Shown here piece after piece: positions 1 to 64,000 of a DNA stretch of 64,000 nucleotides. The DNA is from Enterococcus pallens ATCC BAA-351 (GTDB lineage: Bacteria; Bacillota; Bacilli; Lactobacillales; Enterococcaceae), in contig NZ_ASWD01000002.1 of assembly GCF_000407485.1 (NCBI RefSeq), positions 248,001-312,000 on the forward strand, given 5' to 3'. The notes under the pieces are model-generated. The model ran no database searches. It was not told the DNA's origin and saw only the letters and a program-made list of their open reading frames with translations. Both the position numbers and the translations under genes were made by a program. Every line of letters starts with the position of its first letter. Position 1 is the first letter of the stretch.

Positions 1-364
1 AGGCTTGCCAAGCTTCTACATAACGGTCTTCCTTGGGATTAGGCCAATGAATCAAGTACAGATCGTAATAATCCAAACCTGCCCGCAGCAAAGATTCTTG
101 AATCGTAGTAATGGCCTCATCGTAGGCATGATGTCTGCCTGGAAGCTTTGAAGCAACGATGATTTCCGAGCGCGGAACCTCTGAACGGCGAATGGCTTCC
201 CCTACCGCTCCTTCATTTTCATAGTTAAAAGCCGAATCCAGTAACCGATAGCCGTTAGACAAGGCTTGAACCATCGTATTTACCCCTTCTAAGCCATTTA
301 ACTTGTAAGTACCAAACCCTACCTTTGGAACGACTAGTCCATCTCTTAATTGATACGTTTCCAT
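1..364 (-). CDS. aldo/keto reductase, N-terminal part (cut by window edge)
   Basis: The reading frame runs from an ATG at 364 off the left edge of the window, so about 121 N-terminal residues are visible. They follow the aldo/keto reductase barrel: a start like METYQLRDGLVVPKVGFGTY, then DSAFNYENEGAVGEAI carrying the catalytic Asp and Tyr, VASKLPG with the catalytic Lys, and YLIHWPNP with the catalytic His. All four tetrad residues are present. A strong AAGGAGGAAG ribosome site precedes the start. Family members are cytoplasmic NADPH-dependent reductases of aldehydes, ketones or 2,5-diketogluconate; the substrate cannot be told from this part. It lies downstream of the Rnf pair on the same strand with a 130-bp gap. 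Confidence 0.9.
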   Translation of the reverse strand, partial: METYQLRDGLVVPKVGFGTYKLNGLEGVNTMVQALSNGYRLLDSAFNYENEGAVGEAIRRSEVPRSEIIVASKLPGRHHAYDEAITTIQESLLRAGLDYYDLYLIHWPNPKEDRYVEAWQA

Positions 365-497
365 ATGCTTCCTCCTTTTTGTTTAGCTGCTTCTATCATA
401 CCTGTTTTTTTCAAAAAAAAGCGAGTAATCGACTTTAAAATCACAAAAAGCCTTGGAAATATCCGACGATTAGCCAAATAACCCCAAGGTCGATTTT

Positions 498-1490
498 TTA
501 CGTACGTTTTTCCCCATATACTCGGGGGATAATCAGATGATCAATCAGCGGGACAAAGCAATTCATGATCAATAAAATGAAGGTCATTCCTTCTGGCATC
601 GAGGTAAACAGGCGCCAGCCCATCAAAAGCAAGCCACAGCAAATTCCATAAATCACTTCACCCTTAGGCGTTGTGGGCGAGGTGCTGTAATCGGTTGCCA
701 TAAAGAAAGCCCCCAGCATGGTAGCTCCGCCAAAAAGATGAGCAAAAACAATCGTCAGATCCCCTTGACCGACAATTAAAGCCACTACCGCAACTGTTGC
801 CAGCATACACAGCGGAATATGCCAGGTAATCACTCGTTTATAAAGTAAAAACACCCCACCTAACAATAGTAAAATTGCAGTGGTTTCAGCATTTTTTCCA
901 GCAATTAATCCCGTTAAGCTGTCGATCATTTGGGCGGAGGACAGACTTTCGCCAGCTTCGGCAGTCATCAAGGGCGTAGCTGTCGAAACAACATCCAGTC
1001 CACTGGTAGAAAACCATGGCTGCGGCTGCACATTGGCAGACATCTCCTGTACAAATACTAACCGCAAAACGGCTCGCCCCGTCAAGGCTGGATTCAACAA
1101 ATTGCGGCCAATCCCACCAAACAATTCTTTCGCTAAAACAATCCCAATCACTCCACCTACTACGGGATACCACAAAGGCACACTAGCCGGCAAACTCATA
1201 GCTAAAAGCACTGCCGTAACCACTGCTGAAAAATCATTGGGCACCGTCTTTCTGCGAATTCTAAACCAAAGAATTTCACAAATCACACAGGTAGCAATCG
1301 AAATCACATACAGCAGCAGGGAACGCCAGCCAAAAAAGATAATCGAAGCGGCCACACTCGGTAAAAGTGCCAGTACCACCAGCTTCATGATACGATCCGT
1401 TTTCTCCCAGAATAGTAAATGAGGAGAAGCTTCCATCATTGGGTAGCGATTGCTGCGTAATGCTTCAAAGGAACGATTCTTCTCCATCAT
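498..1490 (-). CDS. rnfD: RnfD-like membrane flavoprotein (RnfD/NqrB family)
   Basis: This is a 330-residue polytopic membrane protein with about nine hydrophobic segments and the RnfD/NqrB hallmarks. The STATP motif at residues 169-173 supplies the threonine (about 172) that carries covalent FMN in the family. GRNLLNPALTGRA and FFMATDYSTSPTT are also conserved blocks. RnfD passes electrons within the Rnf ion-translocating ferredoxin:NAD+ oxidoreductase. Its start overlaps the rnfC stop by 4 bases, so the two are co-translated. The other Rnf subunits (A, B, E, G) and an ApbE flavin transferase are not next to it, as the next gene is an aldo/keto reductase. The family assignment is sure; function as a full Rnf complex is not. 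Confidence 0.85.
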   Translation of the reverse strand: MMEKNRSFEALRSNRYPMMEASPHLLFWEKTDRIMKLVVLALLPSVAASIIFFGWRSLLLYVISIATCVICEILWFRIRRKTVPNDFSAVVTAVLLAMSLPASVPLWYPVVGGVIGIVLAKELFGGIGRNLLNPALTGRAVLRLVFVQEMSANVQPQPWFSTSGLDVVSTATPLMTAEAGESLSSAQMIDSLTGLIAGKNAETTAILLLLGGVFLLYKRVITWHIPLCMLATVAVVALIVGQGDLTIVFAHLFGGATMLGAFFMATDYSTSPTTPKGEVIYGICCGLLLMGWRLFTSMPEGMTFILLIMNCFVPLIDHLIIPRVYGEKRT

Positions 1491-2803
1491 TCTGCCTTCC
1501 TTTCTTCAACTACCTGCTGACCAGCAATAATGTGCTCCGCTAAGTGACGGCGAGCGGGACAAATATACGTGCAGCAGCCGCAGTTAATACAGCTTTCTAC
1601 ATACAGCTTCTCCAGCCGCTCCCAATTTTGCTTCAAATAATTTTTCTCCAGCTGATGCGGCAGCAAACCGATGGGACAAACCTCCACACAGCGCGCACAT
1701 TTAATGCAAGGGCTAGGCGTCATATCCTCATCATGCGTTTCATTAATAACAATTAATCCATTAGCTGATTTCGTCAAGGAAGCCGCTAACGTATCTACTG
1801 TGGTGCCCATCATAAATCCGCCGGTGATGATTTTAGACGGTTTTCCGTCAAAGCCGCCACAAAATTCAATCATGTCTTCAATGGTAGTACCTAATGGAAA
1901 ATAGACATTCTTTTGTTCCATCACGTCACCAACCACCGAACAAATCCGATGACTCAACGGCCGTCCTGGTTCAATTGCTTCGTAAACGGCTACCGTGGTT
2001 GCCACATTGATAATTAAGTAGCCCACGTCCCGTGTCGAGCCACCAAAGGGTTCTTCTTTGCCCGTAACAGTTTTAAACAACATTTCCGTGCTGCCCTGAG
2101 GATAGACGGATGGGACCTCCATCACTGAAAGATTAGGAACGTCTTTACAATATTCCCGCATCGTTTGGATTGCTTCCTGCTTGTCATCTTCAATCGCAAT
2201 GATCCCCTCCTTGGCACCCACGGCCTTCATCACGACCTTGCAGCCTTTCAGTAATTTTTCTCCTTCAGTCACCATTAAAGCCGCATCTGCCATTAGCAAC
2301 GGCTCACATTCGGCCCCGTTGAAAATACAGGTGTGGATGTCTTCTTTAGGATTCAATTTAACATGACTGGGAAAAGTCGCACCTCCCAGACCAACGACCC
2401 CTGCCTCCTCGACACGCTGCACAATCGTTTCCCGATTCAGCTCTTCAAGCGGCTCATGGTGCTCCTCCTTTAACCGTTCTTGAAAGTCATTTTCGATAAT
2501 GATGCAGGTCATTTCGTCCCCCTGCCCCTGATCAATTTCTTTGATACCCACGACTTTGCCGGAAACGCTGGCATGGACACTAGCTCCTAAGCCTTCATCC
2601 ATTTTGGCAATGGTTTGCCCTAAATAAACCTCCTCACCAAGCGAAACGGTCACCTCAGGCACACCGCCAATATGCTGCTGCACTGGGATATATACTTTTT
2701 TAGGATTAATCTTTTCCACTTGTTTGTAATTCTCGATGCCTCGCAAATGCAAGGCTTCATCTTGATGTAAATCAATTCCACCCTTAAACCGCTGCTTCTT
2801 CAT
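1487..2803 (-). CDS. rnfC: RnfC-like NADH/FMN and [4Fe-4S] subunit
   Basis: The protein is about 438 residues, the usual RnfC length. It has an N-terminal lipoyl-like sandwich domain (around PVQQHIGGVPEVTVSLGEEV), an NADH/FMN-binding domain with GLGGATFPSHVKL and FNGAECEPLL, a SLBB-like stretch, and two C-terminal [4Fe-4S] motifs, CIKCARCVEVC and CINCGCCTYIC. RnfC is the peripheral NADH-oxidising subunit docked on RnfD. I chose the ATG at 2803, preceded by GGGGGAGA, over the upstream start at 2818. A TATACT box sits upstream at about 2837-2842. It forms a two-gene operon with rnfD; no ferredoxin-type RnfB is seen nearby. Confidence 0.88.
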   Translation of the reverse strand: MKKQRFKGGIDLHQDEALHLRGIENYKQVEKINPKKVYIPVQQHIGGVPEVTVSLGEEVYLGQTIAKMDEGLGASVHASVSGKVVGIKEIDQGQGDEMTCIIIENDFQERLKEEHHEPLEELNRETIVQRVEEAGVVGLGGATFPSHVKLNPKEDIHTCIFNGAECEPLLMADAALMVTEGEKLLKGCKVVMKAVGAKEGIIAIEDDKQEAIQTMREYCKDVPNLSVMEVPSVYPQGSTEMLFKTVTGKEEPFGGSTRDVGYLIINVATTVAVYEAIEPGRPLSHRICSVVGDVMEQKNVYFPLGTTIEDMIEFCGGFDGKPSKIITGGFMMGTTVDTLAASLTKSANGLIVINETHDEDMTPSPCIKCARCVEVCPIGLLPHQLEKNYLKQNWERLEKLYVESCINCGCCTYICPARRHLAEHIIAGQQVVEERKAE

Positions 2804-2842
2804 TCCATCTCCCCCCACATACTTTATATATTTAGTATAACA

Positions 2843-2875
2843 CGAGAAAAAAACGGACAGCGGACTGTCCGTTAT
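2843..2875 (-). terminator. intrinsic terminator of the DMT transporter gene
   Basis: ACGGACAG-CGGA-CTGTCCGT forms a perfect 8-bp stem with a 4-base loop. On the minus strand it is followed by a run of seven U, so it ends transcription of the gene to its right just ahead of rnfC. Confidence 0.8.
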
Positions 2876-3759
2876 AATTTCTTTTGAATCAATAAAATCG
2901 ACCCTAAAACCAATAAAAATCCTACGACCTCAAATAAAGTTAGCGGCAAGCTGAAAACTACAATTGAAAAAACCGTCGCCAACAAAGGCTCGAAGGCTGT
3001 TAAGGTGCTTGCCAGACTCGAACTAATATACTGCAGACTGGACAAGTATAAAAGAAAGGCCAGTGCAGTCCCAATGGTTACGACTAAGAAAATCGACACC
3101 ATAGAGCCAGTCGTGAAGATCCCCGACGTCTGCCACATTGGCTGCAGGAGATTGGAAACGATGCTGCCAAACAGCATGCCCCAGCCAACCGTCACAAAGC
3201 TGCCGTAAGTCGCCAGCAATCGCCGCGGCTGCAAGGAATAGAAGGCCAAAGAAACCGCCGAACCAATCCCCCACACTAACGCACCGGCTGAGATGGATAA
3301 ATTTGTAAATTCTCCTTTGGTTGCGATAAAAACCACTCCCAGCGCGGTGGTGAATAATAGCAGAATCGTCAAAAAGGAAGGGACTTTTCGTTGTTTGAAG
3401 GACTCATATAAAATGACGAAAAAAGGTCCCGTATACTGAATAATTGTCCCAAAAGAAGCATTGCTCAGCTCAATCGTCTTAAAGTAAGTCAGCTGAACAG
3501 CAAACATGCCAAAGACTGAAAAAATCAGAAGTGCTGCTAAATCACGCTTCTTTTTAAAGGGCGCAAAAACAGCTTCCTTCTTCCAGCCTTTTGCTAAGCC
3601 TAATAAAATAATTCCTGAGAAGAATAGCCGAACCGACACCAACCAATCTGCGCGAAAGTTATAATCGGTAAATAAGGATTGCCCCAAAATCCCTGAAATT
3701 GCCCAGAACGACGCAGCCAGCGCTGCGAACAAAATTCCTCGTTGTTTGATAACCCCCAC
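2872..3759 (-). CDS. EamA/DMT-family transporter
   Basis: A polytopic membrane protein with ten predicted hydrophobic segments arranged as two EamA repeats, typical of the drug/metabolite transporter superfamily (about 300 residues). Typical features are the start ILFAALAASFWAISGILGQS and the repeat-2 motif near SLAFYSLQPRRL. Such proteins export or import small metabolites or amino acids; the substrate is unknown. The open frame extends up to 3840, but those extra residues are not EamA-like and include a TATAAT sequence at 3775-3780, so translation probably starts near GTG 3759 or TTG 3732. No strong ribosome site settles this. The gene is monocistronic, ended by the hairpin that follows. 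Confidence 0.75.
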   Translation of the reverse strand: MGVIKQRGILFAALAASFWAISGILGQSLFTDYNFRADWLVSVRLFFSGIILLGLAKGWKKEAVFAPFKKKRDLAALLIFSVFGMFAVQLTYFKTIELSNASFGTIIQYTGPFFVILYESFKQRKVPSFLTILLLFTTALGVVFIATKGEFTNLSISAGALVWGIGSAVSLAFYSLQPRRLLATYGSFVTVGWGMLFGSIVSNLLQPMWQTSGIFTTGSMVSIFLVVTIGTALAFLLYLSSLQYISSSLASTLTAFEPLLATVFSIVVFSLPLTLFEVVGFLLVLGSILLIQKKL

Positions 3760-3910
3760 CTGCTTTCTCAGCATATTATAATGGAAAAAACAGACAGCTG
3801 CCATTAGAAATCGTTTTCTGTCAGCAATTAACTTTTTCAAGGAGCTTTGGTAAAATAGAAGTGAAGACCTGTTGGCTTATTCTGGGATTTCGCAGTTAGG
3901 AGGAACCCCC

Positions 3911-4498
3911 ATGAAAAAAATCGCTTTAACAATTGTTTTATTGTCCACTTTGACATTGGCCGGCTGTTCCCACCAAGGAAGTAATCCGCCACCAGCTGAA
4001 CCTGAACCTGCCAGCTCTAGCATGTCGTCTGACACCAACCAATCAAAGGTCGGTATCGTTCAGCTAAAAGTATCTACTGAGGATGCTATCCAGCGTTATC
4101 GGGAGACTTACCCTGATACCGACATTACCTCGATCTCTTTAGAATACAAATTGGGCAGGCCAATTTATCAAATCGAGGGTGTTGATGATACAAAGGAATA
4201 CGAACTCACAATTAATGCCGACACCAATGACATTTTGCAGCAGCAGGACGAAAACCTGGATCATGACGACCAAAACAAACGGCAAGAGGAGGCGCTGCAG
4301 CTAGATGGTATTCTAAACGCAGATAAAGTTGCTGAAATCGCCCATTCTAATGCTCGCGGCAGCGTTGTGGAAATGGAATTAACGAAGGATCTAGGTACCA
4401 CTTATTGGGAAGTAAAATTAGAAGACGGCAAGCTTGAAACAGAGTTAAAGATTGATGCACAAACGGGAAATATTTTGGAAAAAGAGCAGGATGATTAG
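3911..4498 (+). CDS. PepSY-domain lipoprotein
   Basis: 195 residues with a lipoprotein signal peptide (MKKIALTIVLLSTLTLAGC, lipobox LAGC with the lipidated Cys at 19), a short proline/serine linker, then two PepSY-like units. The first covers residues about 55-115 (TEDAIQRYRETYPDTDITSI to INADTNDIL), the second about 130-190 (ADKVAEIAHSNARG to KIDAQTGNIL). PepSY domains are linked to control of extracellular proteases; the precise role is unknown. The ATG at 3911 follows TTAGGAGGAA, so the start 13 codons upstream is rejected. The gene is monocistronic and convergent with dapB, sharing a terminator. Confidence 0.85.
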   Translation: MKKIALTIVLLSTLTLAGCSHQGSNPPPAEPEPASSSMSSDTNQSKVGIVQLKVSTEDAIQRYRETYPDTDITSISLEYKLGRPIYQIEGVDDTKEYELTINADTNDILQQQDENLDHDDQNKRQEEALQLDGILNADKVAEIAHSNARGSVVEMELTKDLGTTYWEVKLEDGKLETELKIDAQTGNILEKEQDD

Positions 4499-4502
4499 GA
4501 AC

Positions 4503-4537
4503 AAAAGCGAGCCTTCCCAGCGGAGGCTCGCTTTTGT
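4503..4537. terminator. bidirectional terminator between lipoprotein gene and dapB
   Basis: AAAAGCGAGCCT and AGGCTCGCTTTT form a 12-bp perfect stem, with A-rich and T-rich flanks that allow it to work in both directions. Its right edge touches the dapB stop codon. Confidence 0.85.
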
Positions 4538-5334
4538 TAGAATTTGATGGCATCCTTAACCGTATAATACCCAGGCTTTTGGTCTGCTAAAAATGCAGCA
4601 CAATCACAGGCGCCGCTGGCAAAGCAGCTGAAGTTGTAGCTGTGGTGACTGATTTCCAGCCGTTCACCGAAGCCGCCAAAGTTCACGATGTGGCTGCTTG
4701 GATAATCCCCCATGCGCATTGAATGATAGCCAATCGTATTTTCCTGGCGCAAGCTTTCACCTTTCCGACCAAATACGGCTACATCGGCAAGCTCAAGACC
4801 CAGCGCTTCTGCCAGCGCCTCACCTATTTCTTTAGAGGTACCACTTGGAGCATCCTTCTTCCAGCGGTCATGCATCTCGATAATTTCAATATCTGTTTCG
4901 TTGCCAATGGCTGTTGCCGCAATTTCCAACAAGCGGTTCATCACATTTACCAGCTTTGAAGTGTTGGCAGCGTACAACACCGGAATCTGTTGACTAGCTT
5001 CCTTGAATTTCTCCATTTCCTCTGGTGAAAAACCAGTCGTTCCACAAACAAATGCCTTTTTGTGAGCAACAGCTGCTTGTAAAGCTTCCAATGCCATTTC
5101 TCTAGTTGAAAAATCAATGAGTACATCGCAATCATCAATTACCTCTTCCAATCGATCCACTACTGGTACGTTCAGCGGATAACCGACTCCTGCTACATTT
5201 CCTAGGTCCTGGCCGATATACGCTCTTCCCACAGGACCTACGCCGCCAACCAGCGTCATGTCTTCCCGTTCTGCAGCAATCTGCGTAATTAATCGTCCCA
5301 TTTTCCCCTTTGGACCTACTACAAGTACTTTCAT
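4537..5334 (-). CDS. dapB: 4-hydroxy-tetrahydrodipicolinate reductase
   Basis: 265 residues, the normal DapB length. The N-terminal Rossmann motif VVGPKGKMG binds NAD(P)H, and DAPSGTSKE matches the signature that binds the substrate carboxylate. In the active-site stretch EMHDRWKKDAPSGT the catalytic His and Lys are kept, while the second His of the usual HH pair is Asp. DapB reduces the dapA product in lysine/diaminopimelate synthesis. It stands alone here, without dapA or other lysine genes. Sequence-based assignment is secure; the H-to-D change is in a residue less central to catalysis. Confidence 0.92.
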   Translation of the reverse strand: MKVLVVGPKGKMGRLITQIAAEREDMTLVGGVGPVGRAYIGQDLGNVAGVGYPLNVPVVDRLEEVIDDCDVLIDFSTREMALEALQAAVAHKKAFVCGTTGFSPEEMEKFKEASQQIPVLYAANTSKLVNVMNRLLEIAATAIGNETDIEIIEMHDRWKKDAPSGTSKEIGEALAEALGLELADVAVFGRKGESLRQENTIGYHSMRMGDYPSSHIVNFGGFGERLEISHHSYNFSCFASGACDCAAFLADQKPGYYTVKDAIKF

Positions 5335-5526
5335 ACTTTTCGCCTCGCTTTTTACTTTGTTACTTGCAGTGTATCACGAAAGCTGGTAGTAAAATAAGAA
5401 ATTTTGGAAAAGACCGGCTGATTTTAGTAAGCGGAATTGACTATTTCTTTATCTATCCGTTATTGTTCAGTTTTTTCTATGATACAATTTGTAAAACGTT
5501 TGCGCTTTTATATTTTACGAGGAGGG

Positions 5527-5898
5527 ATGCTGGTGTTAGTAACTCATATTTATTTTAACGGCGAGTGCAAGAAAGCCATTGAGCTGTACAAAAAAGCGTT
5601 TGGTGCGACGGTTCAAACTCTGATAGAGGATGCCGAGCAGTCGCTTGTGGTTCATGGCGAAATCGTTATCCATAATGAGTTGTTAATGGTGAACGATTTT
5701 GGAAACAACGATGGTATTTCAACATCGGGAGGATACCAGATTTCGGTTCAATTTGACGACGAAGCTTCCCTGAAAAAAGCCTACACTGTACTGCAAGAAC
5801 ACAGTATTACCATCGAACCAATGCAGCCGACGGATTACAGTCCGTGTGTCGTTCGATTCATCGATCGCTTTGATGTCCGTTGGGCGTTTTGGGTTTAA
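5527..5898 (+). CDS. VOC/PhnB-like small protein
   Basis: About 123 residues in a beta-alpha-beta-beta-beta double-module pattern of the vicinal oxygen chelate fold. The start VTHIYFNGECKKAIELYKKA resembles the PhnB/glyoxalase-like group often encoded in Firmicutes genomes. Members vary in activity and many are uncharacterised; no metal ligands can be assigned with confidence. The ribosome site GAGGAGGG lies only a few bases before ATG 5527, so GTG at 5533 with better spacing may be the real start. The open frame extending to 5437 is upstream sequence. It is a single gene with a terminator shared with the adhesin. Confidence 0.75.
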   Translation: MLVLVTHIYFNGECKKAIELYKKAFGATVQTLIEDAEQSLVVHGEIVIHNELLMVNDFGNNDGISTSGGYQISVQFDDEASLKKAYTVLQEHSITIEPMQPTDYSPCVVRFIDRFDVRWAFWV

Positions 5899-5933
5899 CG
5901 TCAACAATTTACCTGAACTTATCCACAAAGAAA

Positions 5934-5963
5934 AACACCCGCTAACGATTGTCAGCGGATGTT
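5934..5963. terminator. terminator between VOC gene and adhesin gene
   Basis: AACACCCGCTAAC and GTCAGCGGATGTT form a 13-bp stem with two imperfect pairs and a 4-base loop. An A-rich tract on the left gives a U-run on minus-strand RNA, so it mainly serves the giant adhesin gene. Confidence 0.7.
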
Positions 5964-5969
5964 CATTTG

Positions 5970-8900
5970 CTATGGCCTATTTCTTCGTTTCAGCCAGAAG
6001 CCGACTCCCGCACTAACCACGATGAGAATCCCTACCAACCATAAGATTGGTGAATTTTGATCATTGGTTTGCGGATAACGGCTGCCCGTTGTGCTATTTG
6101 TACCATGTGGTGAAGCTGGTGTTTTCGGTGATGGTACTTTCTCGTTGGTTACCGTCGTTTCAACTGTTTTAGGTTTGCCCTCTGCTTTTGCAGGAATCAC
6201 AAGCTTGTGCAGCTGATCGCTCTTTTGATAACCATTTGGTGCAATTAGTTCTTTGAAGTAGTAGGTACCTGGGGCCAACGCATTCAGGTTAATTTCTCCT
6301 TGCCCATTGGTATCCAAGGCTAATTCCAGAATTTCCTGTTTTTCATCCAGCAGCTGGAATACCGCACCCTTCAATTTTTCACCGCTGCCGTTCACCTTCG
6401 TCAAACGAGCTTGGCCTTGATAGTTGGTCCATTTACCTAAGTCTAATACTTTAGGTTGACCAGCCTGTTGAGCTTTAATCGTGAACTCTAAGGGTTTCGT
6501 ATCACGAATATACCCGGCTGGCGCTTTGGTTTCCACTAATTGGTAGTCGCCTGGCGCTAGATCCTTCAGCTCAACTTCCCCCTGGCTGTTGGACACTAGT
6601 TTGCCGCTGTCTGGTACTTGATTGCCTTGCTGACTTTGTAACTGGAATTCGGCATCCTTCAACGGACGTTCATCCTCGTTTTGTTTAACTAAACGAATTC
6701 CTTGCTTGTAGTTGGCAAACTTGCCTAAATCCTGAACCTTTTGCTCAGCTGCTTTAGAAGCAATCGTAAAGTCGATTGGATCGGTGTTGACAATATAGCC
6801 GGCTGGGGCTTTCGTTTCTCTAAGTTCATAATCCCCAGGCTCTAAAGCCGTAATGTTAATCAGCCCTTCATTGTCAGAGTCTCTTTCTGTTATCTTGGTT
6901 TCATTCCCATTATCAACTTTCCAAAGCTCAAAATGAGCATCGGCCAAGGCTTTATCCTCTGCGTTTACCTTCTTCAGTTGAATGGTGCCTTTGAAGTTCA
7001 TAAACTTGCCTACCTGCACGATGGCTGGTTTACCTTGCGCATTGTCTGCAATTGTAAATGGTTCAGAAGGTGTTTCGTTTAAGACATACCCGGGAGCCGC
7101 TTGAACCTCCTTGAAACGATACGTTCCTGGCGCTAGATTTTCGGCGGTGGCAATGCCATCGCTTTGACTTTCAATGCCCGTTGCGACTGTTTTCCCTTCT
7201 GCGTCAATGACGTCAAAGATAGCGCCTGGGAGAACCATTTCGCTACCGTTTTCCTCAGTGTATTTTTGAATTTGAGCCGTTCCTTGATAGTTGGTGGCTC
7301 CTAAGGTTTGCGCCTGACCACTGTCATCAATAAAGGTAGTAACTGTTTCTGGTGCACCGGCATTGTCTGCCGCGATTTCAAAGGCTGGTAAATCTGCTGT
7401 GTTCAGCAGATAACCGGCTGGCGCCTGTTCTTCCACAAAGCGGTACGTTCCCGGGCTTAGATTTTCTGCTGTTACTGACCCATCTTCCGCTGATTCCAGC
7501 CAATTAGCTTCATCCTGATAAGCTTCAACGGGGCTCCAGCCATCCGCGGTTTGCTGCTCTAAGCTGAATTTCGCTTCCGCCAATGGATTACCGGCTTCGT
7601 TTTGCTTAATCATCCGAGCAGAGCCTTGATAGTTCAACAGCTTGAGATCACCCTGGTCATTTGTTTTCACAACTTCCGGCTGCCCAAGTGCTGCATCAGA
7701 AATAGTGAATGGGACGGGTGTCGTATTGCGAATGTACCCGGCTGGTGCTTTTGTTTCGACAAACTGGTAATTTCCTGGTGCTAATTGATCAATGCGGACG
7801 GTTCCGGTTGCATCGGTTTCAAAGGTTGCATTCGGTTGAACAACCTCGCCAGCTTCGTTCAAAACTTCGAAGGCTGCATTTGACAAAACGGTTGTACCAT
7901 CTGCTGCATATTTCACTAATTCGGCTGAGCCTAAGTAATTGGTTAGTGAAAGCGAATCTTGCTCATTTTCTTTCACGACCGCTGGTTTCCCGGCAGACTC
8001 AGCTGCAATCGTAAATGGAACCGGTGTTTCGTTGACTAAGTATTGCTTGTTAGCGGTGCTGACTTCCTTGAAATAATAATTTCCTGGTGCTAACCCTTCA
8101 ACATAAACCTCACCAGCTGCATTACTTGTAGCCTCCGCAACTTTTTCGTTGCTAGCGGTATAAATTTCGAAGGCTGCTCCTGCTACGGGATCGTTGTCTT
8201 CGTTAACCTTCATTAACTGTGCTGCGCCTTTGTAATTGATGTTTTCGTCAGCAGCTATATCAATGTCTAGAATACCTGGATCACCAATTCCACCTGTTGG
8301 AACAGTGAAAGGAATCGGTTGAGTATTGCGGATATAGCCGGCTGGTGCTTCAGTTTCGATAAAGCGATAGCTGCCAGGGCTTAATTCCATTGCCCGGACA
8401 TAGCCGTCTTCAGCTGAAAGGAAGTTTCCATCAGGATCGGCCCCTAGCTGTTCTGGGTTAGGAACTGCCTCCCATTGACCGTTGTTTTGGACTTCTAAGG
8501 AGTATTTTGCTCCTGCCAACGGGGTTGTAGCATTTTCACTAATCCGATCTTGGGCTAATTTTCTAAAACGAACATGCTCTTTATAGTTTTTAAAGGCGGT
8601 TGTTTCATCGTACACCAGCTTTTCGCCAGCATTGGTAATAAAGGTCGGCGTACTGCTGGCTGAGGTTGGCATGGTGAAGCGGATCACCGTATCATTACGA
8701 ATATAACCACTCGGCGGTGTTACTTCACGAATGCGATATTCTTCGCCGGCCTGCAGGTTTTCAAAACTAAAGTAGCCATCCTGTCCAGAGGTAACTGGAC
8801 TACCGACTTTGGTTGTTCCATCTGCTTTGTACAGCTGGAACACAGCTCCCGCCAGCGGCTTTTCTTCCCCTGGTTCAGCAAACACACTGCCATCCACTTT

Positions 8901-11900
8901 TCTAAAACGAGCATTGCCGAGATAGTCAATTAATGGATTGCTGGCGGTGTTCAGTTGAACCACAGCTGGTGAACCGTCCGTACCAGCTTGATCAATTGCA
9001 AAATTGAACAAATGATTGTTAACAAAGTACCCATCTGGTGCAGCCGTTTCCTTCACCCGATATTTCCCAGGAATTAAATCGGTTAATTCTAATTTTCCTT
9101 GGGCATTAGTAGTATAAATGGTTCCTGGTCGATAATCCGTAAAATCTTCAGAATTAAACGGTGCCCACTGAACAGAGAAGTTAGCTCCCTGCACTGGTAC
9201 GCCAGCCTCATTATGCTTGTAAAGCTCCGCACTGCCTCGATAATTTTTAAGTGTTAAGGTATCTGTTGCAGTCCCATCGACTCGCACCTGCCGTCTGCCA
9301 TCCGCATCTGGTGACACCGTAAAGGCCAAACGTGTTCGGTTAAAGAGATACCCTAAATTACCCGCCTCGTCTGTCGGAGGAATGATTTCAAACAATCGAT
9401 AGTTGCCATCCGTCAAATTAGACAGCACCTTGCCTGAAGAATTCGCTGCAAAAGGCGAGTCATAAATTTCGTAATTTCCGTCAGCATTTTGCTTTTCTAA
9501 ACTAAATAACCCGCCGGAAATAGCTTGATTCGCTGCATTTACTTTGTTAAAGGTAACTGACACCGGCTGGTTCTCAATGGTTTCTACCGCGTTCGCTGCA
9601 GAAGAATCCTGATTTACCACTAGCTCAATACCATTTACCAGCTCATCACTAATGGTATATCCGTTTGGAGCTTCTACTTCCTTCAAAATATAGCGGAAGC
9701 CATTGGTTGGATTGGTATTGGTATAAACCAGATTTCCAAATGTGGCACTGCCTGTTAGGTCTGTTGTCAGCTCATACAAGGGCTGATCTGGAATATTCGG
9801 ATTAGCAAACACCCGGGTTAAAGTAAGCTTCGCTCCTGCTAAAACAGCTCCATGTCCATTTGTTTTACGAATCGTTACACTGCCCTTTTGCCCAATCGCT
9901 GTTCCGCTAGTATTAGAAATCTGAACTTGCGTGGCGGTCTCAGTGCCCGGACGTGGTATCACGCCTTCTTTAGTCGAAACATTCACTGAATTGCTCACCT
10001 GTTCAGAGGCAGTAGTGAAATTAGGTTTAGTACTATAGGTCAAACGATAAGGCTTCTCGATGAATCCTTTTTGGGTCTGACCATCCTCCAAGTAATTTTC
10101 GGAGAAGACAACCACCATCTGCTGCTGACCTGTCGTGTTATCGGTTGTGATGTTAACCGTGTAATCTGTCCCTTTGACTAAAGTCTGATTCGTTTCACTA
10201 ACCGTTCCATCACTAGCCACTTCTCCCAAATGAATTTCGACTGAATCCGGATCAATGATTTGATTATTGGAGGGCGTATCAGTGATAGTCGGCTGTACCA
10301 GCAAGGATTGGTTTCGATTAATCCATAATCCCCAATTGATCTCATTGGTATTGGCGTCGTAGTTGACCGATTTATTCACCGTTTCCTGATTGTAGCGCAG
10401 GGAAATAGAGGCTGGTAAATTCTCAACAACTCCCTCAATGGATATATGGGCAATATTGTCATACGTACTTTGATCTTGTAGAATTTGACCTTTCAAGCTG
10501 GTTTTAAACTGGATCTGATACACACGAGGTGCACCTGCTGTATTCCAGCCAGGAATCGTTTGCTGAGCATCCCCTACAGAAATATTCAGTTCATTGGCAG
10601 CACCTGCAGGATCGGTAATAGTCCCATTGGAAAAATATTTTTCCGGTTCGGTGTAGTCGATATAACCTTGATCCTTTTGTTCTCCTTGATATTCAGAAGC
10701 TTGAGCAGCTATAAATTGTCCGTTAGCGTCATCAATTGTTCCTCGGGTAATCTTCAATGAGTCCTTAATATAGACTTGGTTTCCGGTAATCGGATCATTA
10801 AAGGTAAAGTTTTCTACCTGAGCATTGTTGTAGTTGGCCACAATCGTCCAGGTAATTTCTTTAGTCACTGGATTATAGCTGCCGGATTTTTCTCCTTTGT
10901 TGGCTTCCTGCGTACTAGTTTCAAAGCCATTATTCGATTTAGAATGGTGACTGGTATTGTTCTCGTCTGTCCAATCCAGTTCAATTCCGTTATTGTAGGC
11001 TAATCGTTGCGGATAAGGTGGATTCGTACTAGAAAACTGATTGTATTTTGTTTGGTACTCCATCCTAAACGTATGATCGGTTTCCTGATAATTATTCAAA
11101 AAACGAATCGTAAACTCACTATAAGGATCACCTTGCGCTTCGTTACCTGCGCCATTACTGGTAACGATATTGATTTCAAAATCTGGATTGCTGACGTTGC
11201 CTTGAGGTGTGCCATCAATCAACGTACGACCAGTCAATGTCTGATTGTTTGTCGTATCAACGATCCGAACGCCGGTTACATCCTGTCCCCCTTGCGGATA
11301 GTAAGGATACGAAAGATAGCCTTTTTCTGATTGATCCTGCTTGTCGGTAAACACCGCATTGTTTAGCTGATAGCCGTTGCGGTTAATATCTACTGACCAC
11401 TTGGCAACTTTAGATCCAACCTCGACAGTTGGTCGATTCTTAATGACAGCCTGCTGCGCTGGCGGTGTGATATTTGGCGTAGTCGTAATCCCGCCGGTTT
11501 CTGCCCGATTGGTAATGACGGGATCATTTTCTCCCGAAACAATCGAATTCACTTTCGAGGTGTACTCAATATTAATCGCCTGATTTTGCTGAACAGTATC
11601 ATTAAAAGTAACAGTCATCGTACTTGTTGGTGAACCTGGTGTAATAGTGACTGTATAGGCATCCGCAGGTACTGGCAGTCCTCGAGAGATTGCACCATTA
11701 TCTGCAATAGCGACATAATAAGGCTGTACATCCTCCGCTTTTATATCCATGTTGCTTGAAAAAGTATCAGTTACAGTCGTTCCAGCGGCAATTTCCTTTT
11801 GCCCGTAATTATAACGAATCGTCCAGGTATACTCTTGGTTGGAGGCTGAATAATTGTCTTGAACCTTTTCAATTCGTTTGCCGTAATTAGCCGTTACCGT

Positions 11901-13529
11901 TGCACTGGCTGGCAAGTTGTTAAAGGTTGCGTTGTTGGTAAAGGTTGGATTTCCACCTTCTGACGGCTTAGCCTCATCATTAATCCGCGTAGTATAAACC
12001 ACTCGGTAGGCTTGATTAATCGTACCGGAAAACGTGATATTGCCATTATTATCTATTTGGTACTGATCAGGTTCCAGTGCTGTGTTGCTGACTGAAGTGA
12101 CTTCTCCATTAAAATTCACCTCCAGCGGAAATACTTGTGCTGACTCATAGGTAGTATTTGCCGGAAATGCTTCCGCTAAGGTTGGTGAAGCTAACGAAGA
12201 CAAATCCTTATTTACATCGACTGACCAAATAATTTTTTCTGGATTGACCTGTTTGTCGAAGGTACCGGCCTTTGAAACAGACGTGCTGGTGGTTGGCTGA
12301 ATCATCAGCGTCAATGGTGGCAGATTGTATTCACTAGGATAAATAATTTGATTGTTTCCTGGACGAGTAATCACCTGCTGATCAAAACGGGTAGAAAAAT
12401 CAATCGCCCCGGTTTGAAAGGGTTCAAAGGTGCCCGTGGTTCCGCCGCTTGTATCGGTTAAAACAATGCGAATGGTTTTACTGGCAGGGTTAATCGTATA
12501 TTTTCCCCAAATAATGCTTGGATCGTTGGGGTCAACCAAATTTTGATCGGCAATTAAAGAAGAAACATTCAAGCCCTGTGGCAAAGGTACTTCGTAATAA
12601 TCACCAATTTGCAGCTGCGTACGAACAGTTTCTGGAATAGCAAAGTCAATGTGCAGACTACTGGGATCTGAAATGGTTGCTGGATTAGGAATGGTTGTTT
12701 CCACATTAGTAATAAAACGATCACCAGGAGAATATTGATCAATTAAATCTTTAATATTTTCGGCTTCACGCTGCGGTGCAGCAGCTCTTTGGACAGCCTC
12801 TTTATTTGATGAATCAGCTGATTCTTGGGTTTCGGTTGTTTTGCTGGAGCTGGTTGTTGTTTCGGTAGTACTGGCTTCAGACGATTGGGTTGTTGATTCC
12901 TCAGCAGTCGACTCAGACGATTGAGCTGTCGACGCGGCTTCGCTGCTGGTTTCGGTTGTTTCAACGCTACTTGATTCGTTGGCAGGCTGCGGAATTTCAG
13001 TGGTCAGCTGCTGTTGCGGACTAGCCGCGACTGTGATTTCCTTTTTGTCTGGTGAATCAACAGTTAATTTGATACGTACCACTGGACTACTATGCACATT
13101 CGGCTGTGTGACAAGGCGAAGTTGATTTTTAGTGATGGTCGTTGGTTTCAGCGGTTGAAGCGGGGACTCGGTTAATCCATCGCTGGAGGAGGTTGCTGCT
13201 TCAGGCTGGATTTGCGAAATACTTGACGGTTGATCGGCTGTTTCAGCCACAACAGTATTGTCTGTCGGCGTAACAGTTGCCTCTTGTACCGTGACTCCTT
13301 CATCGAAAGTGAGAATTGTCTCATTTATCGAAGACTGATCATTCCCCACGTCTAAATTGAGCTCCCCACTAATTTGTCCCTCGGCAGCTTCGGTTAGTTT
13401 AAACGTTTTTAATTGAATAATTTCATTGGTTGAAAGGGTTTCAGCAATTACCGTTAAAGGCGCAAGGTTGGAGAGTATTACGATAATTGTCATAAAAAAA
13501 TAAATGATTTTGAAGCTGGTCTTTTTCAT
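5970..13529 (-). CDS. giant Cna-B/SpaA-repeat surface adhesin, sortase substrate
   Basis: A 2519-residue secreted wall protein. Order: signal peptide (1-~30, ending near VIAET); Ser/Thr/Glu-rich spacer (~170-250); a tandem of collagen-binding-like adhesin domains (~260-1210) with recurring units such as KVAKWSVDINRNG, KEITWTIVANYN and NEINWGLWINRN; then twelve Cna-B/SpaA domains (~1213-2460); and a cell-wall anchor. Each Cna-B unit starts with a Lys-containing strand (for example GSAELVKY), carries an E-x-x-A-P-x-G-Y block and ends with an Asn in N-Y/F-x-G. This pattern matches the Lys/Glu/Asn set that forms internal isopeptide bonds. The C terminus is RYPQTND, a 20-residue hydrophobic segment and KRRNRP: the sorting motif is YPQTN, not LPxTG. 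Start ATG follows TAAGGAGG. Monocistronic, and no sortase is adjacent. Ligand unknown. Confidence 0.92.
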   Translation of the reverse strand: MKKTSFKIIYFFMTIIVILSNLAPLTVIAETLSTNEIIQLKTFKLTEAAEGQISGELNLDVGNDQSSINETILTFDEGVTVQEATVTPTDNTVVAETADQPSSISQIQPEAATSSSDGLTESPLQPLKPTTITKNQLRLVTQPNVHSSPVVRIKLTVDSPDKKEITVAASPQQQLTTEIPQPANESSSVETTETSSEAASTAQSSESTAEESTTQSSEASTTETTTSSSKTTETQESADSSNKEAVQRAAAPQREAENIKDLIDQYSPGDRFITNVETTIPNPATISDPSSLHIDFAIPETVRTQLQIGDYYEVPLPQGLNVSSLIADQNLVDPNDPSIIWGKYTINPASKTIRIVLTDTSGGTTGTFEPFQTGAIDFSTRFDQQVITRPGNNQIIYPSEYNLPPLTLMIQPTTSTSVSKAGTFDKQVNPEKIIWSVDVNKDLSSLASPTLAEAFPANTTYESAQVFPLEVNFNGEVTSVSNTALEPDQYQIDNNGNITFSGTINQAYRVVYTTRINDEAKPSEGGNPTFTNNATFNNLPASATVTANYGKRIEKVQDNYSASNQEYTWTIRYNYGQKEIAAGTTVTDTFSSNMDIKAEDVQPYYVAIADNGAISRGLPVPADAYTVTITPGSPTSTMTVTFNDTVQQNQAINIEYTSKVNSIVSGENDPVITNRAETGGITTTPNITPPAQQAVIKNRPTVEVGSKVAKWSVDINRNGYQLNNAVFTDKQDQSEKGYLSYPYYPQGGQDVTGVRIVDTTNNQTLTGRTLIDGTPQGNVSNPDFEINIVTSNGAGNEAQGDPYSEFTIRFLNNYQETDHTFRMEYQTKYNQFSSTNPPYPQRLAYNNGIELDWTDENNTSHHSKSNNGFETSTQEANKGEKSGSYNPVTKEITWTIVANYNNAQVENFTFNDPITGNQVYIKDSLKITRGTIDDANGQFIAAQASEYQGEQKDQGYIDYTEPEKYFSNGTITDPAGAANELNISVGDAQQTIPGWNTAGAPRVYQIQFKTSLKGQILQDQSTYDNIAHISIEGVVENLPASISLRYNQETVNKSVNYDANTNEINWGLWINRNQSLLVQPTITDTPSNNQIIDPDSVEIHLGEVASDGTVSETNQTLVKGTDYTVNITTDNTTGQQQMVVVFSENYLEDGQTQKGFIEKPYRLTYSTKPNFTTASEQVSNSVNVSTKEGVIPRPGTETATQVQISNTSGTAIGQKGSVTIRKTNGHGAVLAGAKLTLTRVFANPNIPDQPLYELTTDLTGSATFGNLVYTNTNPTNGFRYILKEVEAPNGYTISDELVNGIELVVNQDSSAANAVETIENQPVSVTFNKVNAANQAISGGLFSLEKQNADGNYEIYDSPFAANSSGKVLSNLTDGNYRLFEIIPPTDEAGNLGYLFNRTRLAFTVSPDADGRRQVRVDGTATDTLTLKNYRGSAELYKHNEAGVPVQGANFSVQWAPFNSEDFTDYRPGTIYTTNAQGKLELTDLIPGKYRVKETAAPDGYFVNNHLFNFAIDQAGTDGSPAVVQLNTASNPLIDYLGNARFRKVDGSVFAEPGEEKPLAGAVFQLYKADGTTKVGSPVTSGQDGYFSFENLQAGEEYRIREVTPPSGYIRNDTVIRFTMPTSASSTPTFITNAGEKLVYDETTAFKNYKEHVRFRKLAQDRISENATTPLAGAKYSLEVQNNGQWEAVPNPEQLGADPDGNFLSAEDGYVRAMELSPGSYRFIETEAPAGYIRNTQPIPFTVPTGGIGDPGILDIDIAADENINYKGAAQLMKVNEDNDPVAGAAFEIYTASNEKVAEATSNAAGEVYVEGLAPGNYYFKEVSTANKQYLVNETPVPFTIAAESAGKPAVVKENEQDSLSLTNYLGSAELVKYAADGTTVLSNAAFEVLNEAGEVVQPNATFETDATGTVRIDQLAPGNYQFVETKAPAGYIRNTTPVPFTISDAALGQPEVVKTNDQGDLKLLNYQGSARMIKQNEAGNPLAEAKFSLEQQTADGWSPVEAYQDEANWLESAEDGSVTAENLSPGTYRFVEEQAPAGYLLNTADLPAFEIAADNAGAPETVTTFIDDSGQAQTLGATNYQGTAQIQKYTEENGSEMVLPGAIFDVIDAEGKTVATGIESQSDGIATAENLAPGTYRFKEVQAAPGYVLNETPSEPFTIADNAQGKPAIVQVGKFMNFKGTIQLKKVNAEDKALADAHFELWKVDNGNETKITERDSDNEGLINITALEPGDYELRETKAPAGYIVNTDPIDFTIASKAAEQKVQDLGKFANYKQGIRLVKQNEDERPLKDAEFQLQSQQGNQVPDSGKLVSNSQGEVELKDLAPGDYQLVETKAPAGYIRDTKPLEFTIKAQQAGQPKVLDLGKWTNYQGQARLTKVNGSGEKLKGAVFQLLDEKQEILELALDTNGQGEINLNALAPGTYYFKELIAPNGYQKSDQLHKLVIPAKAEGKPKTVETTVTNEKVPSPKTPASPHGTNSTTGSRYPQTNDQNSPILWLVGILIVVSAGVGFWLKRRNRP
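6150..9893 (-). repeat. twelve tandem Cna-B/SpaA domain repeats
   Basis: Within the adhesin gene about 85-120 codons recur twelve times. Each unit opens with a strand of the form G-x-A-x-x-x-K, has an A-x-F-x-L/V core, and ends with E-x-x-A-P-x-G-Y-I-x-N-T followed by P-F-T-I. Units 5, 7, 10 and 11 are most alike (EAPAGYIRNT, KAPAGYIRNT, KAPAGYIVNT, KAPAGYIRDT), whereas the first four and the last are more divergent. The DNA itself has diverged enough that long exact repeats are not obvious. Confidence 0.85.
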
Positions 13530-13728
13530 TTGTATCCTCCTTAATTACAACAGTTGTTATCTACTCGTTTATCTTATCAAATTACCCTATTTTTATGAAA
13601 AGATATGATTGTAAATGACAAGCTTCTAATTCTGAAATAGTTAAGGAAAATTTTTAAAAATAAAACTTACATGAAATTTTCAAATGTGCTATGGTAAAAC
13701 CTGTACTTAAGAAAAGGAGTGGATTTAT

Positions 13729-14196
13729 TTGCCAACAAACAAAAAAGAAGGAATTATTTTTACTACACTGATGTGCTTTTTAATGGTTTTGGGGATGAGC
13801 TCGTATAACCTGCTGCTTCACCAAAGCTTTACTCTTAGTGCTTTGCTGATTGGTTTAGTTCCGGGATTTGTGGTTGCGTTTATTTTGGATGTTTTTGTTG
13901 TGGGTGTTTATGCTAAGAAACTGGCGTTCAAGCTGCCAATTAACCGAGAAAAGAAATGGCAGGCGATTATTGCGATTTCTTCACTAATGGTTTTAGGGAT
14001 GGTTACCTTCATGTCTTTATTCGGCATGATGATGGAAATTGGTTTTACCAGTCATTTGTTTTCTGACTACTTAATGGCTTGGAGAATGAACTTCATTGCG
14101 GCACTACCGCTGCAATTACTGTTCGTCGGACCTTTCTCACGGATGGTTCTACAAAAGATTCAAGCCAACAATGAGGAGTCACCAGCAGTCAGCTAA
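13729..14196 (+). CDS. DUF2798-type membrane protein
   Basis: 155 residues with four hydrophobic segments (about 10-28, 37-62, 82-105, 122-145), arranged as two repeats of a two-helix unit as in DUF2798 proteins. Function of the family is unknown. Translation starts at TTG 13729, preceded by AAAAGGAGTGG. It is transcribed away from the adhesin gene, with about 200 bp of AT-rich promoter DNA between them, and ends in a strong terminator shared with hemD. Confidence 0.7.
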   Translation: MPTNKKEGIIFTTLMCFLMVLGMSSYNLLLHQSFTLSALLIGLVPGFVVAFILDVFVVGVYAKKLAFKLPINREKKWQAIIAISSLMVLGMVTFMSLFGMMMEIGFTSHLFSDYLMAWRMNFIAALPLQLLFVGPFSRMVLQKIQANNEESPAVS

Positions 14197-14248
14197 AACG
14201 AAAACGGACAAATCACAGCCTTTAGGCTAGATTTGTCCGTTTTCGTTT
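14195..14248. terminator. strong bidirectional terminator, DUF2798 gene / hemD
   Basis: AAACGAAAACGGACAAATC pairs perfectly over 19 bp with its reverse complement on the other side of a 14-base loop. It ends both the plus-strand DUF2798 gene and the minus-strand nitrite/siroheme operon, and covers the last codons of hemD. Confidence 0.9.
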
Positions 14249-14904
14249 ACTGCGGTATATTTTTCTATCAAGGTGGCTTTACAGCCCGTTTTTTCAATTG
14301 CCTGTTTGGTGGTTTCACCAATCGCGATCAATTCCAGCGGTAAATAATAGTGCTGATAAACAGAATAGAAACGTCGCCATGCAGATGGGCTGGTGAAATA
14401 CACGCTTTGAACAGCTGCTTTTCTAAGCAGGTCATCCAGCTTGATCTGATTATCTGGCAAAAACAGATTTTGATAGGCGACAAAGCTGTGCACCTGATAC
14501 GTATCTTCAAGCATTTGCTCCAGCAGATTGTCTGCCAGCTGACTTTTGGGATAAAAGATAGTGGTTGGCTGCGGATACAGCATTCGCCATTCCTTTACCA
14601 TCTCCCGTTTGGTTTCCTTAGAGCTGATAAAAGCCGGTTCGACCCCCATTCTTCGAACGGCCTCCGCCGTTTTCTGGCCGATAACTGCTACATTGATCCC
14701 CGGCAGTACCTGGGCTAAAACTGTTGGGACTGCTGCCTGGCTGGTAAAAAACAGCCAGCTGCTCAAACGAAGCTGCTGCAATTCTTCCCCTGCTAACGGC
14801 AGAGTCTGAATCGATGTTAGCGGCAGCACCCTTGTTTGATAGCCGATTGCCTCAAAAAAAGCCTGATCTGCTGCATTCAGTCCATCCCCACGGGTCAGCA
14901 GTAT
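14227..14904 (-). CDS. hemD: uroporphyrinogen-III synthase, no canonical start codon
   Basis: Coding similarity to HemD starts at ILLTRGDGLNAADQAFFEAI, read from ATA at 14904, and runs to 14227 (about 225 residues; family 220-260). HemD closes and inverts ring D of hydroxymethylbilane to give uroporphyrinogen III. YFTSPSAWRRF and AIGETTKQAI are recognisable family blocks. The first ATG/GTG/TTG in frame is GTG at 14829, which would remove the first conserved strand. Upstream of 14904 the frame has no ATG, GTG or TTG before running deep into hemC. A strong AAGGAGG (14921-14927) and an ATG at 14918 lie in the hemC frame, and a one-base insertion between them and 14904 would restore a normal HemD start. 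So this is an expressed gene with an odd start, a frameshift mutant, or a sequence error. Confidence 0.75.
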   Translation of the reverse strand: MLLTRGDGLNAADQAFFEAIGYQTRVLPLTSIQTLPLAGEELQQLRLSSWLFFTSQAAVPTVLAQVLPGINVAVIGQKTAEAVRRMGVEPAFISSKETKREMVKEWRMLYPQPTTIFYPKSQLADNLLEQMLEDTYQVHSFVAYQNLFLPDNQIKLDDLLRKAAVQSVYFTSPSAWRRFYSVYQHYYLPLELIAIGETTKQAIEKTGCKATLIEKYTAVNENGQI

Positions 14905-15791
14905 TGTTTGCTGGGCATTACCTCCTTGATTGCCTGTTTGGCTAACGATAGCGGATCGCCTCCTGTCAATCGAATCCTAACACCTTCAGCTTCTAAATCC
15001 TCTGCCAAAAAACCATAAAATTCCCAGTCCCGCGATAATCGATTCGCAAAAGCACCAATCGGAATTTCGCAATTCCCATCCATCTGGCGCAAAAAGTAGC
15101 GTTCGGCCTCTGCAGCTAAATGCGTGTCTGGGTCACTGACCTGAGCCAACAGCTGCTGCAGCTCAACATCCTCCTTGCGACATTCAACGCCTAAAATTCC
15201 TTGTCCCACTGCCGGCACACATTCAGCTGGAGAAAGAATCCGATAGGCCGGCAGCTGATCAAAATAATTCATACGCTCCAAACCAGCACAGGCCAAAACA
15301 GTCCCATCCATGTTCTCAGTGACCATTTTTTTCAGTCTGGTTTCAATTTTTCCGCGAATAGGTACTATTTTCGCATGGGGATAAAGCCTGCTGATTTGCT
15401 TATTCCGGCGAATACTGCTGGTTCCAATAATAATTTCTTCCTTAGCTGCTAAATTCATTGGCTCCTTGAGAATCAAGCAATCATAGGGCATAGCTCGTTT
15501 AGGAGTAGCTGCTAACACTAGATCCTCAGGCAGGCGTGCTGGTAAATCCTTCAAGCTGTGTACGGCAAAATCAATCGTCTTTTGCTGCAAATGGTATTCA
15601 ACTTCCTTTACAAAGACGCCCTTTCCCCCAATTTGGGTTAAGGGGGCGTGAGGCATACGATCGCCTTTAGTAGAAAGTCCGACAATCTCGATGTCTAACG
15701 GATAAATTTTTTTCAATTGATCCACTACTAGCTGGGTTTGACGCATAGCTAACGGACTTTTCCGCGTACCTACTCGTAAGGTCTTCATCAT
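14895..15791 (-). CDS. hemC: porphobilinogen deaminase (hydroxymethylbilane synthase)
   Basis: 298 residues, close to the family norm of about 310. It begins TLRVGTRKSPLAMRQTQLV and contains VHSLKDLPARLP and RRNKQISRLYP. The dipyrromethane-cofactor cysteine lies in GNCEIPIGAFA. HemC polymerises four porphobilinogens to hydroxymethylbilane, here feeding siroheme. The last seven codons (MPSKQYC) overlap the region where hemD should begin and may not be native. hemA, hemL and hemB, needed to make porphobilinogen, are not in the window. It follows the nitrite channel gene by 16 bp. Confidence 0.93.
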   Translation of the reverse strand: MMKTLRVGTRKSPLAMRQTQLVVDQLKKIYPLDIEIVGLSTKGDRMPHAPLTQIGGKGVFVKEVEYHLQQKTIDFAVHSLKDLPARLPEDLVLAATPKRAMPYDCLILKEPMNLAAKEEIIIGTSSIRRNKQISRLYPHAKIVPIRGKIETRLKKMVTENMDGTVLACAGLERMNYFDQLPAYRILSPAECVPAVGQGILGVECRKEDVELQQLLAQVSDPDTHLAAEAERYFLRQMDGNCEIPIGAFANRLSRDWEFYGFLAEDLEAEGVRIRLTGGDPLSLAKQAIKEVMPSKQYC

Positions 15792-15807
15792 TTTCCCTCT
15801 ATCTAAC

Positions 15808-16629
15808 TTATTCTTCTATGATTATAGACGAGCTGTCTTGCTTTTCCAACTCTTTGCCAGCAGGCTTCATGCCTACCTTGAAGGCTAAAAAGTACATCCC
15901 TGCTAAAATGACTCCGCCGCCGACTAGATTGCCGCTCCAAACAAAGACCATGTTTTGCACAAATTCGCCAATAGTTGCTCCACCAGCTAAAATCCCTGCG
16001 GCAATTAAAAACATATTCGCTACCACGTGCTGATACCCTGCAATGACAAAACCCGCTACCGGCAGCAGCGTACCAAACATTTTCCCGACAAAATCACGGG
16101 AAGCCATATTCATGTAAACACCTGTACAAACCAAAATATTGCAGGCAATTCCCGATAAGAAGGCCTGCAGCGGCCCATCGGCTGTTCGTCCCTGGGCAAC
16201 GGCAATCGTACGTTCCACAAATGCCCCCTGCAGCGTGTTGGAGAAATAACCGAAGAAAATCGCGACGGCTACTGCACCTACTAAATTAAACAGCGTAACT
16301 AGAAACATATTGCGTGCCCACTGCTTTAATGTAATTTCCTTGGCATACAAAGCCATACTGACTGCCAGCATATTTCCGGTAACCAGCTCGCCTCCAACCA
16401 GTAACAAACAAATAAGTCCAAAGGGAAAAATTAAGGCGCCCATTAAATTAACGAAGGTTCCCCACTCTTTTGGCATCGAACCCATCGTACGAATCATCGC
16501 TACGCCGGCTAATGCAATAAAAACACCCGCCATGATTCCTAATACTGCCGTGGTTAGAAGGCTGTAATTCGCCTTGGCTTTTCCGCGGGCAATCGCTTCA
16601 TCTACTAACTCTTTTGGTGATAATGACAT
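15808..16629 (-). CDS. nirC: formate/nitrite transporter (FocA/NirC family)
   Basis: About 273 residues with six transmembrane helices of the FNT channel family. Recognisable parts are the start SPKELVDEAIARGKAKA, the stretch GNMLAVSMALYAKEIT and the helix-5 block CNILVCTGVYM followed by VVANMF. FNT proteins are pentameric channels for formate, nitrite or hydrosulfide. The position between nirBD/cobA and hemCD points to nitrite uptake or export, hence the symbol, although FocA-type specificity cannot be excluded. The ATG at 16629 has TAGGAGTG at good spacing; the GTG three codons upstream is rejected. Confidence 0.88.
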   Translation of the reverse strand: MSLSPKELVDEAIARGKAKANYSLLTTAVLGIMAGVFIALAGVAMIRTMGSMPKEWGTFVNLMGALIFPFGLICLLLVGGELVTGNMLAVSMALYAKEITLKQWARNMFLVTLFNLVGAVAVAIFFGYFSNTLQGAFVERTIAVAQGRTADGPLQAFLSGIACNILVCTGVYMNMASRDFVGKMFGTLLPVAGFVIAGYQHVVANMFLIAAGILAGGATIGEFVQNMVFVWSGNLVGGGVILAGMYFLAFKVGMKPAGKELEKQDSSSIIIEE

Positions 16630-16680
16630 GTAAAACACTCCTACTAATTATTTTTTTGCCGTCTGTTTCCTCATGGATCG

Positions 16681-16842
16681 CTAATCCGGTTCAATTTCAT
16701 AAACAGCCTTCGCTTGTTCATCAATGAACAATACTTGGCAAAAGGATTGCTCTGACAAATAGCGTTCGCTGATTTCGTCAAAGCGGCGATCCCGCTTTTC
16801 CCCCACCTGATGCCACCAAATATCGGCACCTTGACTCGTGAA
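16681..16842 (-). pseudogene. severed C-terminal part of cobA, in frame after a stop
   Basis: Directly after the cobA stop TAA (16843-16845) the same frame stays open for 53 codons to a TAG at 16681. It reads as plausible protein (FTSQGADIWWHQVGEKRD to QAKAVYEIEPD), continuing smoothly from TIDELI. There is no ribosome site or good start codon of its own. It looks like the end of a longer ancestral SUMT protein cut off by a nonsense mutation. It is not a recognised domain. Confidence 0.6.
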
Positions 16843-17634
16843 TTAAATCAATTCATCTATCGTTGGTTTTTTTGAGGCCACCAGCAGCATTCGTTCGCCA
16901 AACCTCGGCAATTGGTCAAACCAGCTGAATTTCGCTTCCGCCTTTACCGATTCGCCAATGATCGCCATTGCCGGATTCCTCATTCCTGCTTGGGTTACTT
17001 TTGCTTGGATAGTGGTAAAGTCGCCCACTACTTTTTGCTGACGGCCATAGGTTCCCCAACTAATTACGGCAATGTCAGTATCGGCTGCAAAGCCTTGCTG
17101 CTGCAGGTGTTTAAGAAATTTAGGCAAGGCCTCCATCCCCATATACAAACAAATCGTCTGCTCCTGCCCAAAAACGGGGAAGGTTTGCTGGTCGTCATTC
17201 TTCAAATGACCTGTCATAAAGGTTACCGAGCGCGCCTTGCCCCGTTCAGTCAGCGAAACTCCGCTATAGGCGGCAGCTCCACTTGCGGCCGTTATCCCTG
17301 GAACCACTTCAAAGGAAATCCCAGCAGCAGCCACGGCTTCCAGCTCTTCGGTTAAACGACCAAAGATCACTGAGTCGCCGCCTTTTAAGCGAACGACTCG
17401 TGGATAGCTTTGCTGACTTTCAAGTAATAGTCGGTTGATTTCACCTTGCTTCATGGTGTTTTGATAAGGTGTCTTTCCTACATAAATGAACTGACAAGTC
17501 TGTTTACAATGGAACAGCAGCAAAGGATTGACTAAGCGATCATAAATCACCGCGTCAGCCTCCTGCAACAGCCGCTGTCCTTTGACCGTTAACAATTCAA
17601 TATCGCCAGGTCCGGCTCCGACAAACGAAATCAT
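16843..17634 (-). CDS. cobA: uroporphyrinogen-III C-methyltransferase (SUMT)
   Basis: 263 residues covering a complete SUMT domain. It starts FVGAGPGDIELLTVKGQRLL, followed by YVGKTPYQNTMKQGEINRLL, RLKGGDSVIFGRLTEELEA and VVPGITAASGAAAYSGVSLT, all family signatures for S-adenosylmethionine binding. The enzyme methylates uroporphyrinogen III twice to precorrin-2, the branch to siroheme. The catalytic core ends near residue 245, so truncation by the TAA at 16843 probably leaves it active. The stop is followed in frame by a 53-codon open stretch. It is 3 bp downstream of nirD in the nir operon. Confidence 0.9.
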   Translation of the reverse strand: MISFVGAGPGDIELLTVKGQRLLQEADAVIYDRLVNPLLLFHCKQTCQFIYVGKTPYQNTMKQGEINRLLLESQQSYPRVVRLKGGDSVIFGRLTEELEAVAAAGISFEVVPGITAASGAAAYSGVSLTERGKARSVTFMTGHLKNDDQQTFPVFGQEQTICLYMGMEALPKFLKHLQQQGFAADTDIAVISWGTYGRQQKVVGDFTTIQAKVTQAGMRNPAMAIIGESVKAEAKFSWFDQLPRFGERMLLVASKKPTIDELI

Positions 17635-17636
17635 CG

Positions 17637-17948
17637 CTACACCTCTACAAAGATATCATCATCAATCACTTCAACTGGATAAACCTTCAGCTGACCTTCA
17701 TCCGGCTCTTGAATGACACCATCAATCAACGAAATTTTGTATTCTCGCATCGGTTCATACAGATATTTCCCTGAAACAATTCCTTCTAAAACCGGTGCCT
17801 TAGTTAAGGGACAGTAATCCTCAATGGCAAAAATGCGGCCATCGCTGATTTGGAAAATAGCAATTTTTTGCTCCTCTAAAACGACCGAACGGCCAACCCG
17901 GGGCATTAGTTTTGATTTTTTAGTGGCTAATACACGCATATTATTCAC
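17637..17948 (-). CDS. nirD: nitrite reductase [NAD(P)H] small subunit
   Basis: 103 residues with a Rieske-like fold lacking the Fe-S ligands, as is usual in NirD. The order is IFQISDGRIFAIEDYCP, EGIVSGKYLYEPMREYKISL, and a C-terminal strand. A single Cys is left where Rieske proteins have C-x-H. NirD partners NirB in cytoplasmic NADH-dependent nitrite reduction to ammonium. It overlaps the end of nirB by 8 bp, so the two are co-translated. Confidence 0.88.
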   Translation of the reverse strand: MNNMRVLATKKSKLMPRVGRSVVLEEQKIAIFQISDGRIFAIEDYCPLTKAPVLEGIVSGKYLYEPMREYKISLIDGVIQEPDEGQLKVYPVEVIDDDIFVEV

Positions 17949-20373
17949 CTGCTCCTACTAGTTCTGGTTTTTCGATGGTATACATTTTTTCACGCAGATC
18001 AACATCTTTGGTGATTGGTCCCCAGGCATCCTTGCGTCCTTTAGCTGCGATGGCTTTATTCAGCCCTTCCCACAGCTCCTTGCGTTTGTCTGCATCTAAC
18101 AAAACGGTCTTTACATTTTCAAAGCCCATGCGTTCTACCCATGGTGCGGTCCGTTCCCCGTAAATACCGGTTTTTCGATAGTATTGCAGCATTGCCCCAC
18201 AAAGATCGACAACTTCATCTTCCGTTTCAACCGTCACCAAGTGTTGTGCTTCAACCAATTCAGTCCCGCCATTTCCGCCGATCATGATTTGGAAGCCATT
18301 TTCAACCCCGATGATTCCGAAATCTTTGACTGCTGATTCGACACAGCTTCGAGGACAACCGGAAACGCCAACTTTAAATTTGTGAGGGGTATCAATGTAT
18401 TCAAAGTTTTCTTCAATCCGAACCCCCAGCTCCATGGTTTTTTGCGTCCCGAAACGGCAGAAGCTTTGACCCACACAGGTTTTCACCGAACGGAAGACTT
18501 TGCCATAGGCTTGAGCAGCAACCATATCCAGTTCTTCCCAAATCTTCGGCAAGTCCTCTTTTTTCACACCGTACAAGCCAATCCGTTGAGAGCCGGTAAC
18601 TTTTACCAGCGGCACCTGATAACGTTCTGCAACCTGCGCCAGCTTCATTAATTGCTGGGGCGAGGTCTGTCCGCCGCGCATTCTTGGTACCACTGAGAAG
18701 GTCCCATCTTTTTGAATGTTGGCATGCATCCGTTCGTTGGCAACGCGTGAGTCCCGTTCGTCTTCATGTTCTTCTGGCCAAGCTACGTTCAAGTAGAAGT
18801 TAACCGCCGGGCGACATTTCGAACACCCCTCAGCATTACGCCAGTCCAACGCGTCAAAGACTTCTTGGGTACTGGTTAAATGCTTGGCATAAATTTGCGT
18901 AACGACTTGATCACGATTCAAATCAGTACATGGACAAATGCCGGTAGCCGTCGTTACGGCATCGCCTAATTCGTATTCTAGCAAGGTTTGAACCTGCGGC
19001 TTACATTTCCCGCAGGAAGTTCCAGCCTTGGTGACTTTCCCCACTTCAGCGACACTGGATAAGCCTTTTTCACGAATTGATTGCAGGATTTTCCCTTTTT
19101 CAACCCCGTTACAGCCGCAGACAGTTTCGTCATCGTCCCATTCAATCACGTCTTGGCCCATGCCGGCCCCTTCGCCAATTGCCTGTAAGACAGCGATGGA
19201 TTGTAAATCTTCAATCGTTTGTCCCTTTTTCATCATGTTGTAATAGCGACTGCCGTCATCTGTATCGCCATAAAGCACAATCCCTTGAATCTTGCCATCT
19301 TTTAGGAAGATTTTTTTGTATTTACGGGACGCACTGTCGAAGGCTTCGATACTGTCCATGCCTTCTGTATTCAAGATGTTTCCAGCTGAATACAGATCGG
19401 CACCGGAAACCTTCAAAGAAGTAAAGGTTTTAGAGCCTTGATATGCCTTAATCTCTGGTTGATCCGTTAACACATCTGCCAAGATTTTCCCTTGTTCAAA
19501 CAATGGTGCAACTAAACCATAGCAAGTCCCATTATGCTCGACACATTCGCCTACACCATAAATATCCGGCAAACTGGTTGCCATGTAATCATCCACTACG
19601 ATTCCGCGATTGACTGTTAAGCCGATTTCACGCGCCAGTTCAACAGCCGGACGAATGCCGATTGACATCACAATTAAATCGGTGTCGATTTCGGTATCAT
19701 TAGAAAAACGCATGCCGCTCACTCGCTGCTCACCTAAAATTTCCTGGGTGCTATGCTCCATCAAGAATTTCAAGCCTTGGTCCTCCAGCTCAGCCTGCAG
19801 CAGTTTGCCTGCTTTCTCATCCAGCTGTGTCTCCATTAACCATTTGGCTAAATGAACAACGGTAACCTCCATGCCTTGCTCCTGCAGACCTTTTGCTGCT
19901 TCCAGCCCTAAAAGTCCGCCGCCGATAACGACTGCTTTTTTGTATTTGGCAGCTGCAGCCAGCATCTCAGCAGTATCATCAATTGTTCGAAACGCGACAA
20001 CACCTGCTTTATCCGCACCTGGAATCGGCAGGATAAAAGGATGTGAGCCAGTTGCCATAATCAGCTTGTCGTAAGGAACCGTTTCGCCAGATTCCGTCGT
20101 AACAGTTTTCAATTCCGGGTCGACACCCACTGCTGGATTGTTATTGATCAAAAAGATCTGATTTTCTTCGTACCAGTCTAAGGGATTGGTGATGATTTCA
20201 TCTACGGTCATTTTCTTTTGCAAGACATTGGACAGCATGATGCGATTGTAATTAGGGTATTCTTCCTTGCCGATAATCGTAATTTCGTAACGTTCAGGAT
20301 CGCGATCCAAAATTTCCTCTACTGTGCGGACCCCGGCCATCCCGTTGCCGATAACAACTAAACGTTCTTTCAT
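17941..20373 (-). CDS. nirB: nitrite reductase [NAD(P)H] large subunit
   Basis: 810 residues, the normal NirB length. Domains: an FAD/NADH oxidoreductase (about 1-400, starting VVIGNGMAGVRTVEEIL), two BFD-type [2Fe-2S] domains (VCGCNGVEKG with SCGKCKP, then ICPCTDLN with CSKCRP), and a C-terminal sulfite/nitrite reductase domain. The last carries CVGQSFC and CPRSC, the four cysteines that hold the [4Fe-4S]-siroheme centre. It reduces nitrite to ammonium with six electrons from NADH in the cytoplasm. It is first in the nirB-nirD-cobA-nirC-hemC-hemD operon and has an NreC-like palindrome about 70 bp upstream of its start. Confidence 0.95.
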   Translation of the reverse strand: MKERLVVIGNGMAGVRTVEEILDRDPERYEITIIGKEEYPNYNRIMLSNVLQKKMTVDEIITNPLDWYEENQIFLINNNPAVGVDPELKTVTTESGETVPYDKLIMATGSHPFILPIPGADKAGVVAFRTIDDTAEMLAAAAKYKKAVVIGGGLLGLEAAKGLQEQGMEVTVVHLAKWLMETQLDEKAGKLLQAELEDQGLKFLMEHSTQEILGEQRVSGMRFSNDTEIDTDLIVMSIGIRPAVELAREIGLTVNRGIVVDDYMATSLPDIYGVGECVEHNGTCYGLVAPLFEQGKILADVLTDQPEIKAYQGSKTFTSLKVSGADLYSAGNILNTEGMDSIEAFDSASRKYKKIFLKDGKIQGIVLYGDTDDGSRYYNMMKKGQTIEDLQSIAVLQAIGEGAGMGQDVIEWDDDETVCGCNGVEKGKILQSIREKGLSSVAEVGKVTKAGTSCGKCKPQVQTLLEYELGDAVTTATGICPCTDLNRDQVVTQIYAKHLTSTQEVFDALDWRNAEGCSKCRPAVNFYLNVAWPEEHEDERDSRVANERMHANIQKDGTFSVVPRMRGGQTSPQQLMKLAQVAERYQVPLVKVTGSQRIGLYGVKKEDLPKIWEELDMVAAQAYGKVFRSVKTCVGQSFCRFGTQKTMELGVRIEENFEYIDTPHKFKVGVSGCPRSCVESAVKDFGIIGVENGFQIMIGGNGGTELVEAQHLVTVETEDEVVDLCGAMLQYYRKTGIYGERTAPWVERMGFENVKTVLLDADKRKELWEGLNKAIAAKGRKDAWGPITKDVDLREKMYTIEKPELVGAGE

Positions 20374-20444
20374 TCATTTCCACCTCAACCTGCTTATTGT
20401 TTGTTCATAACATCACAATAAAGGAAAAGCTGAGCCATTTATAT

Positions 20445-20458
20445 TAGGGAATCCCCTA
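20445..20458. promoter_or_regulatory. NreC-type operator upstream of nirB
   Basis: TAGGG-AATC-CCCTA matches the TAGGG-N4-CCCTA palindrome described for the staphylococcal oxygen/nitrate response regulator NreC. It lies about 72 bp upstream of the nirB start codon and in the same locus as an nreC homologue. This is direct sequence agreement with a known motif; binding itself is inferred. Confidence 0.75.
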
Positions 20459-20530
20459 TTTATTAGTCAAAAAGAGCAAAAAAATTTACAATAACGACTG
20501 ATTTTGGTGCTTTATTCACTTTTTTGCCTA

Positions 20531-20561
20531 AAAAAAGCCGTTAGCTTTTAACTAACGACTT
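20531..20561 (-). terminator. terminator after sirC
   Basis: CGTTAG-CTTTTAA-CTAACG forms a stem with a 7-base loop, extended by partial pairs. On minus-strand RNA it is followed by a run of U. It overlaps the last codons of sirC and separates the nre-sir unit from the nirB promoter. Confidence 0.7.
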
Positions 20562-20993
20562 TAAGAAGCTTTGCACAGTTGCTCGTAGTTTTTTGGTTTT
20601 TTCTGGTGATTTTCCGCCGGTGGTAATCGCCAGACCGACGTCGCCCTCTTTGACAAAGGCCATATTGAAAAAGTTGCTGCGGCTTTGTTTAGTTGTGTCA
20701 TTGACCAACTGCTGAGAAGTGGTTTCCTGCAAAATCTGCTGATTAACTGCTTCCTTATCGGTGCAAATAAAGATCATTTGAAAGCCTTTAGTATCGCCAG
20801 CTTGAAACGACCGCTTTTGCCAGACAATTTGACCGGCTTGCTCCAAGACCTTCAGCTCATCAGTTGCCTCAGGAGCCACTACGATTGGCCGACCGCCTTC
20901 TTCTACCAAGCCCTTAATCTTACGGGTAGCGATTTTTCCGCCGCCAATTACCAATACCTCTAAGCGACTTAAATTAACTAAGATTGGATACAT
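20541..20993 (-). CDS. sirC: precorrin-2 dehydrogenase
   Basis: 150 residues with the start YPILVNLSRLEVLVIGGGKIATRK, the NAD-binding signature of the SirC/Met8/CysG N-terminal domain, and MAFVKEGDVGLAITTGGKSP, its usual later block. The enzyme oxidises precorrin-2 to sirohydrochlorin with NAD+. At 150 residues it is a short single-domain version without the chelatase helices, which fits with a separate SirB gene upstream. It overlaps sirB by 16 bp. Confidence 0.9.
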   Translation of the reverse strand: MYPILVNLSRLEVLVIGGGKIATRKIKGLVEEGGRPIVVAPEATDELKVLEQAGQIVWQKRSFQAGDTKGFQMIFICTDKEAVNQQILQETTSQQLVNDTTKQSRSNFFNMAFVKEGDVGLAITTGGKSPEKTKKLRATVQSFLKSLVKS

Positions 20994-21676
20994 GCGGCTT
21001 CCTCTAATCGTTCAATAATTGCCGCTGCTAGTGCCGGCTGATCCTGCAAGGTTGGCAGCAGCACGTCAATCGAGCCCCGCTGCTGCACAACTTCCTCTTT
21101 AATTTTCTTGGCTAAATAGCCTTCAGTCAAAAATAAACGCTGAATAATCAACAGTTCCGGATGCTGAACCAAAACTTCCTGGTAAAGATGGTCCCCATGA
21201 TAATGGGCAGGATAAACTATTTTGCCGGTAGCCTGAGAAATTTCTTCTGCCAGCTGCTGCAGCTGCAGGTAAGGCTCTTCGTAATGAGGGGTGCCATGAG
21301 CAATCAATAAAACCGTGCTGTCAGCTGAAGCCGCCTCCTCCACCTGTTGAATCAAATATTGGCTGACAGCTTGGGTGGTTCCCAAGGTAGCTAAAATACG
21401 ATAGGGCAATTTGCCCTCCAGCAAGGCCGCTGCTCGCTGCGGCAAGTCCTCTTTGGCATGAGTTGCTGGAAATAATAGGATCGGCAGGAAAATAATTTCC
21501 TCAACCTGCTGAGCTAACAAGCCGTCAATTGCCTCCTCCAGCGTTTGATGGTCTCCTTCCAGCAGACCAATTTTATAGGGACAGGTGAGACGCGGCGCTG
21601 TCTTTTCGATTAAAGCTAAGTTGGCTGTCGAGAGCTTATTTTTTCGTCCATGTAAAACAAATACAATTCCTTTCAT
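20978..21676 (-). CDS. sirB: sirohydrochlorin ferrochelatase (CbiX/SirB family)
   Basis: 232 residues. The N-terminal half has VFVLHGRKNKLS, the H-G motif that starts each CbiX unit and binds metal, and FLPILLFPATHAKEDLP with the second His. A second half repeats the pattern (LLIAHGTPHYEEPYLQLQQL). The enzyme inserts Fe2+ into sirohydrochlorin to make siroheme for NirB. It lies 10 bp after nreC and overlaps sirC, placing cofactor synthesis in the regulator operon. Confidence 0.85.
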   Translation of the reverse strand: MKGIVFVLHGRKNKLSTANLALIEKTAPRLTCPYKIGLLEGDHQTLEEAIDGLLAQQVEEIIFLPILLFPATHAKEDLPQRAAALLEGKLPYRILATLGTTQAVSQYLIQQVEEAASADSTVLLIAHGTPHYEEPYLQLQQLAEEISQATGKIVYPAHYHGDHLYQEVLVQHPELLIIQRLFLTEGYLAKKIKEEVVQQRGSIDVLLPTLQDQPALAAAIIERLEEAACIQS

Positions 21677-21686
21677 GAGTCTCCTC

Positions 21687-22319
21687 CTAAAAATCTATTA
21701 AATGATGCTTCAAGCTGTACTGCAGCAGGCTGGCATAGCTTTCCAGCTGCAGCTTCTTGCGAACATTGGCTTTATGAACCTCTACCGTCTTCACTGAAAT
21801 AAACAGACGCTCGGCAATTTGTTTGTTGTTGTAGCCTAAAGCTACCAGCGGCAGGATCTCTTTTTCCCGTTTAGAGAGACTGCCATACAAGGGGTCCTCT
21901 TGCTCCAAAGCAATCTCACTCAGAGCTTGCTCCGTATAGCCATCGTAGTGCCGTTTCCCTTGATAAACGGCACGAATCGTTTCGATCAAGGTTTCATCGT
22001 TGGCTGTTTTAAGGAGAAAACCATCCGCCTGAGCCTCCAAGGCTTCTCGTACATAAGACCGTTCATCATGCATTGTCAAAACAATCACCTTTACCTCAGG
22101 AAAAGATTCCTTTAAACGCTTAGTAGTCAGCAAGCCATTTTCTCCTGGAGGCATGCTGATATCAATTAGAACCACATCAATGTCGTTATTTTCCACCGTC
22201 ATAAATACTTCATGACCATCGGCTGCATCGGCAACAACCGCCATATCCGGCTGGGCATTAATCAAAAAGGCCAAGGCATTGCGAATCATGGCATGATCAT
22301 CAGCGATTAAAATCCTCAT
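21687..22319 (-). CDS. nreC: NarL/NreC-type response regulator
   Basis: 210 residues. The receiver domain (1-~120) starts RILIADDHAMIRNALAFL, with the phosphorylated Asp in VVLIDISMP. A LuxR-type helix-turn-helix (~145-205) includes SKREKEILPLVALGYNNKQI and ISVKTVEVHKANVRKKL. NreC activates nitrate and nitrite reductase genes without oxygen; here the exact palindrome before nirB is the likely target. It is 6 bp after nreB and 10 bp before sirB. Confidence 0.9.
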   Translation of the reverse strand: MRILIADDHAMIRNALAFLINAQPDMAVVADAADGHEVFMTVENNDIDVVLIDISMPPGENGLLTTKRLKESFPEVKVIVLTMHDERSYVREALEAQADGFLLKTANDETLIETIRAVYQGKRHYDGYTEQALSEIALEQEDPLYGSLSKREKEILPLVALGYNNKQIAERLFISVKTVEVHKANVRKKLQLESYASLLQYSLKHHLIDF

Positions 22320-22325
22320 TCTTCT

Positions 22326-23307
22326 CTACCCCTCCTTCAACGGTACCTGCAGCTGAATAACGGTTCCCTGATTCGGCTGAGAATGAATCATCAGCTTGCT
22401 GCCAATCGAGGAAGCTCGTTCCCGCATATTAGCTAAACCAAAGCCGCCGCCCTGCTGAGTCATGTCAAAGCCGGCACCGTTATCCTGAATGCGAATAGCT
22501 AGCTGATTTTCTGTAAAGTCTAACGACAGATAAAGTAAATTCTCACCAGAATACTTCATAGCATTGGAAACTGCTTCTTGAATCATTCGATAAATAGCGA
22601 TTCGCACAGGTTCTGTCAACGGCTGCTTAGCTCCAGTCACCGTTAGATCAATCTCGAAACCAGTCATTTCATTCGTTCGTTCAATAAATTGCTCTAACGC
22701 CTGAACCAGCCCAAACTCATCAATCGCCATGGGCCGCAGCTCACCTGCCAAATCCTTGATTTCATTCAGCACCTCCGAAAAATGCCGATCCAAGGCTTTC
22801 ATCTTTTTCGGCTGTTCTTCCGCCGTCGCCCATTTCAACCCTCGGGCCTCCAGCATCAAGCTGTAAACACTTTGAGCAATCCCGTCATGGAGATTTTGGG
22901 CAATTTTCTTTCGTTCCAACTCCCGGACATTGTTCAAATAGTCAAACAGGGAGCCTTTCTGCTGATCCGCAGGCCGATTCTGAACCTGCAGCACCAGCTG
23001 CCCGTCAGCACTATCCACTCTGCCCCAAAACTCCTCTGTTTTGTCCTCTTCTTTAGTCAGCAAGACAAAAGGAAAACCTAGCGGCGAAACCTTGCCCTCC
23101 AGCGGACAATTTAAGCACTCGTCCTTTGTACTGTGTAAGGCACAGCCCTGACCACGGCTGATTTCCAGAACTGAGAGTAAATTAAACCGGTAGGTGTGCT
23201 CAATTTCCTGGGCTTTTTGGCTTCTGGCAACGAGTTGATCTTCATTATCTACTTAACCAGATGGCCTCTTGAATAGCTTTAAACAGTGTTTCATTTAACT
23301 CAAGCAA
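22326..23307 (-). pseudogene. nreB: oxygen-sensing histidine kinase NreB, interrupted by a frameshift
   Basis: The intact C-terminal part (from about 23243 down to 22326) has a PAS-like region with GCALHSTKDECLNCP, then a HisKA_3 kinase core (KIAQNLHDGIAQSVYSL with the phospho-His) and an ATPase domain (DNGAGFDM, GGFGLANMRERA). The natural N-terminus, ETLFKAIQEAIWLSR, is read from TTG 23307 in another frame. That frame ends at TAA 23245-23247, while the kinase frame is closed by a TAA at 23253-23255. The 982-nt span is one base more than a whole number of codons. The staphylococcal protein holds an oxygen-labile Fe-S cluster on four Cys; three are visible here. The downstream 245 residues may be made from an internal TTG at 23063. 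Confidence 0.75.
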
Positions 23308-23314
23308 GACTTAT

Positions 23315-23746
23315 TCACTTCCTTAATAGTTGACTAAGTTCGGCGGCAGCGGCCTCCAGCTGTTGTCTTTCCAACGCAGAAAACGAATGGTCCTCCCGAT
23401 AACCACTCATCAAAACTGCCTGTACTTCCTTATCCTCCATCACTGGTGCAGCTAAGGCCGTTTGCAGCTTTTCGGTACGAGCTATCGGGTACTCCACCAG
23501 CTTGTCTGGCTGCTGATAAATGTGTTCATCCAGCTGCGTTCGGGCCGTTTTCCATACCATTCCGGCAATTCCCCGCCCTACCTGCAGACGAATATTTTTG
23601 TATGCTTCACTGCGATTGCCTGCGACATGCAGCCAACGTATTTCCTTTGGGGCATCCTCGGCGGCAACATCCATGGCAATTCCTAAAAAATCGCAGCCCC
23701 ATTTTGCTTGATACCCCATTAACCATTCGCTTAACCGCTCCATCAC
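23315..23746 (-). CDS. nreA: GAF-domain nitrate sensor NreA
   Basis: 143 residues forming one GAF domain: CDFLGIAMDVAAEDAPKEI, then GRGIAGMVWKTARTQ, AALAAPVMEDKEVQAVLMSG and a C-terminal helix. In staphylococci NreA binds nitrate and holds NreB inactive without it. Gene order nreA-nreB-nreC is the standard one and supports the call. Translation starts at GTG 23746 or ATG 23743, with GGAG upstream. The nreA stop lies 7 bp before the probable nreB start. Confidence 0.85.
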   Translation of the reverse strand: MMERLSEWLMGYQAKWGCDFLGIAMDVAAEDAPKEIRWLHVAGNRSEAYKNIRLQVGRGIAGMVWKTARTQLDEHIYQQPDKLVEYPIARTEKLQTALAAPVMEDKEVQAVLMSGYREDHSFSALERQQLEAAAAELSQLLRK

Positions 23747-23856
23747 GACTACTCCAATTCCCTATATATTTTTTTACTACTTGTAGTTTGTTATCCATTT
23801 CACTATGATAAAGATACTGATTCAGTACCATCATACCAGAAGTTTTAGAAAGGTGC

Positions 23857-25347
23857 GTGGGGAATTTGCGTAAGAATGTTTCCTTGCCAAGCTTAATTTT
23901 AATCATTACAACAACCGTCTATTCCTTTTCCAGTATGACCACGGCTTTCTTTATGTTAGGCAGCCGCTCGTTACTCTGGTTTTTGATTAGTGCTGCCTGC
24001 TATTTTATTCCCTATGCCTTGATTGTCGCTCAATATACTAAAAAATATGCCCAGCGTTCGGGATCCATTTATGATTGGCTGAAGGATTCCTTGTCGCCTA
24101 AGGCAGCGTTTGTGACCGCCTTTTTATGGTATTGCAGCTATTTTATTTGGATGATCAGCTTGTTTATGAAGCTGCTGATTCCGTTATCGATTTTACTTTT
24201 TGGACAGGATTTGACTGGAAAAATCGACTGGCTTGGCTTTCCACCTCAGGCTTGGCTGGCCTTCTTTGCCATTCTAGCCGTTTTCCTTTTAACCGCCTTA
24301 ATTACTCGCGGCTTTCAAACGATTTTGTCCTTTTTGAAGCTCAGCAGCTATGCCATGATCGGCTTGCTCCTGCTGTCTTTGGTGAGTAATTTAACGATTA
24401 TTTGGCAGCAGCCGCAGCTGATCGCCGTCAATCTAGCGCAAAGCTTGCAGGCACCCAGCTTTTTTGCCGGCACCAATGAACGTTTTTTATCTCAACTGCC
24501 CTTCTTTATTTTTTCCATCACTGCCTTTGGCGGCTTGGATACTGTTGCCAGCTTGGCTGATCGCACGAAAAAAAGTCAGACCCGTTTCCCTAAAGCGATT
24601 GTCTACAGTGCTGGATTGATTTTTCTGCTGTATTTTGGCGGTATTATTTTGTGGAGTGCTGCGGCTAATCTGGAACAGCTGAGAAGCGGTGATCCTATGC
24701 ATTTAGGGAATTTGATGTATGGACTGATCGGAAGTACAGCGCATTCTCTGAGTCAGCTGTTCCATCTGAGCGGCAGTCAAAGTCAGCTATTGTATCAGGT
24801 ATACATTCGTTACACTGCCTTTACTATGTTTGTTGCCTACCTCAGCTTGCTGTCGTCAATTACTTACGGTCCCTTGAAAAGCTTGATCCAAGGCACACCA
24901 AAGGAGCTTTGGCCGCAAAAATTGGTGCTCTTGAATAAGCAGCAAATGCCGGCGAAAGCTTTATGGGTACAGTCGCTGCTGTTAGCCCTATGTATTTTTG
25001 CTCTAGCCTTTAATCATTCCTTTGTCTCTGATTTATTTAATCAGTTAACGTACATGACGAATGTTTCGCGGGCACTGCCTTATTTTATCGTTGCTATGAG
25101 CTTTCCCTTCTTTTTGCAAAAGGGCATGGTTCAGCCGGACGAGCTGCTGCTTCAGCGAAGGAAAAGCAATTATACGCTGTCCTTTAGCGTTTGTACCTGT
25201 ATCTTTTTAGCGATTGCCTTTCAAATTTATGAACCGTTAAAGATGGGCGATTACTTGAATTTTTTGACCTTAATTGTCGGTCCGTTAATTTTCGGTGGAC
25301 TGGCCAGTTGGATTTATCAACGCTCTGAACGCAAGCAAATCGTGTAG
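23857..25347 (+). CDS. APC-family amino-acid permease (YjeM-like)
   Basis: 496 residues with about twelve hydrophobic segments. The N-terminal region (VYSFSSMTTAFFMLGSRSL) and the block FFIFSITAFGGLDTVASLAD resemble the glutamate/GABA antiporter-like subgroup of the amino acid-polyamine-organocation superfamily. The substrate is unknown. Translation begins at GTG 23857 or TTG 23866. It diverges from nreA across 110 bp and has a strong terminator at its end. Nothing ties it functionally to the nitrite genes. Confidence 0.8.
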   Translation: MGNLRKNVSLPSLILIITTTVYSFSSMTTAFFMLGSRSLLWFLISAACYFIPYALIVAQYTKKYAQRSGSIYDWLKDSLSPKAAFVTAFLWYCSYFIWMISLFMKLLIPLSILLFGQDLTGKIDWLGFPPQAWLAFFAILAVFLLTALITRGFQTILSFLKLSSYAMIGLLLLSLVSNLTIIWQQPQLIAVNLAQSLQAPSFFAGTNERFLSQLPFFIFSITAFGGLDTVASLADRTKKSQTRFPKAIVYSAGLIFLLYFGGIILWSAAANLEQLRSGDPMHLGNLMYGLIGSTAHSLSQLFHLSGSQSQLLYQVYIRYTAFTMFVAYLSLLSSITYGPLKSLIQGTPKELWPQKLVLLNKQQMPAKALWVQSLLLALCIFALAFNHSFVSDLFNQLTYMTNVSRALPYFIVAMSFPFFLQKGMVQPDELLLQRRKSNYTLSFSVCTCIFLAIAFQIYEPLKMGDYLNFLTLIVGPLIFGGLASWIYQRSERKQIV

Positions 25348-25382
25348 AAAAAGAGGAATCGCTCACTGCGATTCCTCTTTTT
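25348..25382. terminator. bidirectional terminator, permease / HTH gene
   Basis: AAAAAGAGGAATCG pairs perfectly with CGATTCCTCTTTTT around a 7-base loop. It sits between two convergent genes and overlaps the end of the HTH gene. Confidence 0.9.
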
Positions 25383-26145
25383 GCGCCTGACGCTGGTGCA
25401 TATATTCATAGATCGAATTTCCTTGGATTAACTCTGGCAGAATTTCATTGGGATCCTTAACCGGAACACCTTTTCTTTCCAGAAAAGCCACAAACTGCGG
25501 TAAAAAGCCTTTCGCATCGGCTGGCAGATCCAACGAAAAATCCCCTTGTTCCTTTGTTTTTACCGCTAAGTAAAATGGGTCCCGATTAACGTCAAGTGGT
25601 GAGTAACGGTCACGAATGACATAAGTAATGGCAATCGATTCAATCATTTCATAGGTTAAATTCGTTTGATTGCTTCTTTTTCTGATTAATTGCAGCGCTA
25701 ATTTAAAAGGATTGCTGGAAAAGCTTTCTAACGTAATCTTCTGCTGATGAATTACCCAGTAATCCTCCACCAAGGTAGGCAGATTGGCTAAGGTGATTAG
25801 TAAAATTAAGACGATTACCACGAGAGAAATTACCCATGAAAATCCTAAAAGCGGCAGGAACATAAACAACAGCAGCCAGATAAACCAAAATTTCCCAATA
25901 CTTGCCTTAAACATTCCTTTGCCTACTACATAAGGCTTTTTGAAAAAGGGACTGCCTTGAACCAGCTCATCCAGCGAAACATTGTAAAGATCACTCAATA
26001 AGATAAGATTATCGATACTGGGAACGGCTTCGCCATTTTCCCACTTAGCAACTGCTTGACGTGATAAATATAATTGATCGGCTAATTCTTGCTGTGTCCA
26101 ATGTGCTTCCAGGCGCCGCATTTTTAATAATTGATTGATTTGCAT
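25363..26145 (-). CDS. XRE-family HTH regulator with membrane segments
   Basis: 260 residues. An XRE helix-turn-helix fills residues 1-65 (MRRLEAHWTQQELADQLYLS and RQAVAKWENGEAVPS). Two adjacent hydrophobic segments follow at about 88-130, then a soluble C-terminal domain of about 120 residues with no family I recognise. Similar membrane-linked XRE proteins in Firmicutes often control nearby genes or their own. The target is unknown. Start ATG has GAGGAAAA upstream. The gene faces a 650-bp region without clear genes. Confidence 0.8.
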   Translation of the reverse strand: MQINQLLKMRRLEAHWTQQELADQLYLSRQAVAKWENGEAVPSIDNLILLSDLYNVSLDELVQGSPFFKKPYVVGKGMFKASIGKFWFIWLLLFMFLPLLGFSWVISLVVIVLILLITLANLPTLVEDYWVIHQQKITLESFSSNPFKLALQLIRKRSNQTNLTYEMIESIAITYVIRDRYSPLDVNRDPFYLAVKTKEQGDFSLDLPADAKGFLPQFVAFLERKGVPVKDPNEILPELIQGNSIYEYMHQRQAQKEESQ

Positions 26146-26798
26146 TTTTCCTCAACTCCTCCTACCACTAGTGTACCAAATCCCGTCAAATAGGCACGCA
26201 ACTGTTGGTTGACAAAGCAAAAAAGCTTTTAATGGACACTTCTTTTTGCTGGCTGCTTCCTCACTGATGCCATTTCCCTAGTCGACTATTTAGTTAATGG
26301 TACTTCCCAGAAATAGTTGAAAAAGGCTGCTTAAGGATTTATCACAGGATTACCTGTTTTGTGGCTGCTCTGCTTTTGAGATTCATCTCATTATCCTCTA
26401 GCTTTATTTTTCAAAAACTTGTTTTTTCAAATCTAGTATAGACGTATCGTACCTGACCTAGTTGTCTCGAAAATGGAAAAAGACTTTTCGTCGAGGAAAT
26501 TGATTATGAGTTTAAAAGATAGTGCTGTTCAAGCTTTAACTGCAGGATTCTTGAAGCAAATCGATCTGTGTAAAGCGGATAACGCCCTCCATTAAAATAA
26601 CGAGTGTTTTTTTAACAGCAAAAGAGTCTGCTTTGACACATCTTTATATATATGTTATTTACTCACTTATTTTCTATTGTATTCATGCCGGATTATAGGA
26701 TTAATTATTGTTAATTAGAAATTATGCTTGATTTTGCCATTGGCCTATTTTATACTTATAACCATATTATAATAACGTAATGGATTGGAGCTGTAACA
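26146..26798. other. 653-bp region with no convincing gene apart from a short ORF
   Basis: AT-rich DNA between the HTH gene and the 335-residue protein gene. I see scattered promoter-like AT boxes and one 29-codon frame with a ribosome site (26506-26595). I find no tRNA, no IS end, no long inverted repeat and no longer frame that resembles a protein family. It may hold the remains of lost genes. Confidence 0.5.
26506..26595 (+). CDS. 29-residue short ORF, possible gene remnant
   Basis: ATG at 26506 follows GAGGAAATTGATT and opens MSLKDSAVQALTAGFLKQ, ending at TAA 26593-26595. It has a tolerable ribosome site and no terminator. It could be a small peptide or the first codons of a lost larger gene. 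I recognise no family with certainty. Confidence 0.25.
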   Translation: MSLKDSAVQALTAGFLKQIDLCKADNALH

Positions 26799-27806
26799 AT
26801 GAAACCACTTGGCCAGAGACAATTTTTTGGAATGAAACGCGAGACGCTTGAGGCTCGCCTGATTGAAAACCATGCTCACGAAAAAGATAGCGCCTTCACG
26901 ATTCAATCGGTACTGATTGCCCTCATTCGGAATGCCTTGAGTCCAGCTGATTTTTCTTTCCTGGCTAAGGAGTTAATTTGTACACTCTTTTTAGAAAAAA
27001 ATGATCTCCAAGAGGTCAAGGAGCTGTGTATCTATTTTCGCCCATATTTTACCGATGATCAATGGGAAAAAGTGATCACTCGTCTCTTTCCAACCCCTCA
27101 GAAACGTTCAGCAATTACCGAGCAAGCTCGTTTATATAGTGAAAAATTCCCTCTGCTGCATTCCGGTGCACGGGACGTCGATACCAAGGCTGGCTTATTA
27201 TCAACCTTTTTAGATGAACATGGCAAAAAGCATAGCTGGACCTTGAGTAATGTGGACCCGAATTTAACCTCCCAGCAGCACGAGGATTATTTGTCATTGC
27301 TAACTACCTTGACGATTCTGCAAAAGGACGGTGTTCGTCGCTTTACCGCGATTGTTGAAGTGAATTACACGCTTCACCAGACTAGTATTGGTCGTCGTAC
27401 GCAAGAGGAAGTTGAGGCCAAAAAAGAGCTGACTGATGCTCTGCCGCGAGTAGCAACACTTGCCAAAACCGCACCGCAAAAAGAAGCGGATTCCGCTAAG
27501 TCGGATAAACAAGAAAACAACTCTGTGACAAACAACCCAAATCCAACGAAATCAAGTAAACTAGAGCAATCGGATTCCGTGTCTAAGCAGCCGCCATCAC
27601 TTACTGAAACACCGCCTGAAGCCGATCCCTCTGATGAACTGAACGATGTTGAAAGTGTCACTGCCTACATGAACCAACTAAAAAGAAAAGCCGCTGGCAA
27701 CCCACCTACCAGAGAAGAACGGAAAAGGCAAAATCAAATTAACAAAGCCTTAGGAAAAAAAGGCAAGAAAAGCAAAAAAAATAAAAAGAATAAGCGGCGG
27801 AAGTAG
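26799..27806 (+). CDS. hypothetical protein with lysine-rich C-terminal tail
   Basis: 335 residues, family not recognised. Residues 1-~205 look globular and mostly helical, with a central stretch containing LDEHGKKHSWTLSN. Residues ~210-285 are a low-complexity Asn/Ser/Glu/Pro linker. Residues ~285-335 form a helix (NDVESVTAYMNQLKRKAAG) and a tail of almost pure Lys/Arg/Asn. There is no signal peptide or membrane segment, so it should be cytoplasmic. The tail suggests binding to nucleic acid or ribosomes, which is inference only. A good GGAG site precedes the ATG, and it is probably monocistronic. Confidence 0.65.
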   Translation: MKPLGQRQFFGMKRETLEARLIENHAHEKDSAFTIQSVLIALIRNALSPADFSFLAKELICTLFLEKNDLQEVKELCIYFRPYFTDDQWEKVITRLFPTPQKRSAITEQARLYSEKFPLLHSGARDVDTKAGLLSTFLDEHGKKHSWTLSNVDPNLTSQQHEDYLSLLTTLTILQKDGVRRFTAIVEVNYTLHQTSIGRRTQEEVEAKKELTDALPRVATLAKTAPQKEADSAKSDKQENNSVTNNPNPTKSSKLEQSDSVSKQPPSLTETPPEADPSDELNDVESVTAYMNQLKRKAAGNPPTREERKRQNQINKALGKKGKKSKKNKKNKRRK

Positions 27807-27874
27807 TTAGCAAGAATCGCTTGAACTGAATACAAAAAAACGCATAACCAATTGCTTGATTACACGTTAGGGGC

Positions 27875-28600
27875 TCAAACCAGGATTTTGTTGGGAACCA
27901 TTCGGTCTTTCAGCTCCGTCAAGACGGCTTGCGCTACACCAAAGCTGCGCAAATAATTTTCAGCTGATTCATGATACGAATGCAGATAATCTAGAGCTTC
28001 CTCAATATAGCTAGGCAAGGAATACGACATTTCCACCGGATAGCTTCCGTGTGCGCGCATAAAGTTTGGATTTGCCTTGAGGTAGGTATGGGTAATTTGA
28101 TAATTTGCGATAATATCCGCCTGACAAACGCCGGCTAATTCCAATAGAAATGCCGCAACAATTCCGGTACGGTCTTTTCCAGCGGCGCAATGAAACAGAA
28201 TACAGCCTTCGCTTTCGGCAAACGCTTCAAAAATGTTAACCAAGCTGTCGGGATAGCGTTTCAAGCAATCCACATAAAAGCTGCCCATGGAATAATTCAT
28301 TTCCTTGGTAATGTCCTTAGTGGCATCGGCTACATTGCCGGTCACTAAAGGAATATGCAGATTCTGAATCAGCGGAGAGCTCGGATTAGCCGACTCCCTT
28401 ACCTCACTATCGCTGCGCAAGTCAACAATGGTCCGCACACCATAGTTTTCTAAGAAAGTGAGATCCTGCTCTGTTAAGTCAGACAGGCTGTCACTGCGTA
28501 AAAATTTTTGGAATTGGGTAATGCCCTGCTTTACAGGATAGCCTCCCAGCTCCCGAGTATTAAAGCTGCCGGCTAACGGCAAACGTGTGTAATTTGTCAT
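27875..28600 (-). CDS. tyrosine-phosphatase-like protein (Y_phosphatase3 type)
   Basis: 241 residues. The active-site loop HCAAGKDRTGIVAAFLLELA matches the C-x5-R signature of cysteine phosphatases (HCxAGKDR form). The N-terminus has RLPLAGSFNTRELGGYPV, typical of the PF13350-like group, and an Asp-containing region (RTIVDLRSDSEVRE). Relatives act on phosphotyrosine, phosphoinositides or small phosphate esters. It is the last gene of the phn transporter operon, 15 bp after phnE2, suggesting it removes phosphate from the imported compound or a derivative. Confidence 0.85.
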   Translation of the reverse strand: MTNYTRLPLAGSFNTRELGGYPVKQGITQFQKFLRSDSLSDLTEQDLTFLENYGVRTIVDLRSDSEVRESANPSSPLIQNLHIPLVTGNVADATKDITKEMNYSMGSFYVDCLKRYPDSLVNIFEAFAESEGCILFHCAAGKDRTGIVAAFLLELAGVCQADIIANYQITHTYLKANPNFMRAHGSYPVEMSYSLPSYIEEALDYLHSYHESAENYLRSFGVAQAVLTELKDRMVPNKILV

Positions 28601-28615
28601 CGTTTGATTTTGCTC

Positions 28616-29401
28616 CTATCTAATGGCTTTTTTGATTTGTCCAATCAGCAGTTCCACAGTGATCATGGTCACAAAGATGACTAAAATAATCGTGGAGATT
28701 TTAGCATACTCATACTTGCCGATTGAGCGTGTTAATACCATGCCGATACCACCAGCACCTACCATCCCTAAAGAGATTGATTCTGCAATATTGGATTCCA
28801 GCCGAATCGATGTCCAAGACAAAATCGGATTGGTTAAGCCTGGCAGCAAGCCTTCTGTGATCAGCTGCAGCCAGCCGGCACCGGTAGATTTCATGGTCTC
28901 GATAATTGCCGGGTCTTGCTCTTCAATCGAACTGATGAAGGACTTTGTTAAGTAACCCGTTGTTGGAAAAATCAGACCGACAACTCCAGCGGTATTGCCA
29001 AAGCCTAGGCTTGCTACCACAATTAAAATCCAGATTAATGCCGGGACTGCTCGCACAATTCCGACAATTCCCTTAATCAAACCGGCCAGTAAGGGATGAA
29101 GTGTTGTGTTGCTGGCCCCTAAAAAACTCAGGGGGATGGAAATAACAAAGCCTAAAGCTAAGCCGGCCACTGCCATGCAAAGAGAGACAAACAACTCAGA
29201 AATAATCGTCCCCAAATCCGAAAAATCTAGCACAAAGAATTTAGGCACTACCGCTCCCACTGAATCAAACCGACTGACAAAGGTCTTCACGTCCAGCTTT
29301 AAAAAATACAGACTCGCTGCAAATAAACTAATTAATCCCAGTCCAATGACGAGGGTGGTTACCTTTTCTCGTTTGCTGGATACTGCTATTTTTGCTTCCA
29401 T
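28616..29401 (-). CDS. phnE: phosphonate-type ABC transporter permease (second PhnE)
   Basis: 261 residues with six hydrophobic segments and the permease EAA-like loop ETMKSTGAGWLQLITEGLLP that contacts the ATPase. It is homologous to the preceding PhnE-type gene (shared SLGMVGAGGIGMVLTRSI against SILGMVGAGGIGIMIQTNI). Two non-identical PhnE subunits would form a heterodimeric pore. It lies 9 bp after the first permease gene. Confidence 0.88.
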   Translation of the reverse strand: MEAKIAVSSKREKVTTLVIGLGLISLFAASLYFLKLDVKTFVSRFDSVGAVVPKFFVLDFSDLGTIISELFVSLCMAVAGLALGFVISIPLSFLGASNTTLHPLLAGLIKGIVGIVRAVPALIWILIVVASLGFGNTAGVVGLIFPTTGYLTKSFISSIEEQDPAIIETMKSTGAGWLQLITEGLLPGLTNPILSWTSIRLESNIAESISLGMVGAGGIGMVLTRSIGKYEYAKISTIILVIFVTMITVELLIGQIKKAIR

Positions 29402-29410
29402 AAGCTCCTC

Positions 29411-30205
29411 CTACCTTACAAATCGCCGCAGACGATTCACCACAAATTCTGTTGCCAGAACCATCAGCACTAAAATAATAATCAGGGACAGGGCTTCATG
29501 GTATTTAAACAGCCGAATATTGGTTTGAATCATGATCCCGATACCGCCAGCTCCTACCATCCCCAGAATTGAAGATGCTCGAATATTGATTTCAAAAGAA
29601 AACAGGGTCCAGTTAATCCAAGAAGGAATGAACTCTGGAATCAGGCCATGAAACAAAATTTGCCAATAAGAGGCACCGCTGGCCCGCAGTGCTTCCAGCT
29701 TACTGCCGGCAATTTCGTCAATCGAATCTGCATAAGATCGGGCCAGGAAACCTAATGTGGCGATAATCAATGCCAGCAGCCCTACCATATTGCCAATTCC
29801 AAAAATGTAAACCAGCAGCGAAGCCCAGACTAACACGGGAATATTTCTTAGAAAAGATATGAACATCCGTACAGCAATTCGCACCCAGCGAAAGGGATTG
29901 GTTTGCTCTGACATCAACAAGCCAAAAACAAAGGCTAAAATTGCTGAAAAGTAAGTCCCTACTACCGCAAACAGAATTGTTTCAACAATCAACGGCACAT
30001 AGGTAGGCAGCTGACTAAAGTTGGCTGGCAGAAAATTGGTTAAAAAGAAGTGGAAGAAACCCGGAAAGGCCAGCAATGCCTCAAACACATTCACCTTTAA
30101 GTAGGCAAAAGCGAAAATAACCACAGCTAGAATCCCCATATACTTCATGATTGCTGAAAATTTCCGCTGGTCAGTCAAAACCACCTTATGACTAGATTTC
30201 TCCAT
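29411..30205 (-). CDS. phnE: phosphonate-type ABC transporter permease (first PhnE)
   Basis: 264 residues with about six membrane segments, and the cytoplasmic loop EALRASGASYWQILFHGLIP that couples to the ATPase. The block SSILGMVGAGGIGIMIQTNI is typical of PhnE. It overlaps the end of phnC by 14 bp, indicating coupled translation. Together with the second PhnE it forms the membrane channel of the importer. Confidence 0.88.
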   Translation of the reverse strand: MEKSSHKVVLTDQRKFSAIMKYMGILAVVIFAFAYLKVNVFEALLAFPGFFHFFLTNFLPANFSQLPTYVPLIVETILFAVVGTYFSAILAFVFGLLMSEQTNPFRWVRIAVRMFISFLRNIPVLVWASLLVYIFGIGNMVGLLALIIATLGFLARSYADSIDEIAGSKLEALRASGASYWQILFHGLIPEFIPSWINWTLFSFEINIRASSILGMVGAGGIGIMIQTNIRLFKYHEALSLIIILVLMVLATEFVVNRLRRFVR

Positions 30206-31010
30206 AAGCCAAGCTTCCTTCCTCCATCACTGAAGCTGTTTTGCGCAGCTTCATTTGTTCTTCCTTACCTTGATAAATCATCGCAGTTGTTTGATCATCT
30301 AGTTCCTCGGGTTTGCCATCGAAAACGACTTTCCCTGCTTGAATGCCAATAATACGTGTCGCATATTTTTTGGCAAAATCAACCTGGTGCAGGTTTACAA
30401 TGCAGGTAATGCCACGTTCCTTCGTGACATCCTGTAAATAATCCATCACAATATTAGCAGAATTAGGGTCCAAGGAAGCAATCGGCTCATCCGCCAAAAT
30501 CAGCTTAGGATGCTGCATCATTGCCCGGCAGATGCCCACCCGCTGCATTTGTCCACCAGATAAGTCATTAGCCCGCTGGTAAATTTGCTGGCTCAGTCCG
30601 ACCTTGTTTAATAAATCCACGGCCTCCTGCTTGTCACTTTCAGAATAGAGGCTAAACAAACTCTTGGCAAAGGAGATTTTCCCCAGTCGGCCATGTAGCA
30701 CATTTTTGATCACGTTGGTACGGCCAATCAAGTTGTAATGCTGGAAAATCATGCCGATGTCTGAACGCTGGCGCTTCAATTCGCGGCCTTTAATCTTTTC
30801 CATGTGGGCACCATCAAAAATAATTTCGCCTTCTGATGGATCAATCATGCGATTAATTGAACGGATAAAGGTGGACTTGCCTGCCCCCGATGGTCCAATT
30901 ACAACAATGAATTCTCCTTTATTAATGGTTAAATTAATATCCTTCAACGCATACTTTTTCTTGTCATAGGTTTTGCCTACATTTTTTAATTCCAGCAGCT
31001 TTTCTGTCAT
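30192..31010 (-). CDS. phnC: phosphonate-type ABC transporter ATP-binding protein
   Basis: 272 residues with a full ATPase: Walker A GPSGAGKST, Q-loop MIFQHYNLI, signature LSGGQMQR, Walker B LILADEPIASLD and the H-loop His in VNLHQVDFA. The order and spacing are those of PhnC. It shares one base with the phnD stop and overlaps phnE1. The substrate is set by PhnD and may be phosphonate, phosphite or a phosphate ester. Confidence 0.92.
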   Translation of the reverse strand: MTEKLLELKNVGKTYDKKKYALKDINLTINKGEFIVVIGPSGAGKSTFIRSINRMIDPSEGEIIFDGAHMEKIKGRELKRQRSDIGMIFQHYNLIGRTNVIKNVLHGRLGKISFAKSLFSLYSESDKQEAVDLLNKVGLSQQIYQRANDLSGGQMQRVGICRAMMQHPKLILADEPIASLDPNSANIVMDYLQDVTKERGITCIVNLHQVDFAKKYATRIIGIQAGKVVFDGKPEELDDQTTAMIYQGKEEQMKLRKTASVMEEGSLAYGEI

Positions 31011-31924
31011 TATTCTGTCTCCTCAATGTTTAAGGTTTCGACCATTTCTTTTACAACGTCGTAATCTTCATCCTTGGCTTCCACAAAACGAACATCCTTA
31101 CTGCCGTATAAGGTTTCAAAATAGTCGCCATTTTCATAATTCAAGTAGAAGTCTTTGATTTTGTCCTTCATTTCCTGCGGCAAATCCGCGCGGATAACAA
31201 AGCAGGCATTCGGAATAACATCTGTTTCGCCAACGATTCGAACATCATCTTCCTTCATCATACCGGCTTCCACCAGCTGAGGAATAATCTGTTCAGCCAC
31301 AGCAGCTGCTTCATAGTCGCCTTTGATAACCCCCATAATACTGGAGTCATGCTTGCCAGAATAAGCGACTGTTTTGAAGAAATAATCTGGATTTTCCAGC
31401 TGATCTGGATCAAGATCCAATTCATTAACTAATTTTGATTTAGGAAACATGTAACCGGAAGAAGAAGCTGGATCAACAAAGGCAAAGGTCTTCCCCTTCA
31501 AATCTTCCAAGGACTGGGTTTCTTTGTCATCCTTATTCACAATGAACACGGTTCGGTAAGGCTTCTCAACCATTGAGGTGGTTGTCACCAGCGGTTCAAC
31601 CCCGGCTACTTTTTTTGCTTGGTAATAGCTCATAGGAGTAACTAACAGGACATCTAATTTGCCTGCCTTCATGGCTTCAATTCCGACCGAATATTCTGCG
31701 CCCTCTAGTTCTTCTATCTCGATACCTAATTCTTTTTCCATATCCTTGCGAAACTGATCATTTTTGCTTCCTGCATCAGGATTGGTTTCATCCGGCATTT
31801 GAACAATTGTCAATTTATCTACTTCATCTGCAGCTGTCGCCGATTGATCATTTCCGCAACCAGTCATAGCTGCCAAAGCTGTGCCACATAGTAATGCCAA
31901 AACGGCTAGTTTTATTTTCTTCAT
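31010..31924 (-). CDS. phnD: phosphonate-type substrate-binding lipoprotein
   Basis: 304 residues. A lipoprotein signal (KIKLAVLALLCGTALAAMTGC, lipidated Cys after TG) is followed by a type-2 periplasmic-binding fold with PhnD hallmarks: IVQMPDETNPDAGSKNDQF, GIEAMKAGKLDVLLV and DPASSSGYMFPKS. It captures the ligand outside the membrane for PhnC/PhnE. The ATG at 31924 is preferred over 31972 because the signal peptide begins there and AAAAGGAGC lies upstream. No C-P lyase or phosphonatase is in the window. Confidence 0.88.
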   Translation of the reverse strand: MKKIKLAVLALLCGTALAAMTGCGNDQSATAADEVDKLTIVQMPDETNPDAGSKNDQFRKDMEKELGIEIEELEGAEYSVGIEAMKAGKLDVLLVTPMSYYQAKKVAGVEPLVTTTSMVEKPYRTVFIVNKDDKETQSLEDLKGKTFAFVDPASSSGYMFPKSKLVNELDLDPDQLENPDYFFKTVAYSGKHDSSIMGVIKGDYEAAAVAEQIIPQLVEAGMMKEDDVRIVGETDVIPNACFVIRADLPQEMKDKIKDFYLNYENGDYFETLYGSKDVRFVEAKDEDYDVVKEMVETLNIEETE

Positions 31925-31951
31925 TTTTTTAAAAGCTCCTTTTTTAAGTTT

Positions 31952-31987
31952 CAGTAGTATACCACTGAACAACTGTAGTATACTGTT
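31952..31987. promoter_or_regulatory. probable operator of the GntR regulator
   Basis: GTAGTATAC occurs twice, 22 bp apart, within CAGTAGTATACCACTG and AACTGTAGTATACTGTT. Both copies are near-palindromes centred on GTATAC. They lie between the divergent phnD and gntR genes and overlap a TATACT promoter element, a position suited to a repressor. Confidence 0.55.
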
Positions 31988-32045
31988 GATGAAGAGCAGG
32001 AATCATCAAGATTCCGTAGTTTTTTTGTAAATTCTATGTAAAGGA

Positions 32046-32708
32046 ATGAATGTCATGACTCAATCGATTGAATCCAGTGCGTACCAGGAGATCAAGCAAG
32101 CCATTCTTTATGGTCGGATTGAACCGGATGAAATTTTATCTGAGGCTTCTTTATCCAAAAAGCTGGGCCACAGCCGAACGCCGATCCGCTCTGCCTTGAA
32201 ACAGCTGGAGCAAGAAAAGCTGGTAGTTTACAAGAAGAATCGCGGCGTGACTTTGCGTGAGGCTAGTGTGAAGGAAATGGTGGATGTAACTCAGATTTGT
32301 GTCGAGTGGATGATTTTGGCCACCAAAAAAGCCCAAACCGGACTAAGCATTCTTGATGTAGATGCTATCCAGGAACGACTAACTGCAGCCAAAAATTATC
32401 GCGCAGCTTTAGACTATGCGCAATATATTAATCAAATGCCCAAGGTTTACACCAAAATTATGGAAGCAGCCGGCAACGAATTGCTGATTCCTACCTATGA
32501 AAATCTGTGGGCCCGAGTAATCAGCACCTCTTTGTATCGCAAAATGGCGGATCCTCACAATTCACCAAAGAAAACGATCAGCACCGTTCAATTCTTTCAG
32601 GAATACTTGGCGCTGATTGAGAACAATCAGTTTGATCAAGCGATTGCTAAATTAATGGATTATCAAGAATACGCCAATCATCAAATTCTGCACTACGGCA
32701 CCCTTTAG
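32046..32708 (+). CDS. GntR/FadR-type transcriptional regulator
   Basis: 220 residues. A winged helix (about 5-75) contains YQEIKQAILYGRIEPDEIL, SEASLSKKLGHSRTPIRSAL and VVYKKNRGVTLREAS. An FCD-type all-helical ligand domain (~80-215) follows. The start may be ATG 32055, which has better spacing from AAAGGA. It is divergent from the phnDCE-phosphatase operon and most likely controls it in response to a small ligand. An unrelated GntR regulator (citO) lies elsewhere in the window. Confidence 0.85.
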   Translation: MNVMTQSIESSAYQEIKQAILYGRIEPDEILSEASLSKKLGHSRTPIRSALKQLEQEKLVVYKKNRGVTLREASVKEMVDVTQICVEWMILATKKAQTGLSILDVDAIQERLTAAKNYRAALDYAQYINQMPKVYTKIMEAAGNELLIPTYENLWARVISTSLYRKMADPHNSPKKTISTVQFFQEYLALIENNQFDQAIAKLMDYQEYANHQILHYGTL

Positions 32709-32712
32709 AAAA

Positions 32713-32770
32713 ATTAAAAAAAGGTCGAATGATTTCAGTACTTCTACAAGTACCGGCTCATTCGGCCTAT
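32713..32770 (-). terminator. terminator-like hairpin downstream of the queG remnant
   Basis: AGGTCGAATGA pairs with TCATTCGGCCT (one G-U), enclosing an inner stem GTACTT/AAGTAC. On the minus strand a run of U follows. It is placed to end transcription of the former queG gene and also lies just past the gntR stop. Confidence 0.6.
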
Positions 32771-33145
32771 TTATGCTAATCTATCGATTGCCTGCTGGAT
32801 TTCCTTCAGCGCTGCTTGATCTTGTTCTATTCGCTGTAATTCCTGCAAGTTCTCTAACCAAATGTCCGCTTCTTTCCCAACCGACCAATCGCTCAGGCTG
32901 CTGTTCCTCGAATTACCAGACGAACATCTTCCTTAGCTACCTTGAACAAGTCGGGTAAAGCGGAACGATCACCTAGGTTCGCTCTGGATATATCCGTTCC
33001 TTAATCACCGAATGCTCAAAACCTGAAGTGTAGGCTCATTCCTGCAAGGAAGCTTCCAATTCAGTGAACGGCTCCGCAGAAGCAAAGCCGATTTTATCAA
33101 TTCCCAGCCGTTGACTTTCAGCGATGATTTTTCTTTAAGGGTCAT
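32771..33145 (-). pseudogene. queG: epoxyqueuosine reductase QueG, decayed remnant
   Basis: An intact ribosome site (GGAGGAG) and ATG at 33145 start MTLKEK. One base appears lost from a run of A, after which frame 2 reads [20 protein letters not shown] and EASLQE, then hits TGA. A stretch like AYTSGFEHSVIKERIYPER follows. Then about 240 residues, including the iron-sulfur region, are missing, and the C-terminal part resumes (GDRSALPDLFKVAKEDVRLV, RGTAA) with TGA where Trp is expected. After a further frameshift it reads DIWLENLQELQRIEQ to the normal end. QueG reduces epoxyqueuosine in tRNA to queuosine. With several lesions and an internal deletion it cannot work. Confidence 0.85.
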
Positions 33146-33198
33146 TCTATAACTCCTCCCTTTAAGCTTGGTTATAACGGAGGAGCCTAATTTTTACG

Positions 33199-33253
33199 AA
33201 AAAAAGAGGACCCGCTGCGGCTTTTTTATGCCATCAGCGAGTACCTCTTTTTT
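33199..33253. terminator. bidirectional hairpin before the GPH transporter end
   Basis: AAAAAAGAGG and CCTCTTTTTT form the base of a long hairpin, with inner CGCT/AGCG pairs. It carries A- and T-tracts on both sides and touches the stop codon of the GPH transporter gene. Confidence 0.75.
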
Positions 33254-34616
33254 ATGCTGCTCTTTTTGCTTCCAATTCCTGTTTAATTTGCGGATAAATG
33301 CTGTCCAGCTGATAGAAAAGCATGGTCACAATGGAACCGATAATCAGCAGCAAAGGAATATACCCATACATGGCCTTGATTGCCCATACCGCCTGCGAAC
33401 TTTGAGCTGCAGCCCCTGGTGTGTAATTTCCCCAAGCCAGTAAGGCTCCGGCGATCCCGCCAGATAAAGCTTGTGCCACCTTTCCTAAAAAACCGTTGAT
33501 GGCCGAAAGTGAACCAGAAACGTTCACGCCGGTTTTCCATTCGCCGTAGTCCACTGGATCCGCCTGCATGGAGAAGTAAATACTTTCCTTCACGCCATAA
33601 CCAATCGCTGAGACTACCGCTCCCGACAGGATAATCAAATGATTCACATCTCCCAGCAAAATAATCACAATTCCTAACGCCTGAACAACTGAAGCAGAAA
33701 CATACAGATTCCGTTTACCTAGGCGTTTTGCCAAAAACGGCACGAAGAAGTTTGCAACCATTGGGACAATCGACATAATCGTTGCCACCGAAATCGATAA
33801 GGCGCGACTGCCTACCACCACCGTATAGTAATAAACTAAAGCACTGGTTTGAATAAAGAATCCGGTCCACATAAAGAGAATGTTCAAAGCAAAAATCAAC
33901 CAAGGCTTGTTTTGCTTTAGGCTGGTAAAAATTTCTTTCACCGAAGCCTTCTCGGGGTTAATCGTCGCAGTTTCCCGAACACTAAAGAAGGTAAAGAAAA
34001 ACAGCAGGCAGCCGATTACGCCAAAAATCGCCATCACAATTTTAAAGCCCACCGCTTGATTGTCCCCACCGAAGTAATTGACTAGCACTAAGGCAGATGA
34101 GCTAACTACGGTTGCTCCCATGAAGCCAAAGAATTTCCGGGAGGTCGATAAAGCGGTTCGTTCCTCCGTATCGTTCGTCAAGCTAGGCAGGATCGAAGCC
34201 ATGGGTACATTCACGATCGTATAAGCCAACGAAAGACCAAAGTAAGTAATGTAGGCATATATCAATTTGCCATGAGCCGAAATATCCGGCACGTTAAAAC
34301 AAAGAAAGGCAAACAAGGCAAAGGGCACCGCCCCAAAAAGAAAATACGGACGGGATTTGCCCCAACGGGTGTGGGTGTGATCAATTAAATAGCCAACCAA
34401 CAGATCGGTGATTCCATCCACGAAGCGGGTCAAAACAAACATCAAACTAATCGCCGAAGCACTCAGCTGCATAATGTCAGTGTAAAAGAACAATAAATAC
34501 AGCGAAATCATCTGCCAAATTAAATTACATGCCAAATCAGAAACGCCATAACCAATACGCTGCTGCCACTTTGAGATTGGTTTATCCGTCTGTGTACTCA
34601 TTTTCAAAGACTCCAT
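33252..34616 (-). CDS. GPH-family sugar/glycoside:cation symporter
   Basis: 454 residues with twelve hydrophobic segments. The start KWQQRIGYGVSDLACNLIWQ, the TRFVDGITDLLVGYLIDHT block and the WGKSRPYFLFG loop are features of the glycoside-pentoside-hexuronide symporters (MelB/XynP). It lacks a PTS IIA tail. Being directly downstream of a GH78 rhamnosidase gene (24 bp apart), it probably imports a rhamnosylated or related glycoside. The ATG at 34601 with GGAG upstream is an alternative start. Confidence 0.85.
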   Translation of the reverse strand: MESLKMSTQTDKPISKWQQRIGYGVSDLACNLIWQMISLYLLFFYTDIMQLSASAISLMFVLTRFVDGITDLLVGYLIDHTHTRWGKSRPYFLFGAVPFALFAFLCFNVPDISAHGKLIYAYITYFGLSLAYTIVNVPMASILPSLTNDTEERTALSTSRKFFGFMGATVVSSSALVLVNYFGGDNQAVGFKIVMAIFGVIGCLLFFFTFFSVRETATINPEKASVKEIFTSLKQNKPWLIFALNILFMWTGFFIQTSALVYYYTVVVGSRALSISVATIMSIVPMVANFFVPFLAKRLGKRNLYVSASVVQALGIVIILLGDVNHLIILSGAVVSAIGYGVKESIYFSMQADPVDYGEWKTGVNVSGSLSAINGFLGKVAQALSGGIAGALLAWGNYTPGAAAQSSQAVWAIKAMYGYIPLLLIIGSIVTMLFYQLDSIYPQIKQELEAKRAA

Positions 34617-34640
34617 CTTCTTTCCCCATTTCTGTTGGTC

Positions 34641-36221
34641 TTACTTTATATATTTCTTGATTAAATATGCGGGTGTACAGCTCCAAGCATGGCAATAGCT
34701 GCTGATAATCGGACTGCCATAAGGTGAGAAGTCCAAATCCTCTGGCTTAAAGGCTTCCCAGAAAGTATCGGCCCCCATGCTGATCATCTTGCCCCAGTAA
34801 TCCTTCATTAATTGCACTGCTGCTTCTGGCAATCCAGCCACAAACAGTGCCTCTACTACATGATGATACATGTACGGTGTACCAAAGCCGGTAATCGGAA
34901 ATTGTTCTTTGATGGTTGTTTCCATAATTTCCTGATTAGTTTTAGTATCCATCACTTCAGCTAAAACCATCCAGACCTGACTGGCCACGTTTACTTCGCC
35001 ACTGTCCTCAATTACAAATTGTTTTTTCGCTGCATCATACAAAGCGGTTTTAGCAAAGCTTTCTAATTTTTGGCAAGCTTCTTGATACTGGGCTAACTGC
35101 TGATCCTGCATTTTTTCCGCCAATTGGATAAAGCGTTTGATTGCATAAATCATGACGGCCTGCCCTGCAGTTGCTTTGTCAAAGTCGTTGGACCAATCAA
35201 TAAATACTGGCCAATCTTCCGTTAACACTAAACGACCAGCTTCATCCACCTGCTGCAAAGCTAAATCTATTCCTTTTTTCGCTGCTGGATATAAATCCTG
35301 CAAAACCGCTTGATCTTGGGTATGTTGGACATAATCAAACAAGATCGTAGAAAAGAACAAGCTATAATCAAAGAGGAAGGTATCATCCGGTGTTAAATTA
35401 GGCTCGGTAAAAACGTTAGCCGGAATCTTGCCTTCGTCCGTCGTCATCCCGCCAAACAGATACATACAACGTTTCGTCAAAGCTAAATCATCAAAGGTGG
35501 CATAATTTGCTAAAGCCTGCAAGCGCAAATCGCCAATCCATAACCGGCGATCCCGTTTAGGTCCATCCTCAAAGACTGTTTGCATACAATCCTGCAGCGT
35601 TTTAACTGAAATATTGTAGATCGCCTCTAATTCCTTGTCCTCAATCACAGGCTGCGGCAGCTGTTCCATTGATACGCTGCTTTCTGCTGTGAAGGTAGGA
35701 TTGCTGAAGCTGGCCTTCCATTTTGGCGAAGTATCAATCACACTCAGCTCGATATAGCGGCAGCTGTAGCGACGCGGCATTGCTAAGGTTGCCGGCAGCA
35801 CATCCAGATGCACAAATTCCTCCTGAATCCATGACCGTGACAGCCAACCGTCATAGTCGGCGGACTCCGCCACGATTTCGGCCGGTACTTCGGCGAATTT
35901 TAACCGTAGATACAATGGCGCATCCATCGGCGAACCCACTGAATCAATATCAATGGTAAATTTCCCAACGTAATGATCGCCTAAGTCTAAGACGATTTTT
36001 TCATCTCGCCCCAGCGTATACTCAGGCAGCTGTCCAATGTTTTTCTCACTAACTACTGATTTGAAACCGTTGACACTTTTCCCATCAGGGACGATTTCGG
36101 CAATCGCAGTGGGTGTCACCGTTGTCTGAATCAAATCAGGCGTGTTGCTTTCCGCCTTGGCTAGTAGTTTTTCGTCGTGGTTCCAAACCACATCCTGATT
36201 AATTTGAAATGTAAATGCCAT
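34641..36221 (-). CDS. GH78-family alpha-L-rhamnosidase-like enzyme
   Basis: 526 residues. A beta-rich N-terminal part (1-~190) precedes an (alpha/alpha)6 catalytic domain (~200-525), with FEDGPKRDRRLWIGDLRLQA close to the GH78 signature and TFWEAF near the C-terminus supplying a candidate catalytic Glu. GH78 enzymes release terminal L-rhamnose. There is no signal peptide, so it acts in the cytoplasm on imported glycosides. Its 526 residues are short beside the usual 700-1000, because the extra N-terminal domains are absent. It sits between two transporter genes; the exact substrate is uncertain. Confidence 0.8.
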   Translation of the reverse strand: MAFTFQINQDVVWNHDEKLLAKAESNTPDLIQTTVTPTAIAEIVPDGKSVNGFKSVVSEKNIGQLPEYTLGRDEKIVLDLGDHYVGKFTIDIDSVGSPMDAPLYLRLKFAEVPAEIVAESADYDGWLSRSWIQEEFVHLDVLPATLAMPRRYSCRYIELSVIDTSPKWKASFSNPTFTAESSVSMEQLPQPVIEDKELEAIYNISVKTLQDCMQTVFEDGPKRDRRLWIGDLRLQALANYATFDDLALTKRCMYLFGGMTTDEGKIPANVFTEPNLTPDDTFLFDYSLFFSTILFDYVQHTQDQAVLQDLYPAAKKGIDLALQQVDEAGRLVLTEDWPVFIDWSNDFDKATAGQAVMIYAIKRFIQLAEKMQDQQLAQYQEACQKLESFAKTALYDAAKKQFVIEDSGEVNVASQVWMVLAEVMDTKTNQEIMETTIKEQFPITGFGTPYMYHHVVEALFVAGLPEAAVQLMKDYWGKMISMGADTFWEAFKPEDLDFSPYGSPIISSYCHAWSCTPAYLIKKYIK

Positions 36222-36278
36222 CTTTTTCCCTCCATGAATGGAGAAGCAATCCCTTGATTACTTCTCCGATTATTATCC

Positions 36279-37598
36279 TTAAACGGTTGCATCCTTCAGT
36301 TTTGATTCTTCGGTTGCTTGCTGCTCGCCAACGCCATGTTTCTTCTGCAGGCGCATCATGATCACTCCAGCAATTGTTGCCAGCAACACGATTCCGGCAA
36401 AGCCGTACATTGATGTTTGAATCCGGTCAGGTGCTACTAAAAATGGGGTTACGAAGGCAAACAAGCCGCAGCACATCCGAGAAAATCCGTTGATAAAGCC
36501 TTGTAATGATGCCCGAACCTCTGCTGGGAAGGACTCTTGAGTCCATACCTTGTAAATGGCTTCGCCAGCCAAAGGATTCCCAAAGTTGTAAAAAGCAATC
36601 GTGATTGCTAAAGCGATAAAGCCGGCACCGCCGCCAATTAAGGCCATACCCAGCATAGCTGCGAACTGAACAAATGCGCCAATAAAGAATGCTTTGTTGC
36701 GGTATTTCCCACCAGCCACTGAAGCAAAAACAATTGTTGTAGCTAAGGAAACAATGTTTAGAACAATTCCCAAACCAGTTGCTTGGGTTTGACTAGCCCC
36801 TGCATTGGTTAAGGCATAGGTTTGAAATTGGCCCCAAGTATTCGCCAGTAAATTCCAGCATACATAGAAAATTAAGATTGCGGCGAAGAAGCCCAGGTAT
36901 TTGTTTTTATTTTGACCAAACAAGACCGTTTTGAAGGAAACTTCCTGCGGTGCATTTTGAATTGCTTTTTGTGCTAATTGACGAGCAGTCCCTTCTTCGT
37001 GAAACCGTTTGAACTTTTGTGAAAATGAACGCCATAACCAAGTAATTAAGGCAAAGGCAAACAAAATTCCAAAAACAATTCTTGCCCCTAAGACCCCTTC
37101 GATTCCTGAAAGCAGGAAGGAACAAATATACGAAATAAAAACCCCAATTTGCCAAAAAATCTGAGTAGAGGATACCAGCTGAGCCGAGGTTTGTTCATCC
37201 GGTGCATCATGGGAAACGACGGTTAAGCTGATTGGTAAATCGGCTCCAGAAGAAATTCCCATCACAATCACACCCGCTAATAGCATCGCAAAGCTATTTG
37301 ACAGAATACATACACCAGCACCAATTGCGTAAAATAAATTCAACCAGTTAAACGAACGAATAAGACCGAAACCTTTAGTAATCTGACCGGCAAATAATGA
37401 CCCGAAGGCAATCGCAAAGGTTAATCCTCCAGAAATAATTCCAACCTGACCAGCTGTCAATTCTAATCCCTTTTGCCAGACTGGAATAGTCGCTGACAAA
37501 CCCACAATACAGCCTGATCCTAACATTGAGCCGATTCCAGCAGCTGTTGCTAATGGCGAATATTCCTTCACCAGTGTTGAGCTCTTTTGCTTACTCAC
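36279..37598 (-). CDS. major facilitator superfamily transporter
   Basis: 439 residues with twelve membrane segments. LTAGQVGIISGGLTFAIAFG and GISSGADLPISLTV resemble the sugar-porter-like part of the MFS; no family-specific signature settles the substrate. The gene is first in a run with the GH78 enzyme and GPH symporter, so rhamnoside or rhamnose transport is the natural guess. A hairpin without a U-run lies between it and the GH78 gene, suggesting mRNA processing rather than termination. Confidence 0.8.
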   Translation of the reverse strand: MSKQKSSTLVKEYSPLATAAGIGSMLGSGCIVGLSATIPVWQKGLELTAGQVGIISGGLTFAIAFGSLFAGQITKGFGLIRSFNWLNLFYAIGAGVCILSNSFAMLLAGVIVMGISSGADLPISLTVVSHDAPDEQTSAQLVSSTQIFWQIGVFISYICSFLLSGIEGVLGARIVFGILFAFALITWLWRSFSQKFKRFHEEGTARQLAQKAIQNAPQEVSFKTVLFGQNKNKYLGFFAAILIFYVCWNLLANTWGQFQTYALTNAGASQTQATGLGIVLNIVSLATTIVFASVAGGKYRNKAFFIGAFVQFAAMLGMALIGGGAGFIALAITIAFYNFGNPLAGEAIYKVWTQESFPAEVRASLQGFINGFSRMCCGLFAFVTPFLVAPDRIQTSMYGFAGIVLLATIAGVIMMRLQKKHGVGEQQATEESKLKDATV

Positions 37599-37648
37599 AG
37601 TTAAACACTCTCCTTAAGTTCTATAATTTATTTGATTAACTACTTGAA

Positions 37649-37665
37649 TTGTAAGCGCCTTACCG
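37649..37665. promoter_or_regulatory. candidate CcpA cre-like site before the rhamnoside operon
   Basis: TTGTAAGCGCCTTACCG lies about 50 bp upstream of the MFS start codon. It contains the TGTAAGCG half of the catabolite-response element and is palindromic (GTAAG-CGC-CTTAC), but its right half departs from the consensus. Confidence 0.4.
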
Positions 37666-37720
37666 TTTTTCAGCTATTGCAAAATCCCACACATTTCTTA
37701 TCCATTTCACAGATGAAGAC

Positions 37721-37757
37721 AAAAAAACAAGAAGTACCGATCAAACGTACTTCTTGC
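37721..37757 (-). terminator. terminator of the AraC-type regulator gene
   Basis: CAAGAAGTAC and GTACTTCTTG form a 10-bp perfect stem with a 9-base loop. On minus-strand RNA it is followed by seven U. Confidence 0.8.
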
Positions 37758-37762
37758 TTTTC

Positions 37763-38749
37763 TTATGTTATATCCTTTGATAAAATCGCCGTTCTTAGCT
37801 CTTTTGGTGTTAAATCAGTGTATTTAGCAAACAGCTTATACAAGGAAGGGACTGTTTCAAAGCCGATCTCATAGGAAATCTCTTCAAAGCTTTTATCCGT
37901 TTCCTCCATCAATTCCAGCGCTGTCTGATACCGCAGCGAATTAATCAGCTCCTGAAAAGAACGGCCAGTTTCCTTCTTCAATTTGTTGCTGATGTAATTG
38001 GAATTATAGCCAAAATGCCGCGACAGCTCCGAAAGGGTTAAAGATGCATAATTCGCTTCAATATAGCGCAGGATGTTTAAAATTTCATCATCCCGTTCGC
38101 TGTATTGCTCCAAGCTGTCCTCCTCAATCACGCGAGTCAGCTCAATCATTAACAGGGACAGCCATAAATTCATCGCCCGCATGTAATAATTCTTTTTGCT
38201 GAAATATTCCAGCATCATTTGATGAATAATCGACTGCACGGCTGGATTATCGCCACTATGGAAATGAATAAAGGCATCGTGACTGCCATAATCGTTGGAG
38301 GCATTCATCAGAAACTCATTCACCAGCCCGTTAGATTTCACCATGTTCACCACAATCTCGGTGGTGATGGAGTCATCCCGCAATAAAATATTGATTAAAA
38401 TATCATCCTCACCCAGCGCGTCAATCCGCTGAACAATTTCCTTATCAATCAGCAGAATTTCGCCTTCCTGCAGTTCAATCCGTTTGTCATTGATATACTG
38501 CACACAGCTGCCGGAAAACATGTAATTGAATTCCACAAATTCATGGGTATGCGCTGGCATCTCAGAATAGCGATGGTGCTTGTTTATAAAAATATTTCCC
38601 TCTTTGAAAAAGGACTTGCCCGGCATTTTAGGCACCGCCTCTTCATCATAAGGCAAATGCTGGTCATTAACATTGTAGCCTTCAATTCGCTGCTCCCGCT
38701 CAATCGCATTCTCAGCCCACAGCTGTCTTTTCAGTTCATTCAAATCCAT
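37763..38749 (-). CDS. AraC-family transcriptional regulator
   Basis: About 328 residues. An N-terminal cupin domain contains MPAHTHEFVEFNYMFSGSC (sugar-binding, His-rich) and a C-terminal double helix-turn-helix contains TLSELSRHFGYNSNYISNKL and FEEISYEIGFETVPSLYKLF. The ATG at 38749 follows a G-rich site (GGGGGGAAGCAC). It lies just upstream of, and in the same direction as, the MFS-GH78-GPH genes but is separated by its own terminator, consistent with it activating them when the glycoside is present. Confidence 0.88.
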   Translation of the reverse strand: MDLNELKRQLWAENAIEREQRIEGYNVNDQHLPYDEEAVPKMPGKSFFKEGNIFINKHHRYSEMPAHTHEFVEFNYMFSGSCVQYINDKRIELQEGEILLIDKEIVQRIDALGEDDILINILLRDDSITTEIVVNMVKSNGLVNEFLMNASNDYGSHDAFIHFHSGDNPAVQSIIHQMMLEYFSKKNYYMRAMNLWLSLLMIELTRVIEEDSLEQYSERDDEILNILRYIEANYASLTLSELSRHFGYNSNYISNKLKKETGRSFQELINSLRYQTALELMEETDKSFEEISYEIGFETVPSLYKLFAKYTDLTPKELRTAILSKDIT

Positions 38750-38810
38750 GTGCTTCCCCCCTGCCATTCCGCTTTATTATAAACGTTTTCAATCAAAAAA
38801 TGAACGCACA

Positions 38811-38844
38811 AAAAAACAGAAGCAACCAGCACTGCTTCTGTTTT
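38811..38844 (-). terminator. terminator of the citrate-lyase operon
   Basis: AAAACAGAAGCA and TGCTTCTGTTTT form a 12-bp stem, with an A-tract on the left giving a U-run on the minus strand. It lies 33 bp after the oadA stop. Confidence 0.85.
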
Positions 38845-38876
38845 CTATTTAAACTTATCATAAGGAGGATACAAAA

Positions 38877-40271
38877 TTAAGGGATATCAATCGTTACTTG
38901 AACTGTTTGCAGAGGAACATCGTAAAAGCGATCTTCCCGACGGCCGAGAAAATCCTTGGCCTGCTGCGGGAATAAGGCATACATCAGAACATCTTCCTCT
39001 GATTTAGCGTATTCCTTGATTTCTTCTCGGAACGCTGGCAGCTGCGGCTCAATTAAGTCAGCCGGACGATTGGTAATCACTGCTTCGTCACCGATAATTT
39101 TTTCTTGTACTGCCGGATCAATTGGTGCTGGCGGACGGCCATAGAGCCCACGCACATAATCTTTGATTTCAGAAGGAACCAGTTTATAGCGTTCCTTGGA
39201 TATAACATTCATTAGGGCTTGCGTTCCCACCATTTGCGACAACGGTGTAACCAATGGCGGATAGCCTAGATCGGCCCGAACCTTTGGCACTTCACTTAGG
39301 ACTTCTTCATATTTATCCTGCATGCCCTGCTCAGTCAACTGACTTAGCAGATTGGACAACATGCCGCCAGGTACTTGATAGATCAAGGTTTTTGGTTCGA
39401 TGTCCTTCACTTTAGGATTCAGAATGCCTTCATCACGGAAACGATCGCGAATCGGATTGAAGTAATTAGCAATTTCGCTCACTTTATCCATCTTCAAGCC
39501 TGTGTCAAAGCCTAGTTCTTCTAGCGCTAATGCCATTGATTCGGTTGCAGGCTGACTCGTACCGCTGGAGAAGGATGAAATAGCCGTATCGATAATATCC
39601 GCACCTGCTTCAGCAACCTTCAAATAGGTCATTTCTGAAATACCACTAGTGGCATGGGTATGAACTTCTAGCGGCAAATCAATTCGATCCTTGATCCGGC
39701 TGACTAGCTCAAACCCAGTCTGGGGCGTTAAAACACCCGCCATATCCTTAATACAAATTGAGTCAGCGCCTAAATCAGCCATTTCCTTCGCCAGCTTTAC
39801 AAAATAATCCACCGTATGGATGTCGCTGGTAGTATAGGATATCGCGGTTTGGCAATGTCCGCCAGCTTCTTTGGCTGCCACAATAGAGGTAGTCAAATTA
39901 CGCGTATCGTTTAATGCATCGAATACTCGAATGATATCAATCCCATTTTTAATGGATTTTTCAACAAAATCACGAACAACATCATCGGCATAGTTTTTGT
40001 AGCCTAATAAATTTTGACCCCGCAGCAGCATTTGCAGCTTGGTATTTTTGACTTCTTTGCGGATCAAGCGCAGTCTTTCCCATGGATCTTCATTCAAAAA
40101 GCGAATGCATGAATCAAAGGTGGCACCGCCCCACATTTCCAGCGAATGATAGCCTGCTTCATCTAAGGTTTTTAAAATCGGCAGCATATCCTCCGTTGGC
40201 ATGCGCGTTGCGATTTGGCTTTGTTGACCATCCCGCAGTACGGTTTCCATGAACTGGATTTTTTTAGCCAT
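38877..40271 (-). CDS. oadA: oxaloacetate decarboxylase alpha chain (carboxyltransferase)
   Basis: 464 residues: the carboxyltransferase barrel with FMETVLRDGQQSQIATRM, EMWGGATFDSCIRFLNEDPW, the metal- and substrate-binding HTHATSG block, and a conserved C-terminal region. The C-terminal biotin domain of Gram-negative OadA is missing; a separate biotin carrier (OadD) is encoded upstream. It transfers CO2 from oxaloacetate to biotin, giving pyruvate. It is the last gene of the operon and overlaps citX by 8 bp. Confidence 0.93.
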   Translation of the reverse strand: MAKKIQFMETVLRDGQQSQIATRMPTEDMLPILKTLDEAGYHSLEMWGGATFDSCIRFLNEDPWERLRLIRKEVKNTKLQMLLRGQNLLGYKNYADDVVRDFVEKSIKNGIDIIRVFDALNDTRNLTTSIVAAKEAGGHCQTAISYTTSDIHTVDYFVKLAKEMADLGADSICIKDMAGVLTPQTGFELVSRIKDRIDLPLEVHTHATSGISEMTYLKVAEAGADIIDTAISSFSSGTSQPATESMALALEELGFDTGLKMDKVSEIANYFNPIRDRFRDEGILNPKVKDIEPKTLIYQVPGGMLSNLLSQLTEQGMQDKYEEVLSEVPKVRADLGYPPLVTPLSQMVGTQALMNVISKERYKLVPSEIKDYVRGLYGRPPAPIDPAVQEKIIGDEAVITNRPADLIEPQLPAFREEIKEYAKSEEDVLMYALFPQQAKDFLGRREDRFYDVPLQTVQVTIDIP

Positions 40272-40827
40272 GTTTCAACTCCTCTTCCTTTTCAACAATT
40301 TCAGCAATCGCCTGCTGCATTTCTAGAATGGAATGGGCTCTGGAACGGCCGCATTCCTTGGCATCCTTGTCACAAATAAAACAACGACGCGGGGCAAAGC
40401 CCAGCTCCTGTCTGCTGATGCTTTTAATTTTATCTCCCTCCTGCCACAGCACATCCAGGTCAACTAATCGACCATAAGGATGCTCTTCCTCAATCTGAAC
40501 CATCTTGCTCTTCAGCTCTTGAGGCGCCAGCGGCAGCAGCAGATAATATTCCAGCCCCGTATTTTTCTCCCAATATAGATTGGCATTGGGAGAAATTCCG
40601 GTTAATTCCTGTTCAATTGCTTCAGTGATTGTTTTAAATATTTCCTCTAGCTTCACTGACGTCTTCACTGGACCAGGAATATTCATCGTCGCGCAAAGCA
40701 ATGAACTCTGGTTGTCGGCGTGCAGCAAATCCTGTTGCATTGCCGCACGTTCTTCCCGGCTTTCCAGCATTTCCTCCAGTGAGATGTCTGGGCCGTTGAA
40801 GAGGTCATCAAACGTTTTTGACGACAT
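40264..40827 (-). CDS. citX: apo-citrate lyase phosphoribosyl-dephospho-CoA transferase
   Basis: About 187 residues from the ATG at 40827 (the upstream part of the frame lies in citF). Family blocks are EEMLESREERAAMQ, GRLVDLDVLW, ISRQELGFAPRRCFICDK and CGRSRAHS. CitX loads the prosthetic group on the CitD acyl carrier. The start overlaps the end of citF by 20 bp, and the stop overlaps oadA. Its partner CitG is encoded far off in the divergent citH-citO-citG unit. Confidence 0.9.
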   Translation of the reverse strand: MSSKTFDDLFNGPDISLEEMLESREERAAMQQDLLHADNQSSLLCATMNIPGPVKTSVKLEEIFKTITEAIEQELTGISPNANLYWEKNTGLEYYLLLPLAPQELKSKMVQIEEEHPYGRLVDLDVLWQEGDKIKSISRQELGFAPRRCFICDKDAKECGRSRAHSILEMQQAIAEIVEKEEELKHG

Positions 40828-42340
40828 CAATAATGGTCCCATCACGATATTCGATCAGCGCTACTACTTTGTCTCCGTATTGAATTGGCTCAGGATCCCC
40901 TACGATACTGTAAGCCTGCTCTTTTAGCTCTTCAATCGTGTATTGCGGTACAGCTAAATCTTTAAAGTGCTCAATCAGGTCCTGACGTTTTGGATTGATG
41001 GCAATCCCTACCTCGGTAATGACCACATCGATACTGTCACCAGGTGTAATTACCGTATTTACTTCATCCACGATTGTCGGAATTCTTCCCCGAATCAGCG
41101 GTGAAATCACCAAGCTCATCTTGCAGGCCATACTTGTATCGGAATGTCCGCCAGATGCCCCGCGAATTACGCCATCTGAACCGGTCATAACATTAATATT
41201 GAAGTTGGTATCAATTTCCAAAGCCGATAAAATCGCTGTATCCAGCTGATTGATAAATGATCCTTTGCTTAAAGGTGAAGCATACATGTTGGCATCAATT
41301 TCGTAATGCTGCGCATTTTTACCTAAGGATATCGCAGATGGATGATCGAAATCTTGGACGTCGATAATCTTTTCAACTAAGCCTTCCTCCAGCAATTCAA
41401 CCATAGCGTTGGTAATACCGCCTAGTGCAAAGCTGGCCTTAATGCCGTCTTCAATCATGGCTTCCCGTAAGAAACGTGAAACTGCTAAGGACGCGCCGCC
41501 GGTTCCTGTTTGGAAAGAGAAGCCTTCTTTGTAATAAGGTGAACCGGTAATGACTTTAGCAGCATATTCGGCGATTAATAATTCTTTCGGATTCTTAGTG
41601 AAACGCGTCGCGCCTTTGGCAATCCCTTTTGGATCCCCGATCGCCTCTACTTCCACCACAAAATCCACATCTGTTTGAGGAATACTAATTGGTGTATTTG
41701 GGAATGGCACCAAGGTATCGGTAATGATGACCACTTGATCCGCATATTTCGCGTCCACCATAGCATAGCCTAATGAACCACAGGTAGCTTTGCCGACTGT
41801 TCCGTTAGCATTTCCGTAAGCATCTGAGCTAGGCGCTCCTAAGAAGGCCACATCAATATGAATGTCCCCCGCAGCAACTGCACGTGCACGTCCACCATGG
41901 GAACGAATTACTACAGGATTTTCCATAATCCCTTCCGAAATCGCAGCACCAACTTTATCTCGCAGGCCGCTAGAAGTGATATTGGTAATTACGCCATTTT
42001 TGATATGGTCAATCAACGGTTCATGCACATTGGCAATGGAGCTGGGTGCAATCGAAAGATTCTTAATCCCCATGTCCGCAATTTCCTGCATAACCATGTT
42101 CATCACATAGTCGCCTTCCCGGAAATGATGATGGAAGGAGATGGTCATGCCGTCCTTCAAACCGGTTTTTTCAATGGCTTCTCGTAAGCTGCCCACTAAT
42201 TTTTGATCCCGTGGACGTTTAGGCTGAATGTGACGGCTAGCTTCTTGATAAGCATCAATATGAGCTAGTTCACCTTCGTATACACCATACTGATCCGCAT
42301 AGACCTGAGGAATATCGCGATTCACTTTATTCATTACCAT
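40808..42340 (-). CDS. citF: citrate lyase alpha subunit (citrate CoA-transferase)
   Basis: 510 residues, the usual CitF length. It starts KVNRDIPQVYADQYGVYEGE. Blocks such as MTISFHHHFREGDYVMNMV and GGASLAVSRFLREAM belong to the family, and INVMTGSDGVIRGASGGHSD comes late in the protein. The subunit exchanges acetyl for citryl on the acyl carrier. Its ribosome site GAGGAGGAG lies inside the last codons of citE (two-base gap), so the two are translated together. Confidence 0.95.
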   Translation of the reverse strand: MVMNKVNRDIPQVYADQYGVYEGELAHIDAYQEASRHIQPKRPRDQKLVGSLREAIEKTGLKDGMTISFHHHFREGDYVMNMVMQEIADMGIKNLSIAPSSIANVHEPLIDHIKNGVITNITSSGLRDKVGAAISEGIMENPVVIRSHGGRARAVAAGDIHIDVAFLGAPSSDAYGNANGTVGKATCGSLGYAMVDAKYADQVVIITDTLVPFPNTPISIPQTDVDFVVEVEAIGDPKGIAKGATRFTKNPKELLIAEYAAKVITGSPYYKEGFSFQTGTGGASLAVSRFLREAMIEDGIKASFALGGITNAMVELLEEGLVEKIIDVQDFDHPSAISLGKNAQHYEIDANMYASPLSKGSFINQLDTAILSALEIDTNFNINVMTGSDGVIRGASGGHSDTSMACKMSLVISPLIRGRIPTIVDEVNTVITPGDSIDVVITEVGIAINPKRQDLIEHFKDLAVPQYTIEELKEQAYSIVGDPEPIQYGDKVVALIEYRDGTIIDVVKNV

Positions 42341-42342
42341 AA

Positions 42343-43230
42343 TTAAATCTCCTCCTCGGTAATTAATTTTGCTGCTTTGGCTAAAGCAATCACTCGTTCT
42401 GCCCGTTCAACAATTGGTTTATCAATCATTTTACCGTTTAGCGAAATGACACCGGAGCCTTTTGCTTCAGCTTCACGAATTGCCCAAATGACTTCCTTGG
42501 CGTTTTGAATTTCTTTAGCGGTTGGCGCATAAATACTATTAACCAAAGGAATTTGGCGTGGGTTGATGACAGATTTTCCGTCAAAGCCTAGCTGTTTAAT
42601 TAAGCGAACTTCGTCTTTGAAGCCTTCTGTGTTGTCCACATCTGAATAAACCGTATCAATCGCTGCAATTCCCGCTGCTCGTGCCGCATGCAAAATCATG
42701 CTGCGGGCAAAGAACAATTCCTGCCCATTAGGATAGCGGCGCGTTTTCATATTCGTCACATAGTCTTCCGCTCCTAAAGCGATACCAATTAGCCGCTCAG
42801 AAGCTTTAGCAATCTCGCGAGAATTCAGTACACCCTCAGCTGATTCGATCGCTGCCATCATTTTAGTGGTGCCGACTGGAATCTGATTGTCTTTTTCTAC
42901 CTGAGTGATCACCGCTTCTACATCCACGATATCCTGAGCCGTTTCCGTTTTCGGCAACCGAATCACATCTACTCCAGCTAATACCATCGCTTCAATATCC
43001 AACGCACCGACAGTATCCAGACCGTTGATACGAACGACTGTTTCAACTTTGCTGTAATCAAAGGTTTTTAGCGCAAAGTGCACCAAGGTACGAGAAGAAT
43101 CCTTTTCTTTTAAAGAAACCGCATCCTCTAGGTCGAACATAATCGAATCTGCTCCATATAAAGGGGCATCTCTTAACATAGCTGCATTGGCACCTGGCAC
43201 AAACATCATTGTTCTTCTTAAGCGTTCCAT
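42343..43230 (-). CDS. citE: citrate lyase beta subunit (citryl lyase)
   Basis: 295 residues from ATG 43230; the longer upstream frame lies within citD. The start [20 protein letters not shown] and blocks [20 protein letters not shown] and [13 protein letters not shown] (metal- and substrate-binding acids) are typical of the CitE/HpcH barrel. It splits citryl-carrier to acetyl-carrier and oxaloacetate. It overlaps citD by 13 bp, as in other cit operons. Confidence 0.95.
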
Positions 43231-43526
43231 GAGTCGATCTCCTTCCAGTTGTAGGCTTTTTGATCGGCTGCCCGATAAGCAGCGGTTACCGTACGGGCTT
43301 GAATGGTACAATCCAATGCGCCCTTATCCACCGCTACAACCTTGGCTGAAGTAATCCCCAGCTTTTCCAGCGTTTCCTTGATTACCTGGCGAATCTGATC
43401 ACCAAACTGCTTTTCTACACTGCTGTCCAATTCGATTTCAATTGTTGAGCCTTCATGAGGATCAAGCGTAATCATAATGTCGCTTGATTCAACTGTACCG
43501 GCTACCGCACTCTTAGTAATTTCCAC
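43218..43526 (-). CDS. citD: citrate lyase gamma subunit (acyl carrier protein)
   Basis: 102 residues. The prosthetic-group serine is Ser14 in [11 protein letters not shown], matching the conserved site. The remaining sequence ([20 protein letters not shown] and [20 protein letters not shown]) is typical CitD. It carries the phosphoribosyl-dephospho-CoA arm made by CitG and attached by CitX. It overlaps citC by 14 bp and citE by 13 bp. Confidence 0.95.
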
Positions 43527-44532
43527 TGAACTCCACCTCTATTTTCTTGATTTTTTTCAAATAGTCATAGGTTGTTTTAGGAACAAGATGGGTTAACAAT
43601 TCGACATCTTTTTCCTTTAATGCTTTACGTACATTGGTTGCACTAATTGCTGCACCTTCCACTTCCTTGCGAGGAACAATTACCAGCTCCAGCTCTTGGC
43701 CAAAAACCTCCTGCAATGAACGATTGTAGACCTCCGTTACTGGTGAAAATGGCTCCTCCCCAACAAAGCGGGAGCGAATATTCAAAATCGGTGCAATTTT
43801 TTCTTTAAACAGTTGAGCATCAACCGCGGCCTGAGTTTTGGCTACGGCTAGCGGTGCATTCTCTTTTAAGAAATAAGCTGGAAAGGTCGCTGTCGATACC
43901 ATATAATCACGGCTAGGCAGGACAGTTACATTATCCAAATGGCTGACACCCAGCTTCACCATGTTCATTCGATCCTCACTAGAAAAATCCGAGCGATCCT
44001 CAGATAGAACAAAAACATAGACATGATCGCTCTTAGCTGCGGCCGTTTCCACTAAAAATTGATGCCCTTTAGTAAAAGGATTGGCATTCATGACAATACT
44101 GCTGGCTGTCCCTGTATGACGATGTTTCTCTAAGAGCTCCTGGTAGTCGTCAATATTAGGTGAGCCCTGCTCTGTAAACAGCACCGATTCGTTTTCTACT
44201 ATCGTATGGAACCCCAGTGAGTGAAAAATTTTCGCCTCACTAGGTTTGGTATACAGGAAGTAATGATTCAGATCTTTTTCCCGCATCCGTTCCATTAAAT
44301 GAATCATGATTTGAGTTAACAGGTTTTCTGACTGGTATTCTTTATCTACCGCTAAGCACTTAATAATGTTCTTTTGATAAGATCCTGAAGCAACCAATTG
44401 ACCGTCTTTAAGTAGTCCTACTGTGTACTCGACACTTTCCTGCGGGCTTAAGCCGGAACGCTCCATTAGATCCGTCCATTGCTGAAGCATCGCTTTGTCT
44501 TTATCCAGCCAGAGCCTTTTTAAATCAAACAT
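43513..44532 (-). CDS. citC: [citrate (pro-3S)-lyase] ligase
   Basis: 339 residues: an N-terminal GNAT-like domain ([20 protein letters not shown]) and a nucleotidyltransferase core with [20 protein letters not shown] (the H-x-G-H-like signature is NPFTKGH) and [11 protein letters not shown]. It acetylates the CitD arm with acetate and ATP, activating the lyase. It follows the small OadG-like gene by 15 bp. Confidence 0.95.
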
Positions 44533-44547
44533 TTTAAAATCCCCTTT

Positions 44548-44673
44548 TTATTTTTTGACTGGGAACAATTTCGCTAACAATTGTGAAGCTACGTAAATAA
44601 TCAGGATAACGACAAACACGCCGCCCCAACCAAATACCAATAGTTCAAATGACTTCATTAAATCTGCAGACAT
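44548..44673 (-). CDS. small OadG-like membrane subunit (41 residues)
   Basis: A 41-residue protein starting MSADLMKSFELLVFGWGGVF, followed by one hydrophobic helix and a basic tail ending KLFPVKK. A good AGGAGGG site precedes the ATG. Size, single membrane helix and position between oadB and citC fit the small gamma-type chain that ties the soluble and membrane parts of oxaloacetate decarboxylase. There is not enough sequence for a firm family assignment. Gene finders with a length cut-off would miss it. Confidence 0.7.
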   Translation of the reverse strand: MSADLMKSFELLVFGWGGVFVVILIIYVASQLLAKLFPVKK

Positions 44674-44686
44674 TCTTTTTTCCCTC

Positions 44687-45805
44687 CTAAACTAACAAGG
44701 CCAACAACAGCCCACCAGCAATAACTGAAGCAATCTGACCAGAAACATTGGCGCCTGCCGCATGCATTAGAATAAAGTTCTGCGGATCTTCCTCTGTTGC
44801 CATCTTCTGAATCACGCGACTAGACATCGGAAAGGCTGAAATACCGGCTGCTCCGATCATTGGGTTGATCTTCTCTTTACGGAACAGATTCAGTAATTTG
44901 GCGAATAGTACACCACCAACAGAATCCATTACAAAAGCGACTAAACCTAAGCCAATTACCATTAACGTATCTACCTGCAAGAATTCTGCATATTGCATTT
45001 TTACGGAAATAGAAAGTCCTAACAAAATACTAATAATATTCACCAGCTCATTTTGAGCAGTTAAGGATAGGCGATCCAATACGCCACACTCTCTTAACAG
45101 GTTCCCAAACATCAAGAAACCAACTAATGGCAGTGAAACTGGTGCAATCAGACCTGCAACAATTGAGATGACCACCGGGAATAAAATCTTCGCTGTTTGT
45201 GAAACCTCACCGGCACGATAATTCATGCGAATTTGACGTTCTTTTTTCGTCGTTACAGCCTTAATCGCAACTGGCTGAATAATCGGCACTAGTGCCATAT
45301 AGGAATAAGCGGCTACCATGATGGCGCCCATGTATTTCGAATTCAGGGTATTTGCTACAAAGATGGAGGTTGGTCCATCGGCTGCTCCAATAATTCCAAT
45401 CGAAGCCGCATCATTCAAATCAAACCCTAACAATACTGCGACAATAATCGTAAAGAAAATACCAAATTGAGCCGCAGCCCCAAATAATAGTAGAAACGGA
45501 TTTTGCAGCAATGGTCCAAAGTCAATCATCGCCCCAATTCCGATAAACAACAGCAAGGGGAATAATTCCGTGCTTATTCCAAAATCAAACAATACTTGGA
45601 ACGGTCCCGGTTCTCCTGCAGCACTCAACACACCGGAGTTCGGGAAGTTTACTAGGATTGTTCCTAACCCCATCGGTACCAGCAGGGTTGGTTCATATTC
45701 CTTCTTGATACCTAAGTACATTAGTACAGCGCCGATCACCATCATGACGATGCGTCCTGGCTCCTGCCCCATGCCTAAAACTCCTTCAATCAATGTTTCC
45801 AACAA
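44687..45805 (-). CDS. oadB: oxaloacetate decarboxylase beta chain (Na+ pump)
   Basis: 372 residues, almost all membrane. Conserved blocks of the OadB/MmdB/GcdB family are GIGAMIDFGPLLQNPFLLLF, IGIIGAADGPTSIFVANTL with the Asp used in ion pumping, and NPMIGAAGISAFPMSSRVIQ. It decarboxylates carboxybiotin and moves Na+ out of the cell, turning citrate breakdown into an ion gradient. It is 29 bp downstream of oadD. Confidence 0.95.
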   Translation of the reverse strand: MLETLIEGVLGMGQEPGRIVMMVIGAVLMYLGIKKEYEPTLLVPMGLGTILVNFPNSGVLSAAGEPGPFQVLFDFGISTELFPLLLFIGIGAMIDFGPLLQNPFLLLFGAAAQFGIFFTIIVAVLLGFDLNDAASIGIIGAADGPTSIFVANTLNSKYMGAIMVAAYSYMALVPIIQPVAIKAVTTKKERQIRMNYRAGEVSQTAKILFPVVISIVAGLIAPVSLPLVGFLMFGNLLRECGVLDRLSLTAQNELVNIISILLGLSISVKMQYAEFLQVDTLMVIGLGLVAFVMDSVGGVLFAKLLNLFRKEKINPMIGAAGISAFPMSSRVIQKMATEEDPQNFILMHAAGANVSGQIASVIAGGLLLALLV

Positions 45806-45834
45806 AAGTCACTTCCTTTTTCCATATTTATTTC

Positions 45835-46239
45835 TTAACCAACTGTGATCAAAGGATCGCCTGGGTTTACTACATCGCCTTGTTGTACATGAATACCGGT
45901 AACGGTACCGTCACTGCTGGCCACAATTTCATTTTCCATCTTCATCGCTTCCAAAATCATTAATGGTTGGTTTTGCTTCACTGCATCCCCTACATTTACT
46001 AGAATTTTCAAAATAGCGCCGGGCATTGGTGCTGTCAGCGCATCGGCTCCCGCTGGTGCGGATGCTGCCGCTGGCGCTGCTGGTGCTTCTGCTGCAGGGG
46101 CTGCCGCTTGAACTGGTTCAGCAGCTGCAGGTGCCGGAGCTGCTGGAGCAGCCGGTGCTGGCTGAGGAACCCCGCCGATTTCTTCCATTTCTACTAAATA
46201 TTCTTGACCATCAATTGAGATTTTAAATTTGCGTAACAT
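45835..46239 (-). CDS. oadD: biotin carboxyl carrier of oxaloacetate decarboxylase
   Basis: 134 residues: a short N-terminal domain, an Ala/Pro-rich flexible linker (~30-65) and a biotinyl domain whose lysine lies in LEAMKMENEI. The separate carrier explains why OadA lacks a biotin domain. The linker lets the carrier swing between OadA and OadB. It lies 14 bp after oadH. Confidence 0.93.
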   Translation of the reverse strand: MLRKFKISIDGQEYLVEMEEIGGVPQPAPAAPAAPAPAAAEPVQAAAPAAEAPAAPAAASAPAGADALTAPMPGAILKILVNVGDAVKQNQPLMILEAMKMENEIVASSDGTVTGIHVQQGDVVNPGDPLITVG

Positions 46240-46253
46240 TTTCTTCCTCCTAA

Positions 46254-46589
46254 TTACTTTCTCTTTGAAATTTTTCGAACACTTAACTGACTGTCTGGAT
46301 GAGCTCCCGCAGCTAGGCTGGCAGCAATCAACGCTACCTGTTTCGCTTCAGGATTTCGCTTCAAAATCCGCTTCACTACAAACTGACTGTCAGGCTGATC
46401 GCCAGTGGCTATGGCGGTGGCAATCAAGCTAACTAACGGATAGCCCTTTGGATCGGTAGCAATAAAAGCTGGCACTTCTTCCCATCCATCGTTATCTTTC
46501 GCCGGTGACTCTTCCTTCATACTCTTGGCAGTTGGCTGATCCATTTGTTCAATTTTATTCTTTTTAAAAAACTTATTGAATAAAGACAC
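46254..46589 (-). CDS. oadH: OadH-like small protein of the citrate operon
   Basis: 111 residues; first gene of the oad-cit operon, the place of oadH in E. faecalis, where its job is not well defined. The N-terminal 45 residues are charged. Residues 53-78 (VSLIATAIATGDQPDSQFVV...) and 85-110 (VALIAASLAAGAHPDSQLSV...) are an internal duplication with the motif PDSQ in both copies. No membrane segment is seen. It may stabilise the Oad complex; this is inference from context. The name follows position and partial likeness. Confidence 0.7.
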   Translation of the reverse strand: MSLFNKFFKKNKIEQMDQPTAKSMKEESPAKDNDGWEEVPAFIATDPKGYPLVSLIATAIATGDQPDSQFVVKRILKRNPEAKQVALIAASLAAGAHPDSQLSVRKISKRK

Positions 46590-46670
46590 GTCAATCTCCT
46601 TTCCAACTTTATTTGCTTGAGTCCAGATTAAATGATTTCACCAGCAATTGGATAGTCTTAAATCCCGAAT

Positions 46671-46694
46671 TATTGTTCTTTCATTGTTCCTTTT
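46671..46694. promoter_or_regulatory. direct repeat A, candidate CitO operator
   Basis: TATTGTTCTTTCATTGTTCC is followed by TTTT. Its core ATTGTTCTTT...TGTTC.TTTT recurs 132 bp away (46803-46826). Both copies lie between the divergent oadH and citH genes, where the GntR-type activator CitO binds two sites in E. faecalis. Binding here is inferred from position and repetition. Confidence 0.45.
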
Positions 46695-46802
46695 ATAGAA
46701 AAAAACGGGTAAACTCCTTAAAAACGTTGATTTAATAGGTTTTTCAAGGCGTTAAGATTCTATTAATATCTTGTTAAGTAATCGCTAAGACTATCAGTTG
46801 AT

Positions 46803-46826
46803 AATTGTTCTTTTCCTGTTCTTTTT
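46803..46826. promoter_or_regulatory. direct repeat B, candidate CitO operator
   Basis: AATTGTTCTTTTCCTGTTCT, followed by TTTTT, is the second copy of the repeat at 46671-46694. It is nearer to citH. Confidence 0.45.
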
Positions 46827-46872
46827 TCCCTTTGGCTCTTTTTTGTGGAGGAAGAATTGATTATTCTATAGG

Positions 46873-46887
46873 TGCTAAGCGGTTACA
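46873..46887. promoter_or_regulatory. weak cre-like site before citH
   Basis: TGCTAAGCGGTTACA; its reverse strand reads TGTAACCGCTTAGCA, which fits the catabolite-response consensus with about two mismatches. E. faecalis cit genes are controlled by CcpA through such sites. Confidence 0.35.
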
Positions 46888-46951
46888 CACCCACGATAAA
46901 TAACATAAGTATTATACAAATCAAAAAAAGCTATATTTTATCACCGGGGTT

Positions 46952-46965
46952 TGTCAACGCTTACA
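46952..46965. promoter_or_regulatory. CcpA cre site before citH
   Basis: TGTCAACGCTTACA matches the cre consensus TGWAARCGYTWNCW with one mismatch. It lies about 45 bp upstream of the citH start codon, a position for catabolite repression of citrate uptake. Confidence 0.6.
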
Positions 46966-47008
46966 ACAAAAAAGAGTTTTAGCTTCATATGAGAAAGGAA
47001 GGGAAAAA

Positions 47009-48355
47009 ATGTTATTAACTGTATTGTCTTATTTAATGATTATTGTCTTTATGTTTGTAATCATGAAAAAGAAAATGTCCCCATTTACCTCGCTGGTGGT
47101 CATTCCATTAATCTTCACCTTAATTGCCATGGCGGCTGGGGTAGCTGAAAAAGGAAATATCGGGGATTTTGTTTTAGAAGGCATTAGTACAACCTCTACT
47201 ACAGGTATTATGCTGCTTTTTGCTATTTTATATTTCTCTATTATGTTGGATGCGGGATTATTTGATCCGGTAACCAAGAAAATGATTCACTTTGCCAAAG
47301 GCGATCCAATGAAGGTGTTGATCGCAACGGCAGTAGTTGCAGCAGCTGTTTCATTGAATGGTGATGGAACAACCACTACCTTAATCTGTTGTTCAGCTTT
47401 TATTCCTATTTATAAGAAACTAAACATGAAAATGATGAACCTAGGTGTCTTGGTTATTCTACAAAACACTATCATGAACCTGCTTCCATGGGGCGGTCCA
47501 ACAGCTCGTGCGATGGCCGTACTAGAAGTAGACGCCGACATCTTAAGTTATTTAGCACCAGGAATGGTATTATCTATTCTTTATGTAATCTTGTTTGTTG
47601 CTCGTCGTATGGGTAAACAGGAACGTGCCCGCTTAGGGATTACTGAATTATCTGATGCTGAAATTGAAGAAATGACTACTGTAACGGATCCAGAAACCTT
47701 AGAAATCCGTCGTCCGAAAAACTTTATCTTTAATGGTATTTTGACAATTGGTTTGATTGCCTGGTTAGTAGCTGGATCATTCTATGAGCCAATCGGTTTG
47801 CCACCATTATTGTTGTTCTTAGTTGGTACTTGTATCGCTTTAATGGTAAACTATCCAGTGCTGAAGCATCAGTCAGCTCGAATCGGTGCAAACGGCGGGG
47901 ATGCTGTACAAGTAGTTATCCTAGTATTTGCAGCAGGGGTATTCATGGGCTTGTTCCAAGGCTCAGGAATGGCAACTGCCTTGGCTAACAGCTTCACCAC
48001 AATTATTCCTAAACAACTAGCTGGCTTCTGGGGTTTAGTAATTGCCTTAATTTCAGCACCAGGTACTTTCTTCATCTCCAACGATGGATTCTACTTCGGT
48101 GTATTGCCGGTCTTGGCGGAAGCAGGTCGTGCTTACGGCTTTACCAATATGCAAATGGCTTTAGCCTCTTTAATGGGACAAGCCTTCCACTTATTGAGTC
48201 CTTTAGTAGCCTTTATCTATTTATTGCTGCGTCTAACAGGCTTAGACATGGGACAATGGCAAAAAGAATCTGCCAAATATGCATTAGGTATTTTCATAAT
48301 CTTCATCGTTACCTTAGTATTATTTGGTTATATGCCACTATACATTCCTCAATAA
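47009..48355 (+). CDS. citH: citrate transporter (CitMHS family)
   Basis: 448 residues with about twelve hydrophobic segments. The block AAVSLNGDGTTTTLICCSAF and GGPTARAMAVLEVDA belong to the CitMHS family of divalent-metal-citrate symporters. It imports citrate for the lyase. An AAAGGAAGGG site precedes the ATG. It heads citH-citO-citG, divergent from the oad-cit operon, and is followed by a hairpin that may reduce read-through into citO. Confidence 0.93.
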   Translation: MLLTVLSYLMIIVFMFVIMKKKMSPFTSLVVIPLIFTLIAMAAGVAEKGNIGDFVLEGISTTSTTGIMLLFAILYFSIMLDAGLFDPVTKKMIHFAKGDPMKVLIATAVVAAAVSLNGDGTTTTLICCSAFIPIYKKLNMKMMNLGVLVILQNTIMNLLPWGGPTARAMAVLEVDADILSYLAPGMVLSILYVILFVARRMGKQERARLGITELSDAEIEEMTTVTDPETLEIRRPKNFIFNGILTIGLIAWLVAGSFYEPIGLPPLLLFLVGTCIALMVNYPVLKHQSARIGANGGDAVQVVILVFAAGVFMGLFQGSGMATALANSFTTIIPKQLAGFWGLVIALISAPGTFFISNDGFYFGVLPVLAEAGRAYGFTNMQMALASLMGQAFHLLSPLVAFIYLLLRLTGLDMGQWQKESAKYALGIFIIFIVTLVLFGYMPLYIPQ

Positions 48356-48363
48356 GAAAACCT

Positions 48364-48391
48364 GCAAGGCCGGATTTCTGGCCTTGCTTTT
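48364..48391 (+). terminator. hairpin terminator/attenuator between citH and citO
   Basis: GCAAGGCC and GGCCTTGC form an 8-bp GC-rich stem around an 8-base loop, followed by TTTTCCTGTTTT. citO has only a 70-bp leader after citH, so this probably sets a lower level of regulator than transporter. Confidence 0.75.
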
Positions 48392-48428
48392 CCTGTTTTA
48401 TCCTATGCTAAATGAAAGGAAGAAAATC

Positions 48429-49124
48429 ATGAGTCCTTACGTAGAAGCAATTCGTAAAAATTTGGACCTGACCCAAAATAAAACATTAAAGGTCTTAATT
48501 TATGAAGCATTTCGCAAAACAATTATTTTAGGAGAAATCCCGGCGGGCGCAAGAATCAATGAAAAAGAATTTTCTGAGGTATTGAATATCAGCCGTACTC
48601 CCATCCGCTATGCCATGACCCAATTAGTGAAGGAACAATTGGTGGAGCATGTACCAAGAGTTGGCATTGTTGTAAAGGGAATCAGTATTAAGGATGCCTA
48701 CGAGATTTACGATATCCGCAAGGCGCTAGATACGATGGCTACTATTAAAGCCATGGAAAGCATGACGGAAGCTGATTTTGTTGAATTAAAGGAGCTGCTG
48801 GAATACGGTGAACAGCTAAATAAAGAAGACAAAGTAGAGGAAGTGCTGAAGAATTTCTCTGACTTTAATGCCTTCATTTATGAAAAAAGTCAGATGCCTC
48901 GCTTGAAATCAATTGTGCTGAATTTACAGGCTTACCTTGTCTATTTTCGCGATATTGCTATTCGCTCCTCCAATCGCCGAGACCAAGCCTTGAAGGAACA
49001 CTGGTTAATTTATCGCGGTATGAAAACCAATAATGTTGAACAAATTACCTTGATTACCCATGAGCATTTGGAACGTTCACTGAAATTCATTTTAACGGAA
49101 ATGGAGCGGCGGAAAATTGATTAG
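48429..49124 (+). CDS. citO: GntR-type citrate regulator
   Basis: 231 residues from ATG 48429, preceded by GAAAGGAAG. A winged helix (about 10-80) contains RKTIILGEIPAGARINEKEF and VLNISRTPIRYAMTQLVKEQ. A C-terminal FCD-like ligand domain (YEIYDIRKALDTMATIKAM) follows. In E. faecalis CitO activates both divergent cit operons when citrate is bound; position next to citH and the cit intergenic region matches. It overlaps citG by 8 bp. Confidence 0.9.
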   Translation: MSPYVEAIRKNLDLTQNKTLKVLIYEAFRKTIILGEIPAGARINEKEFSEVLNISRTPIRYAMTQLVKEQLVEHVPRVGIVVKGISIKDAYEIYDIRKALDTMATIKAMESMTEADFVELKELLEYGEQLNKEDKVEEVLKNFSDFNAFIYEKSQMPRLKSIVLNLQAYLVYFRDIAIRSSNRRDQALKEHWLIYRGMKTNNVEQITLITHEHLERSLKFILTEMERRKID

Positions 49125-50007
49125 TCTAGAAAACGCCATTGTCAGCTGTGCTGAAAAAGCGCTGTGGCTGGAGGTAGCTTTAACGCCTAAGCCGGGACTG
49201 GTGGACCGAGTGACCAACGGCGCCCACAACGATATGGACTTTACTACCTTTATTCACAGTATTGTCAGTCTGCGTCCATTTCTGCAAAACTATTTTGAAT
49301 TAGGCTATCAGCATACCGGCAGCCTACCTGATTTGTTCAATCAGCTAAGACAAACCGGCAGCTTAGCTGAAGAAGCTATGCTGACAGCAACAAAGGGGAT
49401 CAATACCCATAAAGGTGCTAATTTTTCCTTTGCTGTATTGCTAGGCGCTACTGGCTTGTATCTTCAAGGAAAATCAGCTTCTCAGCTGCCCTTCTCACCT
49501 GCCGATACTCAAGCAATTCTAAAGCTGGCTAGTGAATTAACCAAGCCTTTGCTGGTGGAGGATTTTCAACATTTAAATAGGAAGAAAAACCTTTCCTATG
49601 GTGAAAAGCTATACTTAGAAAAAGGCAGTACCGGCATTCGCGGTGAAGCAGCGGCTGGTTACCCGGCTTTAGCAAATGTTCTGCTGCCCTACCTGCGGAC
49701 CAATCAGCAAGAGAAAACCGATATCCTGCTGCTGCGCAGCTTGATTTATTTAATGAGTGAAATTGAAGACAGCAATCTCCTGCATCGCGGCGGCAGCGAA
49801 GCCTTAGAAACCGTTCGTAAAGAAAGCAAAAAAATTCATCAAGCAGCTCTTTTAGAAAAAGAATTGCTTAATGAACTCACAAATTATGATAAACTATTAA
49901 CGAAGCGTCATCTTAGTCCCGGAGGTTCCGCCGATTTACTGGCTCTGGGAATTTATTTTGCTCAGCTGGAGGGCTTGTTCTACTCCCCATTTGGCAAAAA
50001 GGTGTAA
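49117..50007 (+). CDS. citG: triphosphoribosyl-dephospho-CoA synthase
   Basis: 296 residues starting at TTG 49117 inside the last codons of citO. Family blocks are LTPKPGLVDRVTNGAHNDMD, TKGINTHKGANFSFAVLLG and RGEAAAGYPALANVLLP. CitG makes the prosthetic-group precursor of CitD from ATP and dephospho-CoA. In E. faecalis it lies at the end of the other cit operon; here it follows citO. Its last 28 bp overlap the convergent response-regulator gene. Confidence 0.9.
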   Translation: MISLENAIVSCAEKALWLEVALTPKPGLVDRVTNGAHNDMDFTTFIHSIVSLRPFLQNYFELGYQHTGSLPDLFNQLRQTGSLAEEAMLTATKGINTHKGANFSFAVLLGATGLYLQGKSASQLPFSPADTQAILKLASELTKPLLVEDFQHLNRKKNLSYGEKLYLEKGSTGIRGEAAAGYPALANVLLPYLRTNQQEKTDILLLRSLIYLMSEIEDSNLLHRGGSEALETVRKESKKIHQAALLEKELLNELTNYDKLLTKRHLSPGGSADLLALGIYFAQLEGLFYSPFGKKV

Positions 50008-50690
50008 CCCAAGCCCCAAATAGTCTTAATGTATCGGGCATCCTTAGGGTCATCTTCAATTTTATTGCGCAGATGATTGATGAACACCATGATCGTATTG
50101 GCATCCATTTCGCCATCTCCCCAGACACTATGGTAGATCTGCTCCTTGGAGAAAACCTGATCGGGGTTCTCCATGAAGAACTGAATCAGCTTGATTTCCT
50201 TTGAGGACAGCTTGATGGGTTCGCCCTTTTTGTACAGCTGATAACGGCTGCGGTCAAAGCGAAAATCCCCCTCAATGATTTCATTCTTATTCTCAGTCGT
50301 CTGATGGTTCTTAAGGATTTTTCCGCGGTCCAGAGTGGCCACGACTTGAGCCTTTAACAAATTCGGTGAAAAAGGCTTGGTCATATAGTAGTCGGCCCCT
50401 ACCTCTAGTCCGTTGATAATGTCCTCTTCATTCTTCTTACCACTAAGAAAAATGATTGGAACAACCTGATCCTGTTCTCTAATCAGCTGGGCCAAATGAT
50501 AGCCGTCATTGTCATGCTCCAGACTGATATCTAGAATAAACAGGTCAAACTTGACACGACTCATAATATCAACCGTTTTTTCCACTGAGTCGCTTTGATA
50601 AATTAAAATACCTGTTGATTGTAATGATTTCCAAATTAAACGCCGAATGGCTGAATCGTCGTCTACAACCAAAATCTTTTCGTTTCTCAC
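49980..50690 (-). CDS. OmpR-type response regulator
   Basis: 236 residues. The receiver (1-~120) has KILVVDDDSAIRRLIWKSLQ, phospho-Asp in LFILDISL and the Lys in MTKPF. A winged helix (~145-235) includes LSSKEIKLIQFFMENPDQVF and YIKTIWGLGYTF. It is divergent from a Cache-type sensor kinase with about 55 bp between start codons, so they form a pair. The 3' end overlaps citG in antisense by 28 bp. The link to citrate is positional only. Confidence 0.88.
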   Translation of the reverse strand: MRNEKILVVDDDSAIRRLIWKSLQSTGILIYQSDSVEKTVDIMSRVKFDLFILDISLEHDNDGYHLAQLIREQDQVVPIIFLSGKKNEEDIINGLEVGADYYMTKPFSPNLLKAQVVATLDRGKILKNHQTTENKNEIIEGDFRFDRSRYQLYKKGEPIKLSSKEIKLIQFFMENPDQVFSKEQIYHSVWGDGEMDANTIMVFINHLRNKIEDDPKDARYIKTIWGLGYTFLPNGE

Positions 50691-50744
50691 ATTCGTTCCT
50701 CCTAATGATGGGTGGATATTTCTTTTTTTCGGAAAGGATCATTT

Positions 50745-52565
50745 ATGAATAAACCTTCAAATAAATGGTTGATTATCAGCCTAATCAGCATCCTCTGCTT
50801 AACAATAATTGGGATTGTCGTGACGGCGACTACCTATCGCAGCACACAGAAGCATGCGCTGAAAATGGGAACTGATCAGCTAATTAAAATAAACGATTAT
50901 GCAATCAATATTCTTACGTTAGAAATTGAGTCTTACTCCTTGTCGCTGGAGGATTATGCCTCCAATGTCTTTTTTGACGATACACCGCTGGAATTAACCA
51001 AAACCGAACAAATCGAAAACAGCTTAAGCAATAAATCAGCCGCTATTACGGGGCTTTATCTGCTGGATTTGCAAGGGAACCTGCTAGACGGCAAGTCATT
51101 TGAGAACAAAACCTTTACTTCTCAAGCTGAATTGCCGGCAGTGATAAAAAAGGACAGCTATTTTTCGAAAGCCTTAAAGGGGCAGGTAGATCAAAATGGC
51201 GACAGCTACTTTGAAGCTGGTCATGCTTATTTAAACCTGTATCGCTTGATAAAAAACAGTCAGAATCAGCCGATTGCACTGCTGATTTTGCCCCTTAATT
51301 TAGAGCAGCTGTATCATTCAACCTTGGATCCAGATGATCAATTCAGCGGCTATACCATGATTAAAGACCGCGATATGAAGGTGCTCATGCACCCCTCCCA
51401 TGAACAAATCAGTTGGTCAATTGTGGAGGATCGTCAAAAAAAATACCCTGATCTTGATTATACCGATCTCGAACGCTTAGAAAAGACGCAATTAGCCAAC
51501 GCTAATGGAACCATGAGCTATTATTCCTATTGGTGGGACAAAAAGGACCCTGCCCGTGCCCGCGTCCTCAAGCTGACTGCTTACCGCTGGATTACCATCG
51601 GAAAAGCCCGCTGGATCGTTGCCACCAATTCTGATTTTTATGAACAAAACGGCATGGCCATCCAAGAAAGTCTGATTATTTTAGGTCTGCTTTGCATCCT
51701 GCTGGCAACGATTTTACTGCTGGCCTTTAGTTTACGAAGCTACTCGCGGCGCAACCAAAGCTACCTTGAAAATTTACGCCTCATTGAACGACAAAAGCTG
51801 ATGAACGAACGGCACTCCCTGGAAAAAAGCATGCTGCAGGAATCCAAACTAGAAACCATCGGCCTGCTGACGACTTCGATTGTTCATGATATGAATAATT
51901 TCTTAACTCCGATGATTGGTAATTTAGAACTAATGATCGAAGAACACCAGCAAAATCCAGAATTAGTCGAGGATCTGCAGGAAGTTTATCATGCTGCCCA
52001 ACGTGGACAGAAGCTTTCTACCAATGTCCTGCGTTTTTCCAAACTGGCCTCTAATACGAAGGAGACCGTTAATATTACCTCCGCCGTTGCCGAAGCAATT
52101 GAAACAATGCGGATTCTGATTCCTAAAAAAGTTCGGCTGACCTTTCAACAGCAGGCTACCGGCTACAGCTATTTTGAAAAAGAAGAGCTGCAGGTAATTC
52201 TGTACAACTTGTTAACCAATGCCTACCAAGCTCGCAAAGCCAATACGGTGATTGATGTTTTGGTTAAACGGGCTGATGAACAGGAATGCCAGCAATTCCA
52301 AAAACATTCGCTGGCTTACAGTACCAAAGACTTTGCCTTAATTCAAATTACCGATAATGGGCCCGGTATCCCGAAAGAAATTGAAGACAAAATCTTCACG
52401 CCCTTCTTCACCACGAAAACTGCCAGTGGTGGTACTGGACTAGGTCTGTTTATTGTTTCCTCGATTATTAAAAAGAACGATTGGCTGCTTTCAGTCACCA
52501 GTTCAGATGCCGGAACCTCCTTTGTTATTGGAATTCCATTGACTGATGACCCGCCAACAACCTAA
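50745..52565 (+). CDS. Cache-type membrane sensor histidine kinase
   Basis: About 606 residues. A first membrane helix (~8-28) and a second (~310-330) enclose an extracytoplasmic domain of about 275 residues with a dCACHE-like look (GLYLLDLQGNLLDGKS, FSGYTMIKDRDMKVLMHP). After a coiled coil comes a kinase core with the phospho-His in SIVHDMNNFLTPMIGNLELM and ATPase boxes (NLLTNAYQA, DNGPGIP, GGTGLGLF). The H-box form recalls DctB/NtrB-like kinases, yet the partner is OmpR-type. ATG 50745 with GGAAAGGA is the better start. A small carboxylate such as citrate is a plausible ligand, inferred from context. Confidence 0.85.
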   Translation: MNKPSNKWLIISLISILCLTIIGIVVTATTYRSTQKHALKMGTDQLIKINDYAINILTLEIESYSLSLEDYASNVFFDDTPLELTKTEQIENSLSNKSAAITGLYLLDLQGNLLDGKSFENKTFTSQAELPAVIKKDSYFSKALKGQVDQNGDSYFEAGHAYLNLYRLIKNSQNQPIALLILPLNLEQLYHSTLDPDDQFSGYTMIKDRDMKVLMHPSHEQISWSIVEDRQKKYPDLDYTDLERLEKTQLANANGTMSYYSYWWDKKDPARARVLKLTAYRWITIGKARWIVATNSDFYEQNGMAIQESLIILGLLCILLATILLLAFSLRSYSRRNQSYLENLRLIERQKLMNERHSLEKSMLQESKLETIGLLTTSIVHDMNNFLTPMIGNLELMIEEHQQNPELVEDLQEVYHAAQRGQKLSTNVLRFSKLASNTKETVNITSAVAEAIETMRILIPKKVRLTFQQQATGYSYFEKEELQVILYNLLTNAYQARKANTVIDVLVKRADEQECQQFQKHSLAYSTKDFALIQITDNGPGIPKEIEDKIFTPFFTTKTASGGTGLGLFIVSSIIKKNDWLLSVTSSDAGTSFVIGIPLTDDPPTT

Positions 52566-52570
52566 CCAAC

Positions 52571-52610
52571 GCCTTTCACAATTCGCTATCGGATTTGTGG
52601 AAGGCTTTTA
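52571..52610 (+). terminator. terminator of the sensor kinase gene
   Basis: GCCTTTCACAA and TTGTGGAAGGC form an 11-bp stem (one G-U) with a T-rich tail. It overlaps the end of the convergent PsiE-like gene. Confidence 0.75.
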
Positions 52611-52998
52611 TTCGTTCTAAGATAAACAATACAAACACTAAAACTAAGATGGACAGTGCCAAAAAGAGTGTTTCGACACCTTCTCCCTGAGCCAGCAGCA
52701 GCTCCCGTAGAATCGCTGTAATACTAATCAAAATCAAGTAACGAACCGGAATATGATGGCCTTCCTTAACATAGCGCAGCAGCATCAAAATAATTTCCAG
52801 CAAAATAAACAACGTAGCAACTTCTTCAATTAAAATCGACAATTCTTCCATTGAAGCTAACGGAATAACATGGGTAATGATGGTAAAAATAGCTTCTCCC
52901 ATAACAATCAAAACCACAATAATTAAAAGCGCTAACAAAAGGTCAATAAAAGAACTGATTCCTTTTTCAAATAATTTAAATTTATTCCCCAAACGCAT
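52576..52998 (-). CDS. PsiE-family membrane protein
   Basis: 140 residues with four hydrophobic segments. The start LFEKGISSFIDLLLALLII and the loop YVKEGHHIPVRYLILISITA with ILRELLL are typical of the phosphate-starvation-inducible PsiE family, whose function is unknown. It is monocistronic and convergent with the sensor kinase. Confidence 0.8.
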   Translation of the reverse strand: MRLGNKFKLFEKGISSFIDLLLALLIIVVLIVMGEAIFTIITHVIPLASMEELSILIEEVATLFILLEIILMLLRYVKEGHHIPVRYLILISITAILRELLLAQGEGVETLFLALSILVLVFVLFILERIKAFHKSDSEL

Positions 52999-53128
52999 TC
53001 CTCCTTATCCTTCCTTTAATTATAACGAAAAAAACCATGCTTTTTTAGCTAAACACAATAAAAAGACAATAAAATTTCTAGGTTTCCATCTCAGCAAACC
53101 TTCAGATTTCAAGATCCTTATAACAAAA

Positions 53129-53176
53129 AAAAGAACAACCACCGCTGAGTATAACACAAGCGATGATTATTCTTTT
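53129..53176 (-). terminator. terminator of the seven-gene PASTA/ABC operon
   Basis: AAAGAACAACCACCGCT and AGCGATGATTATTCTTT form a 17-bp stem. Every imperfect pair becomes G-U on minus-strand RNA, where a U-run follows. This directionality fits the PASTA operon. Confidence 0.75.
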
Positions 53177-53218
53177 CATAATTACTAGTCATTTTGCTAT
53201 TAAGGCTATAAACAACTT

Positions 53219-54634
53219 TTATTCTTGTCCTTGAGTATCTCCTTGGGACTCGCCGCTTCCGCCCTGCTGCTGATTGTTGCTGTTAGGAATACTATCTGCT
53301 GAGCCTAAATTTCCTAAACTAATATCCAGTGAAACTGTATAGTCCAGTGGCAGATAAACATTGCGGGTACTCATGCCCACCACGGTTCCTTTTGGCTGAT
53401 CAGAATCCACATGACGGATGACATAATGAATATTGGCTCCTTTAGATTGAAACTCATTGTAAAAATACTTCTGCAAATCGCCTTCAACCGTCGTTCCTCT
53501 AAGATCCTTTAAATACGGTTGTCCCAATGAATACAATACTTGAACCCGTAAATCATTTTTAGCGTTTAGTACTGTCCCGGCAGCAACACTTTGAGAAACC
53601 AGCTGACCATACGGCAGATCGTTGGTATAAATCCCTTTTGCTTGAACCTGAACACCTTCGACTGCATTGGCGGCATCTTCTAAGCTGTAGTCTGCAAAGT
53701 TGGGAATCGTGAACCCTTTGCCTAGTGACACAACGACTGTCATGGCATCCTTTTTCGCAATTTTTTCGTCCTTCGAGAGATTTTGCGAAATAATGCTGTC
53801 TGCCGGTACATCGTTGGAGGTCGCTTCTTCGTAGGTCACATTAATTTCATTGGTTTTTGCCCAGGATTCTACTTCTCCCCGGGTTTTGCGAATGAAATCC
53901 GGCACTGCAATATTCTTCTTGTAGGTTTCCTTCCCTTTTGAGTAGAAGACCTTAGCAGCATCCTTGCGTCGATAATTTTGGTTGGTTACCTCAGGGTTGG
54001 CAATCTCAAAATTAAGATACTTCCCTTTCTCAGCTGTATCGCTATATTCCTCGATCAACGAAATATTGGTTGCCTGATGTTCCTTGATCCAATTTTCCGC
54101 CTGCTGCTTGCTTAAGGTTGAAAAGTCCGGCAGCTTCAGCTTCTGGTCAGGATCCGGTCCCTTGCTGGTCGTCAGCTGAAGATTGCCGCCTTTTTTGACC
54201 TGGCTGCCTGCTTTCTGCGATTGAGATAAAATAGTGTTGGCTTCCTTCTTCAGTGAAAATTCCTGTTTAGTCTCCACCTGTATTTTGTTTTCAGTTGCCC
54301 AGACCCGAGCTTCTGACAAGGGCTTGTCCGCGAAATTAGGCATTTTTACATGGCTAATCCGATAGTAGACCATTATACCGACAATTGCAGCAACGATCAT
54401 CCCTATCACAATCCGTCTTTTTTTCTTCTTTTGCTTGGCTTGATAGGTATCGTCTATCTCAGTCATTTCAGTCTTTTGACGGCGGCTTTCGCTTTTTGGT
54501 TCCTCTGAAGCTGACGCTTGTTCAGGCTCCTCCTCGACGGGCTCTTTGGGGAGAGATGATGTTGGCTCATCAGAAGAGGGTTTGTCCGTCTTATGGTAGT
54601 TGTTGCTGTTAAAATTAGAGAGAAAATCACTCAT
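53219..54634 (-). CDS. PASTA-repeat membrane protein without kinase domain
   Basis: 471 residues. A charged, low-complexity cytoplasmic part (1-~75, rich in Glu/Ser/Lys) precedes one membrane helix (~76-95, RRIVIGMIVAAIVGIMVYYR), then four or five PASTA-like repeats outside (~97-445; repeat starts MPNFADKP, LPDFSTLS, VPDFIRKT, IPNFADYS) and a Gly/Gln/Ser tail. PASTA domains bind muropeptides or lipid II in Ser/Thr kinases and PBPs, but no kinase or transpeptidase domain is present. It is the last gene of the operon, overlapping the ATPase gene by 8 bp. It may be a wall-damage or antibiotic sensor for the transporter; that is inference. Confidence 0.85.
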   Translation of the reverse strand: MSDFLSNFNSNNYHKTDKPSSDEPTSSLPKEPVEEEPEQASASEEPKSESRRQKTEMTEIDDTYQAKQKKKKRRIVIGMIVAAIVGIMVYYRISHVKMPNFADKPLSEARVWATENKIQVETKQEFSLKKEANTILSQSQKAGSQVKKGGNLQLTTSKGPDPDQKLKLPDFSTLSKQQAENWIKEHQATNISLIEEYSDTAEKGKYLNFEIANPEVTNQNYRRKDAAKVFYSKGKETYKKNIAVPDFIRKTRGEVESWAKTNEINVTYEEATSNDVPADSIISQNLSKDEKIAKKDAMTVVVSLGKGFTIPNFADYSLEDAANAVEGVQVQAKGIYTNDLPYGQLVSQSVAAGTVLNAKNDLRVQVLYSLGQPYLKDLRGTTVEGDLQKYFYNEFQSKGANIHYVIRHVDSDQPKGTVVGMSTRNVYLPLDYTVSLDISLGNLGSADSIPNSNNQQQGGSGESQGDTQGQE

Positions 54635-55301
54635 AGCTGACCAACTCGCCTTGTTTTAGGAAGAAGGTTTTATCCGATTGCTTGGCAATTTCCTTGGAAT
54701 GGGTAACCACAATCACACATTTATTGTGAGTGAAGGCCAGATCCTTGAAGATATCCACAATTTCCTGCTCCATTTCTTCATCCAAGTTGCCGGTGGGCTC
54801 ATCCGCCAAAATGATATCCACATTCGTCGATAATGCCCGAGCAATCGCTACCCGCTGCTGCTCTCCCCCTGAAAGCTGTGTCACTAATCGGTCCGCCTTC
54901 GTCTTGGTAATACCAATATAATCCAACAGATTGTAAGCTACCTCCTGTTGAGCTGCTGGTAATTTATTATCTGTAATGGTCATAGCCACCAAAACATTTT
55001 CCAAAGCAGTCAAATAGGGAACCAAGTTGTAATTTTGGAAAATAATACTAATATCATCTCTGCGATACTCATCGTAGCCAATTTCTTTAATATTCTTATC
55101 GTGATAAAGAATTTGTCCGGACTTTGGTTCGTCCAACGCACTAATCAGTGATAAAAAAGTCGTTTTTCCTGAACCTGAATCACCTAAAATAGTATAAAAC
55201 TGTCCCTGCTCAAAGCTAATCGAGGTATCCTGCAGAATAATCCGTTTTTGATCGCCATCCTGGTAAAAATAGCTTACGTTTTTTGCTTTTAAAATTGTCA
55301 T
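54627..55301 (-). CDS. ABC transporter ATPase (MacB/LolD-like)
   Basis: 224 residues with complete motifs: Walker [11 protein letters not shown]-loop IIFQNYNLV, signature LSGGEQQR, Walker [13 protein letters not shown] and H-loop VVTHS. It belongs to the LolD/MacB/FtsE group that drives FtsX-type permeases rather than pore-type importers. It should power the adjacent FtsX-like permease, 12 bp upstream. Confidence 0.92.
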
Positions 55302-55313
55302 CTAGTTTTCCTC

Positions 55314-56783
55314 CTACATCATGATTTTCTTTGGATTTAGGCGCATCACGTAGGTCAGCGGTAAGACAGCTGACAATAATACGGTAGCTAATCCTGAAAC
55401 AAGGAACGTCACAATATAAGACAAGGAGAACGTCACTTCATAATTGTTGATGACATCATCGGTCGTTAGACCAGAGCCTAGACTTTGGCTGCCAGCCACA
55501 ATCATCTGACTCCCTGCAGCACTTTGAACCTCGGCCAAGGCATCGCTGGAAACCAAAGATTCTGAGATCAGTTTTCCTAAGAAATTACCGGTCACTAACG
55601 ACAGACACATCGCCACCAAACTAATCACTAACAGCTCCAAAACAACCTGACGCATAATATTCTTGCGGCGCTCGCCTAAGGAAAGGTAAATGCCCCACTC
55701 ATGCTTTCTATCTCGTAAGAATAGAACCACCACTAACGAAATAATCAGTAAAGAGGCAATAATCGATAGAATCACCACATAGCCAGAAATCGTGGACAGC
55801 TTCTTCACACTAGCGCCAACCTTATCAAACTCATCGGTAGAGGCCGTCGCTTTGTAGCCTTCTGGCAGCATGGTACTCATTTCTTCCTTGAAGGCTTCGA
55901 CATCATCGGGACTTTTCAAGGTATAAATTGGAGTAATTTGATCAGTGCTGCTGGCATCATCATAAGCTGCTGGATCAATTTCTTTGCCCTTTTCAAACTC
56001 AGCTTGGGTAATGGATTTCACCAACTTATTGGGCATGTACGCCGTATTAAACTGATCCATTTCCATGAATTGCTCTTGAATCCCGCCACCTTTGCCATCG
56101 TTTTTCTTTTTATCTAATTTAATTGGTTCAAAAAGGCCGACGATCTTCACTGAATGCTTCAATGATTCCTGAGAATCGGTACTGCCATCTGCTTTTTGCG
56201 AAACAAACGTGGTGTCCAGCACCATTTGATCACCGACACTTAAGCCGTTCTCATCGGCAACCTTTTTAGAAATCACCGCCGTTGATTGACCATTTTTGAT
56301 ATCCTCCTGTGACGGGAAGCTGCCTTCTACCAGCTTGACTTTTTTATTTTTAAAATCTGCCGGCTCGGTCTTATTGCTGCCCTTTAACGTCAGCATATTC
56401 ATCCCGCCGTTGATACTAATACTATCCTGTTCTAACTGATAAGTTTTAAAGGAATCCAACGTAAGATAACCTGTGTAGCTGTAATCGTAATCCTTCACAT
56501 AAGAAGATTCACCAATCTTTTTAACAAGCTCTTCTTTTAGAGGCTCCGGCCCCTTCATAGCTGCCGTTGAATCGCTACCCTGCATCAGCTTATCCAAGTC
56601 CACCTCAGCCGAGACGGTTGCCCCCAGCTGCTGCTTCATTTTTTTCTCCACATTTCCTGTAGACTGCTGAATTGCAATCGCTCCGGCAATGACATTTCCT
56701 AAAACAAAAATTACGGCAAAAAGAATCAATGATTTCCCTTTTCTCCGACTGACACTGCTCCATGCTCGCTTCCAATAATTCAT
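55314..56783 (-). CDS. FtsX/MacB-type ABC permease
   Basis: About 489 residues from ATG 56783 (AAAGGAAAG upstream; the frame to 56861 has no such site). An N-terminal helix (~15-40) is followed by a large extracytoplasmic domain (~40-340) and three more helices (~345-490). This is the MacB/FtsX arrangement. The last helix pair begins YVTFLVSGLATVLLSAVLPL. Such permeases drive mechanical release of lipoproteins, peptides or antimicrobials rather than pore transport. Confidence 0.88.
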   Translation of the reverse strand: MNYWKRAWSSVSRRKGKSLILFAVIFVLGNVIAGAIAIQQSTGNVEKKMKQQLGATVSAEVDLDKLMQGSDSTAAMKGPEPLKEELVKKIGESSYVKDYDYSYTGYLTLDSFKTYQLEQDSISINGGMNMLTLKGSNKTEPADFKNKKVKLVEGSFPSQEDIKNGQSTAVISKKVADENGLSVGDQMVLDTTFVSQKADGSTDSQESLKHSVKIVGLFEPIKLDKKKNDGKGGGIQEQFMEMDQFNTAYMPNKLVKSITQAEFEKGKEIDPAAYDDASSTDQITPIYTLKSPDDVEAFKEEMSTMLPEGYKATASTDEFDKVGASVKKLSTISGYVVILSIIASLLIISLVVVLFLRDRKHEWGIYLSLGERRKNIMRQVVLELLVISLVAMCLSLVTGNFLGKLISESLVSSDALAEVQSAAGSQMIVAGSQSLGSGLTTDDVINNYEVTFSLSYIVTFLVSGLATVLLSAVLPLTYVMRLNPKKIMM

Positions 56784-56826
56784 TTGCTTTCCTTTCACTC
56801 GCCGAACAGTGTTGTACTCCCCCAGT

Positions 56827-57489
56827 TTACTGTTCTTTGATAAATAGTAGTTTTCCTCCATTCAAACCCCAAAGTTCATCAGCAAATTTGATCGTCGTGT
56901 GCGACTGTGAAGCGATAATTAAGCATTTTTCTTTTTGCCGGCAAAATTCAGACAGTTCCTCTAGCGTTTCCTCGATGGCCAGCTCTGAAAACAATTTGGA
57001 CGGCTCATCCAGCAGCACTAGCGGCGCTTTGCTGGCCATTACTTTAGCCAAGCTCACCAGCTGCTGAGTTCGTTTATCCAGCTTGTTCACTGTCGTCTTG
57101 ATTTGTTTCGGCGTTAATCCTACCTGTTGAAGAATAGTCGTCAGCTCACTAATCGCCACTTCCTGTTGGGCAATGGTTGCTTCCAATGCCAAATTAGCCA
57201 GCGGCGTATCCTTAACCAGACTGCCTGTTTGAAAAAGACAGCTGACCTTGCGTGCTCGATAATCGTCCCGGTTTATCGCGGTCAGATTTTGTCCATCAAA
57301 CGTGATCGCCCCTTCTGAACAGGTCTTCAAACCAGCCAATAAATAAAGCAGCGTAGTTTTGCCAGACTGAGCATGGCCTAAAATCACATACACCTTGCCT
57401 GGTAAAAATTCCGCATTCAACTGATGAATAAGTTCAATTGCTGGTTTATTGGTAGAATAGCTGACATTTTTCAGTAAAAGCTGTCTCAT
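56827..57489 (-). CDS. second ABC ATPase, degenerate signature motif
   Basis: 220 residues. Walker A (LGHAQSGKTT) and Walker B (LVLLDEPSKL) are good, but the LSGGQ signature is replaced by KLDKRTQQ and the H-loop reads ASQSH instead of a THD form. ATPase pairs with one broken signature are known in heterodimeric ABC exporters, so it may be the regulatory half of a pair with the complete ATPase. It overlaps the next permease gene by 4 bp. Confidence 0.85.
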   Translation of the reverse strand: MRQLLLKNVSYSTNKPAIELIHQLNAEFLPGKVYVILGHAQSGKTTLLYLLAGLKTCSEGAITFDGQNLTAINRDDYRARKVSCLFQTGSLVKDTPLANLALEATIAQQEVAISELTTILQQVGLTPKQIKTTVNKLDKRTQQLVSLAKVMASKAPLVLLDEPSKLFSELAIEETLEELSEFCRQKEKCLIIASQSHTTIKFADELWGLNGGKLLFIKEQ

Positions 57490-58760
57490 ATGCTTCTCCT
57501 TAACTGAAAAGAATACTCACCAAAGACAAAAATCATTCGGCTGGTTAATCCCACAATCACCAAAAGCATACTCGCAAAGTACGGCAATAAAAATTTCAAA
57601 AATTTACTATTTTCCAGTAATTGGCGAATTTCAGCAGCAGACAAATTTGCCTGCTTGATGGTGATTAAGGGAATCTGAGTGGTGCTAGTCTGGCGCAGGC
57701 CCCTTAACCAGTTTGCTACCAGGCCTTCACTAATGAAGCTGGCACAGACATAGGCTAAGCAAGAACTAAGCAGGGCAATCAATGTAATCTCAAGGATATT
57801 GCTGCCAATCAGCTGCATCGGCCGCATTCCCATCAAACGCAGTGCGAAAATATCTGATTCCCGCCGCTTGAATAGCTGACTATAAAACAGGACCACAAAG
57901 AATAAACTCAAAACTCCGGCAGCAATCACCCCATTCAACAGCAATTCTTGTTGACTGACAAAAGAGTCAAAAACCTGCAGATACTCCTGATCAGCGTAAA
58001 TCTGGTACTGATCAAACGCGGGCAATTTACGCAGCTCTTTTTCAAACGCACGAGCAGCCTGCTGACTACTTAAACGCACCGTTACCGTATTGAAGCTGCT
58101 TTGTTTCCCTTCCGCTAAGTATTCGTTTGTTTGCAGATTGATGAATATTCCACCAAAAACCTCCTGCAGCTCCTGCTTGCCGGAAACAATCCCGACAATT
58201 TTCAGCTTTTTGCTGCCATTACCGATACTTAATTCATCTCCCAGCTTCAGCTTGTTGCCTTTAGCAACCTGTTCTGTCACTAGACAGGTGCCCTGCTCTA
58301 ATGGCAGCTCTCCTTGAAAGGATACCTTCTTTGATGCCTGAAAATATCTTTTCAACGAAGCATTGTCCAAAGCAGTCACCCCCATTTGAGGAGTTCTCAT
58401 TGTGCTGACAGCACCGGAATGAACGGTCTCAACATTTTCGCCCGCATCCATAACCAGACCTGTAACTTCCACCGCTGAGTAGCCCATCAATACGCTTTCT
58501 TCAACATTAGGCAATTCATTTAATGCTTGTAAATCGGCTTCATTCAAATTTGTGACATGCTCTTGTTTTTCAAAATCTGGTTTCACGTTTATCAGCGTGT
58601 CGGTTTGTTTTTTCGTTTCCGCCAGCGAATGTTCCACCGCCCCATAGACCTGCAGCAGGCAAAAGAAACTCAGCAGTATGCCAAAAAAAAGCAAGCCGAT
58701 GAAAAAATCATTACGCTTATTCCGTTTCAGATTTAAAAAAGCATGTTGGATGAACATCAT
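57486..58760 (-). CDS. second FtsX-type ABC permease
   Basis: About 424 residues. Layout as in MacB/FtsX: one N-terminal helix (~17-40), an extracytoplasmic domain (~40-270) and three C-terminal helices, with FALRLMGMRPMQLIGSNILE as the coupling region. The start has GGAGGAAA before ATG 58760/58757. Together with the other permease it resembles the Vex1/Vex3 pair in pneumococcus. Confidence 0.85.
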   Translation of the reverse strand: MMFIQHAFLNLKRNKRNDFFIGLLFFGILLSFFCLLQVYGAVEHSLAETKKQTDTLINVKPDFEKQEHVTNLNEADLQALNELPNVEESVLMGYSAVEVTGLVMDAGENVETVHSGAVSTMRTPQMGVTALDNASLKRYFQASKKVSFQGELPLEQGTCLVTEQVAKGNKLKLGDELSIGNGSKKLKIVGIVSGKQELQEVFGGIFINLQTNEYLAEGKQSSFNTVTVRLSSQQAARAFEKELRKLPAFDQYQIYADQEYLQVFDSFVSQQELLLNGVIAAGVLSLFFVVLFYSQLFKRRESDIFALRLMGMRPMQLIGSNILEITLIALLSSCLAYVCASFISEGLVANWLRGLRQTSTTQIPLITIKQANLSAAEIRQLLENSKFLKFLLPYFASMLLVIVGLTSRMIFVFGEYSFQLRRSI

Positions 58761-58800
58761 CACCATTTCCTCCTACCTCTGCATACTAGCAAATCAATTG

Positions 58801-59901
58801 TTAACTCTGTGTTAACTCTCCAGCACTGGGAAAAGTTAAATAAAAGGTCGATCCCTGCTGCTCTTCACTTTCCAAATAAACAAAGCCTTTACACAGGCTG
58901 CACACATGCATGACTACTGACAATCCAATTCCATAGCCATCCTGCTTCAAGCCATGAATCCGATAATTATGAGCAAATATTTCTGCTTGCTTCTTTTTAG
59001 GAATTCCAGCCCCCTGATCGGCTACCTTCAACAGCACACTGCCCTTTTTATTTTCCACCGATACCGTAATCGGCTGATCCTCGCCATACTTAATAGCATT
59101 GTCCACTAAATTAGAAATCGCCCGATAAATCCAACGATCCTTGCCGTAAATCAAGGCCGGCAGCTCCTCATCAAACTCAAAATGCAGCTGCTGATAATTC
59201 CGTTTATACAAATCACAAACCTCCGCACTAATCATCGCCACATCCACCAGCTCCTCAGTTAAATCCCCTTCATTGTTGGACAAGGTTAAAATATCGTCAA
59301 TGCTGTCGGTCAAACGATCCAAGACCTGCAAATTGGCCTGCCCTGCAGCCTCCAGCTCAAGATTGGTTCGCAAAATAGCAATCGCATTTTTCTGTTCATG
59401 AGTTAAGTAACTGTTTAAGCGCTTGTAGTCAGCCAAATGGCCATCAAATTTCTGCTTCAAATTCTCAAAAGCACTAGAAACTGCTTCATCCTTCACACTG
59501 CCTTGAGACAGCTGCTCAATAAAATTCATGTCGTGAGTGATCGCCAAAACCTGCGAACCATATATTTTTCGCAAAACCGCCCACAGTACAAACGTAAGCA
59601 GCAAAATAACCCCACAGATCCCTAAAGCAATCGACGGCAAATATTTAAAATATTCCTTCATGTAGATATTGTCCAAGGTCTCACTGCTGACTGCCAGCTT
59701 GGAAACGGTCAAACTCTCATCACTACTGACCTCAATTTGAGCCTGCTCCATATTTTCTACAAAAAAAGTGTCGCCTAACGAATCAGCGACATTCATTTGA
59801 ACAATATTGGTTCGCAGTAAAACAAAGCTGGAAATCAACACAGCCGTAACCAGCAGCGAAAAGACCAGCATGACTAAGGTCATTTTAAAATTTAATCGCA
59901 T
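58801..59901 (-). CDS. sensor histidine kinase (VncS-like)
   Basis: 366 residues. Two membrane helices (~8-28 and ~88-110) flank a short outer loop of about 60 residues. The H-box has THEQKNAIAILRTNLELE, a form seen in VncS-like kinases, and an ATPase core follows (NLVDNAIKYG, DQGAGIPKK, GYGIGLSVV). The small sensor loop suggests it listens to a transporter or membrane stress rather than a soluble ligand. It overlaps the response-regulator gene by 10 bp. Confidence 0.88.
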   Translation of the reverse strand: MRLNFKMTLVMLVFSLLVTAVLISSFVLLRTNIVQMNVADSLGDTFFVENMEQAQIEVSSDESLTVSKLAVSSETLDNIYMKEYFKYLPSIALGICGVILLLTFVLWAVLRKIYGSQVLAITHDMNFIEQLSQGSVKDEAVSSAFENLKQKFDGHLADYKRLNSYLTHEQKNAIAILRTNLELEAAGQANLQVLDRLTDSIDDILTLSNNEGDLTEELVDVAMISAEVCDLYKRNYQQLHFEFDEELPALIYGKDRWIYRAISNLVDNAIKYGEDQPITVSVENKKGSVLLKVADQGAGIPKKKQAEIFAHNYRIHGLKQDGYGIGLSVVMHVCSLCKGFVYLESEEQQGSTFYLTFPSAGELTQS

Positions 59902-60560
59902 AGCTGATACCCCTTTCCTCGGATGTTCTTCAATACTTCCTTACCTGCTGCATCCCCTAATTTCTTTTTCAAGCGAGCCATATGCACCCGCAGCACCGAG
60001 GAAAAAGGATCAAAATCCTCGTCATAAACATGCTCTGCAATTTTCATCACCGGTACAATAGCCGGGTAATTTTCCGCAATACACAACAAAATATCAAATT
60101 CCTTCGGCTTCAGCTCAATTACCTGGCCGCTATAAGATACCTCACGACAAACCGGATTTACCACCAAATCGCCAATCGTAATTTGCGGCGTTGTTCGACC
60201 ATGGAACCGGCGAATAATCGCCCGCAGACGCGCATTCAGCTCCAACAGCTCAAAGGGCTTGACCAAATAATCATCTGCACCAAAATCCAACCCCTTTGCT
60301 CGTTCCTGAATCTCATCTCGAGCCGTAATAATAATAATCGGCGTCTCAATTTCAGCACTTCTTAAAAAGTTAAGGATCTCCAATCCATCCTTATCCGGCA
60401 GGTTTAAGTCTAATAAAATCGCATCGTATTGATTCACAAAGGCCTTCTCTTCTCCTGCTATGCCAGTATAAGCCGCATCAACGGAAATATTTTCCCGCTC
60501 CAGCCCAGCCTTCACCGTATTCGCCAGCTCAATACTATCTTCAATCATCAATACTCTCAT
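59892..60560 (-). CDS. OmpR-type response regulator (VncR-like)
   Basis: 222 residues: receiver (RVLMIEDSIELANTVKAGL, phospho-Asp in AILLDLNLPDKDG, LVKPFE) and winged helix (ELKPKEFDILLCIAENYPAI, VLRVHMARLKKKLG). It heads the operon RR-kinase-permease-ATPase-permease-ATPase-PASTA and is likely its regulator. An AT-rich promoter region lies upstream. Confidence 0.9.
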   Translation of the reverse strand: MRVLMIEDSIELANTVKAGLERENISVDAAYTGIAGEEKAFVNQYDAILLDLNLPDKDGLEILNFLRSAEIETPIIIITARDEIQERAKGLDFGADDYLVKPFELLELNARLRAIIRRFHGRTTPQITIGDLVVNPVCREVSYSGQVIELKPKEFDILLCIAENYPAIVPVMKIAEHVYDEDFDPFSSVLRVHMARLKKKLGDAAGKEVLKNIRGKGYQLCD

Positions 60561-60671
60561 TTATTGAACACACACCCTTTTCTCTCTTGTTTCTAAGAAT
60601 AGTATAGAAGATTTACCTTTGTCTACGCTTTTTTATTGAAGAAATCGTGAAGACGAGCTTCTAGAACGCTC

Positions 60672-60721
60672 AAAAAGTCTTGAAGAAACTGGATAATTCA
60701 CCAGATTCTTCAAGACTTTTT
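60672..60721. terminator. long bidirectional terminator after the CoA-transferase gene
   Basis: AAAAAGTCTTGAAGAA...CTGG pairs with CCAG...TTCTTCAAGACTTTTT over 20 bp with one mismatch and an 8-base loop. It ends the Etf/CoA-transferase operon and insulates the VncR-like gene. Confidence 0.85.
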
Positions 60722-60727
60722 CGTTTC

Positions 60728-61987
60728 TTAAATCAATTCTTTTTCCCGTAAAATCATAATCTTTTTATCATCATATTTCAAAATCTTCCGTAAAATATCT
60801 TCCGTATCTTGGCCTAAGCTTGGGGCTCCTCGCCAAACTTTACCAGGTGTTTCGCTTAATTTTGGTACCACACCAAAGGCAGTAACTTCCCCACCAGTTG
60901 TTTGATCCTGATACTTAATAAAGTTATCCCGCTTGATGAAGTGTTCATTCTTCAAGCAATCCTCCGCTGTATTGACCCGACTGCAAGGTACCTTCACCTC
61001 CGCCATTGCTTCTTCGATTTCCTCAGCGCTGCGAGCCAAACACCATTCAACTGTCTTTCTATCCAGCTCCTGTCCTTTTTCTGAAGCTACTGCTTCGACT
61101 CCTGAAGAACAATCCTTGTAATTAAAGTAGTCTAAATCAAAGCCAGCGCCCTTAATGAAGCGTTTGTATACACCTGGTCCAAAAGCACCCAAGGCCACAT
61201 CGTATCCATCCTTTGATTTAAACAATCCATAAGGCTGGAAGGCAGCTGATTTATTCCCTGTTCGACCACGAACATTTCCAGTCATGGTATAGGTAGTAAA
61301 GGTATCACACATATACATCGCCATCGCTTCATATTGAGCCACATCGACAATTTGACCTTTTCCTGTTTTTTGTACCCCAGCATAGGCCGCAAAAATACCA
61401 AACACGGTCGCCATTGCCGAGACAAAATCGTTGGTCCAAGGCTTGGCAATCACCGGATCACCATCGGCATCTCCATTTAGGTTCATCCAGCCGGAAAAGG
61501 CTTGTCCAATCATATCGTAGGAAGCGCGGTCACAAAACTCAGGTACCCCGCCAAAAGCTGGATTTCCATACCCGCTAACATGAACAATAATCAGCTTTGG
61601 ATTCACTTTCAGCAACTCTTCATCACGAATTCCTAGTTTTTCCAACCAAACCATATTCTCCATAAAAATATCTGATTCACGAATCAATTCATAAAAAGCT
61701 TCCTTGACCTCAGGGTGCTTTAGATTTAATTCCATCGTCATACTCAGCTTATTACGGCCATCTTGTACCCATGAAGTACTTACCTTTTTTCCATTAACAT
61801 CAGCAAACGGAGCTAATCCTCTTAGCGTATCCCCTACTTTGGGACGTTCAATATGGATCACTTCAGCCCCAAAATCCGCCATTAATGTTGCAGCGTAAGG
61901 CATAGCTACTAAAGATCCAGTATCAACAATCCGAATGCCTGCAAAGGGACCAAATTCAGGAACTAAAAATTCTCTGTTTGTTGTCAT
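60728..61987 (-). CDS. CaiB-like family III CoA transferase
   Basis: 419 residues. The start FGPFAGIRIVDTGSLVAMPY, the Asp at about 187 in KPWTNDFVSA (catalytic Asp of the family) and the end LSETPGKVWRGAPSLGQDTE resemble CaiB, L-carnitine CoA-transferase, more than other family III enzymes. Such enzymes move CoA between carboxylic acids. Next to Etf and acyl-CoA dehydrogenase genes, it probably activates the substrate of the reduction, possibly carnitine or crotonobetaine. The exact acid is uncertain. It lies 17 bp after etfA. Confidence 0.85.
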   Translation of the reverse strand: MTTNREFLVPEFGPFAGIRIVDTGSLVAMPYAATLMADFGAEVIHIERPKVGDTLRGLAPFADVNGKKVSTSWVQDGRNKLSMTMELNLKHPEVKEAFYELIRESDIFMENMVWLEKLGIRDEELLKVNPKLIIVHVSGYGNPAFGGVPEFCDRASYDMIGQAFSGWMNLNGDADGDPVIAKPWTNDFVSAMATVFGIFAAYAGVQKTGKGQIVDVAQYEAMAMYMCDTFTTYTMTGNVRGRTGNKSAAFQPYGLFKSKDGYDVALGAFGPGVYKRFIKGAGFDLDYFNYKDCSSGVEAVASEKGQELDRKTVEWCLARSAEEIEEAMAEVKVPCSRVNTAEDCLKNEHFIKRDNFIKYQDQTTGGEVTAFGVVPKLSETPGKVWRGAPSLGQDTEDILRKILKYDDKKIMILREKELI

Positions 61988-62004
61988 ATTCCTCGCTTCC
62001 TTTC

Positions 62005-63006
62005 TTATCCTTGCTGCTTGCGCTTGTTAATTTCATTAATTACTGCTGGAAGAAGTTCTGTATAATCTGCGACGATACCATAATCGGAAATGGCAAAAAT
62101 TTCAGCAGATTGATTGCGATTTACACTGATAATCGTTTTGGCATTTTGCATACCAACAACGTACTGCACTGCCCCTGAAATACCAATATTAATAATCAAC
62201 TTGGGCTTAACTGTAATACCGCTTTGCCCAATTTGAAGTTCGTGGGTAAACCAGCCTTGATCCACCAGCGGCCGCGTACATCCCACTTCCCCTTGAAGCA
62301 ACTCCGCCAACTCATTCAATAGTGCCAAATCCTGTTGATTCTTAACTCCTCGCCCGCAAGACACAATAATCTCTGCTTCGGTAATCGCGCTGCCTGAAGC
62401 CGATACTGGACAGCTTTCAATGATTTCGTACGCTTCATCGTCCAGCACTTCCACTGCCTCTTCCCTTAATTTCCCTTGAGGATTAACTAAAGGCTCAATT
62501 TTAGAGAACACTCCTGGGCGAACTGTAGCCATCTGAGGTAGTGCGTTTTCAATAACAATCGTACACATAATATTTCCGCCATATGAGGGCTTCTCCTGAA
62601 CCAGCAACCCTTGTTCGTCGATTGATAAATCTAAGCAATCAGCAGTCAATCCCGTTTGCAGCTGACACATGACCCGTGGTGCAAGATCTCTACCTTGTGA
62701 GGTAGCACTTAACAAGACAATCGCTGGCTGGTAGTCTCTAATCAACTTTACCAGTACACGTTCAAAAGTACGTGGTTTATAGTATTTCAACACCTCATCA
62801 TCTACAATTCGTACGATATCAGCTCCGTAACAAAGTAGCTCTTGAGCAGCTTCCTTGATCTGACTGCCTAATAAAATTGCGGTGATTTCTTGATTAGCAG
62901 CTTTCTTCAACTCTAAAGCCTTCGCCAGTAGTTCAAAAGAAGCCTCCAAAACTTTGCCGCCCTTTTGCTCAGCAACCACCCAAATTCCGTTATTCTTTTT
63001 ATCCAT
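62005..63006 (-). CDS. etfA: electron transfer flavoprotein alpha subunit (FixB-like)
   Basis: 333 residues from ATG 63006 (AGGAGG upstream; the longer frame runs into etfB). The N-terminus NNGIWVVAEQKGGKVLEASF and the C-terminal FAD block INIGISGAVQYVVGMQNAKT with FAISDYGIVADYTELLP are clear EtfA. It forms an FAD heterodimer with EtfB and supplies electrons to the acyl-CoA dehydrogenase. It lies 10 bp after etfB. Confidence 0.93.
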   Translation of the reverse strand: MDKKNNGIWVVAEQKGGKVLEASFELLAKALELKKAANQEITAILLGSQIKEAAQELLCYGADIVRIVDDEVLKYYKPRTFERVLVKLIRDYQPAIVLLSATSQGRDLAPRVMCQLQTGLTADCLDLSIDEQGLLVQEKPSYGGNIMCTIVIENALPQMATVRPGVFSKIEPLVNPQGKLREEAVEVLDDEAYEIIESCPVSASGSAITEAEIIVSCGRGVKNQQDLALLNELAELLQGEVGCTRPLVDQGWFTHELQIGQSGITVKPKLIINIGISGAVQYVVGMQNAKTIISVNRNQSAEIFAISDYGIVADYTELLPAVINEINKRKQQG

Positions 63007-63016
63007 GACAGACCTC

Positions 63017-63802
63017 CTATATAATGTGCTGCTCTTCCAAAAGGTCCACCAAACCTGCAGCAAGTTCTTCTATAGTTCCTTCCAGCAACTGCAAATTACC
63101 TGTTTCATGAACCGGCTCATATATCTTGCGCACCGTTGAAGGAGAACCAGACTGACCCACGCGGTCTTCATCACACCCCAAATCCTCATTAGACCAGATA
63201 AATTGCGGTTTTTTACCAGCCTTCATGATATTAATCGGAGTTGCGTAGCGTGGTTCGTTTAGCTCGCTGGTAACGGTCAATAATGTCGGCAGCTTTACCT
63301 TAACAGTTTCCACACAATCATCCAGCAGTCGTTCACATAATAAGAATTGATCCTCTACTTCAATAGAACGAACAAAAGTAACCTGTGGCAACCCCAGCAA
63401 ACTCGCAACAATCGGTCCTGTTTGCCCGGTGTCAGCATCTACTGCATGTCGGCCGAACAAAAGCACGTCTAACGAATCCAGCTTTTCGGCGGCTTTGGCT
63501 AACACATAGCCGGTTGCCAAAGTATCGGCCCCCACAAATTTGCGGTCACTCAACAATACGGCCTCATCACAGCCCATCGCCAAAGCCTTCTTTAAAGCAG
63601 CCTGAGCTTGCATTGGTCCCATTGTTAAAACAGTAACTTTGCCGTCCACCTGTTCCTTTAATTGAAGACCTGCCTCAATGGCATGCAGATCAAACGGATT
63701 AATCGTGCTTTCAATACCTTCTCGCTCCAAATTCCCCGTCTTAGGATCTATTTTTACCTCTACTGTATCTGGTACTTGCTTAATAAAAACAGCTATATTC
63801 AT
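63017..63802 (-). CDS. etfB: electron transfer flavoprotein beta subunit (FixA-like)
   Basis: 261 residues. Typical blocks are VFIKQVPDTVEVKIDPKTG, INPFDLHAIEAGLQLKEQ and GADTLATGYVLAKAAEKL, and GRHAVDADTGQTGPIVASLL near the AMP/FAD site. The second nucleotide is AMP in classical or FAD in bifurcating Etf; sequence alone here does not settle which. It lies 17 bp after the acyl-CoA dehydrogenase gene in the same operon. Confidence 0.93.
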   Translation of the reverse strand: MNIAVFIKQVPDTVEVKIDPKTGNLEREGIESTINPFDLHAIEAGLQLKEQVDGKVTVLTMGPMQAQAALKKALAMGCDEAVLLSDRKFVGADTLATGYVLAKAAEKLDSLDVLLFGRHAVDADTGQTGPIVASLLGLPQVTFVRSIEVEDQFLLCERLLDDCVETVKVKLPTLLTVTSELNEPRYATPINIMKAGKKPQFIWSNEDLGCDEDRVGQSGSPSTVRKIYEPVHETGNLQLLEGTIEELAAGLVDLLEEQHII

Positions 63803-63819
63803 ACGAAAAATCCTTCCTG

Positions 63820-64000
63820 TTACTGAGCCAAAACTGTACTACCAATCAACATTCGCAGAATTTCACTTGTTCCTTCGCCAATCTGCAGCAATTTAGCATC
63901 CCTAACAAACCGTTCAACATGATATTCTTTACTATAGCCGTAACCGCCGAACACCTGTAAACATTCATTACAAATGTTGAAGCAGGTTTCACCGCTAAAC
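63820..64000 (-). CDS. acyl-CoA dehydrogenase, C-terminal part (cut by window edge)
   Basis: The frame entering from the right edge ends at TAA 63820-63822, showing about 59 residues. QVFGGYGYSKEYHVERFVRD and IGEGTSEILRMLIG are the C-terminal acyl-CoA dehydrogenase blocks, including the G-Y-G-Y and E-G-T-S-E-I motifs. The catalytic Glu lies outside or at the edge. In this operon it would work in reverse, reducing an enoyl-CoA with electrons from EtfAB, as CaiA does. No stop is missing, so it is a normal gene cut by the window. Confidence 0.92.
   Translation of the reverse strand, partial: FSGETCFNICNECLQVFGGYGYSKEYHVERFVRDAKLLQIGEGTSEILRMLIGSTVLAQ

Follow-up and report, generated by a model that had tools for sequence, protein, structure and literature searches.

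Within the window, a 64,000-nucleotide stretch of the Enterococcus pallens ATCC BAA-351 genome analysed as a whole, seven genes lie on the minus strand exactly where they had been predicted from the letters, and Pfam agrees with the families then named, namely a response regulator (RR), a histidine kinase (HK), two permeases (FtsXA and FtsXB), two ATPases (ABC1 and ABC2) and a PASTA protein. From the upstream to the downstream border, the features are as follows (TM, transmembrane).

53219-60560, minus strand: seven-gene operon of Enterococcus pallens ATCC BAA-351
60672..60720, minus strand: upstream border, terminator-like hairpin separating RR from the CoA-transferase gene (z -7.8)
60596..60625, minus strand: promoter-like TAGACA-18-TATTCT 5' of RR (consensus match)
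59892..60560, minus strand: RR, OmpR-type response regulator, 222 aa (Pfam Response_reg and Trans_reg_C)
58801..59901, minus strand: HK, histidine kinase, 366 aa, TM helices 9-27 and 91-109
57486..58766, minus strand: FtsXA, second MacB/FtsX-type permease
56827..57489, minus strand: ABC1, apparent pseudo-ATPase subunit, signature LDKRTQ
55314..56783, minus strand: FtsXB, core permease of predicted type VII fold, 489 aa, corrected start
54627..55301, minus strand: ABC2, core ATPase, complete catalytic motifs
54627..54634, minus strand: 8-nt overlap ATGAGTGA, with the ABC2 stop codon within the PASTA start
53219..54634, minus strand: PASTA protein, 471 aa, tail, one TM helix and five PASTA-like repeats
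54596..54634, minus strand: conserved cytosolic N-terminal peptide of the PASTA protein, 13 residues
53126..53177, minus strand: terminator-like hairpin and T-run 3' of PASTA, downstream border (226-nt fold, z -3.7)

The downstream hairpin leaves the PsiE gene (52576-52998) outside the operon. A consensus scan listed neither border hairpin, and its promoter-like matches in the region (15) did not exceed those in shuffled sequence (15.8). A sequence resembling the promoter-like element 5' of RR was seen by eye at the same place in close relatives. TCTTCA repeats 5' of RR were considered as an RR-binding site and discarded, as their spacing differs between the window and some relatives. Neither the Rfam nor the tRNA scan gave a match in the 64-kb window.

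The close packing of genes noted in the original prediction stands for three overlaps, all of them recurrent among the named loci described below: RR/HK (10 nt; -10 in 21 of 21 loci), FtsXA/ABC1 (4 nt; -4 in 18 of 21 and -1 in the other 3) and ABC2/PASTA (8 nt; -8 in 77 of 79 pairs). The overlap of FtsXB with ABC1 is gone, since the FtsXB reading frame opens at 56861 but most likely starts at 56783, where AAAGGA precedes the ATG, which leaves a gap of 43 nt.

The three-gene core cassette

The 79 named loci contain 81 copies of FtsXB, and 79 of these have ABC2 and then PASTA immediately behind them. The loci come from the 80 best of the 110 stretches that were confirmed; another set of matches supplied 33 retrieved stretches, two of which (L045 and L046) overlap, and ORF labels follow chosen bit-score cut-offs. 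A cassette of three genes, FtsXB-ABC2-PASTA, is the basic unit, and not the seven genes initially taken as one machine, because 58 of the 81 rows of the tree, which include the window, lack both ABC1 and HK at the position immediately before FtsXB, the only one that the row labels test. The cassette was found in Enterococcus, Vagococcus, Streptococcus, Granulicatella, Brochothrix, Pilibacter and several Bacillaceae. When the PASTA N-terminus was sought as a DNA pattern, 66 of 395 genomes of the order contained it (3 when the pattern was read backwards), and ABC2 lay directly upstream in 28 of 30 loci retrieved by this pattern alone. Among 398 genomes of the class, all 11 loci with an FtsXB match of E < 1e-170, which include the window and some genomes already sampled, carried the PASTA start behind ABC2. 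No PASTA gene was seen by eye within the 1.5-kb flank of 11 more distant FtsXB cousins (E 1e-61 to 1e-73; L190-L200), which we take to resemble YclHI from their size and layout; thus PASTA marks this particular FtsXB family. On this linkage, PASTA as a chance neighbour was rejected and its predicted place in the machine is supported; the unlinked PASTA gene that would have refuted the prediction was not what the relatives showed.

In E. raffinosus, only a remnant persists in 4 of 5 plasmid records, indicating that the system can be lost. At one locus (L116) the cassette is inserted between what we take, from their N-termini, to be frr and uppS (undecaprenyl diphosphate synthase). The tree neighbours of L116 appear to share this placement, as judged by ORF sizes alone. 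The uppS site would suit a role at the wall but may be a chance placement, since the other insertion sites, presumably relA-dtd and glyS-dnaG, hold no wall genes. In the phage collection only matches of 23.6% were obtained, in two Listeria phage records, and no description of the cassette was found in the open-licence PMC literature, to which the search was confined.

The PASTA protein starts with a conserved cytosolic MSDFLSNF, followed by one helix and five PASTA-like repeats. In the named loci, 74 of the 80 PASTA ORFs carry the motif M[SNG]DF[LF][STA][NKG]F and the other 6 give no match; the M-S-D part of the motif is partly forced by the overlapping ABC2 stop codon. As originally noted, the protein comes without a kinase: PASTA is its only Pfam family, it reaches 126.7 of 450 bits against NCBIfam PknB_PASTA_kin, and it lacks the kinase domain that, together with PASTA repeats, defines the PASTA Ser/Thr kinases. 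Matches to its ectodomain include the PASTA parts of PrkC and PknB (PDB 3py9, 3m9g, 2kui, 5e12), and the model is a chain of beads rather than a tube. Like the kinases PrkC, PknB, StkP and IreK, it has PASTA repeats in tandem, a single TM helix and, next to the membrane, a basic stretch. On the strength of these repeats, the predicted wall binding and link to the cell wall are likely. Matches to defence systems in PADLOC were read as generic PASTA and ATPase matches.

The same genome encodes a separate, intact PASTA kinase of 721 aa, whose PASTA part is 25-28% identical to the PASTA protein over the matched pieces. Origin of the PASTA gene from a recently split kinase was rejected, as the genome's kinase is intact and the family has an N-terminus of its own. 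The presence of this kinase, together with the kinship in sequence and fold, would suit a PASTA protein that serves as a decoy for the PASTA kinase (PknB/IreK) or modulates it, competing for muropeptides while the ABC proteins control its exposure. We regard this role as improbable, given that both the MSDFLSNF start and the juxtamembrane E-x-D-P-x-Y motif are absent from that kinase and that none of the neighbouring genes, when looked over, was recognised as a kinase gene.

FtsXB scores above the Pfam cut-offs for both FtsX (45.8 bits) and MacB_PCD (38.3 bits). According to TM prediction and the AlphaFold model, it has four TM helices and a large ectodomain between TM1 and TM2, the plan that defines type VII permeases, and the model matches MacB, LolC/E, YknZ, YtrF, FtsX and S. 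pneumoniae 5xu1, with modest full-model TM-scores (query TM at most 0.51). The predicted fold is thus of type VII (MacB/LolC/YknZ/YtrF). Structure alignments A3 and A4 comprised 53 rows each. The catalytic motifs that complete the type VII definition are all intact in ABC2, a canonical ATPase in 81 of 81 rows, window included, and incomplete in 22 of 22 ABC1 copies.

FtsX-fold ABC proteins include true exporters, such as MacB and the heme exporter HrtBA, so the FtsXB fold, with its matches to MacB, YknZ and 5xu1, is compatible with export. An exporter of peptide, lipid or drug like MacAB/YknXYZ could be envisaged, in which the PASTA rod replaces the membrane-fusion protein and guides cargo through the wall; the best NCBIfam match of ABC2, a putative bacteriocin exporter ATPase, goes in the same direction although it is sub-threshold (189.4 of 254.85 bits). 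We consider such an exporter unlikely, and the export function originally suggested was not borne out: the membrane-fusion protein that characterizes MacAB/YknXYZ operons has no Pfam counterpart among the seven proteins, no recurring small or cargo-like ORF was noticed beside the cassette (ORFs of at least 80 aa, judged by size), the bead-like PASTA model offers no tube, and nothing was found pointing to export.

The seven-gene form in Enterococcus

When the seven-gene order was sought in other genomes, as the original prediction had proposed, it was recovered in 20 named Enterococcus loci besides the window, a recurrence that argues against chance. This form consists of the cassette plus RR, HK and a second permease-ATPase pair, and its rows fall in one clade of 24 (SH-aLRT 100), made up of the 22 rows with ABC1 upstream, L123 and the other L115 copy. 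L123 sits inside this clade without the four upstream genes.

The loss of the ABC1 signature, first seen in the window (LDKRTQ), extends to the whole set and to a second motif: the signature glycines (LSGGQ) are kept in 0 of 22 copies, and none has a histidine at the H-loop column, which reads Gln in the window, while in L115 a histidine stands one column beyond. Walker A is lost in 6 of the 22 and recognisable in 16 (15 by strict pattern); the L-S of the signature persists in 13 and the D-E of Walker B in 14 of 22, and a C-terminal ADELWGLNGGKLLFI is conserved. ABC1 therefore looks like a pseudo-ATPase, which, given the partly kept motifs, could serve in a heterodimer with ABC2. In a tree of 11 of the 22 ABC1 and 19 of the 81 ABC2 sequences, the two form separate groups, with very long ABC1 branches that are not nested in ABC2; ABC1 may or may not have arisen by duplication of ABC2.

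FtsXA passes the Pfam cut-off for MacB_PCD (45.8 bits), stays below that for FtsX (22.2 against 25.5 bits) and aligns with FtsXB at 99.9% in hhalign. It evolves fast, with a median pairwise identity of 27% over the window and 19 loci, a table that leaves aside L104, where two ORFs make up FtsXA, and the tandem variant L115; 21 of 22 members are in the FtsXA alignment, again without L104. HK has a Pfam HATPase_c match and no HisKA match, its H168 is invariant in 17 of 17 aligned sequences, and about 63 residues separate its two TM helices.

The RR-HK pair is present in 21 of 21 named loci with ABC1, directly before FtsXA in 20. This association, and the resemblance by eye of the promoter-like sequence 5' of RR to that of close relatives, would fit a BceAB-RS-like role in antimicrobial sensing or target protection, with the kinase reading the activity of the transporter, wall-active peptides or antibiotics inducing the operon and PASTA locating the complex at the damaged wall. 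Both systems encode an FtsX-superfamily ABC with a two-component pair. However, BceB is a single chain with ten TM helices, and kinases of the BceS type have no outer domain for sensing (PMC11466899, PMC7828314), whereas here the predicted permease has four TM helices with a TM1-TM2 ectodomain and the kinase some 63 residues outside; furthermore, RR-HK does not immediately precede the three-gene form. Membership in BceAB-RS was thus rejected, and a similar role seems rather unlikely.

The likeness to pneumococcal vncRS-vex noted originally is a loose one. In Vex a single ATPase lies between two permeases, and the system is not known to include a PASTA protein. It shares with the seven-gene operon a two-component pair and two permeases of FtsX type, which is what a variant of this operon would have; two ATPases and a PASTA protein depart from the permease-ATPase-permease definition. 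In addition, E. avium carries a separate Vex-like permease-ATPase-permease locus, as does another genome of the family, on which grounds membership was rejected; the Vex-like ATPase falls outside the ABC1 and ABC2 tree groups, on a branch next to ABC1 that is possibly misplaced (program warning). A vncRS-vex variant is accordingly highly improbable. The pneumococcal gene order is given as vex123-pep27-vncRS (PMC6177237, in part).

YtrBCDEF, likewise a wall-linked operon, encodes two ATPases together with an FtsX-type permease, but the available part of PMC12772383 proposes that YtrB2CD and YtrE2F2 are two distinct transporters, gives a regulator of GntR type and names no PASTA protein. The type VII ABC systems of B. 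subtilis, listed as YclHI, YknYZ, YtrEF, YvrON and FtsEX in the available sections of PMC11466899, differ as well: the word 'pasta' occurs nowhere in that article, and those sections describe no pseudo-ATPase half.

A possible wall-tethered ABC complex and its significance

The reading we favour, to which we give about an even chance, is a wall-tethered, force-transmitting type VII ABC complex, which a dead ABC half would link to a kinase in Enterococcus. The linkage of the genes, the motifs lost and kept, the predicted fold and the single clade of the seven-gene form are observed; the physical complex, wall binding, force transmission, the part played by the dead half and the coupling to the kinase are inferred from them. 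FtsXB, ABC2 and the PASTA protein would form one membrane complex, in which ABC2 dimers on two FtsXB subunits would hydrolyse ATP and thereby move the outer domains of FtsXB. The PASTA protein would be held to this complex by its conserved cytosolic N-terminal peptide, the juxtamembrane motif and its single helix, and its rod would tie the movement of FtsXB to peptidoglycan. The outcome would be force transmission and sensing at the wall, comparable to FtsEX with its hydrolases, rather than export; type VII ABC proteins have been described as mechanotransducers (PMC11466899, in part). In Enterococcus, the cassette would have gained the diverged FtsXA-ABC1 half, with its dead ATPase, and the two-component pair. 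FtsXA-ABC1 would provide no power and may instead gate FtsXB-ABC2-PASTA or relay the state of the machine to the kinase, which would then adjust expression of the operon.

More tentatively, these proteins may represent a new class, a wall-anchored type VII ABC in which a PASTA rod replaces the hydrolase or fusion protein and FtsXA-ABC1 is a non-catalytic subunit reporting to the kinase. If so, ATP-driven motion would be referenced directly to peptidoglycan, and an ABC 'pseudo-transporter' would be used as a sensor.

In Firmicutes, PASTA repeats are familiar mainly from kinases and penicillin-binding proteins, and a PASTA protein that has no kinase domain and is dedicated to a type VII ABC machine would put them to a third use. 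Even in B. subtilis the function of several type VII ABC machines is obscure (PMC11466899, in part), and the cassette would offer a handle on what such machines do at the wall: its core is small, with three genes, the conserved 13-residue cytosolic peptide of the PASTA protein predicts a concrete contact, and the occurrence of this core both alone and together with the signalling genes inside one genus constitutes a natural experiment.

Operon layout and linkage of the three-gene core

The seven genes of the original prediction are all present in the window, within a genome of 5.44 Mb, on the minus strand and in the order RR-HK-FtsXA-ABC1-FtsXB-ABC2-PASTA:

Genes of the operon, in operon order
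59892-60560, minus: response regulator (RR), first
58801-59901, minus: histidine kinase (HK), second
57486-58766, minus: permease FtsXA, third
56827-57489, minus: ATPase ABC1, fourth
55314-56783, minus: permease FtsXB, fifth (start moved from 56861)
54627-55301, minus: ATPase ABC2, sixth
53219-54634, minus: PASTA protein, last

Both ends of the set are bordered by terminator-like hairpins, neither of which was listed by a consensus scan of the region; since these bracket the seven genes, the downstream PsiE gene and the upstream CoA-transferase gene lie outside the set. At 60728-63063, this CoA-transferase family III gene (CaiB-like) adjoins an electron-transfer flavoprotein subunit-like ORF, a pair which we presume may serve carnitine-type metabolism. 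Next to the operon, a second RR ORF (minus) is divergent from a histidine kinase (plus) with a weak dCache match (49980-52565), and a 2519-aa ORF occupies 5970-13529 (minus).

FtsXB protein matches (E 1e-10 or better) were obtained in 38 genomes when 60 relatives were searched. Among the 33 stretches taken from these matches (L046 overlaps L045), FtsXB-ABC2-PASTA was found in constant order in L035-L058, and no PASTA gene was present in L059-L067, whose FtsXB match was below 210 bits. A scan of named genomes yielded 79 distinct loci from the best 80 of 110 confirmed stretches, and in these ABC2 and then PASTA followed 79 of 81 FtsXB copies; the exceptions were a contig stopping shortly past ABC2 (L163) and an additional FtsXB copy standing alone in E. 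alcedinis (L133:12996-14513), located behind a complete cassette with neither ABC2 nor PASTA after it. The named hosts include Enterococcus, Vagococcus, Streptococcus, Granulicatella, Brochothrix and Pilibacter, as well as the Bacillaceae Gracilibacillus, Paraliobacillus, Natronobacillus, Amphibacillus, Aquibacillus and Evansella, and the cassette also occurs in MAGs (e.g., L129, L130). In Brochothrix campestris (L169:11136-12651) the PASTA gene appears as two ORFs.

Independently, a DNA pattern for the eight N-terminal residues of the PASTA protein matched in 66 of the 395 genomes searched in the order, versus 3 with the pattern reversed; ABC2 directly upstream and PASTA-type repeats were found in 28 of 30 loci fetched in this way, the other two being chance matches. 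By both routes the PASTA gene is thus linked to its partners, and not variable or unlinked in relatives, the outcome that would have refuted the original prediction. We are highly confident that FtsXB, ABC2 and PASTA constitute one functional unit of three genes.

The surroundings of the cassette were also observed: between pyrH-frr-like and uppS-cdsA-like genes (L116:7486-14489), after relA-dtd-like genes (L149), and between glyS-like and dnaG-like genes (L159), neighbours which we take to be such from their N-termini. In other Bacilli, a cousin family of FtsX-ABC pairs lacks PASTA (L190-L200), with a divergent RR-HK-like pair seen by eye in 5 of 11.

Origin and loss of the seven-gene form

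When sought in other genomes, the complete seven-gene order recurred in 20 of the 79 named loci, all from Enterococcus, including E. avium ATCC 14025, in which FtsXA appears as two ORFs (L104:7026-8278). Enterococcus sp. PF1-24 (L115:855-12900) carries RR-HK-FtsXB-ABC2-PASTA followed by FtsXA-ABC1-FtsXB-ABC2-PASTA, a tandem double cassette that is possibly an intermediate or a rearrangement. In a quick, unrooted tree of FtsXB plus ABC2 (81 rows, window included), the 22 rows with ABC1 upstream fell within one 24-row clade (SH-aLRT 100), together with the other PF1-24 copy and an E. casseliflavus copy (L123) devoid of the four upstream genes. Because the three-gene form is scattered throughout the rest of the tree, a single origin of the four-gene add-on, in Enterococcus, is most likely, a direction inferred from an unrooted tree. 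A separate Vex-like permease-ATPase-permease locus was observed in L177:2321-5640 and L178:931-7681, the latter with an RR-HK-like pair and adjoining transposase-like ORFs.

The seven-gene system can also be lost. Five E. raffinosus plasmid records (0.98-1.19 Mb) match the PASTA protein. All seven genes are present in the F162_2 plasmid record (L204), as they are in a contig of strain N17 (L103); the other four (L203, L205-L207) hold a broken RR immediately followed by approximately the last 70% of PASTA, and the five genes in between gave no match in the fetched stretches. The same remnant pieces recur in L205-L207, so the remnants may reflect a single loss event, and the fact that the beginning of PASTA disappeared along with the ABC genes fits one system.

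A degenerate ABC half and a kinase-free PASTA protein

The two permease-ATPase halves differ in how they evolve. Median pairwise identities (window plus 19 loci, 190 pairs) were 74% for RR, 56% for HK, 27% for FtsXA and 37% for ABC1 in the add-on, and 60% for FtsXB, 81% for ABC2 and 57% for PASTA in the core. FtsXA is homologous to FtsXB (hhalign 99.9%, 366 columns), which is no proof of duplication, as FtsX permeases form one superfamily; 35 FtsX-domain matches (E 1e-5 or better) were observed in the window's genome, by eye a rich set.

One ATPase had been predicted to lack its signature motif, and the LSGGQ glycine pair is indeed gone from all 22 ABC1 proteins. The H-loop column likewise holds no histidine in any of them (in L115 one stands a column further on), Walker A is also lost in six (L101, L107, L114, L115, L122, L155), and the Walker B D-E is retained in 14; the full motif set is present in 81/81 ABC2. 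Classical heterodimeric exporters keep one good ATP site, whereas an ABC1-ABC2 heterodimer would have no complete site on either side. From these motifs, we infer that ABC2 on FtsXB would be the working motor and FtsXA-ABC1 a non-catalytic subunit. The ABC1 C-terminal stretch (ADELWGLNGGKLLFI in the window) matches G[LM]N..KL.FI in 22/22 proteins while the remainder drifts, a pattern suggestive of a contact that has been conserved.

The PASTA protein lacks a kinase domain by Pfam, which detected three significant PASTA stretches. A conserved start (M[SNG]DF[LF][STA][NKG]F, 74/80 ORFs) leads into a linker that is long and variable, after which come a juxtamembrane E-x-D-P-x-Y motif (73/80 ORFs, loose pattern), one TM helix and the repeats. 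The AlphaFold model of the ectodomain is confident (nearly all blocks >90), with five repeat-like units by our own segmentation, the fifth being divergent, and a disordered tail and C-terminus. Among solved structures, its relatives are the PASTA regions of PrkC (S. aureus) and PknB (M. tuberculosis); two other PASTA-bearing frames occur in the genome, a 721-aa kinase adjoining a 247-aa protein and a 724-aa open frame. In 77 of 79 pairs, the ABC2 and PASTA genes share 8 nt, and as the window's overlap (ATGAGTGA) includes the ABC2 stop codon, M-S-D of the PASTA start is partly constrained by coupling; F-L-S-N-F is free of this constraint.

Proposed wall-referenced mechanism

Every component of the system belongs to a known family. 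In our searches of the openly licensed literature, we found neither a type VII ABC teamed with a kinase-free PASTA protein nor a pseudo-ATPase half combined with a two-component pair. The cassette could be an export machine, which we consider unlikely, and Bce-like drug sensing appears slightly less probable still. An even chance is given to a wall-tethered complex that transmits or senses force. In such a complex, the PASTA protein would bind the wall, its tail and helix would connect it to FtsXB-ABC2, and ATP would move the outer domains of FtsXB with reference to the wall, either for strain sensing or for pushing on wall enzymes. The apparently dead FtsXA-ABC1 half found in Enterococcus may gate this machine or report it to HK-RR.
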